In this document: positions 1 to 53,113 of the stretch, piece by piece | Position numbering within the stretch: position 1 is the stretch's first letter | Layout of the letters: each line of letters starts with the position of its first letter | Made by a program: the position numbers and the translations under genes | The notes under the pieces: model-generated | The model's database searches: none | What the model was told of the DNA's origin: nothing | The model's input: only the letters and a program-made list of their open reading frames with translations | Assembly: GCA_021414115.1 (NCBI GenBank) | Contig: JAIOPD010000090.1 | Span: 1-53,113, forward strand | Length of the DNA stretch: 53,113 nt | From: Planctomycetia bacterium | GTDB taxonomy: Bacteria > Planctomycetota > Planctomycetia > Pirellulales > UBA1268 | Reading direction: 5' to 3'

Positions 1-1407
<1,407 letters not shown>

Positions 1408-1414
1408 GGCGGTG

Positions 1415-2941
1415 TCAGGCGGGCAACTTCGGGCGGCGGCGATGCCAGTCGGTGAGCTGCTGGTAGCGGTCGGTGGCCCGCAGCAGCAACGGCTCCGACA
1501 GGGCCGGGCCCTGGAGCTGGAAGCCGATCGGGAGGCCCCCCTTGGTGAAGCCGCAGGGAAACGAGATGCCGCCGATGCCGGCGAGGTTCGTGCCCACCGT
1601 ATACATGTCGACGAGATACATCGCGAGCGGGTCGCTCGTCTTCTCACCGAGCGGGAAGGCGGCCGTGGGCGACACCGGTCCGCCGATCAGATCGACCGAC
1701 TGGAAGGCGTCGAGATAGTCCTGCCGGATGAGCCGGCGCACCCGCAGGGCCTTCGCGTAATAGGCGTCGTAGTAGCCCGACGAGAGGGCGTAGGTGCCGA
1801 GCATGATCCGCCGCTTCACTTCAGGGCCGAAGCCCTCGGCCCGACTGCGGCAATACATCTCGACGAGCGGCGACTCAAACTCCCCACTGGATGCGGCCTG
1901 GTGGCCCCGTCCCGTCTCGGCCCGGTGGCCCCGTCCGGGCTCGGCCCGGTGGCCATAGTGGGCTCCGTCATACCGCGCGAGATTGCTCGACGCCTCGCAC
2001 GGCGCCACGAGGTAGTAGGTGGTGATGCCATACTTGGCGTGCGGCAGCTCCACGTCGTGGATCGTCGCCCCCGCCGCCTTGAACGCGGCAAAGGCCTCCT
2101 CGACGCCGCGGGCCACCTCGGAGTCGAGGCCGGGTCCGAAGTGCTCGGCGACCCGTCCGATCCGCAAGCCTGTCAGCGGCTGCTCGAGCATCGACGTATA
2201 GCGGGGCACCGCGTCGGCGAGCGATGTCGCGTCGCCGCGGTCGTGCCCGGCGATCGTCTCCATCACGAGCGCGGCGTCGGCGGCTGAGCGGGTCATGGGG
2301 CCGATCTGGTCGAGGCTCGAAGCGAACGCGACGAGTCCGCGGCGGCTGACCCGACCGTAGGTGGGCTTGAGGCCGGTGATTCCGCAGAGCCCGGCCGGCT
2401 GGCGGATCGAGCCGCCCGTGTCGGAGCCGATCGCGACGGGCGCCATGTCGGCGGCCACGCACGCGGCCGAGCCGCCGCTCGAGCCACCCGGAGCCCGCGT
2501 GAAATCCCAGGGGTTTTTGACCGGGCCGAAGGCCGAGTTTTCGTTGGAGCCGCCCATCGCAAACTCGTCCATGTTCGTCTTGCCGACGATCACGGCGTCG
2601 GCCTGCCGCAGCCGCGACACCACGTCGGCGTCATACGGTGGACGGAAGCCTGCGAGCATCTTCGAGGCGCACGTCGTCGGCTGGTCGGCCGTGCAGAGCG
2701 CGTCCTTGACGGCGATGGGCAGGCCGGCGAGTGGTCCGAGCGGCTTGCCGGCTTTCCTGCGGGCGTCGATGTCCGCCGCCCGCGACAGGGCTCCTTCACG
2801 ATCAACATTCAGAAAGGCGTTGATCGGCCCGTTGAGCTTTTCAATCCGGTCGAGAAACCTCTCGGCGACCTGCACCGCGGTGATATCGCCCTGCCGGATG
2901 GCGGTGACGAGATCGACGGCGGAGAGTTCGAGAAGCTGCAT
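1415..2941 (-). CDS. gatA: Asp-tRNA(Asn)/Glu-tRNA(Gln) amidotransferase subunit A
   Basis: This 508-residue amidase-signature protein hydrolyses glutamine and channels ammonia to GatB in the GatCAB complex. The Ser-cisSer-Lys triad is complete: Lys79 in 'PIAVKDALC', Ser154 in 'APGGSSGGS' and Ser178 in 'SDTGGSIRQPA'. These numbers match those of characterised GatA proteins, so the N-terminus is well placed. Residues about 326-349 hold a short Gly-His-Arg-rich insertion encoded by three 24-bp tandem units, next to the conserved 'RYDGAHYG' segment. It lies 47 bp after gatC and 7 bp before gatB, consistent with one operon. Only the insertion is unusual. Confidence 0.97.
   Translation of the reverse strand: MQLLELSAVDLVTAIRQGDITAVQVAERFLDRIEKLNGPINAFLNVDREGALSRAADIDARRKAGKPLGPLAGLPIAVKDALCTADQPTTCASKMLAGFRPPYDADVVSRLRQADAVIVGKTNMDEFAMGGSNENSAFGPVKNPWDFTRAPGGSSGGSAACVAADMAPVAIGSDTGGSIRQPAGLCGITGLKPTYGRVSRRGLVAFASSLDQIGPMTRSAADAALVMETIAGHDRGDATSLADAVPRYTSMLEQPLTGLRIGRVAEHFGPGLDSEVARGVEEAFAAFKAAGATIHDVELPHAKYGITTYYLVAPCEASSNLARYDGAHYGHRAEPGRGHRAETGRGHQAASSGEFESPLVEMYCRSRAEGFGPEVKRRIMLGTYALSSGYYDAYYAKALRVRRLIRQDYLDAFQSVDLIGGPVSPTAAFPLGEKTSDPLAMYLVDMYTVGTNLAGIGGISFPCGFTKGGLPIGFQLQGPALSEPLLLRATDRYQQLTDWHRRRPKLPA
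1894..1965. repeat. Three 24-bp tandem units inside gatA
   Basis: Units at 1894-1917, 1918-1941 and 1942-1965 share the start 'cggcc(t/c)ggtggcc'. The first two are near-identical and the third is diverged. On the gatA strand they encode eight-residue units of the type 'GHRAEPGR', 'GHRAETGR' and 'GHQAASSG'. The reading frame is kept. Confidence 0.85.
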
Positions 2942-2988
2942 GACCGGTGGCGTGGAGCGCGGCGGAGTCGCCGCGGGTGAGGGATCGT

Positions 2989-3291
2989 TCAGGCGGCTCC
3001 CGAATCACCGAGGACGGCCGGCACCAGAAAGCAGGAGCCATCGTGGCGGGGCGATGACTGAAGGGCTTCGGCTGTCGTCAGCGAAGGAGCCGGCACGTCG
3101 TCGCGAAACACGTTTTGGGTGTCGAGAGGGTGGGCGAGTGGAGCGACGGCGGTCGTGTCGAGTTCCTCGAGTTGCGACACGAAGCCCACGATCTTCGTGA
3201 GCTCGCCGGTCATCCGGTCGAGGTCGTCGCTCGAGAGCGCGAGGCGGGCGAGTAGTCCCACCTTCGCGACGTCCTGTCGGGAGAGTGCCAT
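2989..3291 (-). CDS. gatC: Asp-tRNA(Asn)/Glu-tRNA(Gln) amidotransferase subunit C
   Basis: The 100-residue product has the normal GatC length. It begins with an early helix ('DVAKVGLLARLALSSDD'), continues with 'LTKIVGFVSQLEELDT', and has the Pro-rich clamp around 'PLAHPLDTQNVFRDDVP'. GatC is a small belt subunit that holds GatA and GatB together and has no catalytic residues. It is 33 bp downstream of rpmB and 47 bp upstream of gatA. The order C-A-B is the common bacterial one. The ATG is the only sensible start. Confidence 0.95.
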   Translation of the reverse strand: MALSRQDVAKVGLLARLALSSDDLDRMTGELTKIVGFVSQLEELDTTAVAPLAHPLDTQNVFRDDVPAPSLTTAEALQSSPRHDGSCFLVPAVLGDSGAA

Positions 3292-3324
3292 GGGCTGGGG
3301 TCCGAGGCGGGCGGCGGCCGATCG

Positions 3325-3645
3325 TCAGGGCCGGGCGCGCGGGCCGGACGGCACGGTTTCCTCGGTCGACTGCTTCGCCTTCTCAACTTTGGGAAGACGG
3401 AAGGGCTGCTGCCGCACAAGCTTGGTCACGGCACCACTCTTGATGCACTGCGTGCAGACGAGCACGGTCGTGTTGGTGCCGCGGCCGACCGTGACGCGAA
3501 GCCGCTGCAGGTTCGGCTTGAACTTCCGGCGGGTGATGCCGGTGACCTTGGTGCCGACGCCACCGAGGTACTTGGCCTTACCTCGGATCGTCACCTGGTT
3601 GCCGACCGAAAAACCCTTGCTGCAAACCTGACAGGATCGTGCCAC
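3325..3645 (-). CDS. rpmB: 50S ribosomal protein L28
   Basis: The 106-residue product starts 'MARSCQVCSKGF' and contains 'TRRKFKPNLQRLRV', the L28 core. Four cysteines (5, 8, 64, 67) form two CxxC pairs typical of zinc-binding (C+) L28. The tail after about residue 82 is a lysine- and arginine-rich extension with no clear homology. It is a large-subunit ribosomal protein. The gene heads the rpmB-gatCAB run, with 33 bp to gatC, so the amidotransferase may be co-transcribed with it. It diverges from the SRPBCC gene across 109 bp, where its promoter should lie. Confidence 0.96.
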   Translation of the reverse strand: MARSCQVCSKGFSVGNQVTIRGKAKYLGGVGTKVTGITRRKFKPNLQRLRVTVGRGTNTTVLVCTQCIKSGAVTKLVRQQPFRLPKVEKAKQSTEETVPSGPRARP

Positions 3646-3739
3646 GGGAAACTCGCGAATTACGGGGAAAGTTGCGGCCTGTATGGTACCGGGCGGCCTG
3701 TTTCCCGCAAGCCCAAGCCGCCGCGGGCGTTCGGAGGCC

Positions 3740-3745
3740 TACAAT
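3740..3745 (+). promoter_or_regulatory. Probable -10 element TACAAT of the SRPBCC gene
   Basis: TACAAT lies only 9 bp before the ATG at 3755, preceded by 'GGCC' as in the thrC and gcvP promoters of this window. No good -35 is visible. A start about 7-10 bases after this box would give a transcript with almost no leader. Confidence 0.4.
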
Positions 3746-3754
3746 CTTCTCACC

Positions 3755-4198
3755 ATGCCCGTATTCGACTACTCCTTCGCCGTCGGTGCCCCGCTCGAAG
3801 CGGTTCGGGACTTCCACCGCGATACCTCGGCGCTGAAGCGGCTCACGCCCCCGCCCACGATCGTGCAACTGCACTCGATCGAACCCCTTGCCGAGGGCTC
3901 GGTGTCGACGTTCACGCTCTGGGTGGGGCCGCTGCCGCTCCATTGGAAGGCGGTTCACAAAAACGTCACCGACCGCGGCTTCACCGATATTCAGGCCTCG
4001 GGTCCCGCCGCCAAGTGGGAACACACCCACTCGTTCGTGCCGCTGGCCGACGGTCGCACGGAGATCCGCGAACACATCGAGTTCGAGCACAAACCTGGCC
4101 TCTGGGGGCTCGTCACGCGGCTGCTCTTCTCGCGGCCCAACCTGCTGCTGATGTTCGCGTACCGCGCGTTTGTCACCCGCCGTTGCCTCGCTCGTTGA
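3755..4198 (+). CDS. SRPBCC (START-like) family protein
   Basis: The 147-residue product starts 'MPVFDYSFAVGAPLEAVRDF', the N-terminal strand and helix of polyketide cyclase/SRPBCC domains. It continues with 'GPLPLHWKAVHKNV' and 'WEHTHSFVPL', typical of the family's lipid or ligand pocket. I chose the ATG at 3755 because residues encoded upstream look non-coding and the family fold starts there. No Shine-Dalgarno is properly spaced; the nearest GGAGG is about 18 bases away. The ligand is unknown and no signal peptide is seen. The gene converges with the Nramp-like gene, 9 bp apart, across a small inverted repeat (4189-4201). Confidence 0.75.
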   Translation: MPVFDYSFAVGAPLEAVRDFHRDTSALKRLTPPPTIVQLHSIEPLAEGSVSTFTLWVGPLPLHWKAVHKNVTDRGFTDIQASGPAAKWEHTHSFVPLADGRTEIREHIEFEHKPGLWGLVTRLLFSRPNLLLMFAYRAFVTRRCLAR

Positions 4199-4207
4199 GC
4201 GAAAGGC

Positions 4208-5740
4208 TCATGACACGGCGGCGAGCAACTCCGTGATCTTCCGCCAGATCGTCCAGGCGGCGACCACGAGGAAGCCCGTGGACGACACCCAGAGGAGCGC
4301 ATCCCAGGCCCGCGACGGCATCAGCCGGCGGTCGACCGCACCGTACCGGAACCAGAGCACGGCGATACCGAGCGCGGCGAGCATGATCGCCTGGGCCACA
4401 CCGCTGGCCAGCACCATGGCGACGGGTTCGCGAATGGCGAGTGCGAAGACGAGCGCCGCCAGGGGCCAGACGACGGCGATCCGTCGCGTCCACGTCGTTC
4501 GCGACGGGTCGTCCCCTGGAATCCAGCCGGCAAGGATCAGGCCATCGGTCACGATTCTCGCGTTGCCGTCGGCGGCCGCGAAGAGCGTCGAGTACAGGAC
4601 GGCGAACGCGCCCACGAGAAAGATCTGCGCCGCCCAGTCGCCGAAGACGGGGCCATACATCGCCCCCAACGAACGCACCATCTCGCCGCCCGCCGGCCGC
4701 AGGCCGAGCCTGCCGAGCGTCGCGGCGCCGAGCAGATAGAAGGCCACCGTCACGGTCGTGTAGACGAGCATCGACGACCAGGCGTCGAGTTGCAGCACCT
4801 TGATCCAGCCCCGCGCCCGATCGGCCCAGGCCGGCGAGTCGTCCCGCGGACCGACGGCGCGTCCGTAGCCCTTTTCGAGGCACCAATAGGGATAGAACAT
4901 CAGCTCCGACGCGCCGACGCCGATGATGCCGAACGTCGCCAGCCCCGTCAGGAGTGCCGAGCGGCCGTCGATCACGGGCGGAATGGAGGGCACCAGCCCG
5001 GTGGCCAGTTCGCTACCGGAGATGGCCCAGGCGGGATCAAACTGCAGCAGTGCCAACGCCGCGAGGGTCACGAGCGTGAACGTGCCCACGAGCACGATCG
5101 ACACCAGTTCCACCACCCGGTAGCGTCCGATGCCCAGCAGAATCGAGGTCACACTGGCGGTGACGACGGCCCACATCGTCCAGTCGGACGGCGGAGCGAG
5201 CGTGGCCGCCTCGCGGTCCAGCGTATCCATCCTGTCGCGGAGCTCGTCGGCCCGGGCGTTTTCGCCGCTCCGGCGGGCCGTCGCCTCGGCGATCCGCAGG
5301 GCGGCCGCCTCGTCGTGAACGCGGTTCCATTCGACACCTGCCCGGGTCAGCGGGATTCCCCCAGCCAGCGTCTGGGCGACGCCCGCGAGAATGCCCCCCT
5401 GCTGCACGACGATGAGCGTGGTCATCACCGCCCATCCCCAGTAGATCCAGCCGCGGCCGGCGAAGCGCGGGCCCGGCACGGCGTCGAACGCGGCCAGGGG
5501 CGTGCGGCCCCAGGTGAGCGTCATGCGGCCGATCTCGACCTGTGCCGCCACCTTGATGGCGCAGCCGATCACGATCAGCCACAAGAGCACGAAGCCCGCC
5601 TCGGCACCGACGGTCGTGGCGGCGATCAACTCGCCCGACCCGACGATGGAGCTGGCGAGGATGATCCCCGGCCCCATGTGGGCGAGCGCCGACCAGAGCG
5701 TGCGCGGCGGTTCGGAGACTGGATACGTCATGCTCTGCAC
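4208..5740 (-). CDS. Nramp-family-like multi-spanning metal ion transporter
   Basis: The 510-residue inner-membrane protein has many hydrophobic segments. It opens with 'GPGIILASSIVGSGEL', matching the first membrane helix of Nramp proteins, and has the matching sixth-helix region near 'GVGASELMFYP'. Canonical Nramp carries a metal-binding DPGN motif in the first helix; here the aligned stretch reads as 'SIVGSGE', so the ion specificity may differ. A hydrophilic, charged loop at about residues 138-185 is long for the family. The gene is last in the dksA-lspA-hisN run and its start overlaps the previous stop by 13 bp. Substrate unknown. Confidence 0.7.
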   Translation of the reverse strand: MQSMTYPVSEPPRTLWSALAHMGPGIILASSIVGSGELIAATTVGAEAGFVLLWLIVIGCAIKVAAQVEIGRMTLTWGRTPLAAFDAVPGPRFAGRGWIYWGWAVMTTLIVVQQGGILAGVAQTLAGGIPLTRAGVEWNRVHDEAAALRIAEATARRSGENARADELRDRMDTLDREAATLAPPSDWTMWAVVTASVTSILLGIGRYRVVELVSIVLVGTFTLVTLAALALLQFDPAWAISGSELATGLVPSIPPVIDGRSALLTGLATFGIIGVGASELMFYPYWCLEKGYGRAVGPRDDSPAWADRARGWIKVLQLDAWSSMLVYTTVTVAFYLLGAATLGRLGLRPAGGEMVRSLGAMYGPVFGDWAAQIFLVGAFAVLYSTLFAAADGNARIVTDGLILAGWIPGDDPSRTTWTRRIAVVWPLAALVFALAIREPVAMVLASGVAQAIMLAALGIAVLWFRYGAVDRRLMPSRAWDALLWVSSTGFLVVAAWTIWRKITELLAAVS

Positions 5741-6639
5741 GATACCCGCTGGCCGTCCTGATCATGGTTCATGCCCGCACCTGTGCAGACCCCGCAGAGA
5801 AGGGCCAGCCACGTCATGGCCGTCGAGAGCAGCCGCAGCGCGTCGGAATGCACGCGGCCGTTGCTCGCCACGCCGTCACCCGACTCGATGCTGTCGCGGC
5901 CGCGCCAGTCGGTGAATGTGCCGCCCGCCTCGGTCACGACCACGTCCACGGCGGCCGCGTCCCAGGCGTTGAGGAGTGGATCGACCATCACGTCGCCTCG
6001 GCCGGTGGCCACGAGCAGGTAGCCGTAGCCGTCGCCCCAGGTGCGGACGACGCCGCAGGCCTCCTCCAGTCGCTCCCGCGCGGCCACGCCGGCGGGGCGT
6101 CCACCGCTCCAGCGGGCAAACGACGTGAAGTCGCTGGAACAGAGCAGCGACTCGCGGAGCATGGTTCGGGAGGAGACCCGCGCGGCGACGGGCTCGGCGG
6201 CGGCCCGCGTGTGCCAGGCGCCGCCGCCCCGTGCGGCATGCACGATCTCGTCGAGCGCCGGGATCGCGATCACGCCGAGAACCCCCCTGCCCTCGTGGCG
6301 GCAGCCGACGAGCGTCGCATAGAGCGGCACGCCGCGAATGAACGACTTCGTGCCGTCGATCGGGTCGACGATCCATTCGTAACCCGAACTGCCCGCGGTG
6401 GCCCCGGTCTCTTCGCCGAGGAAGGCATCGTCGGGAAAGCCGCCAAGGAGTTCCCGACGCAGGATCGCTTCGGCAGCGCGATCGGCCTGGGTAACGGGCG
6501 ACTGATCGGCCTTGGTGTCGACGACGAGCGCGGCTGCGCCGAACCAGCGGAGGGTCTCCGCGCCGGCGAGCCGGGCGGCGGCGATCGCGGCCGTGAGGCG
6601 GGCGGCGACGGCCGGGGCGACGGTGGAAGGAGTGTTCAT
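5728..6639 (-). CDS. hisN: Inositol-monophosphatase-family phosphatase, probably histidinol-phosphatase (HisN type)
   Basis: The 303-residue product has the full Li/Mg-dependent phosphatase signature: Glu76-Glu77 in 'LGEETG', Asp92 and Asp95 in 'DPIDGTKSF', and Trp226-Asp227 in 'NAWDAAAVD'. The block 'RTWGDGYGYLLVATGR' is typical of the histidinol-phosphatase branch, which performs the penultimate step of histidine synthesis. The start at 6639 overlaps the lspA stop in an ATGA arrangement, so translation is probably coupled. A longer open frame upstream lies inside lspA and is not used. The alternative is a general inositol phosphatase. Confidence 0.8.
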   Translation of the reverse strand: MNTPSTVAPAVAARLTAAIAAARLAGAETLRWFGAAALVVDTKADQSPVTQADRAAEAILRRELLGGFPDDAFLGEETGATAGSSGYEWIVDPIDGTKSFIRGVPLYATLVGCRHEGRGVLGVIAIPALDEIVHAARGGGAWHTRAAAEPVAARVSSRTMLRESLLCSSDFTSFARWSGGRPAGVAARERLEEACGVVRTWGDGYGYLLVATGRGDVMVDPLLNAWDAAAVDVVVTEAGGTFTDWRGRDSIESGDGVASNGRVHSDALRLLSTAMTWLALLCGVCTGAGMNHDQDGQRVSCRA

Positions 6640-7220
6640 GGCGTGGAAGACCGGGGGCCGGGCGCGCCGCCGGCGTCGGCAGCGATCGCAGGAGCGGTGA
6701 ACGAGGAGAGCAGGAGCATACCGGCACCGATCACCAGCCAGGAGTCGGCGAGGTTGAAGATCGGCCAGTCGATCACGCCGGGGAGCGTGAAGTGGATCCA
6801 GTCCCGCACGGCGAGCACAGCCTCGCCGCGGCGTTCGAGGGGAGCGTGCCACTCGAGTCCCGGTGCGCCCACCCGGTCATAGAGATTGCCGATGATGCCG
6901 CCGACGATGAGCCCCAGGGCCGTCAGCAGCCAGGGGTCGCTTCGCGTGGTCGTTCGGGCGACGAGCGCGAGGATGCCGACAATCGCGGCCACCGACACGG
7001 TCGCGAAGAACGCCCCCATCCCCTGCCCCATGCCGAAGAGTGCACCTTCGTTGAGGTTGGTCTCGAGGACCAAAACGCCCGACACGAGGCCGATGGGGCG
7101 GGATTCACCCGGCATGCCCAGCGTGCGGAAAATCCATTCCTTGGTGACGAGATCGACGGCGGCGGCGAGTCCCGTCACCACGAGAAACGTTGGCCAACCT
7201 TTGCCTGATGATGCCGCCAT
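6636..7220 (-). CDS. lspA: Lipoprotein signal peptidase (signal peptidase II)
   Basis: This 194-residue inner-membrane aspartyl protease cleaves diacylated prolipoproteins. Both catalytic aspartates are visible, Asp115 in 'GNLYDR' and Asp159 in 'FNLADSW', with the family motif 'TNLNEGALFG' around residues 54-63. There are four predicted membrane helices. It is slightly long for LspA because of a loop at residues 121-140. The start at 7220 fits family length better than the upstream in-frame ATG at 7292. It lies between dksA and hisN, with a four-base overlap to hisN. Lipoproteins elsewhere in the window would be substrates. Confidence 0.95.
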   Translation of the reverse strand: MAASSGKGWPTFLVVTGLAAAVDLVTKEWIFRTLGMPGESRPIGLVSGVLVLETNLNEGALFGMGQGMGAFFATVSVAAIVGILALVARTTTRSDPWLLTALGLIVGGIIGNLYDRVGAPGLEWHAPLERRGEAVLAVRDWIHFTLPGVIDWPIFNLADSWLVIGAGMLLLSSFTAPAIAADAGGAPGPRSSTP

Positions 7221-7314
7221 GCAGGGTGCCCGTCTCTCCGTGTCAGGACGAGTCGGGACTCGTCGAGACCACATGCATCGCCGCTGCTGCAACTGCCCGA
7301 CAGAGAAGGCCGCG

Positions 7315-7707
7315 TCAGCGGGGCTGGCGGGGTCGGCCGCTTTCCATCTTCTCGGCGCAGCGGATGCACATCGGCGCGAACGGGATCGCCTCCAGTCGCT
7401 TCTTGGCGATCACGCCGCCGCATTCCTCGCAGAGCCCGAACTTTTTCAACTTGATTCGTTCGATCGCCAACTCGACGAGTTCGAGAGTGCCCTCCTCATT
7501 GGCCATCAGGCTGAGGGTGAACTCCTGCTCGTAGGCGTCGGAGCCGATGTCGGCCATGTGGATTGGCATCCGCGACAAGTCGCCGCTCGCATCCGCGCCG
7601 GTGTGCCGCAGGGCAGCGTCGGCCATCGTGGACACGTCGCCCCGGAGCCTCGCCCGCATCGATTCGAGGGCGATCCTGAAGGCCTTGAGTTCAGCCGCTT
7701 TGAGCAT
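7315..7707 (-). CDS. TraR/DksA-family zinc-finger protein
   Basis: The 130-residue product has an N-terminal helical hairpin followed by a four-cysteine zinc finger (Cys93, 96, 114, 117; 'LCEECGG' and 'CIRCAEK'). DksA-type proteins bind the RNA polymerase secondary channel and tune transcription with ppGpp. The acidic tip region 'DIGSDAYEQEF' resembles the family's coiled-coil end. I chose the ATG at 7707 because the longer frame to 7776 adds low-complexity residues. It is first in the run dksA-like, lspA, hisN, Nramp-like, a conserved dksA-lspA neighbourhood in planctomycetes as far as I recall. True DksA function is unproven. Confidence 0.85.
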   Translation of the reverse strand: MLKAAELKAFRIALESMRARLRGDVSTMADAALRHTGADASGDLSRMPIHMADIGSDAYEQEFTLSLMANEEGTLELVELAIERIKLKKFGLCEECGGVIAKKRLEAIPFAPMCIRCAEKMESGRPRQPR

Positions 7708-7797
7708 CGTTTTCGACTCGCGTTCCGCCTTGGGATCCGGTGCAGTTCGCCCCGCACTCGATCCGGAGCCCGGCAAGAATAAGGCCGAGGACGCCGA

Positions 7798-7812
7798 CTG
7801 TCAAACTGACAG
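7798..7812. promoter_or_regulatory. Perfect 6+6 inverted repeat CTGTCA-AAC-TGACAG
   Basis: A perfect six-base inverted repeat with a three-base spacer lies 42 bp upstream of the thrC -35 box and about 90 bp upstream of the divergent dksA-like gene. It has the size of an operator site. No regulator is known for it. Confidence 0.35.
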
Positions 7813-7854
7813 GGGGGGCTGGGCTGGGGGCGGTTTGTGCGTTTTGCGTCCTGC

Positions 7855-7883
7855 TTGCTGGCTGGGAAAGCATGGCCTACCTT
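7855..7883 (+). promoter_or_regulatory. Probable sigma-70 promoter of thrC
   Basis: TTGCTG (7855-7860) and TACCTT (7878-7883) are separated by exactly 17 bp, and the spacer ends in 'GCATGGCC'. The same 'GCATGGCCTA' occurs in the gcvP promoter at the same spacing. The predicted leader is about 85 nucleotides. Confidence 0.55.
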
Positions 7884-7891
7884 TGAGGGCT

Positions 7892-7911
7892 CCTGCGGCC
7901 GATACCGCAGG
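7892..7911 (+). promoter_or_regulatory. Stem-loop in the thrC leader
   Basis: CCTGCGG (7892-7898) pairs perfectly with CCGCAGG (7905-7911) around a six-base loop. It lies just after the predicted transcription start and about 63 bases before the GTG. No U-tract follows, so it is not an obvious terminator. It may protect the 5' end or be a protein site. Confidence 0.4.
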
Positions 7912-7974
7912 AAAACTCCGGCTGTGTAGTCGCGTGTTCCGCGACCACGGGGCCCGGGGTCGTGGAGAGTTTTC

Positions 7975-9384
7975 GTGGCCGTCGCCGCCCATACCGATCT
8001 CGCCTTTCAGCAGTGCATCGACCCGGCCTGCCGGGCGACGTTTTCCGTCGACGAGGTGCTGACGGCCTGTCCGGCCTGTGGCAATCTCCTCGACGTCGAA
8101 TACGACTGGGATAGGCTCCGGCCGCCGACGTCGTTCGAGTTCTTCGAACGGAAGTGGATGCGTCGAAGTGACCCGCTCGCCTTCAGCGGCGTGTGGCGGT
8201 TTCACGAACTGCTGCCTTATGCACCACGCGAAGCGGTCGTCACGATCGGCGAAGGGCAGACGATGTGCCCGACGTCCGACAGCGTCGGCTCGTTCGTGGG
8301 CCTTCATCGCGGCCGCCTGCATCTGCAATATGAAGGTCTCAATCCGTCGGGATCGTTCAAGGACAACGGGATGTCCGCGGCGTTCACCCACGCCCGGATG
8401 ATCGGGGCCAAGCGGGCCGCCTGCGCCTCGACCGGCAACACCAGCGCCTCGCTGGCCGTCTATTGCGCCGTCACGCGGCTGATGCGGGGCATCATCTTCA
8501 TAGGCTCCGGTAAGATTTCCTACGGCAAACTCTCGCAGGCGCTCGACTACGGCGCCCTCACGATCCAGATCGCCGGCGACTTCGACGACGCGATGGCCCG
8601 CGTCAAGGAAGTCTCGGGCAAGCTCGGCATCTATCTCGTCAACAGCGTGAATCCCTTCCGGCTCGAAGGCCAGAAGACGATCATGTTTCGAGTGCTCGAA
8701 TCGCTCGGCTGGGAGGTTCCCGATTGGATCGTGGTGCCCGGCGGCAACCTCGGCAACTCGAGTGCCTTCGGCAAGGCCTTCGCGGAGCTCCGCAAACTCG
8801 GTCTCATCGACCGCGTCCCGCGGCTGGCGGTGATCAACGCCGCCGGCGCCAACACGCTCCACGAGCTCTACACCCGCCGCGGGCTGCGGTGGGAGGGTGG
8901 TCAGGCGGATCTCGCTCCCGCCTGCCACTATTACGACGAGCTCGACCGCGATCAGAAGCGGGCCCACACGATCGCCAGCGCCATCGAGATCAACCGGCCC
9001 GTGAACCTCAACAAATGCCTGCGGGCCCTCGAGGTCTGCGATGGCGTGGTCCGCGAGGTGAGCGAGCAGGAGATCCTCGACGCCAAAGCTCAGGTGGGCG
9101 CCGGCGGCCTTGGCTGCGAGCCGGCGAGCGCCGCGAGCGTGGCGGGAGCCAAGCAGCTCGTCGCCGAGGGAGTGATCGGCCGCGACGAGCGGGTGGTCTG
9201 CATCCTCACGGGCCACCAACTCAAAGACCCGACCGCGACGGTTGCCTACCACACGACCGACCAGGCGCTCTTCAACGAGGTGCTCGGCAGCCGCGGCGTG
9301 AGCCGGGCGAGCTTCGCGAACCGGGCCGTGAGTGTGGGCAATCGGCTCGACGAGATCGTGCAGGCGATCGACCTCTATTCCTGA
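7975..9384 (+). CDS. thrC: Threonine synthase
   Basis: The 469-residue PLP enzyme converts O-phosphohomoserine to threonine in the cytoplasm. The PLP lysine is Lys129 in '[10 protein letters not shown]'. The N-terminus has a zinc-ribbon-like set of cysteines (14, 19, 32, 35), as in the longer threonine synthases. '[11 protein letters not shown]' and 'VPGGNLGN' bind cofactor and substrate. The start is GTG at 7975 with GGAGAG 5 bases upstream. The last 94 bp, including the stop, are repeated perfectly just downstream without changing the protein. dapB follows, so two aspartate-family genes sit together. Confidence 0.93.
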
Positions 9385-9478
9385 CCGCGGCGTGAGCCGG
9401 GCGAGCTTCGCGAACCGGGCCGTGAGTGTGGGCAATCGGCTCGACGAGATCGTGCAGGCGATCGACCTCTATTCCTGA
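9291..9478. repeat. Perfect 94-bp tandem duplication over the thrC stop codon
   Basis: Bases 9291-9384 and 9385-9478 are identical at every position. The first copy is the last 31 codons plus one base of thrC, including TGA. The second copy is untranslated, because the unit length is not a multiple of three and it follows the stop. Complete identity suggests a very recent event or active slippage. Confidence 0.95.
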
Positions 9479-9558
9479 ACCGTGTCTTCTGGCGGTGGTC
9501 GCGGCCCCGTGTCGTGGCCCCTTGTTCGCGAGTCTGTCGCTTTTTCGAGGAGGAATCC

Positions 9559-10368
9559 GTGGCCAGCAGTCCGCTTCGTCTCGTCGTTCATGGGGCCGCC
9601 GGCCGGATGGGCCAGCGGATCGTGGCCTGTGCCGCGTCTGATACCACGCCCTGGAACCTCGTGGCGGCGATCGAGCGGCCCGGCCATCCGCGGGCCGGTT
9701 CCGACGCGGGCGTGCTCGCGGGCATTCCTTCGGCCGGCGTGGCGATCGCCGCGGGCTGGGAGTGTCCGGCCGACGTCGTGATCGACTTCTCGCTGCCGGA
9801 GGCGGTGGTCGGAATCCTCGCGACCTGCGTGGCGAAGAAAGTGCCGCTCGTCGTGGCCACGACGGGGCTCGAGGAAGCGGAGCGGCGGGCGATCGCCGAG
9901 GCCGCGAAGACGATTCCGATCCTCCAGTCGCCGAGCATGAGCCTGGCGGTGAATATCGCGATGGACCTCGTGGCCCGGGCCGGCACCCTGCTCTCCGGCG
10001 TCGGTGGCCGCACCGACGTCGAGATCATCGAGTGTCATCATCGGCACAAGGAGGATTCACCCAGCGGCACGGCGCTCAAGTTTGGCTCGATCGTGCAGCA
10101 AACGATGGGGCAGACGATCGCGACCCACGGCCGCGAGGGTCGGCCCGGCGCCCGGCCCGCCGACGAGATCGGCTATCACGCCGTCCGTGCGGGCGACAAC
10201 CCCGGTGAGCACACGATCCTCTTTGGCATGGAGGGCGAGTCGCTGTCGGTGAACGTCCGCGCGACGAACCGCGACTGCTACGCCCGTGGCGCCCTAGCGG
10301 CCGCCGCGTTCCTCGTCGGCAAGCCCGCCGGCCTCTATTCGATGCGCGACGTGCTCGGCATCGTCTGA
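9559..10368 (+). CDS. dapB: 4-hydroxy-tetrahydrodipicolinate reductase
   Basis: The 269-residue enzyme reduces 4-hydroxy-tetrahydrodipicolinate with NAD(P)H on the lysine/diaminopimelate path. The Rossmann motif 'GAAGRMG' is at residues 12-18. The catalytic block 'ECHHRHKEDSPSGTA' carries His160, His161 and Lys164. I chose GTG at 9559 because GAGGAGGA ends 4 bases upstream and the Rossmann strand follows. An in-frame ATG at 9514 would add 15 unlikely residues. It lies 80 bp after the second thrC repeat copy, so it may share the thrC transcript. Confidence 0.93.
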   Translation: MASSPLRLVVHGAAGRMGQRIVACAASDTTPWNLVAAIERPGHPRAGSDAGVLAGIPSAGVAIAAGWECPADVVIDFSLPEAVVGILATCVAKKVPLVVATTGLEEAERRAIAEAAKTIPILQSPSMSLAVNIAMDLVARAGTLLSGVGGRTDVEIIECHHRHKEDSPSGTALKFGSIVQQTMGQTIATHGREGRPGARPADEIGYHAVRAGDNPGEHTILFGMEGESLSVNVRATNRDCYARGALAAAAFLVGKPAGLYSMRDVLGIV

Positions 10369-10405
10369 CGACGGCTCGCACGAGGGAATGGCCGATCATC
10401 CGCCC

Positions 10406-10513
10406 GGGAAGCCCGGAGCGCAAGCGACGGGTAGACGGGTGGCGACCTTGGTCGTGCCGCGGAGCCGGGAGAGGTGGAGGACGTATTCCCCGCGCTCGCG
10501 CTTGGGGCTTCCC
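10406..10513 (+). repeat. Dispersed palindromic-ended repeat, copy 1
   Basis: A ~108-bp unit starts GGGAAGCCCGGAGCGCAAGCG and ends in its near inverse CGCTCGCGCTTGGGGCTTCCC. Its interior has 'GGGTAGACGGGTGGC' and 'GTGGAGGACGTATTCCCCGCG', shared with the copies at 17043-17152 and 18791-18902. It lies between the converging 3' ends of dapB and the ferritin gene, where it could fold and end or protect transcripts. Confidence 0.8.
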
Positions 10514-10554
10514 GGCCAAAAGCGATTCACCCCCGGCGAACCGATCCGGCCTGA

Positions 10555-11043
10555 CTACTCGCGCTTCTTCGCCTCTTTGTCGAGATACAGCAGCGAGCCC
10601 TTGCTGTCGCCGATCATGGCGAGCTTGTCGACCATGAGTTGCGCCTCGCTCTCTTCCTCGACCTGTTCACTGACGAACCAGCTCAGGAAGGTCTTCGTGG
10701 CGTAATCCTTCTCTGCTTCCGCGGCACCGTAGATCTCGTTCACCGAGCGGGTGATGTACTTCTCGTGCTCGAGCACTTTTTGAAACACCTCGAAGACGCT
10801 CTTGTATTCGGCCCGCGGCTGATCGATCGCGGCGAGGGTTACCCGGCCGTTCTGGGCATTGATGTAGTCGTAGAACTTCAGGGCGTGCTCCAACTCTTCG
10901 CGGTGCTGGACCCGGAGCCAGTGGGCAAATCCCACCAGCGACTCCGACTCCACGTACGCGGCCATGGCCAAGTAGGCATAGCTCGAGGAATATTCGCGGT
11001 TGAGCTGGGCGTTCAGCAGATCCTGGATTTTCGGACTGATCAT
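10555..11043 (-). CDS. ftnA: Ferritin
   Basis: The 162-residue bacterial non-haem ferritin stores iron in a 24-mer cage in the cytoplasm. All ferroxidase ligands are present at the numbers known for E. coli FtnA: Glu17, Glu50, His53, Glu94 and Gln127. I chose the ATG at 11043 because AAGGAGA precedes it by a good spacing; nine codons upstream are not needed. An 18-bp near-palindrome lies 10 bp upstream of the start codon, next to the Shine-Dalgarno. The gene stands alone and converges with dapB across repeat copy 1. Confidence 0.93.
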   Translation of the reverse strand: MISPKIQDLLNAQLNREYSSSYAYLAMAAYVESESLVGFAHWLRVQHREELEHALKFYDYINAQNGRVTLAAIDQPRAEYKSVFEVFQKVLEHEKYITRSVNEIYGAAEAEKDYATKTFLSWFVSEQVEEESEAQLMVDKLAMIGDSKGSLLYLDKEAKKRE

Positions 11044-11052
11044 GGCTTCTCC

Positions 11053-11070
11053 TTGGGAAACGTTTTCCAA
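11053..11070. promoter_or_regulatory. Near-perfect 18-bp palindrome upstream of ferritin
   Basis: TTGGGAAACGTTTTCCAA matches its own reverse complement at 16 of 18 positions and centres on AAACGTTT. The size and central CG resemble LacI-family operators. It sits between the ferritin ribosome site and an AT-rich stretch (TAGGAT on the minus strand at 11071-11076) that may be the -10. Confidence 0.5.
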
Positions 11071-11199
11071 ATCCTATGCACTCCCCGCGCCGGTGGATAG
11101 CACCTTCGACGCCACGGCACGGGGATTGCCGAAGTGTCCCCCGGACACACGCGGCTGAGCGGCTCAACTCCACCGGCTGACCGGCAGTGGCGGAAGGCG

Positions 11200-12090
11200 T
11201 CAGCGGTCGGAGCGACTCGAGAAAAAGGCCCCCGTCAGCCGCGACAGGAGCCAGAGTGTTCCCAGCGGGAGGATGATCGTGGAGATCGTAAAATAGATGG
11301 CGAGGTTCACGATCGATTCGCCGACTGCGGCCAGCGATTCGTAGAGCTTTCGGGCCCGGTCGCCGATCGCATCCACCGGGTTGTATCGTTCGTACCACGG
11401 ACGGCCCGCGTCGTCGGCCTCCGCCCGCTCGATCTTCTCGGTCGTCTCGGCCACGGCCGCCGATGCCTGCTGGTAACTCGGCTCGAGGAATCGGTCGGCG
11501 ACCAGCGAATCGATCCAGCCGGCGGCAGGCAACGCGAGCCGTGCGAAGAGCGCGAGGCCGAAGAGCCTGCGGCTCCAGGCCGCCAGCGACCGCTGGCCGG
11601 AGGGGCCGCAGAGCGCCGAGAGGCCGAGGGCCACGAGCGCCGGCAGAAACAGCCAGGCCCCGAGCGTCTTGGCGATTTGCATCCCCAGTCGCTGCACGCC
11701 CAGGGCCGTCGTGCTGGTGAGGAGCAGCGCGCCGTATTGCTCGACGAGATCGTTGATCGGATCGAGGGCCTGGCCGATGCCGATGCTGCCGCCGGGCCCG
11801 AACGAGAAGCTCACCTCCGAACTCTGGGCGAGCGAGATGCCGCTGTCGAGGCCGCGGGTGGCGGCGAGGGCCGCGAGCGTGCGGGCGAACGACGCCTCCA
11901 TCCAGGCCTCGCCCTTCGAATCGGCCAGGGGTGCGATCGTGAAGAGCACGACCGCCGCGATCGCCACCTGAAGCGCAGCCCGGGCCACGGGCTCGCGGAA
12001 TCGTGACGGCACGAAGGGCAGCCAGTCACCACGGACGAGCGCCGCGAGCCGGTCGTCGATCCCGCTGACAGGTTTCGCATCACCACTCAT
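11200..12090 (-). CDS. Hypothetical integral membrane protein
   Basis: The 296-residue protein matches no family I can name. I see a hydrophilic N-terminus, a membrane segment near residues 40-60 ('ALQVAIAAVVLFTIAPLA'), and a likely extracytoplasmic region of about 90 residues. A hydrophobic block follows near 140-205, then a charged stretch ('AETTEKIERAEADDAGR') and a C-terminal membrane helix near 265-285. I chose the ATG at 12090 because GGAGA lies 7 bases upstream. It follows pckA on the same strand, 37 bp apart, and may be co-transcribed with it. Confidence 0.7.
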   Translation of the reverse strand: MSGDAKPVSGIDDRLAALVRGDWLPFVPSRFREPVARAALQVAIAAVVLFTIAPLADSKGEAWMEASFARTLAALAATRGLDSGISLAQSSEVSFSFGPGGSIGIGQALDPINDLVEQYGALLLTSTTALGVQRLGMQIAKTLGAWLFLPALVALGLSALCGPSGQRSLAAWSRRLFGLALFARLALPAAGWIDSLVADRFLEPSYQQASAAVAETTEKIERAEADDAGRPWYERYNPVDAIGDRARKLYESLAAVGESIVNLAIYFTISTIILPLGTLWLLSRLTGAFFSSRSDR

Positions 12091-12127
12091 GTCATCGTCT
12101 CCGGTGTGCATCGTGTCGCCAAGAAGC

Positions 12128-13714
12128 TCACTCGCTCGGGCCGGCCAGCGCGACCTCGCTGGTGACCTTGTCGAGATACTGGCGGAAGTTGTGGGCGAAG
12201 AGCCCCGCGAGCTTGCGGGCCGTCACGTCGTAGGCCACCTTGTCGGCCCAGGCGTCGCGGGGCACGAGCACGTCGGCGGGCACGCCCGGACAGGAGGTGA
12301 TCGCATCGAGGCTGAACACGGCATCGGCCGCGGTCGGCGGCTTTTGCAGGGCACCCGAGTGGATCGCGTCGATGATCCCCCGGGTGATCGACAGCTTCAT
12401 CCGTTTGCCGATTCCGTAGGAGCCGCCGCTCCAGCCGGTGTTGACGAGCCAAACGTTCACCTTGTGCTCGTGGATTTTTTCGGCGAGCAGCTCGGCGTAT
12501 TTCATCGGATGCCAGACGAGGAAGGGGCCGCCGAAACAGGGTGAAAACGTCGCTTGCGGCTCCGTGATCCCCATTTCGGTGCCCGCCACCTTCGCCGTGT
12601 AGCCGCTGATGAAGTGATACATCGCCTGCGCTGGCGAGAGCCGGCTGACCGGCGGCAGCACTCCGAAGGCGTCGCACGTCAGGAAGATGACGTCGGTGGG
12701 ATGTCCCGCCACGCACGGGATCTTGGCGTTGCGGATGAAGTCGATCGGGTAGGCCCCGCGGGTGTTCTGCGTGATGCTCGTGTCGTGGAAGTCGACGTGG
12801 TGCGACTCCTCGTCGTAGACCACGTTTTCGAGCACGGCGCCGAACCGCAGTGCCTGGAAGATGTCGGGCTCGGTTTCGGGGGCGAGGTCGATCGCCTTCG
12901 CGTAGCAGCCCCCCTCGATGTTGAAGATGCCCGTGTCGCTCCAGCAGTGCTCGTCGTCGCCGATCAGGAGTCGCTTGGGGTCGGCCGAGAGCGTCGTCTT
13001 GCCAGTGCCGGAAAGACCGAACAAGAGCGACGATGAGCCGGTATCTCGGTCGGCAGTCGCCGAGCAGTGCATCGAGAGGATGTTCCGTTTGGGGGCGAAG
13101 TAGTTGAGCATGGTGAACACGCCCTTCTTCATCTCGCCGGCATACTCGGTGCCGAGGATCACCATCTCCTTCGACTCGAGCGAGAGATCGATGCTGGTCT
13201 TCGACGTCATCCCATGGGTCCGCCGGTTGGCCGGAAAACGGCCGGCGTTGTAGATCACGGCGTCGGGCTCGCCGAAGTCGGCCAGTTCCTCCTTCGTGGG
13301 GCGGATCAGCATCGTGTGCATGAAGAGCGCGTGGTAGGGCCGCGAACAGATCACGCGAACCTTCAGCCGATGCTGCGGGTCCCAGCCAGCGTAGGCATCG
13401 ACGCAGTAGAGAAACTCACGGGTGTTGAGATAGTCCTTGGCCCGCTCGAGATTGATCTGGAAGGTCTCGTCGTCGATCGGCAGGTTGACGCTCCCCCACC
13501 AGACGTCGTGCTCCGACGCCGGGTCGCGGACGATCCGCTTGTCTTTCGGCGAGCGGCCGGTCTTGTCGCCGGAGTAGGCGATCAGGGCGCCCGAGTCGGC
13601 GATCGCGCTGCGGGCATCGATGCGGATGGCCTCCGCGTAGAGTTCGGCGGGAGCAAGGTTGCGGCGAACGTCGGCGACGGTGATGCCGTGTCGGGAAAGG
13701 TCCAGGGATCGCAT
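12128..13714 (-). CDS. pckA: Phosphoenolpyruvate carboxykinase (ATP)
   Basis: The 528-residue cytoplasmic enzyme makes phosphoenolpyruvate from oxaloacetate and ATP, the entry step of gluconeogenesis. The P-loop 'GLSGTGKTT' is at about 233-241. The metal-binding Asp253-Asp254 lie in '[12 protein letters not shown]'. 'RSPKDKRIV' and '[12 protein letters not shown]' are typical of the ATP-dependent type. I chose the start at 13714; the longer frame to 13825 would run into the riboswitch promoter region. The gene diverges from gcvP. The length fits the family (E. coli 540). Confidence 0.96.
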
Positions 13715-13792
13715 GGCGGGTGAGTTCCGGTGCATGGGGCAGGCAGGAGTCGGCAGTGTATTTCGAGGTGCACGCCGCGCCAGCCCGGATGG

Positions 13793-13821
13793 TTGTCGGT
13801 TTTGAGGGCATGGCCTAGACT
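13793..13821 (+). promoter_or_regulatory. Probable sigma-70 promoter of the glycine riboswitch-gcvP transcript
   Basis: TTGTCG (13793-13798) and TAGACT (13816-13821) are 17 bp apart, and the spacer ends 'GGGCATGGCC'. The expected start at about 13828 coincides with the first base of the first aptamer stem. Confidence 0.6.
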
Positions 13822-13827
13822 TCATGA

Positions 13828-13989
13828 GTCAGGAGAGAGTCGCAAGACCGCCGAAGGCCGAACGCTCAGGCAAAAGTACTGACGACATTCACTGTTGGAG
13901 AGCGACCCGGCCGTTTGCGGCCGCGTCCACCGAAGGGGCAACCCGCGGGCTTTCGCCCGCGGCGAATCTCTCAGGTTCCAGGACAACAG
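13828..13989 (+). ncRNA. Tandem glycine riboswitch
   Basis: Two glycine aptamers lie side by side. Aptamer 1 (13828-13883) is closed by GTCAG/CTGAC and contains 'GGAGAGAGTCGC', 'CGCCGAAGGCCGAA' and 'CGCTCAGGCAAAAG'. Aptamer 2 (13892-13989) is closed by CTGTTG/CAACAG and contains 'GGAGAGCGACC', 'CACCGAAGGGGCAA' and 'TCTCTCAGGTTCCAGGAC', with a strong GC hairpin as its variable arm. The linker is 8 bases. Tandem glycine aptamers normally turn on glycine-cleavage genes at high glycine. The gcvP ribosome site follows 38 bases later. No terminator with a U-tract is visible, so translational control is more likely. Confidence 0.93.
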
Positions 13990-14039
13990 GGTTCCGCGAT
14001 GTGGCTTCGCGCCTCCATCGCGATTCGAGGAGCCCTGCC

Positions 14040-16985
<2,946 letters not shown>

Positions 16986-17042
16986 AGCGGGTCCAACGGG
17001 GGGCCTCGCGGGTTCGATGTTCCCGTGCCGTGCTTCTCCGTC

Positions 17043-17152
17043 AGGAAGCCCCAAGCGCGATCGCGTGGTATGCGTCCTCCATCTCATTCCGCTCCGCACC
17101 ACCCTCACGGCAGCCACCCGTCTACCCGTCGCTCGCGCTCCGGGCTTCCCGA
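17043..17152 (-). repeat. Dispersed palindromic-ended repeat, copy 2 (inverted)
   Basis: It begins AGGAAGCCCCAAGCGCGATCG and ends GTCGCTCGCGCTCCGGGCTTCCC. Its interior 'GCCACCCGTCTACCC' is the inverse of the interior of copies 1 and 3, so it lies in the opposite orientation. It is just beyond the gcvP 3' end. Confidence 0.8.
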
Positions 17153-17194
17153 GCACTCGACGCCATGGCCCGTGGATCGCCGTGCTTCTCTGTC

Positions 17195-17225
17195 AGGAAG
17201 CCCCAAGCGCGAGCGCGGGGTATAC
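17195..17225 (-). repeat. Half copy of the dispersed repeat
   Basis: AGGAAGCCCCAAGCGCGAGCG followed by CGGGGTAT matches the left end of copy 2 and then diverges. The preceding bases (CCGTGCTTCTCTGTC) also match those before copy 2, so the half copy and its flank were duplicated together. Confidence 0.75.
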
Positions 17226-17316
17226 TGGGTGCACTGAAGCGGTGCCGGAATCCCGCACGTGTCGTGGTCCTAAACCGTACGAATTCCACCGGCTCTCATG
17301 CGTTTCCGCGTCGCGA

Positions 17317-17344
17317 CTGGCATGCGGTCCAGGCAGCGTAAACT
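17317..17344 (+). promoter_or_regulatory. Possible promoter of the XylR-type regulator
   Basis: CTGGCA (17317-17322) and TAAACT (17339-17344) are spaced by 16 bp, 35 bp before the ATG. The -10 is good and the -35 weak. Confidence 0.35.
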
Positions 17345-17379
17345 CATGGTGATCGCCCGCGCGTCGACAGGGATACGGG

Positions 17380-18618
17380 ATGGAAGCGGAAGGCCCGACA
17401 TACGAACGCCCGCACGTTCTCCTGATGGTGGAGACGTCGATCGCATACGGTCGGGGTATTCTCAAGGGCATCACCCGCTGGCTGCGAACCCACCGCCGCT
17501 GGAGCATGTATCTCGAACAGCACGAACTGAGCGCCTCGCCGCCGGCGTGGCTGGCCGACTGGCACGGCGACGGCGTGATCTGCCGGGTGACCGATTCGCA
17601 GGTGGCCGCGATCCTGGGGAGGTCGGGTATTCCCGTCATCGACCTCAATGACCTGTACGACGAACTCGGGTTCGTGCATATCCGGAGCGATCACCGGGCC
17701 ATCGGCCACATGGCGGCCGAGCACCTGATCGACCGCGGGTTTCGCCGGCTCGGTTTCTGCGGCTTCTCCGACCAACGCTGGAGCGGCCTGCGGCTCGAAG
17801 GGGCCCGCGACCGGGCGGCCGCGAGCGGGCTCGCCGTCGAGGCCTTCGAGTCCGATTGGTTCGGTCCGCGGGCACCGGAGTGGGAACGCGGCCAAGAGCA
17901 GTTGAAGGCCTGGCTGCAGACGTTCCCGCGACCGTTCGCCGTGATCGCGTGCAACGATCTCCGCGGTCAGCAGGTGCTCGACGCCGCCCGTCGCGCCGGG
18001 CTCGCCGTGCCCGAGGAGGCGGGTGTGATCGGTGTCGACGACGACGCGCTCCTGTGCGATCTGTGCGATCCGCCGCTGTCGAGTGTGCGGTGCAATCCCG
18101 AAGAGATCGGCTATCGCGCTGCTGAGCAGCTCGACTCGCTCATGGCGGTCCACCGCGTCACAGCCGCTCTGCGGCCGACACAAGTGCTTGTACCGCCGCT
18201 GGGTGTTACCACGCGGCAGAGCACCGACATCCTCGCCATCGCCGATCCCACGCTGGCGGCCGTGCTCCGTATGATCCGGGAGCGGGCCTGCGACGGGCTC
18301 ACGATCCGCGAGCTCGTCCGTCACTCCGGCCTCTCGCGGACGAAGCTGGAGCGACTCTTTCGCGAGACCCTCGGCCGCACGCTCCAGCAAGAGATTCGCG
18401 GGATGCAGATCAAGCGGGCTCGCGAACTGCTCGCGGAAACGGACCTCCCTCTCGAGAAGATCGCGCCCCTCGTCGGCTTCTCGCAGGCGAGCTACCTGAG
18501 CCATGCGTTCAAGCGGGAGGTGGGCGAATCGCCCCGCGATTACCGCCGGAGGGCCCAGGCCGGGAAGGAGGGCGGTGGTGCAGACCGGCGGTCCGCACCA
18601 CCGCCGCAGACGGCCTGA
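17380..18618 (+). CDS. XylR/AraC-type transcriptional regulator with sugar-binding domain
   Basis: The 412-residue regulator has a LacI/periplasmic-binding-protein-like sensor domain (about 10-280; 'ETSIAYGRGILKGITRWLR', 'HIRSDHRAIGHMAAEHL', 'GVIGVDDD'). A C-terminal AraC domain follows with two helix-turn-helices (about 295-390; 'ELVRHSGLSRTKLERLFRE', 'IAPLVGFSQASYLSHAFK'). This layout is that of XylR, which senses a sugar and activates catabolic genes. It is cytoplasmic. A short proline-rich tail follows. The neighbouring carbohydrate genes, or the operons sharing the 34101/38317 upstream element, are plausible targets, but its ligand is unknown. Confidence 0.87.
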   Translation: MEAEGPTYERPHVLLMVETSIAYGRGILKGITRWLRTHRRWSMYLEQHELSASPPAWLADWHGDGVICRVTDSQVAAILGRSGIPVIDLNDLYDELGFVHIRSDHRAIGHMAAEHLIDRGFRRLGFCGFSDQRWSGLRLEGARDRAAASGLAVEAFESDWFGPRAPEWERGQEQLKAWLQTFPRPFAVIACNDLRGQQVLDAARRAGLAVPEEAGVIGVDDDALLCDLCDPPLSSVRCNPEEIGYRAAEQLDSLMAVHRVTAALRPTQVLVPPLGVTTRQSTDILAIADPTLAAVLRMIRERACDGLTIRELVRHSGLSRTKLERLFRETLGRTLQQEIRGMQIKRARELLAETDLPLEKIAPLVGFSQASYLSHAFKREVGESPRDYRRRAQAGKEGGGADRRSAPPPQTA

Positions 18619-18790
18619 AAGCGGTCTTACCGCTCGAGTGAAAAGCCGACTGCGGCCGGGTGTCACGGGAGAGCACTTCAGTCAAAGGCACCTGATGCGC
18701 TCATGTCTCTATCGTGAGGATCCGCGGGTGGCACGTGCAGAAATCGGGAAAACTCGGCCTGGCGATCAGCGAGCCGTGGCATCGGGTGCT

Positions 18791-18902
18791 CAGGAAGCCC
18801 GGAGCGCGAGCGACGGGTATCCGGGTGGCAGAGCGTGAGGGTGCCGCGGAACGAGGCGGGGTGGAGGGCGTATTCCCCGCGCTCGCCCTCGGGGCTTCCT
18901 GA
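18791..18902 (+). repeat. Dispersed palindromic-ended repeat, copy 3
   Basis: It begins CAGGAAGCCCGGAGCGCGAGCG, has 'GGGTATCCGGGTGGC' and 'GTGGAGGGCGTATTCCCCGCG' inside, and ends CTCGGGGCTTCCTG. The orientation is as copy 1. It lies about 170 bp beyond the XylR-type gene's stop. Confidence 0.8.
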
Positions 18903-19447
18903 CCGAAAGTATGTCACCGCACGTGAACCGTTGCGCACCGCGATTGAGACCCGAGCCGCAGCGATGCAGAAAGGATACGGCGTCCAGACGCGGCGGGGCG
19001 GAGATCGCTGCATCGCCGTGATGGTGTTCGACCGCCGCTTCGCCAAGGAATCGTTCGATTTCGGCGAGGAAGATCGGCGTGGGCGGCAGGACGGTGCGGG
19101 CCGCGATACGGCCCCATTTTGCCTTGCTCGACGATCATCTCGCCGCGCCGGATGCACCCCTCCAGCCGTCATGTCGACGATCAAGTCGGGGACGACCGGC
19201 TGTTGTGGAGACCGTGCGGCATCGCGCGATTAACCGTCACGTCAGCGGTATGCGGCGCGACCGGCGGTTCGACAATCGAGGAGACGATTCAGGGACAGTG
19301 CGCTCCACCGCCCTCGATCCTCAACCTGCCGCCCCTTTCAGTCGCCATGGCGGGTCTTTCAGTCCGTGCGAACCGCCCGGCGTTTCGTGGTTCACCGCCT
19401 TTCCCCCGGTAACAGAAATCTGTCACACTGTCAGCGTTTCCGGTGCC
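18903..19447. other. Unassigned region, possibly a decayed gene
   Basis: No intact gene is convincing here. On the minus strand, two adjacent frames give protein-like stretches ('IRRGEMIVEQGKMGPY' near 19100-19150 and 'PIFLAEIERFLGEAAVEHHH' near 19020-19080) that would need a frameshift to join. No family is recognised. The right end (19340-19447) should hold the promoter of the hydrolase gene. I see no clear promoter boxes. Confidence 0.35.
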
Positions 19448-21622
19448 ATGCGAGACCAGCCCATGCAGATCGCGATCATGCCCGTCGATACGGAATCGCG
19501 CCGCGGGCCCGCGCCGGCCGCGGTGTGCATCCCGGAGGTGCGCCGGCGGTTTCCGGCGCGAACCGCCAAGATCTGCAGCGGCCTGCTCGCGGTCGTTCTC
19601 CTCACGGGGGCGTGTCCACATCCTGCATCCGCCGATGAGCCCTCCCGCGCCGTACCGGATGCCGAATTTCCTCCCCTGCGGAACCTGCGGAGCCACTGTC
19701 CATTCTCGCCCCCGGCTGCTCGGGCGGCATGGGATCGACGCGCCGCCGAATTGCGCGACCAGCTTCGCGTCTCCCTCGGGCTCTGGCCGATGCCCATGCT
19801 CGATCCGGTGAAGCCACGGATCACAGGCCGCATTTCGCTGGAGGGATACACCGTCGAGAAGGTGGTGTTCGAGAGCCTCCCCGGCCTGTTCGTCACCGGA
19901 AACCTCTATCGACCGAGCCCGCCGCCGGCCGGCAGGCGGGTGCCGGCCGTACTCTGCCCGCACGGTCATTGGGAAAATGCCCGGTTTCAGGATGTGACCG
20001 CTGAGCACGTCGCCCGTGAAATGCGCACGGGGGCGGAACGCTTCGCGAATGCCGCCCGCAATCCTGTGCAGGCAGGTTGCGTGCAGCTGGCCCGCATGGG
20101 ATGCGTCGTCTTCCAATGGGACATGCTCGGGTATTGCGACAGCACGCAGATCTCGTACGCACGGGCCCATCGATTCACGGCGCAGGAGCACGGCACGGAA
20201 GTGACCGACGACGGCTGGCTGCTCTACAGCCCGCTCGCGGAGGCCCACGCTCAGTCGGTGATGGGCCTGCAAACGCTCGCTGCATTGCGGAGCATCGACT
20301 TCGTTGCAGGGTTGCCCGAGGTCGATCCGGCGCGGATCGGAATCACCGGTGCCAGTGGCGGCGGCACGCAGTCGTTCATCGCCGCGGCCCTCGACCAGCG
20401 GATCGGCGTCGCCTTTCCGGCCGTGATGGTGAGCACCGGGATGCAGGGCGGGTGCACCTGCGAGAATGCGTGTGGTCTACGGGTGGGCACGGGCAACGTG
20501 GAAATTGCTTGCCTCATCGCCCCGCGGCCGCTGGGACTGACCGCGGCGGATGACTGGACTAAGACCATGCCGGAAGACGGATTCCCGCAGATGCGGGAAC
20601 TGTACGGCCTGTTTGCTGCCCGCGAACGCGTGGCCTTGTTTCCGGCCCTTCAGTTCGGGCACCAATTCAACCACGGCTCGCGCGGGGCGATGTATTCGTG
20701 GATGAACAGGCACCTCCAGCTGAGACTCGAGGAGCCGATTGAGGAGCGGGATTTCACGTGGCTGGGCCGCGACGCGCTCACGGTCTGGGAGGTCGATGGG
20801 GAACGGCCGGAGCAGGGAGAGGATTTTGAACGCAGACTGCTGCGATCCTGGTGCACGGCGGTCGATGCCGGCTGGGACGCGCTGGGGAAACCGGGCCGTG
20901 AGGCCGAGTATCGGACGTGCCTGCAGACGGGGTGGAACGTCGTTCTCGGCCTGACGAATGGCACGATCGGGCCAGCAGTCGCGGCCGCAGCCGGCGACCG
21001 CCGCTGGCGACTGGAGTCTCCGAGCGACGGCCACTGGTCGGTGAAACAACTGGCCGACGATGCCGCCGGCGAGGCCATTGGTGGAAGCGTTTCGATCTCG
21101 GTCACCGCCAGGCCGGAGGCACGATCGCAGTCGTATGGGGTGGCCCTGTGCGGCGAAGCCTGGGACGAGAGCGGGGGAGTGGCGTCGGTCACCGAGCAGC
21201 CCCTCGTCGATACACCTCGGCAGGCGGCTGCCTACACGTATGGCTACAACCCGCCGCTCCTGGTCCGGCGCGCCCGGCAACTCGCCGCCACACTGTCCTG
21301 GCTTCATCATCGCGACCGGGACGCGATCCTCACGGTCGAGGGCACCGGCCCCGGAGCCGGCTTGGCGGCTGCCGGCGTCTACTGTCTGGCAAAGACGGTG
21401 CCCGACTGCCGGGAGTCGATTCGCCTGCGGCTGCGGCCGGATGGATTTCGGTTCGCAAACGCCGCATCGATTCGTTCTTCCGAGTTCCTGCCCGGATCGG
21501 CGCGTTTCCTGGATCTGCCTGGGCTGGTCGTCGCATCGCCGGTGCGAGCCGAACTGATCGGCGCTGATGCCGAGGCTTTCAGCAGTTCACGCGATGCTCG
21601 CCCGAGCCACTCGTCGCGGTAA
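19448..21622 (+). CDS. Exported alpha/beta hydrolase (acetylxylan/glucuronoyl esterase-like)
   Basis: The protein has about 724 residues if translated from the ATG at 19448; 19463 and 19478 are alternatives. A hydrophobic signal segment ('GLLAVVLLTGACPHPASA') lies near residues 40-58. The hydrolase domain follows: 'GLFVTGNLYRPS', oxyanion region 'PAVLCPHGHW', and nucleophile Ser303 in 'ITGASGGGTQS'. A likely acid-base end is seen in 'LFPALQFGHQFNHGSRG'. Proteins of this type de-esterify plant or algal polysaccharides. About 300 further residues after the catalytic part match nothing I know. The open frame extends left to 19079 but reads as non-coding there. It converges with the HEAT-repeat gene. 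Confidence 0.7.
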   Translation: MRDQPMQIAIMPVDTESRRGPAPAAVCIPEVRRRFPARTAKICSGLLAVVLLTGACPHPASADEPSRAVPDAEFPPLRNLRSHCPFSPPAARAAWDRRAAELRDQLRVSLGLWPMPMLDPVKPRITGRISLEGYTVEKVVFESLPGLFVTGNLYRPSPPPAGRRVPAVLCPHGHWENARFQDVTAEHVAREMRTGAERFANAARNPVQAGCVQLARMGCVVFQWDMLGYCDSTQISYARAHRFTAQEHGTEVTDDGWLLYSPLAEAHAQSVMGLQTLAALRSIDFVAGLPEVDPARIGITGASGGGTQSFIAAALDQRIGVAFPAVMVSTGMQGGCTCENACGLRVGTGNVEIACLIAPRPLGLTAADDWTKTMPEDGFPQMRELYGLFAARERVALFPALQFGHQFNHGSRGAMYSWMNRHLQLRLEEPIEERDFTWLGRDALTVWEVDGERPEQGEDFERRLLRSWCTAVDAGWDALGKPGREAEYRTCLQTGWNVVLGLTNGTIGPAVAAAAGDRRWRLESPSDGHWSVKQLADDAAGEAIGGSVSISVTARPEARSQSYGVALCGEAWDESGGVASVTEQPLVDTPRQAAAYTYGYNPPLLVRRARQLAATLSWLHHRDRDAILTVEGTGPGAGLAAAGVYCLAKTVPDCRESIRLRLRPDGFRFANAASIRSSEFLPGSARFLDLPGLVVASPVRAELIGADAEAFSSSRDARPSHSSR

Positions 21623-21709
21623 CGCGTGACGAAGTGGCCGTCGGCGAGGCACCGTGTTCCTGAACCCTCATATCCCTCGGCACAAGAAATCCAACCCGGT
21701 CACAGCCCC

Positions 21710-23842
21710 TCAAAGCCCGAGCCTGTAACGCTGCGCTCGATTGGCGACGGCCGGATCTTCGGCCAGCGTGGCGACGCGATCGAGCAGCGTTCTGAACCGT
21801 TCGAGATTCGGCCTCCGCAGGTCCTTGTGATGCGCCAGTCCGACGAGCCCGCGGCAGGCGGCCTGCGCGGTGGACGGATCGTCGAGATACCCCGCAAGCC
21901 ATTCGACCGCATCCATCGTGCGCACGGCAGCCGCCGTCCGTTCGAGGATGAAGCCGCGGTCCTCCGTCGGTCCGTCGGCAGCCAGAGCCATCGCCCCCTC
22001 GAGCATCGCGAGCGTCGCCTCCGCGCTCCGCTCGCTCTTGAGGCTCACCGTCCGCACATAGGCCCGCAGTGCCTGCCTGCCGATCGCCTGTCTCTCTGGA
22101 TCGTCGAGCGCTTCCCGCGCGAGTGCCAGGAGTCGATCAGCCACGCTCGCATCTGGCCAGTTGCAAAGTCCCTCGATGGCGGCATCGCGGATCCTGCGAT
22201 CGGCAGATACCAGCCCGGCATCGATTTTTGCCAGGGCTTCCGGGCCCCCTAGGCGGCCCAAGAGTGGAAGCGCCAGGTCTTCCGGGATGCCCTTCCGGTC
22301 GAGCTCCGTGATCACGGTCGCGGCAGGCTCGTCGCCCGCCGACTTTCGGCACACGATCGCGATCATCCGCGATACGGCCTCGCGACGGTCGCTTTCCTGC
22401 GCTGACGAAAAGAGCTCGACCATCCTCGTCAGATCCCCCGCCTCCGGCCGCGCGAGCATCCCCAGGCTCGCGATCGCCGCCTGCCAGGGAGCGGGGGACT
22501 TCGCGAGAGCCACTCTGGCAAGAGGGTCCCACGCCGTGGATTCGCGGATCTCCCCGATTAATGCCACGACATCCTGGCGTGGCGCCGGATCGGCGGCCAG
22601 AACGGCGACGAGCCGGGGGCCGACGATCTCTCTGGGCATGGCGGCGAGCGCATTCCAGGCGGCGGCCTGCGCCGGGCTCGCTGCCTCGTCGGAACCGCTG
22701 TCGGTGAGCACCGACAGCAATGTTGGCAGCCCCTCGCTCGTTCCGATGCGTCCGAGGCACTCGATGGCCAGCACCTGCAAGTCGCCGGTGCCAGCGGCTG
22801 CCAACTGGATCAGCGCCGGCAAGGCCGTGCGCGGGATCCTACGGCAGGCCACCGTCACGATCGCCTGCTGCCCCGGTGCCGAATAGCGATCGAGGGTGTT
22901 GAGCGCGGCTGCGAGCGCGGCATCATCGAGCGCGCCAACGCTGCCGGCGGCAACAGCACGGCGGTCGGCGTCGGTGCCGGCAAGCCATTCGAGAATCGTT
23001 GCCGCTTGATCTTCGGCTGCGGTGTCGAGCAGCCCCTGCAGGGCCGCCTGCCGCAGCGTTGCGGGCTGCCCCTGCCGGGAGAGCAATTCCTGGATCTCGT
23101 GCGAACCGCTCCGGTCGCCGGCCCGTGCCGCCGCGTCGACGGCCCGTAGCAGCGGCTCGCCCAGCGGTCGTGGGGTCGGCACGCCAGACTTTTCGGCGAG
23201 CAACCTGAGCGTCGCGATCGCCGTTGGATCGGTGATGAGACCGAGCGCACCGGTGGCGGCGGTCGCGACAGCGGCATCCTCGCCCGCTGCGAGTTTCGCG
23301 AGGAGCGGCACGGCCGCCACGTCTCGCCGCCTGCCGAGTGCAGCGATGATCCCGAGCCGCATGCCGCCCTGCGCCTGCGGCAGGAATTCACGCAGGGCTT
23401 CCGACGCCCGACCGCCCGGAATCGATTCGATCGCCTGCCGCGCGGCGTCGGCCGTTTCGCCGTCGCTTCCGGACAGCTCCCGGGCAAGGATCGGCACCTC
23501 GGCCGGCGTGCCCACCTGCCGCAGCAGCAGGCAAACCCATTGGCGCGCCGCGGGGGTCGCCCCCGGCTGCCCGAGCACGGCGGCGAGCCGCGCCGCGAAT
23601 GCAGCCCGTGATTCGTTCGTGGCCATGCCAGCGATCGCTTCCCGCTCGATTGCCAAAAGCGGCGCGAGATCGTCGCCGGAGCGGTAGGTCGGAAGGGAGA
23701 GCCAGGCATCTGCGATTTCGGATCGCGTGGCGGGTGCCTCTGCGGCAGGAGCGGTCCCCATCGACAGGGCAGCCACGATCACGGCCCGTGCCAGAGCGCG
23801 GATGGTGCGGGCGGTCGGTATCGGACTCATGGTCGTGTTCAT
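21710..23842 (-). CDS. Exported HEAT-repeat protein
   Basis: The 710-residue protein begins with a signal peptide (about 1-34, ending 'TAPAAEA') and is then built almost entirely of HEAT-like helical pairs. Examples are 'AVPLLAKLAAGEDAAVATAATGAL' and 'LPTLLSVLTDSGSDEA'. No enzyme motif is visible. Such solenoids act as protein-binding scaffolds. In planctomycetes they often accompany catabolic genes or membrane-bound dehydrogenases. An ATG at 23830 is an equally possible start. It is last in the eight-gene leftward array, 30 bp after the oxidoreductase. Confidence 0.75.
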   Translation of the reverse strand: MNTTMSPIPTARTIRALARAVIVAALSMGTAPAAEAPATRSEIADAWLSLPTYRSGDDLAPLLAIEREAIAGMATNESRAAFAARLAAVLGQPGATPAARQWVCLLLRQVGTPAEVPILARELSGSDGETADAARQAIESIPGGRASEALREFLPQAQGGMRLGIIAALGRRRDVAAVPLLAKLAAGEDAAVATAATGALGLITDPTAIATLRLLAEKSGVPTPRPLGEPLLRAVDAAARAGDRSGSHEIQELLSRQGQPATLRQAALQGLLDTAAEDQAATILEWLAGTDADRRAVAAGSVGALDDAALAAALNTLDRYSAPGQQAIVTVACRRIPRTALPALIQLAAAGTGDLQVLAIECLGRIGTSEGLPTLLSVLTDSGSDEAASPAQAAAWNALAAMPREIVGPRLVAVLAADPAPRQDVVALIGEIRESTAWDPLARVALAKSPAPWQAAIASLGMLARPEAGDLTRMVELFSSAQESDRREAVSRMIAIVCRKSAGDEPAATVITELDRKGIPEDLALPLLGRLGGPEALAKIDAGLVSADRRIRDAAIEGLCNWPDASVADRLLALAREALDDPERQAIGRQALRAYVRTVSLKSERSAEATLAMLEGAMALAADGPTEDRGFILERTAAAVRTMDAVEWLAGYLDDPSTAQAACRGLVGLAHHKDLRRPNLERFRTLLDRVATLAEDPAVANRAQRYRLGL

Positions 23843-23872
23843 AGTCTTGGCCGTGAAGCCGCCTTTTGCGGC

Positions 23873-25237
23873 TCAAATGGCCCAAGGGCTTCGCAGCGGC
23901 CGCGACAGCAGCGCGTTGGCAGCGTCGTCGCCGATGAATTCCCCGGCCGCAGGATCCCAGCGGAGTTTGCGGCCCAGCCGCAGGGCGATGTCGCAGACAT
24001 TGCCCAGGGTGCTCGACGCATGCCCGGTCTCGATCGGCGCTCCCGGATCCTGCCGAGTGCGGATGCTTCGGAAGAAATCGGCGACGTGCGCTGTCACCGG
24101 ATCGGGGTGCACCGGCGCATCGTAGAGCCGGTCGTCACCGGGCTTGAACGAGACAGTGAGCAGCCCCGCAGGTTCCGCCCAGATCCCCGAGCGATCGACC
24201 CGCACCCAGCCCTTGTCGCCGATGAAGCGGCAGCCCATCGGATGTGGATTGTCGGCATTCGAAAAACTCAGCACGAGGCCGCTTGGCCAGCGAAACTTCA
24301 TCCGCCAGTCGATCCAGGTATCGGTCATGCCGTCCCGCGGCATCGTGCCGGTGCCCTCGACCTCGTATCCGCTCGTGAGCACCTCGGGGCAGCCCCAGCC
24401 GGCGATGTCGAGGTGGTGCACGCCCCAGTTCGAGATGAAGCCCGCGCAGTAGTGCGAGATCATGTACATGGCCAGCCACTCGCACCGCTGCGGATCGTAG
24501 GGCAGGTAGGCCGCGGGACCGGTCCACATCTCGTAGTTGAATCCCGGCGGTGGCGGGCAGCTGGCGACGGCCGGATATTCCCTCCCTCCAGGGACGCCCA
24601 CCTCGATCTCTCGAACGATGCCGAGATAGCCGTTTCTCGCCAGCCCGCAGGCCTGACGAAACTGTGGCCAGCTCCGCTGCTGCGTGCCCGTCTGAAAAAT
24701 CCGCGCGTGCCGGCGGACGAGACGGCTGATCTCCGCCCCCTCGGCGATCGAACGGGTCACCGGTTTTTCACCGTAGAGATCCTTGCCCGCCTCCAGCACC
24801 CGCGCGAAAAGCACCCCGTGCCAGTGATCCGGAACGACACCGAAGACGGCATCGATGTCGGCGCGGTCGAGCAGTTCGCGGAAATCGTCGTGCAGGACCG
24901 GTGCGGTTGCGGCTCCTCCCCTGGCCTGCCGCGTCTGCCCGGCCACCCGTCCGGCCAATTCGAGCCGATCACGACGGCAGTCGCAGAGGGCAACCACCTG
25001 GTGGTCGCGGAGCGGTGCCATTGCGTCGAGCAACTGCATGCCGCGGGTGCCCGTGCCGATCATCCCGACACCGATCCGTTCGCTTGGCGGCAGATGCCCG
25101 TCGAGCCCGAGAGCGGACGACGGCACGATCATCGGCGCAGCGGCCCCCGCGGCAGCGGTGGCCAGAAACCGCCGGCGGGCGACTCGCTGGGGGCCCGGGC
25201 CAATCGGTCGCGTCGGGGGGCTGGAGGAGTGTTGCAT
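23873..25237 (-). CDS. Tat-exported Gfo/Idh/MocA-family oxidoreductase
   Basis: The 454-residue protein has a twin-arginine signal (residues 21-28, 'RRRFLATA') followed by the Rossmann motif 'GVGMIGTGTRG'. The family's 'GEKPVTRS' (EKP motif) and 'SNWGVHHLDIAGWG' in the C-terminal domain are present. Such enzymes use tightly bound NAD(P) to oxidise or epimerise sugars, here probably in the periplasm. I chose the ATG at 25237 because GAGG lies 5 bases upstream; a GTG at 25243 overlaps that site. It is 22 bp after the epimerase gene, consistent with shared transcription. Substrate unknown. Confidence 0.85.
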   Translation of the reverse strand: MQHSSSPPTRPIGPGPQRVARRRFLATAAAGAAAPMIVPSSALGLDGHLPPSERIGVGMIGTGTRGMQLLDAMAPLRDHQVVALCDCRRDRLELAGRVAGQTRQARGGAATAPVLHDDFRELLDRADIDAVFGVVPDHWHGVLFARVLEAGKDLYGEKPVTRSIAEGAEISRLVRRHARIFQTGTQQRSWPQFRQACGLARNGYLGIVREIEVGVPGGREYPAVASCPPPPGFNYEMWTGPAAYLPYDPQRCEWLAMYMISHYCAGFISNWGVHHLDIAGWGCPEVLTSGYEVEGTGTMPRDGMTDTWIDWRMKFRWPSGLVLSFSNADNPHPMGCRFIGDKGWVRVDRSGIWAEPAGLLTVSFKPGDDRLYDAPVHPDPVTAHVADFFRSIRTRQDPGAPIETGHASSTLGNVCDIALRLGRKLRWDPAAGEFIGDDAANALLSRPLRSPWAI

Positions 25238-25259
25238 GGTCACCTCGCGTCGGCCGCGC

Positions 25260-26087
25260 TCAGACGAGCGGGCCCAGGTAGTCGAGGCTTCGCTTCGCCT
25301 GGTCGGGCGTGCCGCATTCGACGCTGAAGACGATGTCGCGGGGCGTCTTCTCCTTCACGATGCCGATGATCCGCTTCCAGTCGAGGACGCCGTCGCCGCA
25401 GGCGCAGCCCACCGGCGTGCCGGTCACCTTGCCGAGTTCCCGCGACGAGTGCTCGTCGGAAATGTCCTTGGCATGCAGGTGCACGAGCCGCGGCGCGACC
25501 CGCTCGAGCCAGGCATAGACGTCCTGCCCGGCGAGATAGGCATTGCCCGTGTCGAGGTTAATCCCGATCGACGGCGACTTCACGAGGTTGTAGATCTTGT
25601 CGAGGCCGTCCGGCGTCTTCGAATACTGGGCATGGCACTCGAGGCCGATCTTCACGCCCCGTCTTTCCGCGACGAAGGCCGCCTCCTGGAGCGTGTACTT
25701 GATGAGGACAAAATCCTCCTCGGGGGTCGTCCACTTGGCCTTGATGCCTTCGTCAGTGTTGACGACCGGCACGCCGATTTCGGCCGCGACACGGATCGCG
25801 AGCTTCAGATATTCGCCATGCACCTCGGGCCGGCCGAGTGGTCCATGCGCCTGCAGGCCGGAGATCGTCAGCCCCGCCTTGTCGCAGGCCTCCTTGATCC
25901 GCCACGGGTCGTCGAACATCGAAACCGTGTGAAAATACCCGGCCTCGCTCATGAGTTCGCGGCCGAAATGAACCATCGGCTCGATGTACTTGTAGCCCAT
26001 CTTGGCCGTGTGCTCGACGGCCCACTCGAAGGGCTTGTCGCTCGACCGCGAATATTCGGTGTTCAAGCCGATGTGGATCCGACCCAT
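25260..26087 (-). CDS. Xylose-isomerase-like TIM-barrel sugar epimerase/isomerase
   Basis: The 275-residue product has the AP-endonuclease-2/xylose-isomerase fold. Likely metal ligands and active-site residues lie in 'VKIGLECHAQ', 'INLDTGNAYLAG', 'LVHLHAKDIS' and 'IVFSVECG'. No signal peptide is seen, so it is cytoplasmic. I chose the ATG at 26087 because AGGAG lies 8 bases upstream; the frame continues to 26447 but only as non-coding shadow. It lies between the ceramidase-like and oxidoreductase genes. Such pairs commonly convert 3-keto sugars or inositols, which is the best guess here. Confidence 0.83.
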   Translation of the reverse strand: MGRIHIGLNTEYSRSSDKPFEWAVEHTAKMGYKYIEPMVHFGRELMSEAGYFHTVSMFDDPWRIKEACDKAGLTISGLQAHGPLGRPEVHGEYLKLAIRVAAEIGVPVVNTDEGIKAKWTTPEEDFVLIKYTLQEAAFVAERRGVKIGLECHAQYSKTPDGLDKIYNLVKSPSIGINLDTGNAYLAGQDVYAWLERVAPRLVHLHAKDISDEHSSRELGKVTGTPVGCACGDGVLDWKRIIGIVKEKTPRDIVFSVECGTPDQAKRSLDYLGPLV

Positions 26088-26148
26088 CTCTGATTCTCCT
26101 GAGGTGAAAAGTGCGAGAAAAATCTGGTGAACGATGCAGCCCGGGTGA

Positions 26149-27729
26149 TCACGGGGCGGACGCTGACGGCGGTCTTTGGGACCAGAGGGCCTGGAGCATG
26201 GCAACGCTCTCGTCGACGAGGATTCTTCCCCCCTCCGGGCCCACCAGGTTGCTCTCGACCGTGGCCGAGTAGCCCCCCCCCTGCACCGCCCGTGCGGTCG
26301 GGAGATAGGTGCCGGCCGTGCCGTATCCGGCCAGTTGCACCACGCAGGTGAGGCCCGCCGGGCTGCGGGCCTGGATCCGCACCCCGTAATCGCCAAAGAG
26401 TTCGAAACTATTGGTGACAAATGCAACATCGCCGAGCCGTACGGCATGGACGCGGACGGAAGTCACGGGCTTCTCGCCCCGGGCAAGTCTCTTCTGCTGT
26501 GCGTCGTATTGTTTGACGGCCCTGAGATACCAGTGGGCCTTGATGGGCTTGTCGGCCGGCGCCTTCTCGGCATCGGCGAGGCAGCGGTCCCGCTCCGCCT
26601 CGGTGACAAGCCGCATCGGCAGGTCGAGCGTCTTGACGGCGTGCCGCAGCACGATGCTTTCGGTCGCGCCGACCCGCGCGTGGGGCATCACGTCGGCGAC
26701 GGCATCCGCGATGCGCCGGGCGATGTCTTCCCGGTTGGAGAGCCCCCGGCGCCGTCGCATCTCCTCCTCGGCCGCCTGCCGCCACACAATCTGAGACGTG
26801 CAGTCGGCGGCCGCCGCGCACTGCGGCAGAATGAAGATGTCCTGCCCGAAACGCCGGCGGAGTTCGATCCGGGTTTCGTGCCAAAAGTCCGCGGAAATCT
26901 CCTCGAGTTGTTCGGTTTCCTGCGACGGGCACGGCAGGTTGATGATCACCCCCGTGAGTCCGCCTCCCGGCCTCCAGAAAAAGACCAGCGGCAGGCCTGC
27001 GTCGGCCGGCCCTTCGATCGAGTCGAACTCGGCGGCATTGGTCGCACCATACATCGTCGTGCGGCCAGGTGCCGGCAGCCCCGTCGCCGGATCGAAATAG
27101 ACGACGCGGCGATTCTGGGCGACGACGGCGTGGCCCAGGGCCCAGCTCGCCTCGCCGGGAGCGCGGGCGTTCCAGGCCTCGATCACGGCGCCGGCGATCC
27201 GATCAGCCACGATGACCCTGTATTCGGCCGCTGTCATAGCGTCGGCTGGAATCTCAGAATCCTTGCCTTCGGTGTCGGGCGACGTGTGCGAATGGGTCGC
27301 GTTGAGAAAGATCTTCGTGGGATCGATTCCGGGGCAGGCGGCAGTGATCCGGCTGTGCAATGCAGCGAGTTCATCGACGAGTTTGAGCCCGATGACGCAC
27401 AGGTCGCACGAGACCATGATCGCCTGATCAATGCTTCTGCCATCGTGGACGGTCTCCGTGACCAGGACCGTACACGTGACGGGGTCGCGAACCGCCTTGG
27501 AGATCCGTGTCCGCATCTGGCCCCGGAGGGCGACTGGTCTGTCGGGAGTGATATCGGCCGTCGCCCAGCCCACCCGCAACGAGCCACGCTGCTGAGGGCC
27601 GGCTGCCGACTGGCCGTCATCAGCCCTCCCGGCAGCCGGTACGAAAACAAACGCCACGACCAGCAGCATGGACGACGCGACCACGAGTCGAAGGCGGCGA
27701 AAACTCTGCGGGCCGGTCGCGTTCAACAT
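26149..27729 (-). CDS. Exported neutral/alkaline ceramidase-like protein
   Basis: The 526-residue protein has a signal peptide (about 1-36) and the N-terminal domain of non-lysosomal ceramidases: 'VGWATADITPDRPVALRG', 'IFLNATHSHTSPDT' with likely zinc histidines, and 'VVQLAGYGTAGTYLPT'. Classical ceramidases cleave the amide of ceramide. The short bacterial forms lack the C-terminal domain, as here, and their substrates are mostly unknown. The ATG overlaps the upstream stop by one base (TGATG), so it is translationally coupled to the NagB-like gene. In this context the target may be an N-acylated sugar or lipid. Confidence 0.8.
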   Translation of the reverse strand: MLNATGPQSFRRLRLVVASSMLLVVAFVFVPAAGRADDGQSAAGPQQRGSLRVGWATADITPDRPVALRGQMRTRISKAVRDPVTCTVLVTETVHDGRSIDQAIMVSCDLCVIGLKLVDELAALHSRITAACPGIDPTKIFLNATHSHTSPDTEGKDSEIPADAMTAAEYRVIVADRIAGAVIEAWNARAPGEASWALGHAVVAQNRRVVYFDPATGLPAPGRTTMYGATNAAEFDSIEGPADAGLPLVFFWRPGGGLTGVIINLPCPSQETEQLEEISADFWHETRIELRRRFGQDIFILPQCAAAADCTSQIVWRQAAEEEMRRRRGLSNREDIARRIADAVADVMPHARVGATESIVLRHAVKTLDLPMRLVTEAERDRCLADAEKAPADKPIKAHWYLRAVKQYDAQQKRLARGEKPVTSVRVHAVRLGDVAFVTNSFELFGDYGVRIQARSPAGLTCVVQLAGYGTAGTYLPTARAVQGGGYSATVESNLVGPEGGRILVDESVAMLQALWSQRPPSASAP

Positions 27730-28658
27730 CAGTGCATCTCCACGGCACAGCTGCCCAGCCCGCCGCGGTAATAGTTGAACTGCACGTTCGGATGATCGGC
27801 CAGGAGCGACATCGGCACGCTCGAATCGGCGATCCGCTTCGAGATCATCAGGGCCGTCAGCCGCTGGCCAAGCGGGTTGTCGTGAACGCCCGCCTGCCAG
27901 ATCGAGACCTTCTCGGCTCGCCAGGTCTCCCGGGGCCCGACCGTGATCGCCTGCATCGGCACCATCGTGATGTTGCCGCCGCCGCTGGTGCGGGCGTTTT
28001 GGGAGAGCGTCACGGGATGCAGGTTCACCACCCGCGTCGACAGACTGCGATAGTCCTCCGGCGACGGAGGCGCATCCTTGTATTTTCCCTCGCGGCGAGG
28101 CGGATCATTGAAAGCCCAGTGCTTGGTGTCGCCCTGCCCACCTTGCATCACCGCGCAGCGGGCTTTCTCCCAACTGGCGATGTAGTCGCGGGTGTCGGCC
28201 TTCGGGAAATGCAGGTTTTGCTCCGGCATCCGCAGTTCGGGCCGGATGCGATCGAAGCAGAGTTCGCGGTCGGCCCGCTCGAAGGAAAGCGGATGGGTCG
28301 CCGGCACCTCGCGGCCGTTCTCATACCACTCGTCCATGCCCCAGAAGTGGGCGTGACGAAGATCCAGGTCGAGCTCGTTGACGAGCCGGGCCACGAGTGG
28401 CAGCTGCTCCGTCGGCCCGATCGGCCCGCAGATGCCGACCGGTTCGTCGGCCGTCGCCTGCCGCCAGGCCGTGATGTATTCAAGCGCTTCCGCCAGATAG
28501 AAGTCTTCGAGTGTGTCGTAGAGCACCACGCGGAAACCGGGGCGGGAGAGTTTCGCAAGCGACTCGGGCGTGAGGGCGGCGGCGTCGCGGATGATCTCGG
28601 CGTCGAGCGTCGTGTAGTCCCACCACTCAGGGGCGATGCGGCTCGAGGGTCGGGGCAT
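27729..28658 (-). CDS. Glucosamine-6-phosphate deaminase/isomerase-like protein with altered active site
   Basis: The 309-residue product has the NagB-like fold: '[14 protein letters not shown]' for the phosphate loop, 'HFWGMDEW' for the general-base Asp, and '[14 protein letters not shown]' in place of the usual 'GxGxDGHIAFNEP'. The His is kept, but the catalytic Asp position appears to be Thr and the Glu is Asp. Deamination as in NagB is therefore doubtful; a related isomerase step is possible. It is cytoplasmic. It lies between PIG-L deacetylase (11 bp) and the ceramidase-like gene (1-base overlap), which fits amino-sugar catabolism. Confidence 0.78.
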
Positions 28659-28669
28659 GGAGAAGCCTT

Positions 28670-29458
28670 TCAGTAACAGGCGGATGGATTCAGGATGCAG
28701 CGGCTGCCGAGCGCCTCGGCGAGCGGATCGCCGTCCTCGGCCGACAATCCGAGATGCAGGTGCCGCCGCCAGCCTTCGGCGTGCGTGAATTGGCCAGACA
28801 TGCGGCCCACGGCCTGGCTCATCTCGTCACAGGCGTCGAGATAGCTGTCCATGCCCTGCGTCGCGTCGAGCCAGGCTTTCTGGCTGGCGTGGGCGGCCAG
28901 CGCCCGCCGCTTGGCCGCCTGCACGCTCGTCGTGTCGACGAAGCAATCAGGCGACACGGGCCGCCGCAGACCGTCGCGCAGGCCGTGGGGCATGCCGTGG
29001 TAGACGGTCACGTCGCCCTGATAGGGCGGCACGGGCGGGTCGCTCGTGAAGTTGGGCATGCCCCGGGCAAAGGCAGCCGTCACTGCGAGCCGGGCCGTGT
29101 TCATGTGGTCTTCCATGTAGTCTTCGGGGGAGTGCGTAAGCACGATCCGCGGCTTCACCCGGCGGACCGCGGCCGTGAGCCGCCGCAGGAGGCTCTCCTC
29201 GTAGAAGATGCAGAGGTCCGAGGCCAGGCTTTCGTGAAACGTCGCTGCAAGAATCTCCGCCGCGGCTTTTCCCTCCGCAGCGCGGATCCGCCGGGTCTCG
29301 TCCGGGCCGGTCGTCATGCTCCCGCAGTCGCCGCCGGAGAGATTGAGGTAATGGATTTCCCAGCCGGCCTCGCGTAAGAGCAGCATCGTGCCGGCCGCAA
29401 TGAACTCGACGTCATCCGGGTGGGCGACGATGGCGAGGACGGACTTCTTGTTGTGCAT
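28670..29458 (-). CDS. PIG-L family de-N-acetylase
   Basis: The 262-residue product begins '[14 protein letters not shown]', the zinc and catalytic motif of PIG-L (His13, Asp15, Asp16). A second zinc His is at 118 in '[10 protein letters not shown]'. The family removes acetyl groups from N-acetylglucosamine linked to lipids, thiols or glycans. No signal peptide is seen. It lies 11 bp before the NagB-like gene and 54 bp after the lipoprotein gene. Together with the NagB-like gene it suggests deacetylation followed by amino-sugar processing. The exact acyl sugar is unknown. Confidence 0.87.
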
Positions 29459-29512
29459 GCGATCGGTTGAAAATCCAAAGACGTTCGGGTGACTTCGCGA
29501 TCGCCGCTCGCG

Positions 29513-29971
29513 CTAGCGTCCCTTGGATTTGAGTTCGAGCACGACGTCCTGCATGTCCCGGGTGACTTCCAGCCGCAGCGGAGTCGTGTCACTGCTCGAA
29601 TAGATGGAAGGGACTTTTAACGCGGGTTTGCGGGTTTGCGGTTGCTGAAGTTCTTCAGGAGCCCCACGCTCGATTGTAAAGTCTGTGACTGTAATTCGGT
29701 AAATCCCAGGAACCGCTCCCTTCGTCACCTCGGTAGCACCCCCGACAACAGCCTCCAGTTCAAATGAACCATCCTCATGCGTGAGGGCTTTGGCTCCAAG
29801 CCCCTGAGTTCCCTCTTCGGGATAGAAAAAAACGTTCTTGAGCTGCGCCGGATTGTCGTCAAGTGTCACCTTCCCCCGAACGGGGACATATTCAAACCGC
29901 CCTTTGCCGCCACCACAGCCAACCAGCACGGTCAGCGCCAACAGCAAGGTGGTCTTATTGAAAAAAGTCAT
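29513..29971 (-). CDS. Small lipoprotein with carboxypeptidase-regulatory-like domain
   Basis: The 152-residue protein has a lipoprotein signal ('LLLALTVLVGCGGG', lipobox Cys at 19). A beta-sandwich follows with 'VPVRGKVTLDDNPAQLKNV', 'DGSFELEAVVGG' and 'GIYRITVTDF', the pattern of planctomycetal carboxypeptidase-regulatory-like lipoproteins. No catalytic role is expected. Such genes typically follow a DUF1559 gene, as here (45 bp). Its base composition is clearly less GC-rich than the genes on either side, shared with the DUF1559 gene. Confidence 0.8.
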   Translation of the reverse strand: MTFFNKTTLLLALTVLVGCGGGKGRFEYVPVRGKVTLDDNPAQLKNVFFYPEEGTQGLGAKALTHEDGSFELEAVVGGATEVTKGAVPGIYRITVTDFTIERGAPEELQQPQTRKPALKVPSIYSSSDTTPLRLEVTRDMQDVVLELKSKGR

Positions 29972-30016
29972 GCGTGGAGGTCCACCTTCAAAGCTGATCG
30001 ATCCGGACCAGTTCCA

Positions 30017-31078
30017 CTACGGCCACAATACCTTCTCGTCTGCAATACGCGTAAGACTCTGTAAGACCGTGAGGCCGGTCTCTTGCGAGAAGAAATGAGT
30101 AGCGCCATCAGCTGTGACAAAATGACATCCACCGGGGTGCATGCTGGCGGCAGCCTCACGCCATCTCGCAACCATGCCGAAGCGATCACCTGCAGCAACG
30201 GCTGTGTCGGTAGTCCAAAGATTCACGCCCCTTACGGGATCCACGCCTGCCATAAGATTTGCCCGCATGCCCCACGCTACTCCTCTGCCGATGCGGTGGA
30301 ATCGCGTGGTTTCGCCGAGCGCAAACGTGTTGCTCAATCCGTCCAAAACATGGCCGGGCGTTGTCATGCTGTTTTGGCCGAACATACGCCTGTCCGCGCG
30401 GGCCGTTTTCCAACTATTGCATACGTCTGCCTCGCCGTCGGTCCAACTATTTCCGATGAAGTCGTAGTTCGTCGCGGCAACGCCATCCGTTGCCATGCCG
30501 GTGGAGCCGTATGCGCCGGTAAGAAGTTCCTGCTTCGTGTCGGAACCACACCGAAAAATACTGAGTTTAATGCTAGCAATCGCAGCATTCTGGCTAGGGC
30601 TTCCCACAATTGTGCCTGTAGTATTCGTCCAGAGAGGCCTTGCAGAACTGCTTCCGTATGCCATGTCGCTGAACGCAACGTTGTGATCGAACTTATCGAA
30701 CACAGATTGCTGATCTAGGAAGGGCAGTAGCTCGACAAGTCCATTCGAGTTGTAGACCTTGGCATCTCCGTTATTTCGAGGGTCCCCAGAAGTGCCCGAG
30801 GAGCACCAGGAATACCCTCTGCCGGCAGGCGGGAATCTCCCGTCTCGTGCCTGGTAACCGCTGAGAGCGGTTCCGATTTGCTTGAGGTTGTTTGCGCAGG
30901 CTGATCGTCGGCCGGATTCGCGCACCGATTGCACAGCCGGCAGCAGCATGCCTGCCAGGATGCCGATGATCGCGATCACCACCAAGACTTCGACCAGCGT
31001 CAAGCCACGGTGTTGCTGAAAGTCGGATCTCGGATGTCCGCCCCAGCCACATTCACAGCGTTGTATCGCCTTACCCAT
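30017..31078 (-). CDS. DUF1559 (SBP_bac_10) prepilin-like protein
   Basis: The 353-residue product has a type IV prepilin N-terminus ('GLTLVEVLVVIAIIGILAGM', conserved Glu five residues after the cleavage Gly) and the DUF1559 core: 'ANNLKQIGTALSGYQ', 'FPPAGRGYSW' and a late 'HPGGCHFVTADGATHFF'. This family is expanded in planctomycetes and is thought to form pseudopilus-like surface structures. It is first of the eight-gene leftward array, so it may mark a surface step of substrate capture. It has lower GC than its neighbours. The N-terminal 24 residues before the prepilin motif are unusually long for a leader peptide. Confidence 0.9.
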   Translation of the reverse strand: MGKAIQRCECGWGGHPRSDFQQHRGLTLVEVLVVIAIIGILAGMLLPAVQSVRESGRRSACANNLKQIGTALSGYQARDGRFPPAGRGYSWCSSGTSGDPRNNGDAKVYNSNGLVELLPFLDQQSVFDKFDHNVAFSDMAYGSSSARPLWTNTTGTIVGSPSQNAAIASIKLSIFRCGSDTKQELLTGAYGSTGMATDGVAATNYDFIGNSWTDGEADVCNSWKTARADRRMFGQNSMTTPGHVLDGLSNTFALGETTRFHRIGRGVAWGMRANLMAGVDPVRGVNLWTTDTAVAAGDRFGMVARWREAAASMHPGGCHFVTADGATHFFSQETGLTVLQSLTRIADEKVLWP

Positions 31079-31128
31079 AGCCCGATCTTAGCCGTCGAGA
31101 AGCAGGGTCGGGAAGCGACGAGCAGCCT

Positions 31129-31147
31129 GAAAATGTTTCATATTTTC
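31129..31147. promoter_or_regulatory. AT-rich inverted repeat upstream of the DUF1559 gene
   Basis: GAAAAT and ATTTTC form a perfect six-base inverted repeat with a seven-base spacer, 51 bp upstream of the DUF1559 start, in an AT-rich pocket. It is the likely promoter/operator area of the array. No convincing -35/-10 pair was picked. Confidence 0.3.
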
Positions 31148-31217
31148 CGGCGCGGATTCACTTTTTCGTCGGCGTATTCGCGGTGTTTGCGATGAGCGGC
31201 CCCAAACTGGCGGCCGC

Positions 31218-32651
31218 CTATCGCAGCAGTTCCAGCGCGGCCGACGTCATCGCCACCACGCCCGTTTCCAGCGTCGGCTCGGCATCGGGATAGAAGAGCG
31301 GCGAGTGGAGCGACGGCGGCGTCTGGCCGAGATCGCGATACTTTTTGAGCCTTGCGGCCGTCACCGTACCCAGGCGAAACATCAGAACGGGCACGCCCGC
31401 CCGGCCGTATCGGCTGAAGTCCTCGGCCCCCATCGACTGTTCGGCGGGAACGACCCTGGCGCCGCCGAACACCCCCCGAAATACGTCCTCCACCCGGGCC
31501 GTCAGACGGGCATCATTCTCGAGTGCCGGCGTACCTGTGCCCACGGTGATGGTTGGCTCGGGAGCCTTGGCGCCGGCGGCGATGGCTTTCGCCTTTCGCT
31601 CGATGCCGCGCAACAGCAGTTCGCGGACATTGTCGCTGTAACTGCGCACGGTGGCCTGCAGGTGGCAGGAGTCGCCGATGATGTTGTGCTTCGTGCCACC
31701 ATGGATGGCGCCGACGGTGATCACGGCCGGCTCGGTTGGCGGCACCTCGCGGCTGACGAGGGTTTGTAGCGCGAGAACGAGTTCGGCGGCCTGCACGATC
31801 GGGTCGACCGTCGTGTGCGGATAAGCGCCGTGTCCGCCCCGGCCGCGGACGGTGATGTCGACGGTGTCGCTGTTGGCCAGCGTGAAGCCGGCCCGGATTC
31901 CCACCTGGCCCGCGGCCAGCGAGGCATCGCAGTGCTCAGCCAGCGCGAAATCGGGCTTGGGGAATCGCTTGAAGAGGCCGTCGTCGAGCATCGCCTGGGC
32001 GCCGACGAGCGTCTCCTCCGCCGGCTGGCCGATGAGCAGCACAGTGCCATGCCAGAGATCCTTGTGCCCGGCGAGAAACCGGGCCACGCCCACGAGCGTC
32101 GTCATGTGAATGTCGTGCCCGCAGGCATGCATCACGCCGACCTCCGAGCCGCTCGCATCCTTCACCTTCATCTGGGAGGCGTATGCGAGCCCGGTCTGCT
32201 CCGTGACCGGCAGGCCGTCGAGATCGGTCCGCAGCATGACGGTGGGCCCTGCCCCGTTGCGGAGCAGCGCGACGACGCCATGTCCGCCCACGCTTTCCGT
32301 CACTTCCCAGCCGGCTTCCCTCCAGAGCGCGGCGAGCCGCGCGGCGGTGTTCTCTTCCTGCTGCGACAACTCCGGATGGGCGTGGAAGCCGCGGTAGATT
32401 TCGGCGAGCGCCGGCAGTTCGCCCCGGGCCCAGGCCCGGACGGTCTCGTCGGTGCCCGCAGGCCGCGACTCGGCCGCGAAACCGCGAGCCTGGAGGCATA
32501 GAGCCACGACGAGGATTGCGACCAGACGGATCCACGCGGAAAGATCGGCTTGGCCGGGTGAGCGAAGCGTGTCAGGGATGGCACTCAAGGCTTCACCTCT
32601 GCTCAGGGGTTCTTGGCAACGCGGGCTGCTGGCAACGATGGCGGATGGCAC
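31218..32651 (-). CDS. Exported M20 family amidohydrolase/peptidase
   Basis: The 477-residue protein has an N-terminal hydrophobic signal (about residues 40-58, 'LVAILVVALCLQARGFAA') and the M20D amidohydrolase core. 'VMLRTDLDGLPV', 'MHACGHDIHM', 'GQPAEETLVGA' and 'MGAEDFSRYG' carry the metal ligands. 'GRGGHGAYPHTTVDP' is the dimerisation-domain motif. The family hydrolyses N-acyl amino acids or similar amides. It lies 18 bp after the MFS transporter gene, so the pair probably imports and processes one substrate. The true start may be downstream of 32651, as the first 35 residues are unusual for a signal peptide. Confidence 0.85.
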   Translation of the reverse strand: MPSAIVASSPRCQEPLSRGEALSAIPDTLRSPGQADLSAWIRLVAILVVALCLQARGFAAESRPAGTDETVRAWARGELPALAEIYRGFHAHPELSQQEENTAARLAALWREAGWEVTESVGGHGVVALLRNGAGPTVMLRTDLDGLPVTEQTGLAYASQMKVKDASGSEVGVMHACGHDIHMTTLVGVARFLAGHKDLWHGTVLLIGQPAEETLVGAQAMLDDGLFKRFPKPDFALAEHCDASLAAGQVGIRAGFTLANSDTVDITVRGRGGHGAYPHTTVDPIVQAAELVLALQTLVSREVPPTEPAVITVGAIHGGTKHNIIGDSCHLQATVRSYSDNVRELLLRGIERKAKAIAAGAKAPEPTITVGTGTPALENDARLTARVEDVFRGVFGGARVVPAEQSMGAEDFSRYGRAGVPVLMFRLGTVTAARLKKYRDLGQTPPSLHSPLFYPDAEPTLETGVVAMTSAALELLR

Positions 32652-32669
32652 GAGGCGTTGCTCGGCCGC

Positions 32670-34055
32670 TCACTCCGGCAGCGGTCGCCCCTTGGTTTCC
32701 GGCAGCAACGCGATGGCGACCAGACCGAGGAGAAACACGACGCTCATGGCCGAGCAGGCGGTGCGAAACGCAATCAGCTTGGCCTCCGGCGTCGTGGCCG
32801 TGGCCTTGAGCGCCGCCTGGAGGCTGCCCATCGTGAACGGGCCCGTGGCGGCGATGAACCGGCCGACGTTGTAGCAGAAGCTCGTGCCGGTGCTTCGCAG
32901 GCTGGTGGGAAAGAGTTCCGGCAGGTAGATCGCGAAGCCACCGAAGATCGCGACCTGGCAGGCGCCCATCACGGCGCTCATCCAGATGTCGCCGCGGCCG
33001 TTGAAAAACTGGAAGAATCCGGCCGTGGCCAGAAACGCCGCCACGAAGGCCATGGCGAAGGCCGGCCGGCGGCCGATCCGCTGGCAGATGCTCGTGAAAT
33101 AGAGTGCCCCCGCCATGGCGCCGATGTTCTGCACGATGGAGTTCACCCCGATCCAAAACGTCTTGCCGCCGGCGATCTGGTCTTCCGACATGCCCTCCGC
33201 CGCGAGCGACCGGGCCATCACGTCACCGACCAGTTCGGGGCTGAAGAAGCCGATGCTCCAGAGCCCAACGACCGCCGAGGCGCACATCAGCATGCCGAGG
33301 AATGCCCGGCCACGCCACCGTGGGTTGCCAAGCAGTTCGGCATAGGATCCGGCCTTTACACCACTGGCCCGGCTGGCCTCGCGGGCGCGGACCCACTTCT
33401 CGGGTTCCTTGAGCCGCATTTGGATGAACACGCAGAGGAACGCCGGGATCGCGCCGACCAGGAACATGTATTTCCAGGCCGTGCCTGGCACGATCGCCCC
33501 GGTACCCTCCAGGTGGCCGAGATACATGCTGACGATTCCCGCCGTGATGTTGCCGATGCCGGAGAGCGCCTGAAGCAGGCCCAGGGCGCTCGTTCTCGCG
33601 GAGTCCGGCAGCGTGTCGGCCACGAGCGCCACGGCGAGGCCGAAGACGCCGCCCACGCCGAGGCCCGTGAGAAAGCGAAACAGCGCAAAGTCGAGCCAGC
33701 CTTGGGAAAATGCCGAAAGACCGGTGCAGACGGAATAGATGAGCACGGTGATGGTGAGCATCCGTGCGCGGCCATGCCGGTCGCCCAGGGCGCCGAAGAT
33801 CAGGCCGCCCGTCGCCCAGCCCAGAATAAAAATGCTCGTGGCATAGCCGGCGTAGGTGATCGGATCCGTGCCCGGCGGCAGGAGGGCCTTCATGGCCGAA
33901 CCGCGGGCCAGCAGGAAGAGCTGCTGATCCAGGCAGTCAAACATCCACGCCATCGAGGCCACGATGAATACCAGCCAATGGTAGGGCGTCATTGCCCGCC
34001 ACCATGGTCCCGAGGAATGGCCGACTTCGCTGGGTGAGGCTTCCTTGCTTGGCAT
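32670..34055 (-). CDS. MFS transporter
   Basis: The 461-residue product has about twelve membrane helices. It carries the MFS loop motif 'GALGDRHGRARML' after the second helix and its second-half counterpart 'CQRIGRRPAFAMA'. 'ETKGRPLPE' at the end is typical of sugar/aromatic-acid porters. I chose the ATG at 34055 because GGAG lies 6 bases upstream; codons farther up belong to the conserved upstream element. It is first in the operon with the M20 gene. Substrate unknown, possibly a sugar acid or acyl compound. Confidence 0.87.
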   Translation of the reverse strand: MPSKEASPSEVGHSSGPWWRAMTPYHWLVFIVASMAWMFDCLDQQLFLLARGSAMKALLPPGTDPITYAGYATSIFILGWATGGLIFGALGDRHGRARMLTITVLIYSVCTGLSAFSQGWLDFALFRFLTGLGVGGVFGLAVALVADTLPDSARTSALGLLQALSGIGNITAGIVSMYLGHLEGTGAIVPGTAWKYMFLVGAIPAFLCVFIQMRLKEPEKWVRAREASRASGVKAGSYAELLGNPRWRGRAFLGMLMCASAVVGLWSIGFFSPELVGDVMARSLAAEGMSEDQIAGGKTFWIGVNSIVQNIGAMAGALYFTSICQRIGRRPAFAMAFVAAFLATAGFFQFFNGRGDIWMSAVMGACQVAIFGGFAIYLPELFPTSLRSTGTSFCYNVGRFIAATGPFTMGSLQAALKATATTPEAKLIAFRTACSAMSVVFLLGLVAIALLPETKGRPLPE

Positions 34056-34100
34056 GCATATCTCCGCTGGATCGTTGCGCGTCTTCACGCGTGTCGGCTG

Positions 34101-34205
34101 CTTCCAAATGGTTGTCCGTCGCTTCGCATCACAGTAACAAATGACGGGCACACCGTTGCCCGATGCGGTGTTCTAAAAACTGAAAGTACTGCCGAAAAAA
34201 GTGCA
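34101..34205 (-). promoter_or_regulatory. Conserved upstream element, copy A (before the MFS operon)
   Basis: About 105 bp ending 46 bp before the MFS start is about 70% identical by eye to 38317-38424. The best-kept blocks, on the plus strand, are ATGGTTGT, CGTCG, GTTGCC, AAAAACTGAAAG and AAAAGTGCA. Position and orientation relative to a leftward gene are the same in both places, so it is probably a shared promoter/operator. Confidence 0.7.
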
Positions 34206-34238
34206 GGCAGGCTGCGGCGGAGCGACGAAGTGCCGCGG

Positions 34239-35663
34239 CTACATCCGGCCCCACTGAGGGATCCATGCAAACAAGAGAATCGCCACCGCTGTGCCCAGCG
34301 CTGGAATCACCACCGTGAGCACGAAGATCGGACCATAGGCCCGCGAGTGGGTCTCCCCGCAGATGTGGTGAATCAACATCACGAGGTAGCCGTTGGCCGG
34401 GAGCGAATCGAGCGATCCCGACGCGATCGCCACAACGCGGTGGAGCGCCCGGGGCGCCACCCCGAGCTGGTCGATATAGATGGGCTTGAGGATCGGCAGG
34501 GCGATCGCCTGTCCACCGGAAGCGGAGCCCGAGATCAAGGCGATGACAGCGACGGCAACCGCCGCTCCGATAAGGGGGTCGCCGGGTATCGACGTGATCA
34601 GGTGAACGATCTGCTGGAACGCCGGCAGATCCTTCATTGCTGCGCCGAAGCCCACGATCGAGGCGGTCGCGCCGATCGCCATCAGGCCGTTGACGAATCC
34701 TTCCCCCACCGGTGTCCAGACGTCCGTCAGTTGCCGATGAAGAAGGACCACGGCCGCGACAACGCCGAGAAAGACCGCCAGGGCCGGATCCTCCGGCACG
34801 GCCGCAAGCACACCCCGCAGCCATTCCGCGGCCGGGCCCAGGGGCTCCAGGATCGCCCCTGCCCGGCGGGCTGCTCCCGGCAGAACGTTCAACCCGAGCA
34901 GCGTGACGACAAGCGGCAGCAGGGCGATGATGGGTGACGGATGCTTTCGCGATACGGCTGGGTCGCCGCCGGCCGCGTCTCGCGGCCGGTCCTCCCAGCG
35001 CTCCCCTCCGTCTACGGCACGGCGTATCTCGCGGTCGAGGTAGGCCTGCCCGGTCACGAACATCAAGACCGCGACGATCAGGCTCACCGGCCAGCCCGCA
35101 CGCGCATCGGTGAGGGGCATCCCGCTGGTGGCATCGACGAGATAGCGAATCGGAATCAGGTTTTGGATCTCGGGCGACCCCGCGGACGTCATCGTGAACG
35201 TGATCGAGCCGAATGCGATCGCCGCCGGGATGAACCGCCGCGGCAGCCCCGCGGTGCGGAAAAGTTGCACCGCGAGCGGATAGACCGAAAACCCGACGAC
35301 AAACAGCGACACGCCTCCATACGTGAGAACCGCAGCCGCGGCCACCACCGCCAGTGCGGCCCGGTGCGGCCCGAGCCAGCGGCCAACGTGCCGGGCGACC
35401 GAGTCGGCAGCCCCCGTCACCTCGTAGAGCCGTCCCAAGGCCGCTCCCAAGGCGAACACGAGATAGAAGTTGCGAACGTAGTCGGCGAAGCCGGCCATGT
35501 AGGGCCCGGTCATCGCGGCCACGGGATCATGACCGCTGGCCGCCACGATCCCGGCCGCGCACAGGGGCGCCACCACGAAGATGCTCCGGCCCCGCACCAC
35601 CAGCGTCATGAGCAGAACGAGACCGCCGAACAGTACCACGAGCGCGGGAATCGAACCGGCCAT
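34239..35663 (-). CDS. GntP-family permease
   Basis: The 474-residue product has about twelve membrane helices and the GntP features 'GSITFTMTSAGSPEIQNLIP' and 'ISGSASGGQAIALPILKP', followed by 'ASGSLDSLPANGYLV'. This family imports gluconate, other aldonates or hydroxy acids with protons. I chose the ATG at 35663 because GAGG lies 5 bases upstream. It is third after the oxidoreductase and alcohol dehydrogenase genes (18 bp gap), suggesting uptake of a sugar acid that those enzymes oxidise. An insert of charged residues near 215-240 links the two halves. Confidence 0.85.
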   Translation of the reverse strand: MAGSIPALVVLFGGLVLLMTLVVRGRSIFVVAPLCAAGIVAASGHDPVAAMTGPYMAGFADYVRNFYLVFALGAALGRLYEVTGAADSVARHVGRWLGPHRAALAVVAAAAVLTYGGVSLFVVGFSVYPLAVQLFRTAGLPRRFIPAAIAFGSITFTMTSAGSPEIQNLIPIRYLVDATSGMPLTDARAGWPVSLIVAVLMFVTGQAYLDREIRRAVDGGERWEDRPRDAAGGDPAVSRKHPSPIIALLPLVVTLLGLNVLPGAARRAGAILEPLGPAAEWLRGVLAAVPEDPALAVFLGVVAAVVLLHRQLTDVWTPVGEGFVNGLMAIGATASIVGFGAAMKDLPAFQQIVHLITSIPGDPLIGAAVAVAVIALISGSASGGQAIALPILKPIYIDQLGVAPRALHRVVAIASGSLDSLPANGYLVMLIHHICGETHSRAYGPIFVLTVVIPALGTAVAILLFAWIPQWGRM

Positions 35664-35681
35664 GAACGCCTCGCGGAAACC

Positions 35682-36812
35682 TTATTGAAAGCGGACGATC
35701 TGCCGAACTGCCTCGCCACGGGCCAGCCTGTCGAATGCCTCGTTGATGTCGCCAAGCCTGACGGTGTCGGTGAAGAGCAGATCCACCGGCAGCCGTCCGC
35801 CTTGATGCATCGCCACGTAGCGGGGAATGTCGCGGCGCGGCACCGCGGACCCCATGTAGGAGCCCTTCACCGTCCGCTCTTCGGTGACGAGCGTCACGGA
35901 CGGCACCGAGAACTGCCGCGAGGGATGAGGCAGCCCGACGGTGACCGTGGTGCCCCCGCGCCGGGTCGCCTCGTAGGCCTGCACGAGCACCCGTTCGATC
36001 CCCGCGCATTCGATCGCCGTATCGGCCCCGCCGCGGGTGAATTCCCTGACGGCAGCCACCGGATCGACGCGGGCGGCATCGACGACATCAGTCGCGCCGC
36101 ACCGCACCGCGAGTTCGAGCTTCGACGCCACGACATCGACGGCCACGATCGGCCCCGCGCCGGCCGCCCGGGCTCCGATGACGGCGGCGAGCCCGACCCC
36201 GCCCAGGCCGAACACGGCCACAGCCGTTCCCGCCTCGACGCGGGCCGTATTGAGCACGGCTCCCACGCCGGTCATGACGGCACAGCCAAACAGGGCGGCG
36301 GTGTGGAGGGGCAGGTCGTCTGGTATCCGCACGAGCGACTCGGCCGCGGCGACCGTATGCCGCGAGAAGGCCGATACGCCCAGATGGTGATGGAGCCGCT
36401 CGCCGCGGGCATTCGTGAACCGCGTGTTTCCCGACAGCAGCGTGCCCGCACTATTGGCCCGTGCGCCGTTCTCACACAGCGCCGCCCGTCCCGTTCCACA
36501 CGGCAGGCAGTGGCCGCACGCGGGCACGAACGCAAACACGACATGATCGCCGACACCAAACCCCGTCGTGCCGGGGCCGAGTTCACGGACCACCCCGGCC
36601 GCCTCGTGCCCCATGACCATCGGCATCACCCGCGGCCGCGTGCCGTCGATGACGGAGAGATCCGAGTGGCAGAGGCCCGCCGCGGCCACTTCGACCAAAA
36701 CCTCGCCCGGCCCCGGGTCGGCGAGATCGACTTCTTCGATCCGCAGCGGCTGCGACCGGGCGTAGGGAGCCGCCGCTCCCATCCCGTACAGGACAGCCGC
36801 CTCGGTTTTCAT
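35682..36812 (-). CDS. Zinc-dependent alcohol dehydrogenase (class III-like)
   Basis: The 376-residue medium-chain dehydrogenase has catalytic zinc ligands Cys48 and His69 with Glu70 ('GLCHSDLSV', 'MGHEAAGVV'). The structural zinc cysteines are 99, 102, 105 and 113 ('ACGHCLPCGTGRAALC'). The Rossmann motif is 'FGLGGVGLAAVIGARAAGA'. The pattern 'ERTVKGSYMGSA' is typical of the FrmA/AdhC-like branch acting on alcohols or hydroxymethyl thiols. It is cytoplasmic. It lies 12 bp after the Gfo/Idh/MocA gene and 18 bp before GntP. Substrate probably a hydroxy acid or sugar alcohol. Confidence 0.88.
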   Translation of the reverse strand: MKTEAAVLYGMGAAAPYARSQPLRIEEVDLADPGPGEVLVEVAAAGLCHSDLSVIDGTRPRVMPMVMGHEAAGVVRELGPGTTGFGVGDHVVFAFVPACGHCLPCGTGRAALCENGARANSAGTLLSGNTRFTNARGERLHHHLGVSAFSRHTVAAAESLVRIPDDLPLHTAALFGCAVMTGVGAVLNTARVEAGTAVAVFGLGGVGLAAVIGARAAGAGPIVAVDVVASKLELAVRCGATDVVDAARVDPVAAVREFTRGGADTAIECAGIERVLVQAYEATRRGGTTVTVGLPHPSRQFSVPSVTLVTEERTVKGSYMGSAVPRRDIPRYVAMHQGGRLPVDLLFTDTVRLGDINEAFDRLARGEAVRQIVRFQ

Positions 36813-36824
36813 GGCATGCCCCTG

Positions 36825-38291
36825 TCAGACGCGAGGCAGCTCGAAACCCTGGCGGTATTCGCGGCTGAACAGCGCGTTGGCGGCCGGATCGCTCGACCGC
36901 TCGGTCTGGGGATCGATCGTGAGCTCCCGGCCGAGCTTGAGCGGCGTCTGCGCGAAGTCGACGTCGTTTTCACTGAGGTGCGCGTCGAAAGACGCGAACG
37001 TCTCGAGCACATGCTTGTCGTCGGCTGCAAGGGTCGGCCGAGTGCCGAGGGGCACGACCTCGCCCAGCGTCCACGAGACGTTGCCGATATGGGCGATCGC
37101 GCTCGAGATATGCCCCTGCTCGATGTCGAGGTGGAGATCGGCCGGATTGCGGCTGCGGACGCCGGTGACGAAGTTGGCGAAATGGAGCTGATCGGTGCCA
37201 CCGGACCACTGGGCCAGTTCGTTGCCCTCGTAGTCGAAGGCGACACCGCTGTTGTATCTCGGAGTGACGACATAGCCATCCGTTCCCCACCAGATGTTGG
37301 CCACGCCCACCTTGCCGGCCTTCCGGGCGATCGTCGGCGGCGTCTTGATCTCGAGTCCGCGCACGTCCGAGATCAGGAGCGCGTCATCCCACTGGAAAAG
37401 CGTGACCTGACTGTTCGCGACATCGCCGTTGTCGCGGTAGCCGAGGCGGCCGCCGATGCTGACGACCCGCTTCGGCAACTCCGACTTGCCCAGACCCCAA
37501 CGGCCCTTGTCGATCTCGTGAGGATTCTGGTTGCCGAGGTCGCCGTTTCCGGTGACATGATCCCAGTGCCAATCGTAATGAAGATTTTTGCGGATCGGCA
37601 CGACCTTCGGGGCGGGGCCGGCCCAGAGGTCGAAGTCAATCCCAGGCGGCAGCGGCGCGGGCGTATCGACGAGTCCGATGCTTTTCCGTCGCTTGAAGCA
37701 GAGGGCATGCGCCACCTTCACGTCGCCGATCTTTCCGCTCCGCACGAAGTCGATCGCCTGCCGCATGCCTGTCATGCTGCGGCTTTGGGCCCCCATCTGA
37801 CAGATGCGGCCGAGTTTGCGGGCCCACTGCGTGATCACGCGGCCCTCCTCGACGTTGTGGCTGCAGGGCTTTTCCACGTAGACGTCCTTGCCGGCCTGCA
37901 TGGCCCAGACCGACATCACCGCATGCCAGTGGTTGGGCGTGGCGATCGAGATGATGTCGATGCTCTTGTCGTCGAGCAGTCGGCGAAAATCCTGTTCGAA
38001 TCGCGGCGGGCGGGGCAGGTCTTTCAGTTGCAGTCGCCGCTTCTCGAATCCTGCCGGATCGCAGTCCGAAAGCGCGACCACCTCGGCGTCGGGATTGGCC
38101 AGCCACTCGCCGACGTGGGTCCCGCCTCTGCCGCTGAGGCCGATCACGGCGACGCGGAGTTTGTCGTTCGGGCCCACGGTCCGCGTCGCTGCCGGCACTG
38201 CGGCCGCGTCATTCGCGCTGCCACCGCGGGCCGCGGCGGCAGCCGCGAGAGCGAGTGCCTGTCCAACGAAGTCACGGCGCGTGAAGTGCAT
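36825..38291 (-). CDS. Tat-exported Gfo/Idh/MocA-family oxidoreductase
   Basis: The 488-residue protein starts 'MHFTRRDFVGQALALAA', a twin-arginine signal. It has 'KLRVAVIGLSGRGGTHVG' (Rossmann), 'YVEKPCSHNVEEG' (EKP motif) and 'WHWDHVTGNGDLGNQNPHEID' in the substrate domain. It is longer than the oxidoreductase at 23873 and only distantly similar. I chose the ATG at 38291; the frame extends to 38408 through the conserved upstream element. It heads the operon with alcohol dehydrogenase and GntP permease. It probably acts periplasmically on a sugar with bound NAD(P). Confidence 0.9.
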   Translation of the reverse strand: MHFTRRDFVGQALALAAAAAARGGSANDAAAVPAATRTVGPNDKLRVAVIGLSGRGGTHVGEWLANPDAEVVALSDCDPAGFEKRRLQLKDLPRPPRFEQDFRRLLDDKSIDIISIATPNHWHAVMSVWAMQAGKDVYVEKPCSHNVEEGRVITQWARKLGRICQMGAQSRSMTGMRQAIDFVRSGKIGDVKVAHALCFKRRKSIGLVDTPAPLPPGIDFDLWAGPAPKVVPIRKNLHYDWHWDHVTGNGDLGNQNPHEIDKGRWGLGKSELPKRVVSIGGRLGYRDNGDVANSQVTLFQWDDALLISDVRGLEIKTPPTIARKAGKVGVANIWWGTDGYVVTPRYNSGVAFDYEGNELAQWSGGTDQLHFANFVTGVRSRNPADLHLDIEQGHISSAIAHIGNVSWTLGEVVPLGTRPTLAADDKHVLETFASFDAHLSENDVDFAQTPLKLGRELTIDPQTERSSDPAANALFSREYRQGFELPRV

Positions 38292-38316
38292 CGACGGTTC
38301 TCCTGCGAAAGAGGTT

Positions 38317-38424
38317 CTTCTGTATGGTTGTACGTCGGTTGGCGTCGCAGTGCCACATGAGGGCGGCACCCAGTTGCCAAAGCGGCCGGCATGAAAAACT
38401 GAAAGCAATGATTCGAAAAGTGCA
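38317..38424 (-). promoter_or_regulatory. Conserved upstream element, copy B (before the oxidoreductase operon)
   Basis: This is the partner of 34101-34205, about 70% identical by eye, ending 26 bp before the oxidoreductase start. It also overlaps the first codons of the truncated SGNH hydrolase on the other strand, so that remnant's left junction lies within it. Confidence 0.7.
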
Positions 38425-38887
38425 ATACGGCTCGGGGCTCGGGGTCAACAACCTGCCCGGCCGCGATCCCCGGCCGCCCGGGCAGAAGCTGGCGATCTGC
38501 GTGCAGGACATGGGCCGTGCCATCGACCTGGCGCTCGAGAAACTGAAGCCCGCAGACGTCATCCTGGTCGCGCCGTGCAGCGTGAACGCGGAACTGATGC
38601 GGCAACCGTGCGAGACGGATGTTCCAACCACGAAGCGACGTGAGCGGAATGTGCAGAAGGGCTACGACATCTGCCAACCGATCCTCGCTCAGCTCGAGAC
38701 GGCATACCGCAAGCTCGCTGCGGAAAAGGGCGTGCGGTTCGTGAGCCTGCTGAACGTGGTGAGCCCCGAAAACCTGCCCGACGGGCTGCACCCGAACGAC
38801 GAGGGCCAGCGGCAGATCGCGGCGGTGATCACGCCGTTTTTGCTCGAAAAAGCGAAGCCCGGAAAGCTCGCGCCGGCGAGACGCTAG
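38408..38887 (+). pseudogene. Truncated SGNH/GDSL hydrolase
   Basis: The 159-residue frame resembles only the C-terminal two thirds of an SGNH hydrolase. The catalytic Asp/His end is clear ('SPENLPDGLHPNDEGQRQIA'), as is the middle ('PADVILVAPCSVNAELM'). The N-terminal 'GDS' block with the nucleophile Ser is missing; the frame instead starts inside the conserved upstream element. It has no signal peptide. It is therefore probably inactive. A remnant left by deletion or rearrangement is the simplest reading. An alpha/beta hydrolase gene follows 9 bp later. Confidence 0.7.
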
Positions 38888-38896
38888 GATCCCTGA

Positions 38897-39940
38897 ATGA
38901 ACCGAAATGAGTTGCGCATCCGCTATCGGTCGTGGGTGGCGCCGGTCATCTGGTTTCTGGCGTGCGTAGGCTCCGCCCACGCATGGCCGCCGGAGGTGGT
39001 GACGGCGACGTTTCGCAGCCCGGCCGATGGATCTGAGCAAAAGACGTTGCTCTACACGCCACCCGGCGATGAGCCGGTGCCGCTGCTCGTCGCGTTTCAC
39101 ACCTGGTCCAACGACTACACGCAGAACGAGTCGCCCTACGCCGAGTGGTGCATCGCCCGCGGCTGGGCGCTGCTGCATCCTGATCTCCGCGGCCCCTCCA
39201 ACCGGCCCGAGGCCGCGGGCTCCGAACTGGCGATCGCGGACCTCCGCGCCGCGATCGCACTGGCCCGGCAATCGCGGGCCATCGATGACCGCCGCATCTA
39301 TGCGGTTGGCGTGTCGGGAGGAGGCATGATGACGCTGCTGGCGGTCGCCCGCATGCCGGAAATCTGGGCCGCCGGCTCCGCCTGGGTGCCCGTCACCGAC
39401 CTCGCGGCCTGGCACGCCGAATCGCGGTCACGCAACAACAAGTATGCGGCCGAGCTCGAATGGATCTGCGGCGGGCCGCCCGGCGGTTCGGTTGACATCG
39501 ACGGCCAGTACGCGGCCCGGTCGGCGGTGGTGCTGCTCGCCAAGGGAAAAATCGACGCGCCGCTCGACATCAATACCGGCATCCACGACGGGCACACTGG
39601 CAGCGTCCCGGTGAGCCATGCGCTCCGTGCATTCAACGCCGTGGCCTCACCGCCAGACAGGATTGCCGACGCCACGATCGCCGACATGGTGAGCAGCAGG
39701 GGCGTGCCGGCAACGCTGCGGTTCTCGGGCACCGACCGGCTCTACGCTGATCGACCCGTCCTCATGCGACGCATCAGCGAGCGCGCGCGGATCACCATCT
39801 TCGACGGTAGCCACGAGATCCTGCACGAGGCGGCGCTTACATGGCTCGAAGCGCAGGCAAAGGGGGCCCCGCCCGTCTGGGATGTCGAGGGCCACTCGCC
39901 TCCCGTGCTCCGGCAGAAGGTCGCGCCATCCGGACGATGA
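38897..39940 (+). CDS. Exported alpha/beta hydrolase (prolyl-oligopeptidase/esterase-like)
   Basis: The 347-residue protein has a signal peptide (about 1-29, ending 'GSAHA'). It then has 'EVVTATFRSPADGSEQKTLLYTPPG', 'LLVAFHTWSNDY' (oxyanion region) and 'IYAVGVSGGGMMTLL' (nucleophile elbow). The late 'RITIFDGSHEILHEAAL' supplies the likely catalytic His. Periplasmic esterase or peptidase activity is expected; the substrate is unknown. It is 9 bp downstream of the truncated SGNH hydrolase on the same strand and converges with the beta-helix/esterase gene, 6 bp apart. Confidence 0.8.
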   Translation: MNRNELRIRYRSWVAPVIWFLACVGSAHAWPPEVVTATFRSPADGSEQKTLLYTPPGDEPVPLLVAFHTWSNDYTQNESPYAEWCIARGWALLHPDLRGPSNRPEAAGSELAIADLRAAIALARQSRAIDDRRIYAVGVSGGGMMTLLAVARMPEIWAAGSAWVPVTDLAAWHAESRSRNNKYAAELEWICGGPPGGSVDIDGQYAARSAVVLLAKGKIDAPLDINTGIHDGHTGSVPVSHALRAFNAVASPPDRIADATIADMVSSRGVPATLRFSGTDRLYADRPVLMRRISERARITIFDGSHEILHEAALTWLEAQAKGAPPVWDVEGHSPPVLRQKVAPSGR

Positions 39941-39946
39941 ATCTCT

Positions 39947-42562
39947 TCACCGCAGATGCGCGTCGAAAAACTCGAGCAGCGCCGCGTCGGCCTTCTCTGC
40001 ATCGGCCCCCTTGAACCCGTGGCCCGCACCCTCCAGCGTCAGGAGCTTTGCCTCGACGCCGGCCGCCCGCAGTTTCTCCACCAGCCACACCGATTGCTCG
40101 TGGGCCACGTACTTGTCTGCGGTGCCGTGGATGCAGAGCGTCGGCGCCGCGTCCGGCTTCACCCACGTGAGCGGACTGGCCTCGATGTACAACTTGCGGT
40201 GCGTCTCCAAGCCGCCGCCGAAAATCTTGGGCAGCAGATCCTTGCCGTCCACGCTGGTGTCCCAGTCGCTGACAAAATCGCTGGGGCCGTAGACGTTCAC
40301 CACGCAGGCGACCGCGGCTGACTGGTCGGCATTGCCGCCATCGCCCTCGAACCGGGGCACGTGGGGCGTGACGCCAAGAAACTGCGCCAGGTATCCCCCT
40401 GCCGAGGCGCCTGTCGCACCGATCCGGTCCGGATCGATCGCATACTTTTGAGCATTCGCCCGCAGCCAGCGGACCGCCGCCTTCGCGTCGTGAACCGCGG
40501 CGGGAAACCGATACCTGGGGGCCAGACGGTAGCTGATCGTGGCGGCCACGTAGCCCCGCTCCGCGAGGGTCATGCAGAGCTTGTCGCACGACTCCCGCCT
40601 TCCGCGGCACAACCCGCCGCCATGGATGCAGAGCACGGTCGGGAAGGGACCGGGGCCGCGGGCCGGCCGCGCCAGGTTCAGCTGCAGATGCTCGTCGTCG
40701 GGGTTCGCATACTCGATGCCGGTCTCCCAGACGACCCCCTCGGGCACCGGAATCCCGAAGTCCTTCTGCACGTCCCATCTGAGGCAGCTGTCGAGCAGGA
40801 TCGCCTTCCCGGATGTCGCAGGCTCGCCGCCGCCCGCGATCGTGTTGCGGCTTACGGTGAGCCCGTCGGTCGAGGTCACGTGGATCTGTGGCGTGGGGCA
40901 GTCCTTGATGGCGTTGCCCTTGATCGTGATCCGGTTGTGCGCGCCGGCCGGCAGCGGCCGGTCGGAATGGAGGAAGGCCGCCACGCGGATCGCCGTGTCG
41001 TGGCAACGGGTGATGATGTTGCCCTCGATGATCACGTCGTCGCCGCAGCCGGCCTCGAGCCAGTAGAACTCGGGGGAAAGTTTGATCGCCTCCATCCAGT
41101 TCTCCGTGAAGCGGTTGCCGATGATCCGGCCCTGCCCCGCCTTGATGATGGCCCCCCGCGAGCGGTTGAAGCCGAAGTCGCAGCCCTCGACCAGAAAACC
41201 GTTGCCGACGGCGTCGGCCGGTGCGATGACCGAGCCCCGGGGCAGGTTCAGAGGCTCATCCAGCGTCACCTCGTAGGCGCCGGCCAGCATCCCGAACTGG
41301 TTGTTCTTCATGCGGCCGTCCAGCTGCTGGGAGTGGAGATACTCCTTCTCGGCGTCGGTGATCGTTCCCGCGGGGGCGACGTCCAGCACCTTTGGGGCGG
41401 TGGCATGGCGGCCGGCGACCGTCGTCACCTCGACCGCTCCACCCTTTTTGATCCGCATCACGTGCTTCGCCAGCACCCGGGCCTTGCCGTTCGTGCACCC
41501 GGTCACGAGGTAGTAGTCGCCGTTAATCGCCACGCAGTCGTCGCCCATGAACCGCGCGACGCAGTCGCGATACGTCGGCCCCTGCGCCGCATGCTTGCTG
41601 TGAAAGGCGTCGGCGTTGAGCGACCGCATCCGGCGGACCGCCCGAGGCCGCGGGTCGCTGGCAGCCGGACGGCGGTCGACGCGGCAGCGGCTGTAGCTCG
41701 ATCCGTCGCAGCCCGACTCGAAAAACCCGAAACAGTTGGCGGCGTGGAGCGTGACGTTCTCCAGCCGCATGCCCGTGCACGCGTTCAGGAAGACGGCATG
41801 AGGCAGGATGCCCGAAGTCCATTCCACCCACGCGAGCGCTACGATGTCGCCCACCCGCTCCGTGCCGGGCTCGCTCTTCGAGGGGCCGGTCTTGGTGAGC
41901 CGGAGTGCCCGGTCGCCGAGCCGGTCGATCGTGAAGTCGTAATAACTGCCGAAGCGGAGCAGCCCCGTGTCGGGGGCGAAGATCTCGTATTTCCATCCTT
42001 TGCCGGCGGCGGCCGCGGGATAATCAGGAAACAGCTCGATCTCATGCACCAGTTTGTCGGGGGAGAGTCCGGTGATCCGCCCCTGCGTGAACGGGAGCGG
42101 GTCGTAGTCGATCGTCAGGCCGGAGAGCGTGACGTTCGTGCAGTTGGCGAAGGTGATGGCCGCGGTCGGCTCGGTGCAGATCATTTCGGCGTTGTCCGCC
42201 ACGATCTCGACGCCGTCGAGGCCAGCCAGGAGCAGGTGGATGCGCACCGTGTTCCCTTCAGCGGCCGGCACATGCAGGTTCCGTTCGTCGTCGCCGGCGA
42301 CCTCGCGGCGCGCGAACTCGGTCGCCGCGACCCGGTGACGACCGGGGGGCACGACGATCCGCTTCTTGCCGGCCTTCACTTCCCGGTCGATGAACCCCTG
42401 CAGATCGAACGGCTTTCCGGGGTCGGCTTCGGCTCCCCCCTGCTCCGCCGCCCTCGCCCCCACGGCGACGAGCATGAGCACGCCACACACGACCGCGACG
42501 AACCGCCTCGACCGCAACAGGCGGCCGACGATTCCGGCGATGAGCGGCGCTCGGTTGCTCAC
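39947..42562 (-). CDS. Fusion: right-handed beta-helix domain plus alpha/beta esterase
   Basis: The 871-residue exported protein (signal about 1-38) has two parts. Residues about 45-590 form a pectate-lyase-like beta-helix ('NCTNVTLSGLTIDY', 'IIEGNIITRCHDTAIRV', 'ITIKGNAIKDCPTPQIHV'). After about 625 comes a BD-FAE-type esterase with oxyanion 'CIHGGGLCRGRR', nucleophile 'GATGASAGGYLAQF', acid in 'CIHGTADKYV' and His in 'EGAGHGFKGAD'. The GTG start overlaps the beta-propeller stop by four bases (GTGA), so the two are coupled. It may bind or cut a glycan and remove its ester groups. Each half alone would be a normal-sized protein, so this could be a recent fusion. Confidence 0.82.
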   Translation of the reverse strand: MSNRAPLIAGIVGRLLRSRRFVAVVCGVLMLVAVGARAAEQGGAEADPGKPFDLQGFIDREVKAGKKRIVVPPGRHRVAATEFARREVAGDDERNLHVPAAEGNTVRIHLLLAGLDGVEIVADNAEMICTEPTAAITFANCTNVTLSGLTIDYDPLPFTQGRITGLSPDKLVHEIELFPDYPAAAAGKGWKYEIFAPDTGLLRFGSYYDFTIDRLGDRALRLTKTGPSKSEPGTERVGDIVALAWVEWTSGILPHAVFLNACTGMRLENVTLHAANCFGFFESGCDGSSYSRCRVDRRPAASDPRPRAVRRMRSLNADAFHSKHAAQGPTYRDCVARFMGDDCVAINGDYYLVTGCTNGKARVLAKHVMRIKKGGAVEVTTVAGRHATAPKVLDVAPAGTITDAEKEYLHSQQLDGRMKNNQFGMLAGAYEVTLDEPLNLPRGSVIAPADAVGNGFLVEGCDFGFNRSRGAIIKAGQGRIIGNRFTENWMEAIKLSPEFYWLEAGCGDDVIIEGNIITRCHDTAIRVAAFLHSDRPLPAGAHNRITIKGNAIKDCPTPQIHVTSTDGLTVSRNTIAGGGEPATSGKAILLDSCLRWDVQKDFGIPVPEGVVWETGIEYANPDDEHLQLNLARPARGPGPFPTVLCIHGGGLCRGRRESCDKLCMTLAERGYVAATISYRLAPRYRFPAAVHDAKAAVRWLRANAQKYAIDPDRIGATGASAGGYLAQFLGVTPHVPRFEGDGGNADQSAAVACVVNVYGPSDFVSDWDTSVDGKDLLPKIFGGGLETHRKLYIEASPLTWVKPDAAPTLCIHGTADKYVAHEQSVWLVEKLRAAGVEAKLLTLEGAGHGFKGADAEKADAALLEFFDAHLR

Positions 42563-44826
42563 CGCTGGCTCAGGGCCTTGGTCGGTGTGGATTTCGCCGC
42601 CGCCACCTTCGGGATGCCCGTGATCCGGCGGAACTTCTCCGCCCCGGCCACGTAGACGTCGCCGTCGACGAAGGCGATCGGGTTGCCTTCCATTTTGCCC
42701 ACGGGCGTCACCTCGGCCGTGCGGGGATCGATCCGCGCGAGTACGCCGTTCATGCCGGCCCAGATGAAGCCGTCGGGGCCCATCTGGAAGATGTATCGCC
42801 CGCGCCGGATGGAAGAGAACGCCGTGATGGGAGGCTGCGGCACCCGCTTCGTCCAGAGCACCTTTCCGGCGGCCGGATCGAATCCATACAGCAGCCCGCC
42901 GTCATCGCCATTTTTCTGCGGCGCGTAGCCCATCACGAGCCCCGGCATGGCCTCGGTGATGTAGCCCGGAAACGTGTCGAGCCGCTCGTCGTCAACCTTG
43001 TGGATGATTTCGTGGGTCTGCGTGTCGTAGACGAAGAGCCGGCCCCGCGGCGGGATGTAATCGGGATTGTCTCGGCCGGCGACCGGCTTCGTCGAACAGA
43101 CGATGTAGCGGCCATCCGCGGCCGAGCACATCCAGAAGATGGTGTCGGTGTCGAACGCATCGTGGAAGCCACCGGCCTTCTTCTCCTTCGTGTCCCACCA
43201 GCCGAGGCCGCCGCCGTTGCCGATGCGGACCACCTTGCCCCCGAAGTAGATCCGGCCGTCGGCCCCTGCCGCCGCTGCCCAGGGCATGTGGACGTCGGAG
43301 AATTCCTTCAGCATGCCCACGTTGGCCGGGTTCGTGGTGGGCATGGCGGCCCCCGATTTGTTGTTTCCCCCCTTCGCTCCGTCTTCAGGCGGCGCCTCGA
43401 CGGACAGGCCGGCCGTCCATGGTTGAGAAGGATCGTAGATCCAAGTCTGGGAGCCAGGGTAGCCGCAGATGTAGAGCTTCTCCTGGAAGGGCAGCACGGA
43501 ATAGACGGACATCGTCTGGCCGAGATGCGTCCGCTTCTTGGTCTTCGGGGCGTATCGGACCGCGCGGGCATAGCCTTCGGACAGCGCGAAGATCGAGTCA
43601 TCGGGCAGGACCGTCATCCGCCGAATGGGTGCCGGATAGAGCGTCAGACCCTCGAGCATGATCTTCTGCCACTCGCCGACCTTCACGTTGGCGGCCTCCG
43701 CCATGGCGGCGTCTGTGTAGCGATACCAGATCAGCACATTGCCCGCGTTATCGACACCGTTCCGGATGATCTCGACGCCCTTCGGCGGATTTGCCGCGCC
43801 TTCGGCGCGGCCGAAGAAATTCCGCCGTGGCGCGGCGAGTGTCTCGTCCTTCCAGGGTGGAATGGGAGTGGTGTTGTGTGCCACCGGCTCGCACGGCGTC
43901 AGTTCACCATTCCGTAGCCAGAACGCCTGCTTCTGGTCACGGGGACTGCCCTTCATGCCGGTGATCGTGACGTACACGCCCGGATGATTCGGGTGTTGCC
44001 GGAAGGTGATCGTTTCTCGGTCGCCGATGAACCGCTCGGTCTCGGCGATGACGCTGCCCTGCCGCGTCTTCACGTTCATGCCGTAGAGCCGCCACGGCGT
44101 GTGGCCATAGCGGGCGTAGATCCAGTCGCCATCCATGACGACGCCCCCATATTCCCAGCCCCGAGTCGAGCTCGGGGGGCCGACCTCGCCGAGAAACTCT
44201 CCCTTCAGTGTGACGGGATCGATCGTATAGAAGCCCACACGGTCGCGATTCTTCTTGTCGACTCCCAGGGCGCCGAAGCCGCCGAGCAGTGTGCCGTCCT
44301 CGTTGGGGGCGAGTTGCCCGTCGCCAGTGACCACGTCCTCACCGACCGGCAGACTCCCGAACGCGAGCGTGTTGGTGGCCGGGTCGTACGTGTGGATCTT
44401 CACATCCTTGGCCCCGATGCCCGGCTTGATGAGCATCTTTCCACCGATGAGGAAGTAGGGAACGATATGGAAGTTGTTCCCTGTCTTCTCGTTGATGGCT
44501 TCCCGCTTCAGCTCCTTCGTCACCGTGTCGTAGATGAAAATCTGATGGGGGCCCTGGTAGCCCTTGTTGTAGATGAACACCATGTCCCAGGTTTTGCCGT
44601 CGGGGTTGGGCACCCACCAGAGCGGACCCTCCCAGCAGGAGTCGGGTCCGTCGGCGACGTCCTCGAACTTGAGTTCCGGTGCGGCGTCGATCGCGGCCGC
44701 GAGGCCCGGCTGATCGACGGGCTTCCATTCGATCCCGGCCGCGCCGTTGGCGAGCGTCCCGACGATCACGGCCGCCGCCAGAATCAGTGCCGTGAGTCTC
44801 CGCATGACTGCGACCGCCTTGTGCAT
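42559..44826 (-). CDS. Exported beta-propeller protein
   Basis: The 755-residue protein has a signal peptide (about 1-31, 'LTALILAAAVIVGTLANGAAG') and repeated propeller blades: 'HQIFIYDTVTKEL', 'VKIHTYDPATNTLAFG', 'KLYICGYPGSQTWIYDPS' and 'GLLYGFDPAAGKVLW'. These resemble PQQ-like/YncE propellers. No catalytic residues are evident. It may be a binding protein or a polysaccharide lyase of the propeller type, but that is inference. I chose the ATG at 44826 because the signal peptide starts there. It diverges from the beta-helix gene across 140 bp and is coupled to the fusion gene. Confidence 0.75.
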   Translation of the reverse strand: MHKAVAVMRRLTALILAAAVIVGTLANGAAGIEWKPVDQPGLAAAIDAAPELKFEDVADGPDSCWEGPLWWVPNPDGKTWDMVFIYNKGYQGPHQIFIYDTVTKELKREAINEKTGNNFHIVPYFLIGGKMLIKPGIGAKDVKIHTYDPATNTLAFGSLPVGEDVVTGDGQLAPNEDGTLLGGFGALGVDKKNRDRVGFYTIDPVTLKGEFLGEVGPPSSTRGWEYGGVVMDGDWIYARYGHTPWRLYGMNVKTRQGSVIAETERFIGDRETITFRQHPNHPGVYVTITGMKGSPRDQKQAFWLRNGELTPCEPVAHNTTPIPPWKDETLAAPRRNFFGRAEGAANPPKGVEIIRNGVDNAGNVLIWYRYTDAAMAEAANVKVGEWQKIMLEGLTLYPAPIRRMTVLPDDSIFALSEGYARAVRYAPKTKKRTHLGQTMSVYSVLPFQEKLYICGYPGSQTWIYDPSQPWTAGLSVEAPPEDGAKGGNNKSGAAMPTTNPANVGMLKEFSDVHMPWAAAAGADGRIYFGGKVVRIGNGGGLGWWDTKEKKAGGFHDAFDTDTIFWMCSAADGRYIVCSTKPVAGRDNPDYIPPRGRLFVYDTQTHEIIHKVDDERLDTFPGYITEAMPGLVMGYAPQKNGDDGGLLYGFDPAAGKVLWTKRVPQPPITAFSSIRRGRYIFQMGPDGFIWAGMNGVLARIDPRTAEVTPVGKMEGNPIAFVDGDVYVAGAEKFRRITGIPKVAAAKSTPTKALSQR

Positions 44827-44966
44827 TGTGTGCCCTTTACTGATTCGTGGCCGAACATCATGGTGCGCACCATGGATACATCCACGTTGCGTACAGCGAA
44901 TGCCGTTCGCGCGATCGCAGCGATTCAGCATAATGCAATCCCTGGCTGTCGGGTGCTCGGCAATGC

Positions 44967-46826
44967 TTGCAGATTCCGGGTCGCCGCTTTTACTTTTTTA
45001 AGAGTCGTGCGTTGACCTCAGTTGCGTTCCATCGAATCGATATCGGATCGAAGCTGCCACCGTTAGCCGCAACTGTCATCGACGCCATCGGCAGGGCCAG
45101 ACTTTGCCTGACGCTCGTCACTGCGGCGATTGGCGTTGGCGGCTGTGTGCAGGAAACCCCGTCCCTGACGCTGCACAGTCTCCACCCGCCTGTGCTCAAA
45201 CCACAGGGGCAGGAGTTTCGGTTTTGGCGGAACGAGACGGTGTTCACACGCACCTATCACGTGGATGGCGGTTCTCCCAAGGCGTCCGATGAGAACCCCG
45301 GCACGCCAGATCTTCCCTTCAAAACCATCAATCGCGCCGCCGCCGTCGTCGCTCCGGGTGAGCGGGTGCTCGTTCACGCAGGCCTCTACCGCGAGTGTAT
45401 CCGCCCCGTGCGGGGTGGCCTCTCGCCCGCGCAGATGGTCGCCTACCAGGCAGAAGGCGAGGTGACCGTCCGGGGCTCCGAACTGGTGGGAAGCAATTGG
45501 ATTTCTCAGGGCGAGGGCGTTTGGGGGCTCGATCTGCAAGCCATGGAATTCGGCGACGACAACCCCTTCGAGTTGGACAACCTGCCGGATGCATCCTTTG
45601 GCATCATGAGCTGGGCAAAGGAGCTTCGCGGCAAGCCTCCTTACACGCTGCCCAGGGGAATGGTCTTCTTGGATGGGCAGCGTCTGCAGCGGGTTGCGAC
45701 CCGTGATGAACTGCTGCGCACGCCCGCCTCGCACTGGACCGATCGCGAGGCGCGCCGGCTCCTCATCCACCTCGGTCCCGGCAAGGATCCCAATCGCCTG
45801 CCATTGGAAATCACCACGCGCGGCAGTTGTTTTCGGCCGCGTGTCCGCGGACTGGGCTTCATCCAGGTCTGCGGCTTTGTCTTCGAGCAGGTGGGCAATG
45901 GATTTCCACGGCCGCAGGAAGGCGCAATCTCCGTCGCTGGCGGGCACCACTGGCTGATCGAGAAAAATACCGTCCGCCAGGTCAATGGCATCGGCATTGA
46001 TATCGGCGACGGCTGGTACGGTGGCGCCGTGCAATCCTCGGAAGAGGGGCTGGGGCGTGCGGGCTGGAATATCGTTCGCTGCAACATCATCACGCAGACC
46101 GGCGTGTGCGGTATCGCGGGCCATCCTGCTCGCGACGCCCTCATCGAAGAGAACCTGCTGAGCGAGAATACGCTCTACGAGATCGGGAACATCTACGAGT
46201 GCGCTGCCATCAAAACGCACCGCAACCGCGGCACGCTCATTCGGCGCAATCTCATCACCAACAACGCCATCAACGGCATCTGGATGGATTGGGATAACCG
46301 CGACACCCGCTGCACCCAGAACGTAGTCGTGAATTGCAACACGGGAATCTTCATCGAGGCCTCCGTCGTCGCCCCGTTCTGCCTGATCGATCGCAATGTC
46401 GTCTGGGGTGCGAAAAACGCGATCGTCGAGCAGGACTCCACAAATCAGCGATTCCTCCACAACCTGGTCGGTCGGTCGGCTGCCGGCATCGTGCTACGCG
46501 GCGAGGTCAGCCAGCGAGTGGTGACGTGGTGGCCCTGGCGCATGACCGCGGGCGGTGGCCATACCATCGCCAACAATGCCTTCGTCGGGGTTGCAGCGCC
46601 GATCAAGCAGTCCCCCAGCCCGGAGCCCAACACGCTCACCGGCAACGCCTCCACAGGCCTCGCCCGCTCCCTGGATCTGGCCAAGTGCATCATGATGTGG
46701 GTCGCCACTCGGCCGCTGGCGGCGCTGTATCCAGAGTGCCTCGTAACAGAGGATTTCAGCGACCGCACCCGGCCGCCGGGATCCGCGAGCGATGCCGGCG
46801 AAGCTCTGCCGAGAGCTGCTCGGTAA
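44967..46826 (+). CDS. Beta-helix protein, probable lipoprotein, with unusual C-terminus
   Basis: The frame has no good ATG: a TTG at 44967 or 45012 is the best start, giving about 604-619 residues. A lipoprotein-like signal is seen ('LTLVTAAIGVGGC'). The mature part is a planctomycetal right-handed beta-helix: 'YHVDGGSPKASDENPGTP', 'PFKTINRAAAVVAPGERVLV', then helix turns such as 'LIRRNLITNNAINGIWMDW'. Such folds often cut or bind polysaccharides. The last ~35 residues look non-homologous, and the 3' end overlaps the converging sulfatase gene by 71 bp, so the C-terminus may be truncated or read-through. Moderately sure. Confidence 0.7.
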   Translation: MQIPGRRFYFFKSRALTSVAFHRIDIGSKLPPLAATVIDAIGRARLCLTLVTAAIGVGGCVQETPSLTLHSLHPPVLKPQGQEFRFWRNETVFTRTYHVDGGSPKASDENPGTPDLPFKTINRAAAVVAPGERVLVHAGLYRECIRPVRGGLSPAQMVAYQAEGEVTVRGSELVGSNWISQGEGVWGLDLQAMEFGDDNPFELDNLPDASFGIMSWAKELRGKPPYTLPRGMVFLDGQRLQRVATRDELLRTPASHWTDREARRLLIHLGPGKDPNRLPLEITTRGSCFRPRVRGLGFIQVCGFVFEQVGNGFPRPQEGAISVAGGHHWLIEKNTVRQVNGIGIDIGDGWYGGAVQSSEEGLGRAGWNIVRCNIITQTGVCGIAGHPARDALIEENLLSENTLYEIGNIYECAAIKTHRNRGTLIRRNLITNNAINGIWMDWDNRDTRCTQNVVVNCNTGIFIEASVVAPFCLIDRNVVWGAKNAIVEQDSTNQRFLHNLVGRSAAGIVLRGEVSQRVVTWWPWRMTAGGGHTIANNAFVGVAAPIKQSPSPEPNTLTGNASTGLARSLDLAKCIMMWVATRPLAALYPECLVTEDFSDRTRPPGSASDAGEALPRAAR

Positions 46827-49644
46827 TCTCGCGGGCCTCGGGGCGATCCGCCAGGTTGACGCGCTCGTCTGAGTCGGACTCGTGGTCGAAAAGCATTCGG
46901 CCGGCCACGACGCCCCGTGGCCCCGAGTACTCCGTGAACCGGTGGCTGTCGGTGCGGATCGTCTCGCCCGCGCGAAAGCGGCCTACGGCCGCGGGCTTAC
47001 CCGGCAGGCCGGGATTGGAGAGCAGCGGCACAAAACTCTCGCCCTCGAGGTGCGGCGGCAGAGGCAGGTCGGCCAGTTCGCAAAGGCTTGGGTAGATGTC
47101 AATGAACTCGACGAGCCCCCGGGCCTTCCCCCCGGCAGGCTTGCCTGGCGCGGCGACGACGAGCGGCGTCTGCATCGAGGTCTCGTAGCAGCAGTGCTTG
47201 CACCACAGCCCGTGCTCGCCGAGGTTCCAGCCGTGGTCGCCCCAGAGCACCACGATCGTGTCGTCGGCGAGGTCGAGCCGGTCGACGGCATCGAGGAGTT
47301 GGCCGATCTGTGCGTCGACGAAACTCACGCACGCGCGGTAGCCATGGATCAGCCGCCGCGCCTGTTCGTCGGTGAGTGGTCCCGCCGCCGGCATGTCGAC
47401 GTAGCGGCGGAGTTCACTCCAGTCAGTGAGGGCCGCCGCCGGGACATCCGTCGGCGTGAGCCGGTGATCGGGAAGCACGATGCGGGCAGGGTCGTAGAGG
47501 TTCCAGAACCGCTGCGGCGCCACGAACGGCAGGTGCGGCTTTTGAAAGCCGACCGCCAGAAAGAACGGTCCCCCGCGGGAAAGCCGCTCGAGTTCCGCGA
47601 CCGCGCGGGTCGCGAGCACGGCGTCGCCGAGGCGTTCATCGGGGCCATCCGCGGCTTCGGTCGCCGGCCCACGCAGCCGCGGGTCGATTTTCCCCCTGGC
47701 GAGATGCGTCTCGAGGTTCGCGGAAACGGTATACGAGGGCAGGTTCGGCCGCCACTCGGGCTCCGACCAGCCTGCCGCCGCGTCTCCGCCCACGTGGAGC
47801 ACCTTGCCGAGCGACACGGTGCGGTAGCCATGGTTGCGGAAGTGTTCGTGGAGCGGCGTCACGTGCGGAGCGTCGCGATCGACCGCGGTGTCATGGGAGA
47901 GAAAACGCAGCGGCGTGGGGCGGATGCCGGTCATGAGACTCGCCCGCGAGGCGCCGCAGACGGGCACCATGCACGACGCCCGCTCGAAGAGCGTGCCCCG
48001 GGCGGCGAGGCGGTCGATGTGCGGCGAGCGGATCTCCGCCTGGCCGTAGCAGCCGAGTTCCGGCCGGAGGTCGTCGACGGCGATGAAGCACACGTTCGGC
48101 TGTCGGGCCGCGGCTGCCACCGCCGCGGGCTTCCGTCGGGCCGGCATCGGCGCGCCGACGCTTTGGCGCCAGGCGGCCAGCCGCACGGCAAGTTTTTCTG
48201 TCAGCGCGGGCTCGGCTTTGGAAATGTCGCGGGCCTCGCCGGGATCGGCAGCGAGGTCGTAGAGTTCGACCGAGCCATCCTCAAACCGCTCGATGAGCTT
48301 GTGGCGACCCACGCGGATCACACCCACCGGCTTCGTCCGCCACTCGTCGCGGGCGGCCCGCTCCACCTCCGCCCCGAGATATCCGGGAAAATGCCAAAAC
48401 AGCGCGCGGTCCAGCGGCTGTCCGCAGCCTTTCGTGAGGAGCGGCCCCAGATCGACGCCGTCGACCGGCTGCTTCGGCAGGGCCACGCCGGCCACCGCCG
48501 CCAGCGTAGGCAGGATGTCGACCGTGATCACGGGCTCTGCACAGGTCGCCCCGGCGCGGATCGACCCGGGCCGGGCCGCGATGAACGGCACCCGGATCCC
48601 GCCCTCGAAGAACGTCGCCTTGCCTCCGCGGAGCGGACGGTTATCGGTGATCTCCGGCCTTGGCAGGCCCTCACGGGCATAGCCGCCAACGCCGCCGTTG
48701 TCGCTCGTGAAGATCACGAGCGTCTCTTCGGCGATGCCTGCCTGCGCGAGCGACGCGACGATCCGGCCCACGCTTTCGTCGAGGCTGGCGATCATCGCGG
48801 CGTAGACCGGGCTCTTCTGGTCGCCGACGGTGGGTTTCTCGGCAAACCGCGCGACGAGCTCGGGCTTGGCCTCGAACGGAGCGTGAACGGCGAAGTGGGG
48901 CAGGTAGAGGAAGAACGGCTCGTCGCGATGCCGCGCGATGAAGTCAACCGCCTTGTCGGTGAGGAAGTCGGCCAGGTAGACGCCGCGGGGCACGTCTACG
49001 GGGGGCACCGTGCGGAAATCGTAGTGGCCTTGCTGCGCGATCCCGCCGACGACGAGAGCCTCGTCAAAGCCGCGTCCGGAAGGATGATCGCGGGTTTCGT
49101 CGAGGTGCCAGTTGCCGAACATCCCCGTGGCGTAACCCGCAGAACGAAGCACGTCGGCGATCGTCGCCGTGCCGGCGGGAAGATGATGCCGATTCTCCAC
49201 GGGCACGAGGGGCCGCCGCGAGGTGTCCCACCGTCGCGTGCTTCCAACCGTGTAGACGCCGGTCCGCGGCGCATATTGGCCGCTCAGCAGCGCGGCCCGC
49301 GTCGGCTGACAGTTGCTCCCGGCCGAGTAGGCATCGGTGAATCGCATGCCGTTCGCGGCGAGCCGGTCAATGTGCGGGGTTTCGTGGTAGCGGTTGCCGT
49401 AGCAGCCGAGGTCGGCCCAGCCGAGGTCGTCGGCGAGGATCACGACGACATTTGGCGGGCGAGCTTCCGCGCCCTCGGTGATTTCACCGGCATCGGAGCG
49501 GAACACGATCTCCCGCGGCACGGGCTGGTGGAGTTTCAGTTCCAGCCGCGAGCCACTGTCGATCGGATCGCCCTTTGCGACCGCGACGGTCGCGAGACCG
49601 GCGAAGATCGCGATGGCGAGGCGACGCACCGTGGCCAGGTTCAT
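46756..49644 (-). CDS. Tandem double sulfatase (two fused sulfatase domains)
   Basis: The 962-residue exported protein (signal about 1-25) contains two sulfatases. Domain 1 (about 64-510) has 'NVVVILADDLGWAD' (Ca ligands Asp72-Asp73) and the formylglycine site Cys112 in 'NCQPTRAALLSG'. Domain 2 (about 525-950) has 'NVCFIAVDDLRPELGCYG', its formylglycine site Cys563 in 'VCGASRASLMTG', and 'FQKPHLPFVAP', as in iduronate-2-sulfatase-like enzymes. An Ala/Arg-rich linker joins them. Both appear active by motif. They should remove sulfate from two positions of one glycan, after Cys oxidation by a maturation enzyme not seen here. It follows the heparinase-like gene by 40 bp. Confidence 0.9.
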   Translation of the reverse strand: MNLATVRRLAIAIFAGLATVAVAKGDPIDSGSRLELKLHQPVPREIVFRSDAGEITEGAEARPPNVVVILADDLGWADLGCYGNRYHETPHIDRLAANGMRFTDAYSAGSNCQPTRAALLSGQYAPRTGVYTVGSTRRWDTSRRPLVPVENRHHLPAGTATIADVLRSAGYATGMFGNWHLDETRDHPSGRGFDEALVVGGIAQQGHYDFRTVPPVDVPRGVYLADFLTDKAVDFIARHRDEPFFLYLPHFAVHAPFEAKPELVARFAEKPTVGDQKSPVYAAMIASLDESVGRIVASLAQAGIAEETLVIFTSDNGGVGGYAREGLPRPEITDNRPLRGGKATFFEGGIRVPFIAARPGSIRAGATCAEPVITVDILPTLAAVAGVALPKQPVDGVDLGPLLTKGCGQPLDRALFWHFPGYLGAEVERAARDEWRTKPVGVIRVGRHKLIERFEDGSVELYDLAADPGEARDISKAEPALTEKLAVRLAAWRQSVGAPMPARRKPAAVAAAARQPNVCFIAVDDLRPELGCYGQAEIRSPHIDRLAARGTLFERASCMVPVCGASRASLMTGIRPTPLRFLSHDTAVDRDAPHVTPLHEHFRNHGYRTVSLGKVLHVGGDAAAGWSEPEWRPNLPSYTVSANLETHLARGKIDPRLRGPATEAADGPDERLGDAVLATRAVAELERLSRGGPFFLAVGFQKPHLPFVAPQRFWNLYDPARIVLPDHRLTPTDVPAAALTDWSELRRYVDMPAAGPLTDEQARRLIHGYRACVSFVDAQIGQLLDAVDRLDLADDTIVVLWGDHGWNLGEHGLWCKHCCYETSMQTPLVVAAPGKPAGGKARGLVEFIDIYPSLCELADLPLPPHLEGESFVPLLSNPGLPGKPAAVGRFRAGETIRTDSHRFTEYSGPRGVVAGRMLFDHESDSDERVNLADRPEAREITEQLSAELRRHRSRIPAAGCGR

Positions 49645-49684
49645 GGGCGGGCTCCAGAGCGAAGCGAGGGGGTTGGCAAGACGA

Positions 49685-52600
49685 CTAGGGGCGTCCTTCG
49701 CTGAACGTCGCCGGCACGTTGCCGGAAACCGCGTGGCCGTCGCCGGACCGGTTTACGATCACGTTCGTGGGCAGGCGGACGGTGTCGCCGACGCCGATCT
49801 CGTAGGTCTTGGCGGTGACCCGCCCGTCGCCGTTGGCGTCGGTAAACACCGCCTCGGTGAGCGTCGCCCCGGCGGGCCGCCTGATCACCTTCCCGTCGCG
49901 GAACGCCCAGGCATGGTCCTCCGTGGTCACGGTGTAGCCGGCCTGCTTCCGGTTTCCATCCTCGATATGGAAGATTTTCTGGTTCGTCTCCAGCTGGATC
50001 GCGTCGTCGCCCTTGACCTGCAGCGACGTGACGAGCCCCTCGTGGACGAGCAGGTCGTCGGCGTAGGTGAACTCGCGGCCCTTGCCCGTGAGCGGCACGT
50101 AGGTGCGGCGGCCGTCGTTGCCGATGTCGGCGTAAGTCGCCGCGCCGAGGTCGGCGTCGAGCGTGATCGTCCGCTTGTCGTAGTCGACGGCCGTGATCCG
50201 CGCCTCGGGCACGGCCTGGGCCGCCGTGATCGTGGCCCCGGCGAGGTCGAGCTTCGCGGCCCCGTTCAGCTGGGCATACCGCACGCCTTTCGCGTCGCGG
50301 GAGACCACGCCGAAGACGTCGCCGTCGAGTGAATAGGTGTCGACCTGGCCCGAGGTCGTGGTCACCCGCACGACGAGCGGCTCGCGGCTGACGATCTCGG
50401 CCTTCTTCACCACCGGCGTGTCACCGCGGTACCACTCGTAGACGGCCGGATAGACCGACGTCGTGCCGGCCTTCGCCTGCCGTTGCACCCAGAGGAACGG
50501 AAACGCATAGGCATACCGCTGCGAGAACGGGCTCCCCTCCAACACGGTGTCGCCCTCCACGCCCAGCAGCGTGGCCCGCGTGCGGGCCGGCGGCAGGGCC
50601 GCGTCGTAGCGGTCGCCGAGCACGGCCTGCTCCGCGGCCACGGTCTTGATCACGCCGCCGCCGTTGAAGTCGTGCGGCACGTCGCGGGCCTCGCGGGTCA
50701 TCGTCCAGGTCGCCACGAGCGTGGCCGGCGCGCGGCCGGCCTTCTGGCTGCCGTCGAGCAGTCGGTCGGTCCAGCGAACCTCCTTGGCCTCCAGCGGCGT
50801 GTTGACGTCGATCCCCTGGCTCTCACAGCCGTGGAAGCACCAGGTGTGGTTCGCCCCACCGGCAAGCCGCTGGATGTCGAGGCAGTAGTGCGTGCCGTCG
50901 TCGCCCACCGGCATGAGGAACACCTCGCGGTCGATGCGGACGGCTCCCGACTTGTCGACGTAGCTGGCCCGCACGAGCGGCGGCTCGAACGCGCGCAGCC
51001 ACGGCTCGCCGTCCTGCCCGCCCGCCACCTTCGGGTCGTCGGTGTCGTGGGCGATGGCGTGATTGTGAAGGAAGGCCCAGGTTGCCGAGGGCCGAGACCA
51101 GGTGTGGTTGCCCTCGTTGCGGCAGGCGAGGTCGACCGCCACAGGGAGGCCGAGCCCGAAGAGATTCAGATCGAGATAGTCAGCGTGGGCGTGGCCTTGG
51201 CCGGTGCCTAGCCGCAGCGTGGCGGCCGTCTTTTTCAGCACGTCCGTCTCGTCGGAACCGGCTTCCACCACCGCTCCCCAGTCGGGGACGACTCGCGAGC
51301 GGGCATGGAGGATCGGATCCCGTTGCCCCGCCGCAGCCTTGACGATCTCAGGGGATGTCTGGCCGAACCGATTCGCGAGCAGCCAGGCGTGCCGCGGGCT
51401 GCCGGTCAGGTCGAAGGCATGCCGGTTGCCTTCCGCGTGAATCTTCAGGATCCTGTCGCCGTGCTCCCGGCCTGAGTGCGGGCCGCCCGCGTCGTCGCCG
51501 ACCATGAACGGAAACCCGCCGGCCACCCACACGTCGATGAGATACTCGCTCGCGCCCCGCACCTTCGTGAAGCGGTTCAGATCGGAGATGTCCATCTTCA
51601 GGGCCACGCCCTGCCGCTGCGCCGCGGCGAGCTGGGCGGCCTTCGTCAGCGTGTTCCCCGCGCTGCCCAGCATGTATCCCAACGAGCCGATGTGGTAGGC
51701 ACCGCAGCGGTTGAGGGCGGTCGCGTAGATCTCCTGGTAGGTGCCCGAGTAGGGCCAGAGTGCCGTCACCTGCGAGGTGAGGTCATAAAACTTCGCCGTG
51801 GCCGGGTGCGGCCCGAGCACGGTGGCGGCGATGTCCGTCACCGGCGCCACCCGCATCAATCCTCGCTCGAAGTCCCGGACGCCCGCGAACACGAGATACT
51901 GGTCGAGCAGCGCCACGACGTCGTCGGGCGTCTTTACCCAGGGGATGAACCGGTTGACCGAGTCGGCGAAGATCTGATTGCCCTGGATGTAGGGGAAGAG
52001 CTGGTCGTAGGCGGTCATGAGATCGACCTGCATACCGCCGGACCAGCCGGCGTAGAACAGCTTCCCGTTGCGGCCCCGCGTCCAGTCGGTCGGGTGCTCG
52101 TAGTCGGGGGAATGCGAACAGAGCCGCTGCTCATGGAGGCTCATTTCGAGGGCGGGCCAGTCGTAGGCGAGCCGCACGAGCGCCAGCGCCGCGTCGTGGC
52201 CCACCTGCGGGTCGCCGTCGGCGAAATACTTCGCCGACAGGCTCATGCCGCGGTAGTCCCAGGTGCCGAGGAGGCCGAGGAACAGCTGGACGCGCTTGCC
52301 GAGGAGATCGGCCCGGGGCGTGGCGTAGATGTCGTGGGGTAGCTGCGGGTGCTCCGCCTTCGTGTAGAGCACACCGGTGCCGTCGTCCGGACAGCCGCCT
52401 GGCAGCGGCTCGCCGGCAAGAATCTTCTCCTGCGGGAAGATCTCCTTCGTGTCGAGGTTCACGAGGTCGAGCGGGCTGATGGCACCAGCCTGAACGCTCT
52501 TCGTCTTGCCGTCGCCGAACGACGCCGTCTCCCAGCGGGGCAGGCCGAGCTTTTGCGCGGCTGCCAGGAAGGGCGGATCCTGGCCATGCACCTGGAGGTG

Positions 52601-53113
52601 GACGTTGAGCGGCGGAAACGTATGCCAGACGAGGTCGTCCCGCTTTCGGCGGGCCTCGTCGAGCGACTCCAGCCGCCGCATCGGCTTCTCCGGAGTTGCG
52701 AGCGACTGCTTCCTCTTGATCGGGCCGACGGGCAGCCCCGCGAGTTCGTCGGTCATCACCACCTTCATCAGCCGCGCGGTCTCCTGGCCGCGTTCGCCCA
52801 CGCGAAACGTCACCGTGTGGTCGCCGGGCCGGTCGACATGGAGATGAAAGCCCTGGAGCCGCCGGGGGGCGAAGCCCTGCTTGGCGAGCCGCCGGCCGTG
52901 GGCCACGAGATTCCCCGCGGCGTCGCGGGCCTCGAACTCGATCGGGCACGGCTTCCAAACGCGTTCGAGCTGGTCGCGGCCGGCGGGATCGATCGTGCCG
53001 TAGAGCGTGAACGTGGAGAGACCGATCTTTAGGTCGGGGAGCTTGATCGTGACCGGCGCGTCGCCGGGCTTGAGGGGCACGTAGGTCTCGTCGATCGTGA
53101 ACTCCCGGGCGTT
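49685..53113 (-). CDS. Heparinase II/III-like polysaccharide lyase (5' end beyond window)
   Basis: The frame stays open to the right edge, so only the C-terminal ~1142 residues are seen. A GTG at 53080 is not a real start. Early residues form a beta-sandwich ('GFHLHVDRPGDHTVTF'). A large alpha-helical domain follows ('HPTDWTRGRNGKLFYAGWSGG'). Then comes a heparinase II/III-like domain with 'LGTGQGHAHADYLDLNLFGLGLP' and 'NEGNHTWSRP', which carry the expected His/Tyr catalysts. The C-terminus is beta-rich. The family cleaves uronic-acid polysaccharides by beta-elimination. It is followed at 40 bp by the double sulfatase, fitting a sulfated uronan target. Confidence 0.8.
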   Translation of the reverse strand, partial: NAREFTIDETYVPLKPGDAPVTIKLPDLKIGLSTFTLYGTIDPAGRDQLERVWKPCPIEFEARDAAGNLVAHGRRLAKQGFAPRRLQGFHLHVDRPGDHTVTFRVGERGQETARLMKVVMTDELAGLPVGPIKRKQSLATPEKPMRRLESLDEARRKRDDLVWHTFPPLNVHLQVHGQDPPFLAAAQKLGLPRWETASFGDGKTKSVQAGAISPLDLVNLDTKEIFPQEKILAGEPLPGGCPDDGTGVLYTKAEHPQLPHDIYATPRADLLGKRVQLFLGLLGTWDYRGMSLSAKYFADGDPQVGHDAALALVRLAYDWPALEMSLHEQRLCSHSPDYEHPTDWTRGRNGKLFYAGWSGGMQVDLMTAYDQLFPYIQGNQIFADSVNRFIPWVKTPDDVVALLDQYLVFAGVRDFERGLMRVAPVTDIAATVLGPHPATAKFYDLTSQVTALWPYSGTYQEIYATALNRCGAYHIGSLGYMLGSAGNTLTKAAQLAAAQRQGVALKMDISDLNRFTKVRGASEYLIDVWVAGGFPFMVGDDAGGPHSGREHGDRILKIHAEGNRHAFDLTGSPRHAWLLANRFGQTSPEIVKAAAGQRDPILHARSRVVPDWGAVVEAGSDETDVLKKTAATLRLGTGQGHAHADYLDLNLFGLGLPVAVDLACRNEGNHTWSRPSATWAFLHNHAIAHDTDDPKVAGGQDGEPWLRAFEPPLVRASYVDKSGAVRIDREVFLMPVGDDGTHYCLDIQRLAGGANHTWCFHGCESQGIDVNTPLEAKEVRWTDRLLDGSQKAGRAPATLVATWTMTREARDVPHDFNGGGVIKTVAAEQAVLGDRYDAALPPARTRATLLGVEGDTVLEGSPFSQRYAYAFPFLWVQRQAKAGTTSVYPAVYEWYRGDTPVVKKAEIVSREPLVVRVTTTSGQVDTYSLDGDVFGVVSRDAKGVRYAQLNGAAKLDLAGATITAAQAVPEARITAVDYDKRTITLDADLGAATYADIGNDGRRTYVPLTGKGREFTYADDLLVHEGLVTSLQVKGDDAIQLETNQKIFHIEDGNRKQAGYTVTTEDHAWAFRDGKVIRRPAGATLTEAVFTDANGDGRVTAKTYEIGVGDTVRLPTNVIVNRSGDGHAVSGNVPATFSEGRP

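Follow-up and report, generated by a model that had tools for sequence, protein, structure and literature searches.

A 53,113-nucleotide stretch of DNA from a Planctomycetia bacterium (hereafter, the window) contains two adjacent leftward putative operons, each of which is preceded by a copy of the same sequence of about 110 bp. We propose, with a probability of about 0.55, that one of these operons had the stretch carrying its promoter and 5' leader duplicated and that the copies now precede both. The locus is a local duplication of a leader region, which is most likely a shared promoter and possibly just a rearrangement scar.

Results

Two sequences of common origin precede adjacent operons

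Our original prediction, made by eye, was that two segments about 70% identical lie in the same orientation and at similar distances from start codons. When the two segments (Table 1) were aligned on the minus strand, both their coordinates and their orientation proved correct, and 77 of 110 gap-free columns were identical (70.0%), the whole alignment (A2) having 115 columns, including 33 with mismatches and 5 with gaps. The local score of this pair was 79, while the maximum in 3000 dinucleotide-preserving shuffles was 37. Furthermore, when 47 gene-upstream regions from the window and from 14 kb of a second contig in this genome were compared with each other (2162 comparisons, divergent neighbors sharing the same DNA being set aside), the pair ranked top with a score of 81, the next best being 50. 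Since this similarity is far beyond chance, the repeat is real and the two copies have a common origin. Copy 2 also scored 44, above the shuffle maximum of 37, against positions 32958-33017 within the MFS coding sequence (E 0.066 with the R1 model), which we take to be chance. R1 is a sequence-only model made from copies 1 and 2 themselves.

Of the blocks previously described as perfectly kept, the 12-base block AAAAACTGAAAG (minus strand CTTTCAGTTTTT) is exact at 34175-34186 and 38394-38405 and nowhere else in the 4,346,575-base assembly. However, such blocks are not unusual at this level of identity. The longest identical run between the copies is 13 (run-length permutation, p 0.22), and clustering of identity in permutation tests (p 0.22, 0.14, and 0.15) was no greater than 70% identity yields by chance. 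The blocks are therefore no evidence for operators.

The similarity is limited to the leader region, the genes downstream of each copy belonging to different families. Copy 1 begins 33 bp past the GntP stop and ends 41 bp before the MFS start codon, while copy 2 ends 20 bp before the Gfo/Idh start codon, which means that the predicted similarity in distance holds only roughly. Each copy stops just short of a start codon that has a plausible ribosome-binding site. Judging from gene order and spacing, Gfo/Idh-ADH-GntP and MFS-M20 probably are two operons, and because these adjoin, the copies are direct repeats, with 4.2 kb spacing, around the first of them. Both are AT-rich for this genome, with a GC content of 0.50 for copy 1 and 0.53 for copy 2, compared to 0.63 in the non-coding DNA of the window. 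Genes beyond the program-made list of open reading frames were called with an ad hoc script. Further along, the window encodes a large sulfatase at 46756-49644 (-) (Pfam Sulfatase, 9.7e-99).

Table 1. Coordinates of the two repeat copies and of neighboring genes in the window
Feature	Position	Strand	Evidence and remarks
M20-family amidohydrolase	31218..32651	-	Pfam Peptidase_M20 1.1e-29; TIGR01891 above cut-off
MFS transporter, lead gene downstream of copy 1	32670..34055	-	Pfam MFS_1 1.1e-32; ATG at 34055, preceded by GGAG
Copy 1, duplicated leader	34097..34205	-	R1 model 103.1 bits; between GntP stop and MFS start
GntP-family permease, last gene of flanked operon	34239..35663	-	Pfam GntP_permease 1.1e-9; planctomycete relatives with 61-68% identity
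Zinc-binding alcohol dehydrogenase (ADH)	35682..36812	-	Pfam ADH_zinc_N 2.8e-28, ADH_N 1.4e-24
Gfo/Idh/MocA oxidoreductase, lead gene downstream of copy 2	36825..38291	-	Pfam GFO_IDH_MocA 5.8e-18; translation
Copy 2, duplicated leader	38312..38424	-	R1 model 109.9 bits; upstream of Gfo/Idh gene
GDSL/SGNH hydrolase remnant, 5'-truncated	38408..38887	+	PF13472, restricted to positions 70-177 of 178; slightly under curated cut-off

Evidence bearing on a shared promoter

The location of the copies just before two start codons, their matching orientation, and their AT-richness together favor a duplicated promoter and leader. In this scenario, about 110 bp carrying both the promoter and the 5' leader of a single leftward operon would have been copied, and the resulting copies would have come to sit before Gfo/Idh-ADH-GntP and MFS-M20. 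With a related promoter and leader at their starts, the two operons would then tend to be expressed under similar conditions. The candidate promoter would lie within the repeat, and a joint response of both operons is plausible.

As expected for a shared promoter or operator, there is homologous sequence in the same orientation upstream of each unit. In the permutation tests above, no sites stood out from the background divergence, and the R1 model revealed no further sites before other members of a regulon, the genome having two copies only. A scan of 31000-39000 restricted to sigma-70-like promoters found 0, with 0.8 expected. The original prediction of a shared operator/promoter and a small regulon holds for the common ancestry of the copies and their place before two leftward operons. 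The operator and regulon are hypothetical, given that the genome and the relatives searched have no further copies, that the blocks are unclustered, that the scan gave no sigma-70-like promoter, and that the copies could just as well be the footprint of a rearrangement. The unclustered blocks and the sigma-70 result also count against a duplicated promoter, as do the absence of a conserved copy in the other genomes searched and the position of copy 2 beside a gene remnant.

Possible signs of rearrangement around the flanked operon

Alternatively, the copies might be neutral footprints of the rearrangement (duplication or insertion) that brought Gfo/Idh-ADH-GntP, i.e., flanking direct duplications with no common regulatory role, a reading that we consider possible rather than probable. 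It accounts for one operon being flanked by direct repeats, and it is compatible with the unclustered identity between them. In addition, next to copy 2 lies a truncated GDSL hydrolase gene that lacks the first 69 profile positions and whose surviving homology starts near 38438, about 14 bp beyond the copy. Since the outer edge of copy 2 adjoins this 5'-truncated remnant, it looks like a junction, which suggests that a rearrangement may have occurred there. Searches of the other genomes of the family (71, at E 1e-10) and of the order (395, at E 1e-8) found no relatives of the remnant, and none of the other matches in its own genome corresponds to the absent front part alone.

The genes themselves point in the same direction. 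Of the 72 family genomes (own genome included), 68 had no GntP match at E 1e-30, and 4 had one. When 38 GntP loci of named genomes were compared, neither Gfo/Idh nor ADH was found next to GntP (E 1e-20), and the only window protein matched besides GntP, encoded at 12128-13714, was found in three (E 1e-20). The MFS gene is an extra copy: its paralog (77% identity) lies elsewhere in the genome, on contig C100, where the order of genes is like that in the relatives examined; this C100 stretch is without the repeat (R1 search, E up to 5). Against neutral footprints, both copies are oriented alike and directly precede start codons, no intact locus predating the insertion was found for comparison, and there is no transposase among the window proteins scanned, which represent part of its genes. 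We also envisage, as a rather improbable speculation, that a lineage-specific control element was copied as an operon of sugar-acid type inserted beside a transporter operon, the newcomer gaining its neighbor's regulation in one step.

The window displays other duplications, namely an exact 94-bp tandem duplication at 9291-9478 (+), which takes in a gene's stop codon (the gene ends at 9384), and, at the contig end (1-313), a 118-nt direct repeat with 92% identity and a spacing of 195.

Two copies of the repeat were found, in a single genome

The original prediction called for a genome scan for further copies. Using R1, which is blind to a short operator (less than about 20 bp) standing alone, we found two copies and no more in the 4.35 Mb assembly, the next match having an E of 3.04. 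No full-length copy was found in 71 other family genomes, 18 of which showed weak partial matches, or in samples of the order (395 other genomes) and phylum (391 others), which also showed weak partial matches. The order and phylum sets, 396 and 392 genomes with own genome included, overlap. These large searches used strict filters and scored no more than 52 candidates per genome for the family and 9 for the order and phylum, so that strongly diverged copies could escape. Similarly, there was no R1 match at E up to 5 in 30 loci around GntP/MFS relatives, consisting of 22 of the 38 GntP loci above, 2 further GntP loci, and 6 stretches around GntP or MFS relatives (including the own-genome MFS paralog). 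Plasmids showed no match to the repeat, and viral contigs no exact-pattern match. There were at least 20 weak R1 matches in relatives (E 0.006 to 0.77), plus one in own genome; most of those listed coincide with long open frames and span the central part of the model, and we treat them as chance. The order and phylum searches gave four more weak matches (E 0.0057, 0.0062, 0.0092, and 0.0094). In the literature, titles and abstracts yielded nothing on this locus. With exactly two copies in own genome and no full-length copy in the relatives searched, the repeat fits neither a mobile element nor a wider regulon.

The XylR/AraC-type regulator at 17380 had been put forward as a candidate partner, in which case both copies would hold its operators and define a small regulon for one compound. 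It is a genuine protein of this type, with Peripla_BP_3 and HTH_18 domains and a XylR N-terminal domain (Pfam), and the genes after the copies are for transport and oxidation. However, no result ties it to the repeat, which is about 16 kb away and has no copy near the regulator gene or anywhere else in the genome. Moreover, the blocks are unclustered, and no in-register inverted repeat shared by the copies was found (gap-free arms of at least 4 bp, within 45 columns). We therefore regard this regulon as very unlikely.

Even less probable is a mobile or dispersed repeat family. Although both copies are outside genes, the assembly has no third copy and none scattered inside unrelated genes, which is the outcome that such a family would produce, and the family, order, phylum, plasmid, and viral searches gave the same answer. 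Without multiple scattered copies, this possibility was rejected. A dispersed family of intergenic inverted repeats distinct from the leader repeat, with arms of up to 111 nt and 83% complementarity, is present in the window at 10402-10548, 17027-17232, and 18761-18935.

A structured RNA leader (riboswitch-like element) controlling both operons is hardly credible and was rejected since, although RNAalifold predicts 12 pairs, of which two have both partners changed, column-shuffled alignments fold as well (z 0.12; 270 of 500 matched or exceeded the stability of the real one), the copies taken singly have z-scores of -0.20 and -0.45 and differ in their predicted folds, and Rfam has no match at the repeat positions at E up to 5. 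A coding sequence was likewise considered and set aside: stop codons interrupt copy 1 in the matching plus-strand frame, and mismatches by phase in a 47-column block were 8, 3, and 1 (p about 0.056, corrected for three phases). The window does have a glycine riboswitch (Rfam RF00504, 55.2 bits) at 13885-13996 (+), shortly before a gene at 14040 that encodes 981 aa and is a candidate glycine decarboxylase gene.

Discussion

The leader duplication that we favor is an ordinary kind of event, which opens no long-standing question. Should both copies be active promoters, they would show, on a small scale, how leader duplication can rewire regulation in Planctomycetota, a phylum in which few promoters are known to have been mapped. 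Dispersed intergenic repeats of the REP type are likewise non-coding and repeated, whereas here there are two copies only, both just upstream of start codons. When compared to duplicated promoter/leader regions that drive separate operons, as generally known, the present pair differs in being just about 70% identical, in occurring in one genome alone, and in being known from sequence, and resembles them in that the same sequence stands, in the same orientation, before two transcription units.

Follow-up and report, generated by a model that had tools for sequence, protein, structure and literature searches.

Planctomycetes have exceptionally many sulfatases, and the sulfates that each of these enzymes removes are mostly unknown. 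Two members of the phylum, P1 and P2, were found to have one gene with two sulfatase domains, the 5' part arylsulfatase A-like and the 3' part iduronate-2-sulfatase/choline-sulfatase-like, and a fusion of adjacent genes was proposed (Kim et al. 2016, PMC4807772). The IMG entries of these double sulfatases are 2643314295 and 2643291516. Sulfatase-glycosidase fusions occur in PVC bacteria (PMC6388578).

We analyzed a window of 53,113 nucleotides, which makes up the whole of contig C79 in a planctomycete draft genome (4.35 Mb, 144 contigs), and found that it carries a gene of this already published kind. As in P1 and P2 (PMC4807772), a single gene encodes two sulfatase domains that differ in origin, again in this phylum; in contrast, the present pairing of lobes and an asparagine (Asn178) in the first lobe are known from the window genome, the comparison being one of published domain descriptions. 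The PVC fusions (PMC6388578) resemble it in giving a sulfatase a second carbohydrate-acting domain, but the partner there is a glycoside hydrolase, whereas here it is a second sulfatase. What is unexpected here is the loss of a lysine from lobe 1 and an independent fusion in the reverse order. We consider it probable that the gene encodes a secreted two-lobe desulfatase which arose by fusion of neighbouring genes and acts on a sulfated uronan, with lobe 1 possibly impaired.

Layout of the double-sulfatase chain

On the minus strand, 962 codons run from 49644 to 46756 without a stop, and the coordinates and cysteine numbers of the original prediction (Cys112 and Cys563) were exact. Pfam Sulfatase (PF00884) matched two stretches of this frame, at 9.7e-99 over the entire protein, and a genome-wide profile scan found the two domains, at 213 and 124 bits, in one shared stop-to-stop frame of 998 codons. 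The features of the gene are as follows.

46756..49644, minus strand: double-sulfatase open reading frame, 962 aa (open frame, Pfam, genome profile scan)
49576..49644, minus strand: predicted Sec signal peptide, residues 1-23 (MNLATVRRLAIAIFAGLATVAVA) (by inspection; model helix 3-24)
49465..49575, minus strand: N-terminal extension, residues 24-60 (37 residues), unseen in other loci (sequence comparison)
48130..49464, minus strand: lobe 1, residues 61-505, S1_16-like sulfatase (Pfam, PDB matches, Foldseek, tree)
49309..49311, minus strand: lobe 1 formylglycine position, Cys112 in CQPTR (motif)
49111..49113, minus strand: lobe 1 Asn178, codon AAC, replacing the conserved active-site lysine (alignment)
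48109..48138, minus strand: linker, residues 503-512 (ARRKPAAVAA), low-confidence in the model, probably flexible
46771..48108, minus strand: lobe 2, residues 513-958, S1_7/iduronate-2-sulfatase-like (Pfam, PDB matches, Foldseek, tree)
47956..47958, minus strand: lobe 2 formylglycine position, Cys563 in CGASR (motif)

An AlphaFold model of the fusion, built on an alignment of double-domain proteins and lobe-2 singles, had a mean pLDDT of 82.7 and contained two folded lobes. The linker region (about 500-512) had a pLDDT of ~31 and the whole model a pTM of 0.55, so that the relative placement of the lobes is unfixed in the prediction. The sequence supports the earlier claim that the product would be a secreted single chain.

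The start of a secreted, uncharacterised protein encoded on contig C45 (L202:1318-2859) was similar to residues 21-52 of the fusion, with 24 of 48 aligned columns identical and 16 gap columns; searches with this protein gave no Pfam match and no PDB match. Given this likeness, the fusion gene may be a three-part mosaic, although the match is short.

Affiliation and active sites of the two lobes

The best PDB match of lobe 1 was 9FO1, the kappa-carrageenan sulfatase AMOR_S1_16A of subfamily S1_16 (E 7e-106, residues 62-502), which is the nearest solved structure, and in a tree of 136 domains the lobe fell among 42-47 single-domain relatives with a support of 0.97-0.98. Lobe 2 best matched 6HHM, an S1_7 ulvan sulfatase (1.9e-80), followed by human iduronate-2-sulfatase (IDS; 6.5e-64), and the same tree placed it among 18 single-domain relatives (support 0.98). 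A Foldseek search with the fusion model ranked 6HHM first (TM 0.91), with 6HHM and 9FO1 as the top two. The PDB matches and the tree thus agree with the proposal that the halves belong to different sulfatase branches, the second being iduronate-2-sulfatase-like (S1_7 type).

In lobe 2, every residue examined was intact (D524, D525, C563, R567, K614, H617, H704, D803, H804 and K816), and the lobe deviated at 4 of 78 near-invariant columns of its clade. Its D803 and H804 form an Asp-His pair where the calcium site otherwise has Asp-Asn, a feature described for two S1_7 enzymes (PMC11760155). 6HHM is P18_S1_7, an endo-2-sulfo-xylose sulfatase of ulvan (PMC9096561). This enzyme and human iduronate-2-sulfatase, the nearest solved structures, have the Asp-His calcium ligands and the GKV.H and KPHLPF-type motifs in common with lobe 2; they differ in being single-domain, and as relatives they are distant enough that the substrate of lobe 2 is a guess.

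In lobe 1, CQPTRAALLSG at position 112 meets the type I (S1) formylglycine motif C/S-x-P/A-x-R, the calcium ligands D-D-D-N are all there (D72, D73, D315 and N316), and C112, R116, H180, H254 and K342 are retained. Thus, both halves have the calcium ligands and formylglycine cysteine claimed for them (D72, D73, D315 and N316 with CQPTR; D524, D525, D803 and H804 with CGASR). Equivalents of the calcium ligands, CxPTR, H125, H149, H201 and K287 of AMOR_S1_16A are all found in lobe 1, the S1_16 His pair (H125 and H149) as H180 and H207. AMOR_S1_16A is, however, a single domain and has Lys123 and Trp79 where lobe 1 has Asn178 and Val133. Because the conserved Trp79 of S1_16 is Val133, we call lobe 1 S1_16-like and do not file it as S1_16.

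The second substitution lies in GNWHL of lobe 1, where Asn178 stands at the position expected for the active-site lysine of GKWH (Lys123 of arylsulfatase A, ASA). This residue is a lysine in 50 of the 50 closest lobe 1 relatives (score >= 590 bits) and in 9FO1, 6UST and 7STT; in a set of ~114 lobe 1 sequences, one other lacked it (L064), and its cysteine was lost too. Across the near-invariant columns of the clade, lobe 1 deviated at 7 of 113, level with the most divergent of the 50 relatives. This lysine, Lys123 in both arylsulfatase A and sulfamidase, binds both formylglycine and sulfate; of seven tabulated enzymes, six have it, and the seventh, BcPMH, has a tyrosine (PMC4014121). The original description of two complete sulfatases therefore stands as to domain length, but with the near-invariant lysine gone it overstates the lobe 1 active site, and Asn178 argues that this lobe may not be an efficient sulfatase.

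Taken further, Asn178 could kill catalysis altogether, leaving lobe 1 as a decayed or repurposed pseudo-sulfatase that binds sulfated glycan or carries lobe 2. The conservation of the lysine in the closest relatives and the three nearest solved structures, its contacts in six sulfatases (PMC4014121) and the 7 deviating columns all point this way, as does a genus-wide tandem sulfatase whose first lobe likewise has an altered active site (CxPSL, GKWW). However, the nucleophile cysteine with its arginine, all calcium ligands, His180, His254 and Lys342 are retained, and BcPMH of the same superfamily is an active hydrolase with its tyrosine at the site. The AAC codon, moreover, is one base from lysine, so that a sequencing error is possible and either this or a single base change could explain the asparagine. 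We regard loss of all activity as unlikely, though worth keeping in view: if lobe 1 were inactive, the protein would exemplify a sulfatase chain with a pseudo-enzyme module. We favour a two-lobe desulfatase in which lobe 1 is possibly impaired.

Double sulfatases elsewhere and the gene neighbourhood

Searches of 39 relatives and of a sample of 392 genomes from the phylum gave a match spanning both halves in the window alone; in one of these searches, the two best candidates per genome were scored. An orthologous fusion in relatives was thus rejected, and the same fusion in other planctomycetes, which the original prediction had suggested looking for, was not found in the 392 genomes. Single genes of both types are adjacent in L062, L069 and L071, that is, in 3 of the 46 lobe-1 relatives with flanking sequence, and neighbouring similar single genes occur in some planctomycetes and Bacteroidota. 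As support for an origin from a gene pair, conserved adjacency was weaker than hoped.

Another planctomycete family contains a 936-codon frame (L179:34-2841, G431:C3) in which the order is reversed, the S1_7-like domain coming before the S1_16-like domain. Both of its domains have the formylglycine motif and the active-site lysine. In the tree of 136 domains, its halves branch away from the window lobes, indicating that this fusion was an independent event. That the two types were fused independently, and in either order, suggests two specificities sharing one glycan, and this narrows the search for substrates.

In the genome of the window itself, about 5 of the 18 sulfatase genes have two sulfatase domains, and double sulfatases are frequent across the genus. 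With similar doubles already published, the arrangement is less singular than had been implied. Three of the about five double genes are consecutive on contig C140 (L031:5654-15192); the first adds a BD-FAE esterase domain, and the last, of 862 codons, has an incomplete first domain. In a different genome, a 2419-codon frame (L177:4074-11330, G006:C29) combines a GDSL lipase, DUF7133, HEAT and three sulfatase domains.

The fusion had originally been read as a single chain that could desulfate one saccharide at two positions in sequence; on this view, both lobes would be fully active and the fusion would have been selected for coupling. Most catalytic residues are intact in both lobes, and the independent reverse-order fusion suggests that linking the two types has value. 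Asn178 in lobe 1 speaks against this account, however, as does the predicted flexible linker with its unfixed lobe arrangement, which leaves channelling between the lobes unsupported by the model; and where fusions are generally frequent in a genus, one of them needs no special reason. We therefore think it rather improbable that both lobes are fully active and coupled, and retain the reading in which lobe 1 is possibly impaired.

The tandem sulfatase with CxPSL lies on contig C48 of the same genome (L032:5938-8700); its first lobe has leucine in place of the motif arginine and GKWW for GKWH. It is also present in L127, L128, L130-L132, L134-L137, L139 and L140. Relatives of this lobe, mostly in frames of single length, occur in 61 of the 392 phylum genomes searched, the own genome included, and CxPSL is retained in the 11 others that were read. 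Judged by these motifs, the CxPSL lobes form a conserved clade of sulfatases in which the arginine for formylglycine recognition is missing. It is conceivable, though we give it little credence, that the first lobe of tandem sulfatases here tends to lose catalysis and to turn into a pseudo-sulfatase with a glycan-binding or regulatory role, positioning an active second lobe. If so, the window protein, with one lysine lost, would represent an early stage and the CxPSL/GKWW lobe another case.

The surroundings of the fusion gene include the following three neighbours.

49685..53080, minus strand: upstream neighbour, putative polysaccharide lyase, distantly heparinase II/III-like, with its N-terminus on contig C45 (profile matches)
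44967..46826, plus strand: convergent right-handed beta-helix protein, overlapping the 3' end of the fusion by 71 bases (Pfam)
39947..42562, minus strand: beta-helix and BD-FAE esterase protein (Pfam)

The lyase-like protein of the window gave no direct Pfam match, including Hepar_II_III_C (PF07940), which was matched by 2 of 5 members of its family (best 4.4e-5). The family profile weakly matched the PL40 ulvan lyase Uly1040 over the HxH motif (E 0.0014). The claim of a heparinase-like lyase next door is supported as a distant likeness to heparinase II/III in a putative lyase. An AlphaFold model of this protein had a mean pLDDT of 45.7. The family is rare: a search of 60 relatives gave it in none of the other genomes, and the phylum sample contained three more genomes with it. 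The beta-helix and beta-helix/esterase proteins lie downstream of the fusion. Two further large open reading frames, at 34941-38360 (plus strand, 1139 aa) and 42559-44931 (minus strand, 790 aa), have no Pfam assignment. Since lobe 2 is closest to an ulvan sulfatase, our best guess for the substrate is an ulvan-like sulfated uronan, the similarity being distant.

The genome has six genes of the formylglycine-generating enzyme (FGE) family, and a search with TIGR03942 for the anaerobic sulfatase-maturing enzyme gave no match in it, which suggests maturation of both cysteines by FGE; CGASR of lobe 2 has alanine at +2. We propose that two co-directional sulfatase genes, probably adjacent, were fused in frame, one encoding a secreted S1_16-like sulfatase and the other a sulfatase of the S1_7/iduronate-2-sulfatase-like type, whose own signal peptide was lost. 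As adjacency is uncommon, the ancestral pair is something we infer. The product would be exported as a single chain, both cysteines would probably be converted by FGE, and the lobes are predicted to act as independent domains on a flexible linker of ~10 residues. Their shared target may be one sulfated uronic-acid-containing polysaccharide that is cut by the neighbouring lyase-like enzyme. Of the two lobes, we expect lobe 2 to be active, as a calcium-dependent hydrolase of sulfate esters. Lobe 1 retains the nucleophile, the calcium ligands and the other sulfate ligands, but it has Asn178 where a lysine would hold formylglycine and sulfate, and we expect it to be slower or otherwise changed.

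The join and the contig end

Homology to lobe 1 ends at ~502 and homology to lobe 2 begins at ~513. The single lobe-1 relatives have a variable tail past APMP at their end and the single lobe-2 relatives start directly behind the signal peptide, indicating that the join lies at the natural edges of both domains. Neither alternative frame across the join contained a signal peptide, and in none of the frames does a stop codon precede a separate start for lobe 2. Codon-position GC did not shift, and a search of the rest of the genome gave no separate, nearly identical version of either half. On this anatomy, the frames and the lack of separate copies, the frameshift feared near the linker (~505-525) is unsupported and misassembly was rejected; from its sequence, the join looks like a true gene fusion. 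That an assembly or sequencing artefact united two separate genes is most improbable, since, even in a 144-contig draft with strain variants whose window end matches C45 over 141 identical bases and then at 93%, both domains are left whole, lobe 2 has no signal peptide or start of its own, neither half has a near-identical copy, and the genome has four further double sulfatases and the genus many.

At the contig end, window positions 52443-53113 align with L176:10112-10715 on C45 over 141 identical bases, a 67-base gap and then 93% identity. By this alignment, C79 and C45 adjoin, with a strain variant.
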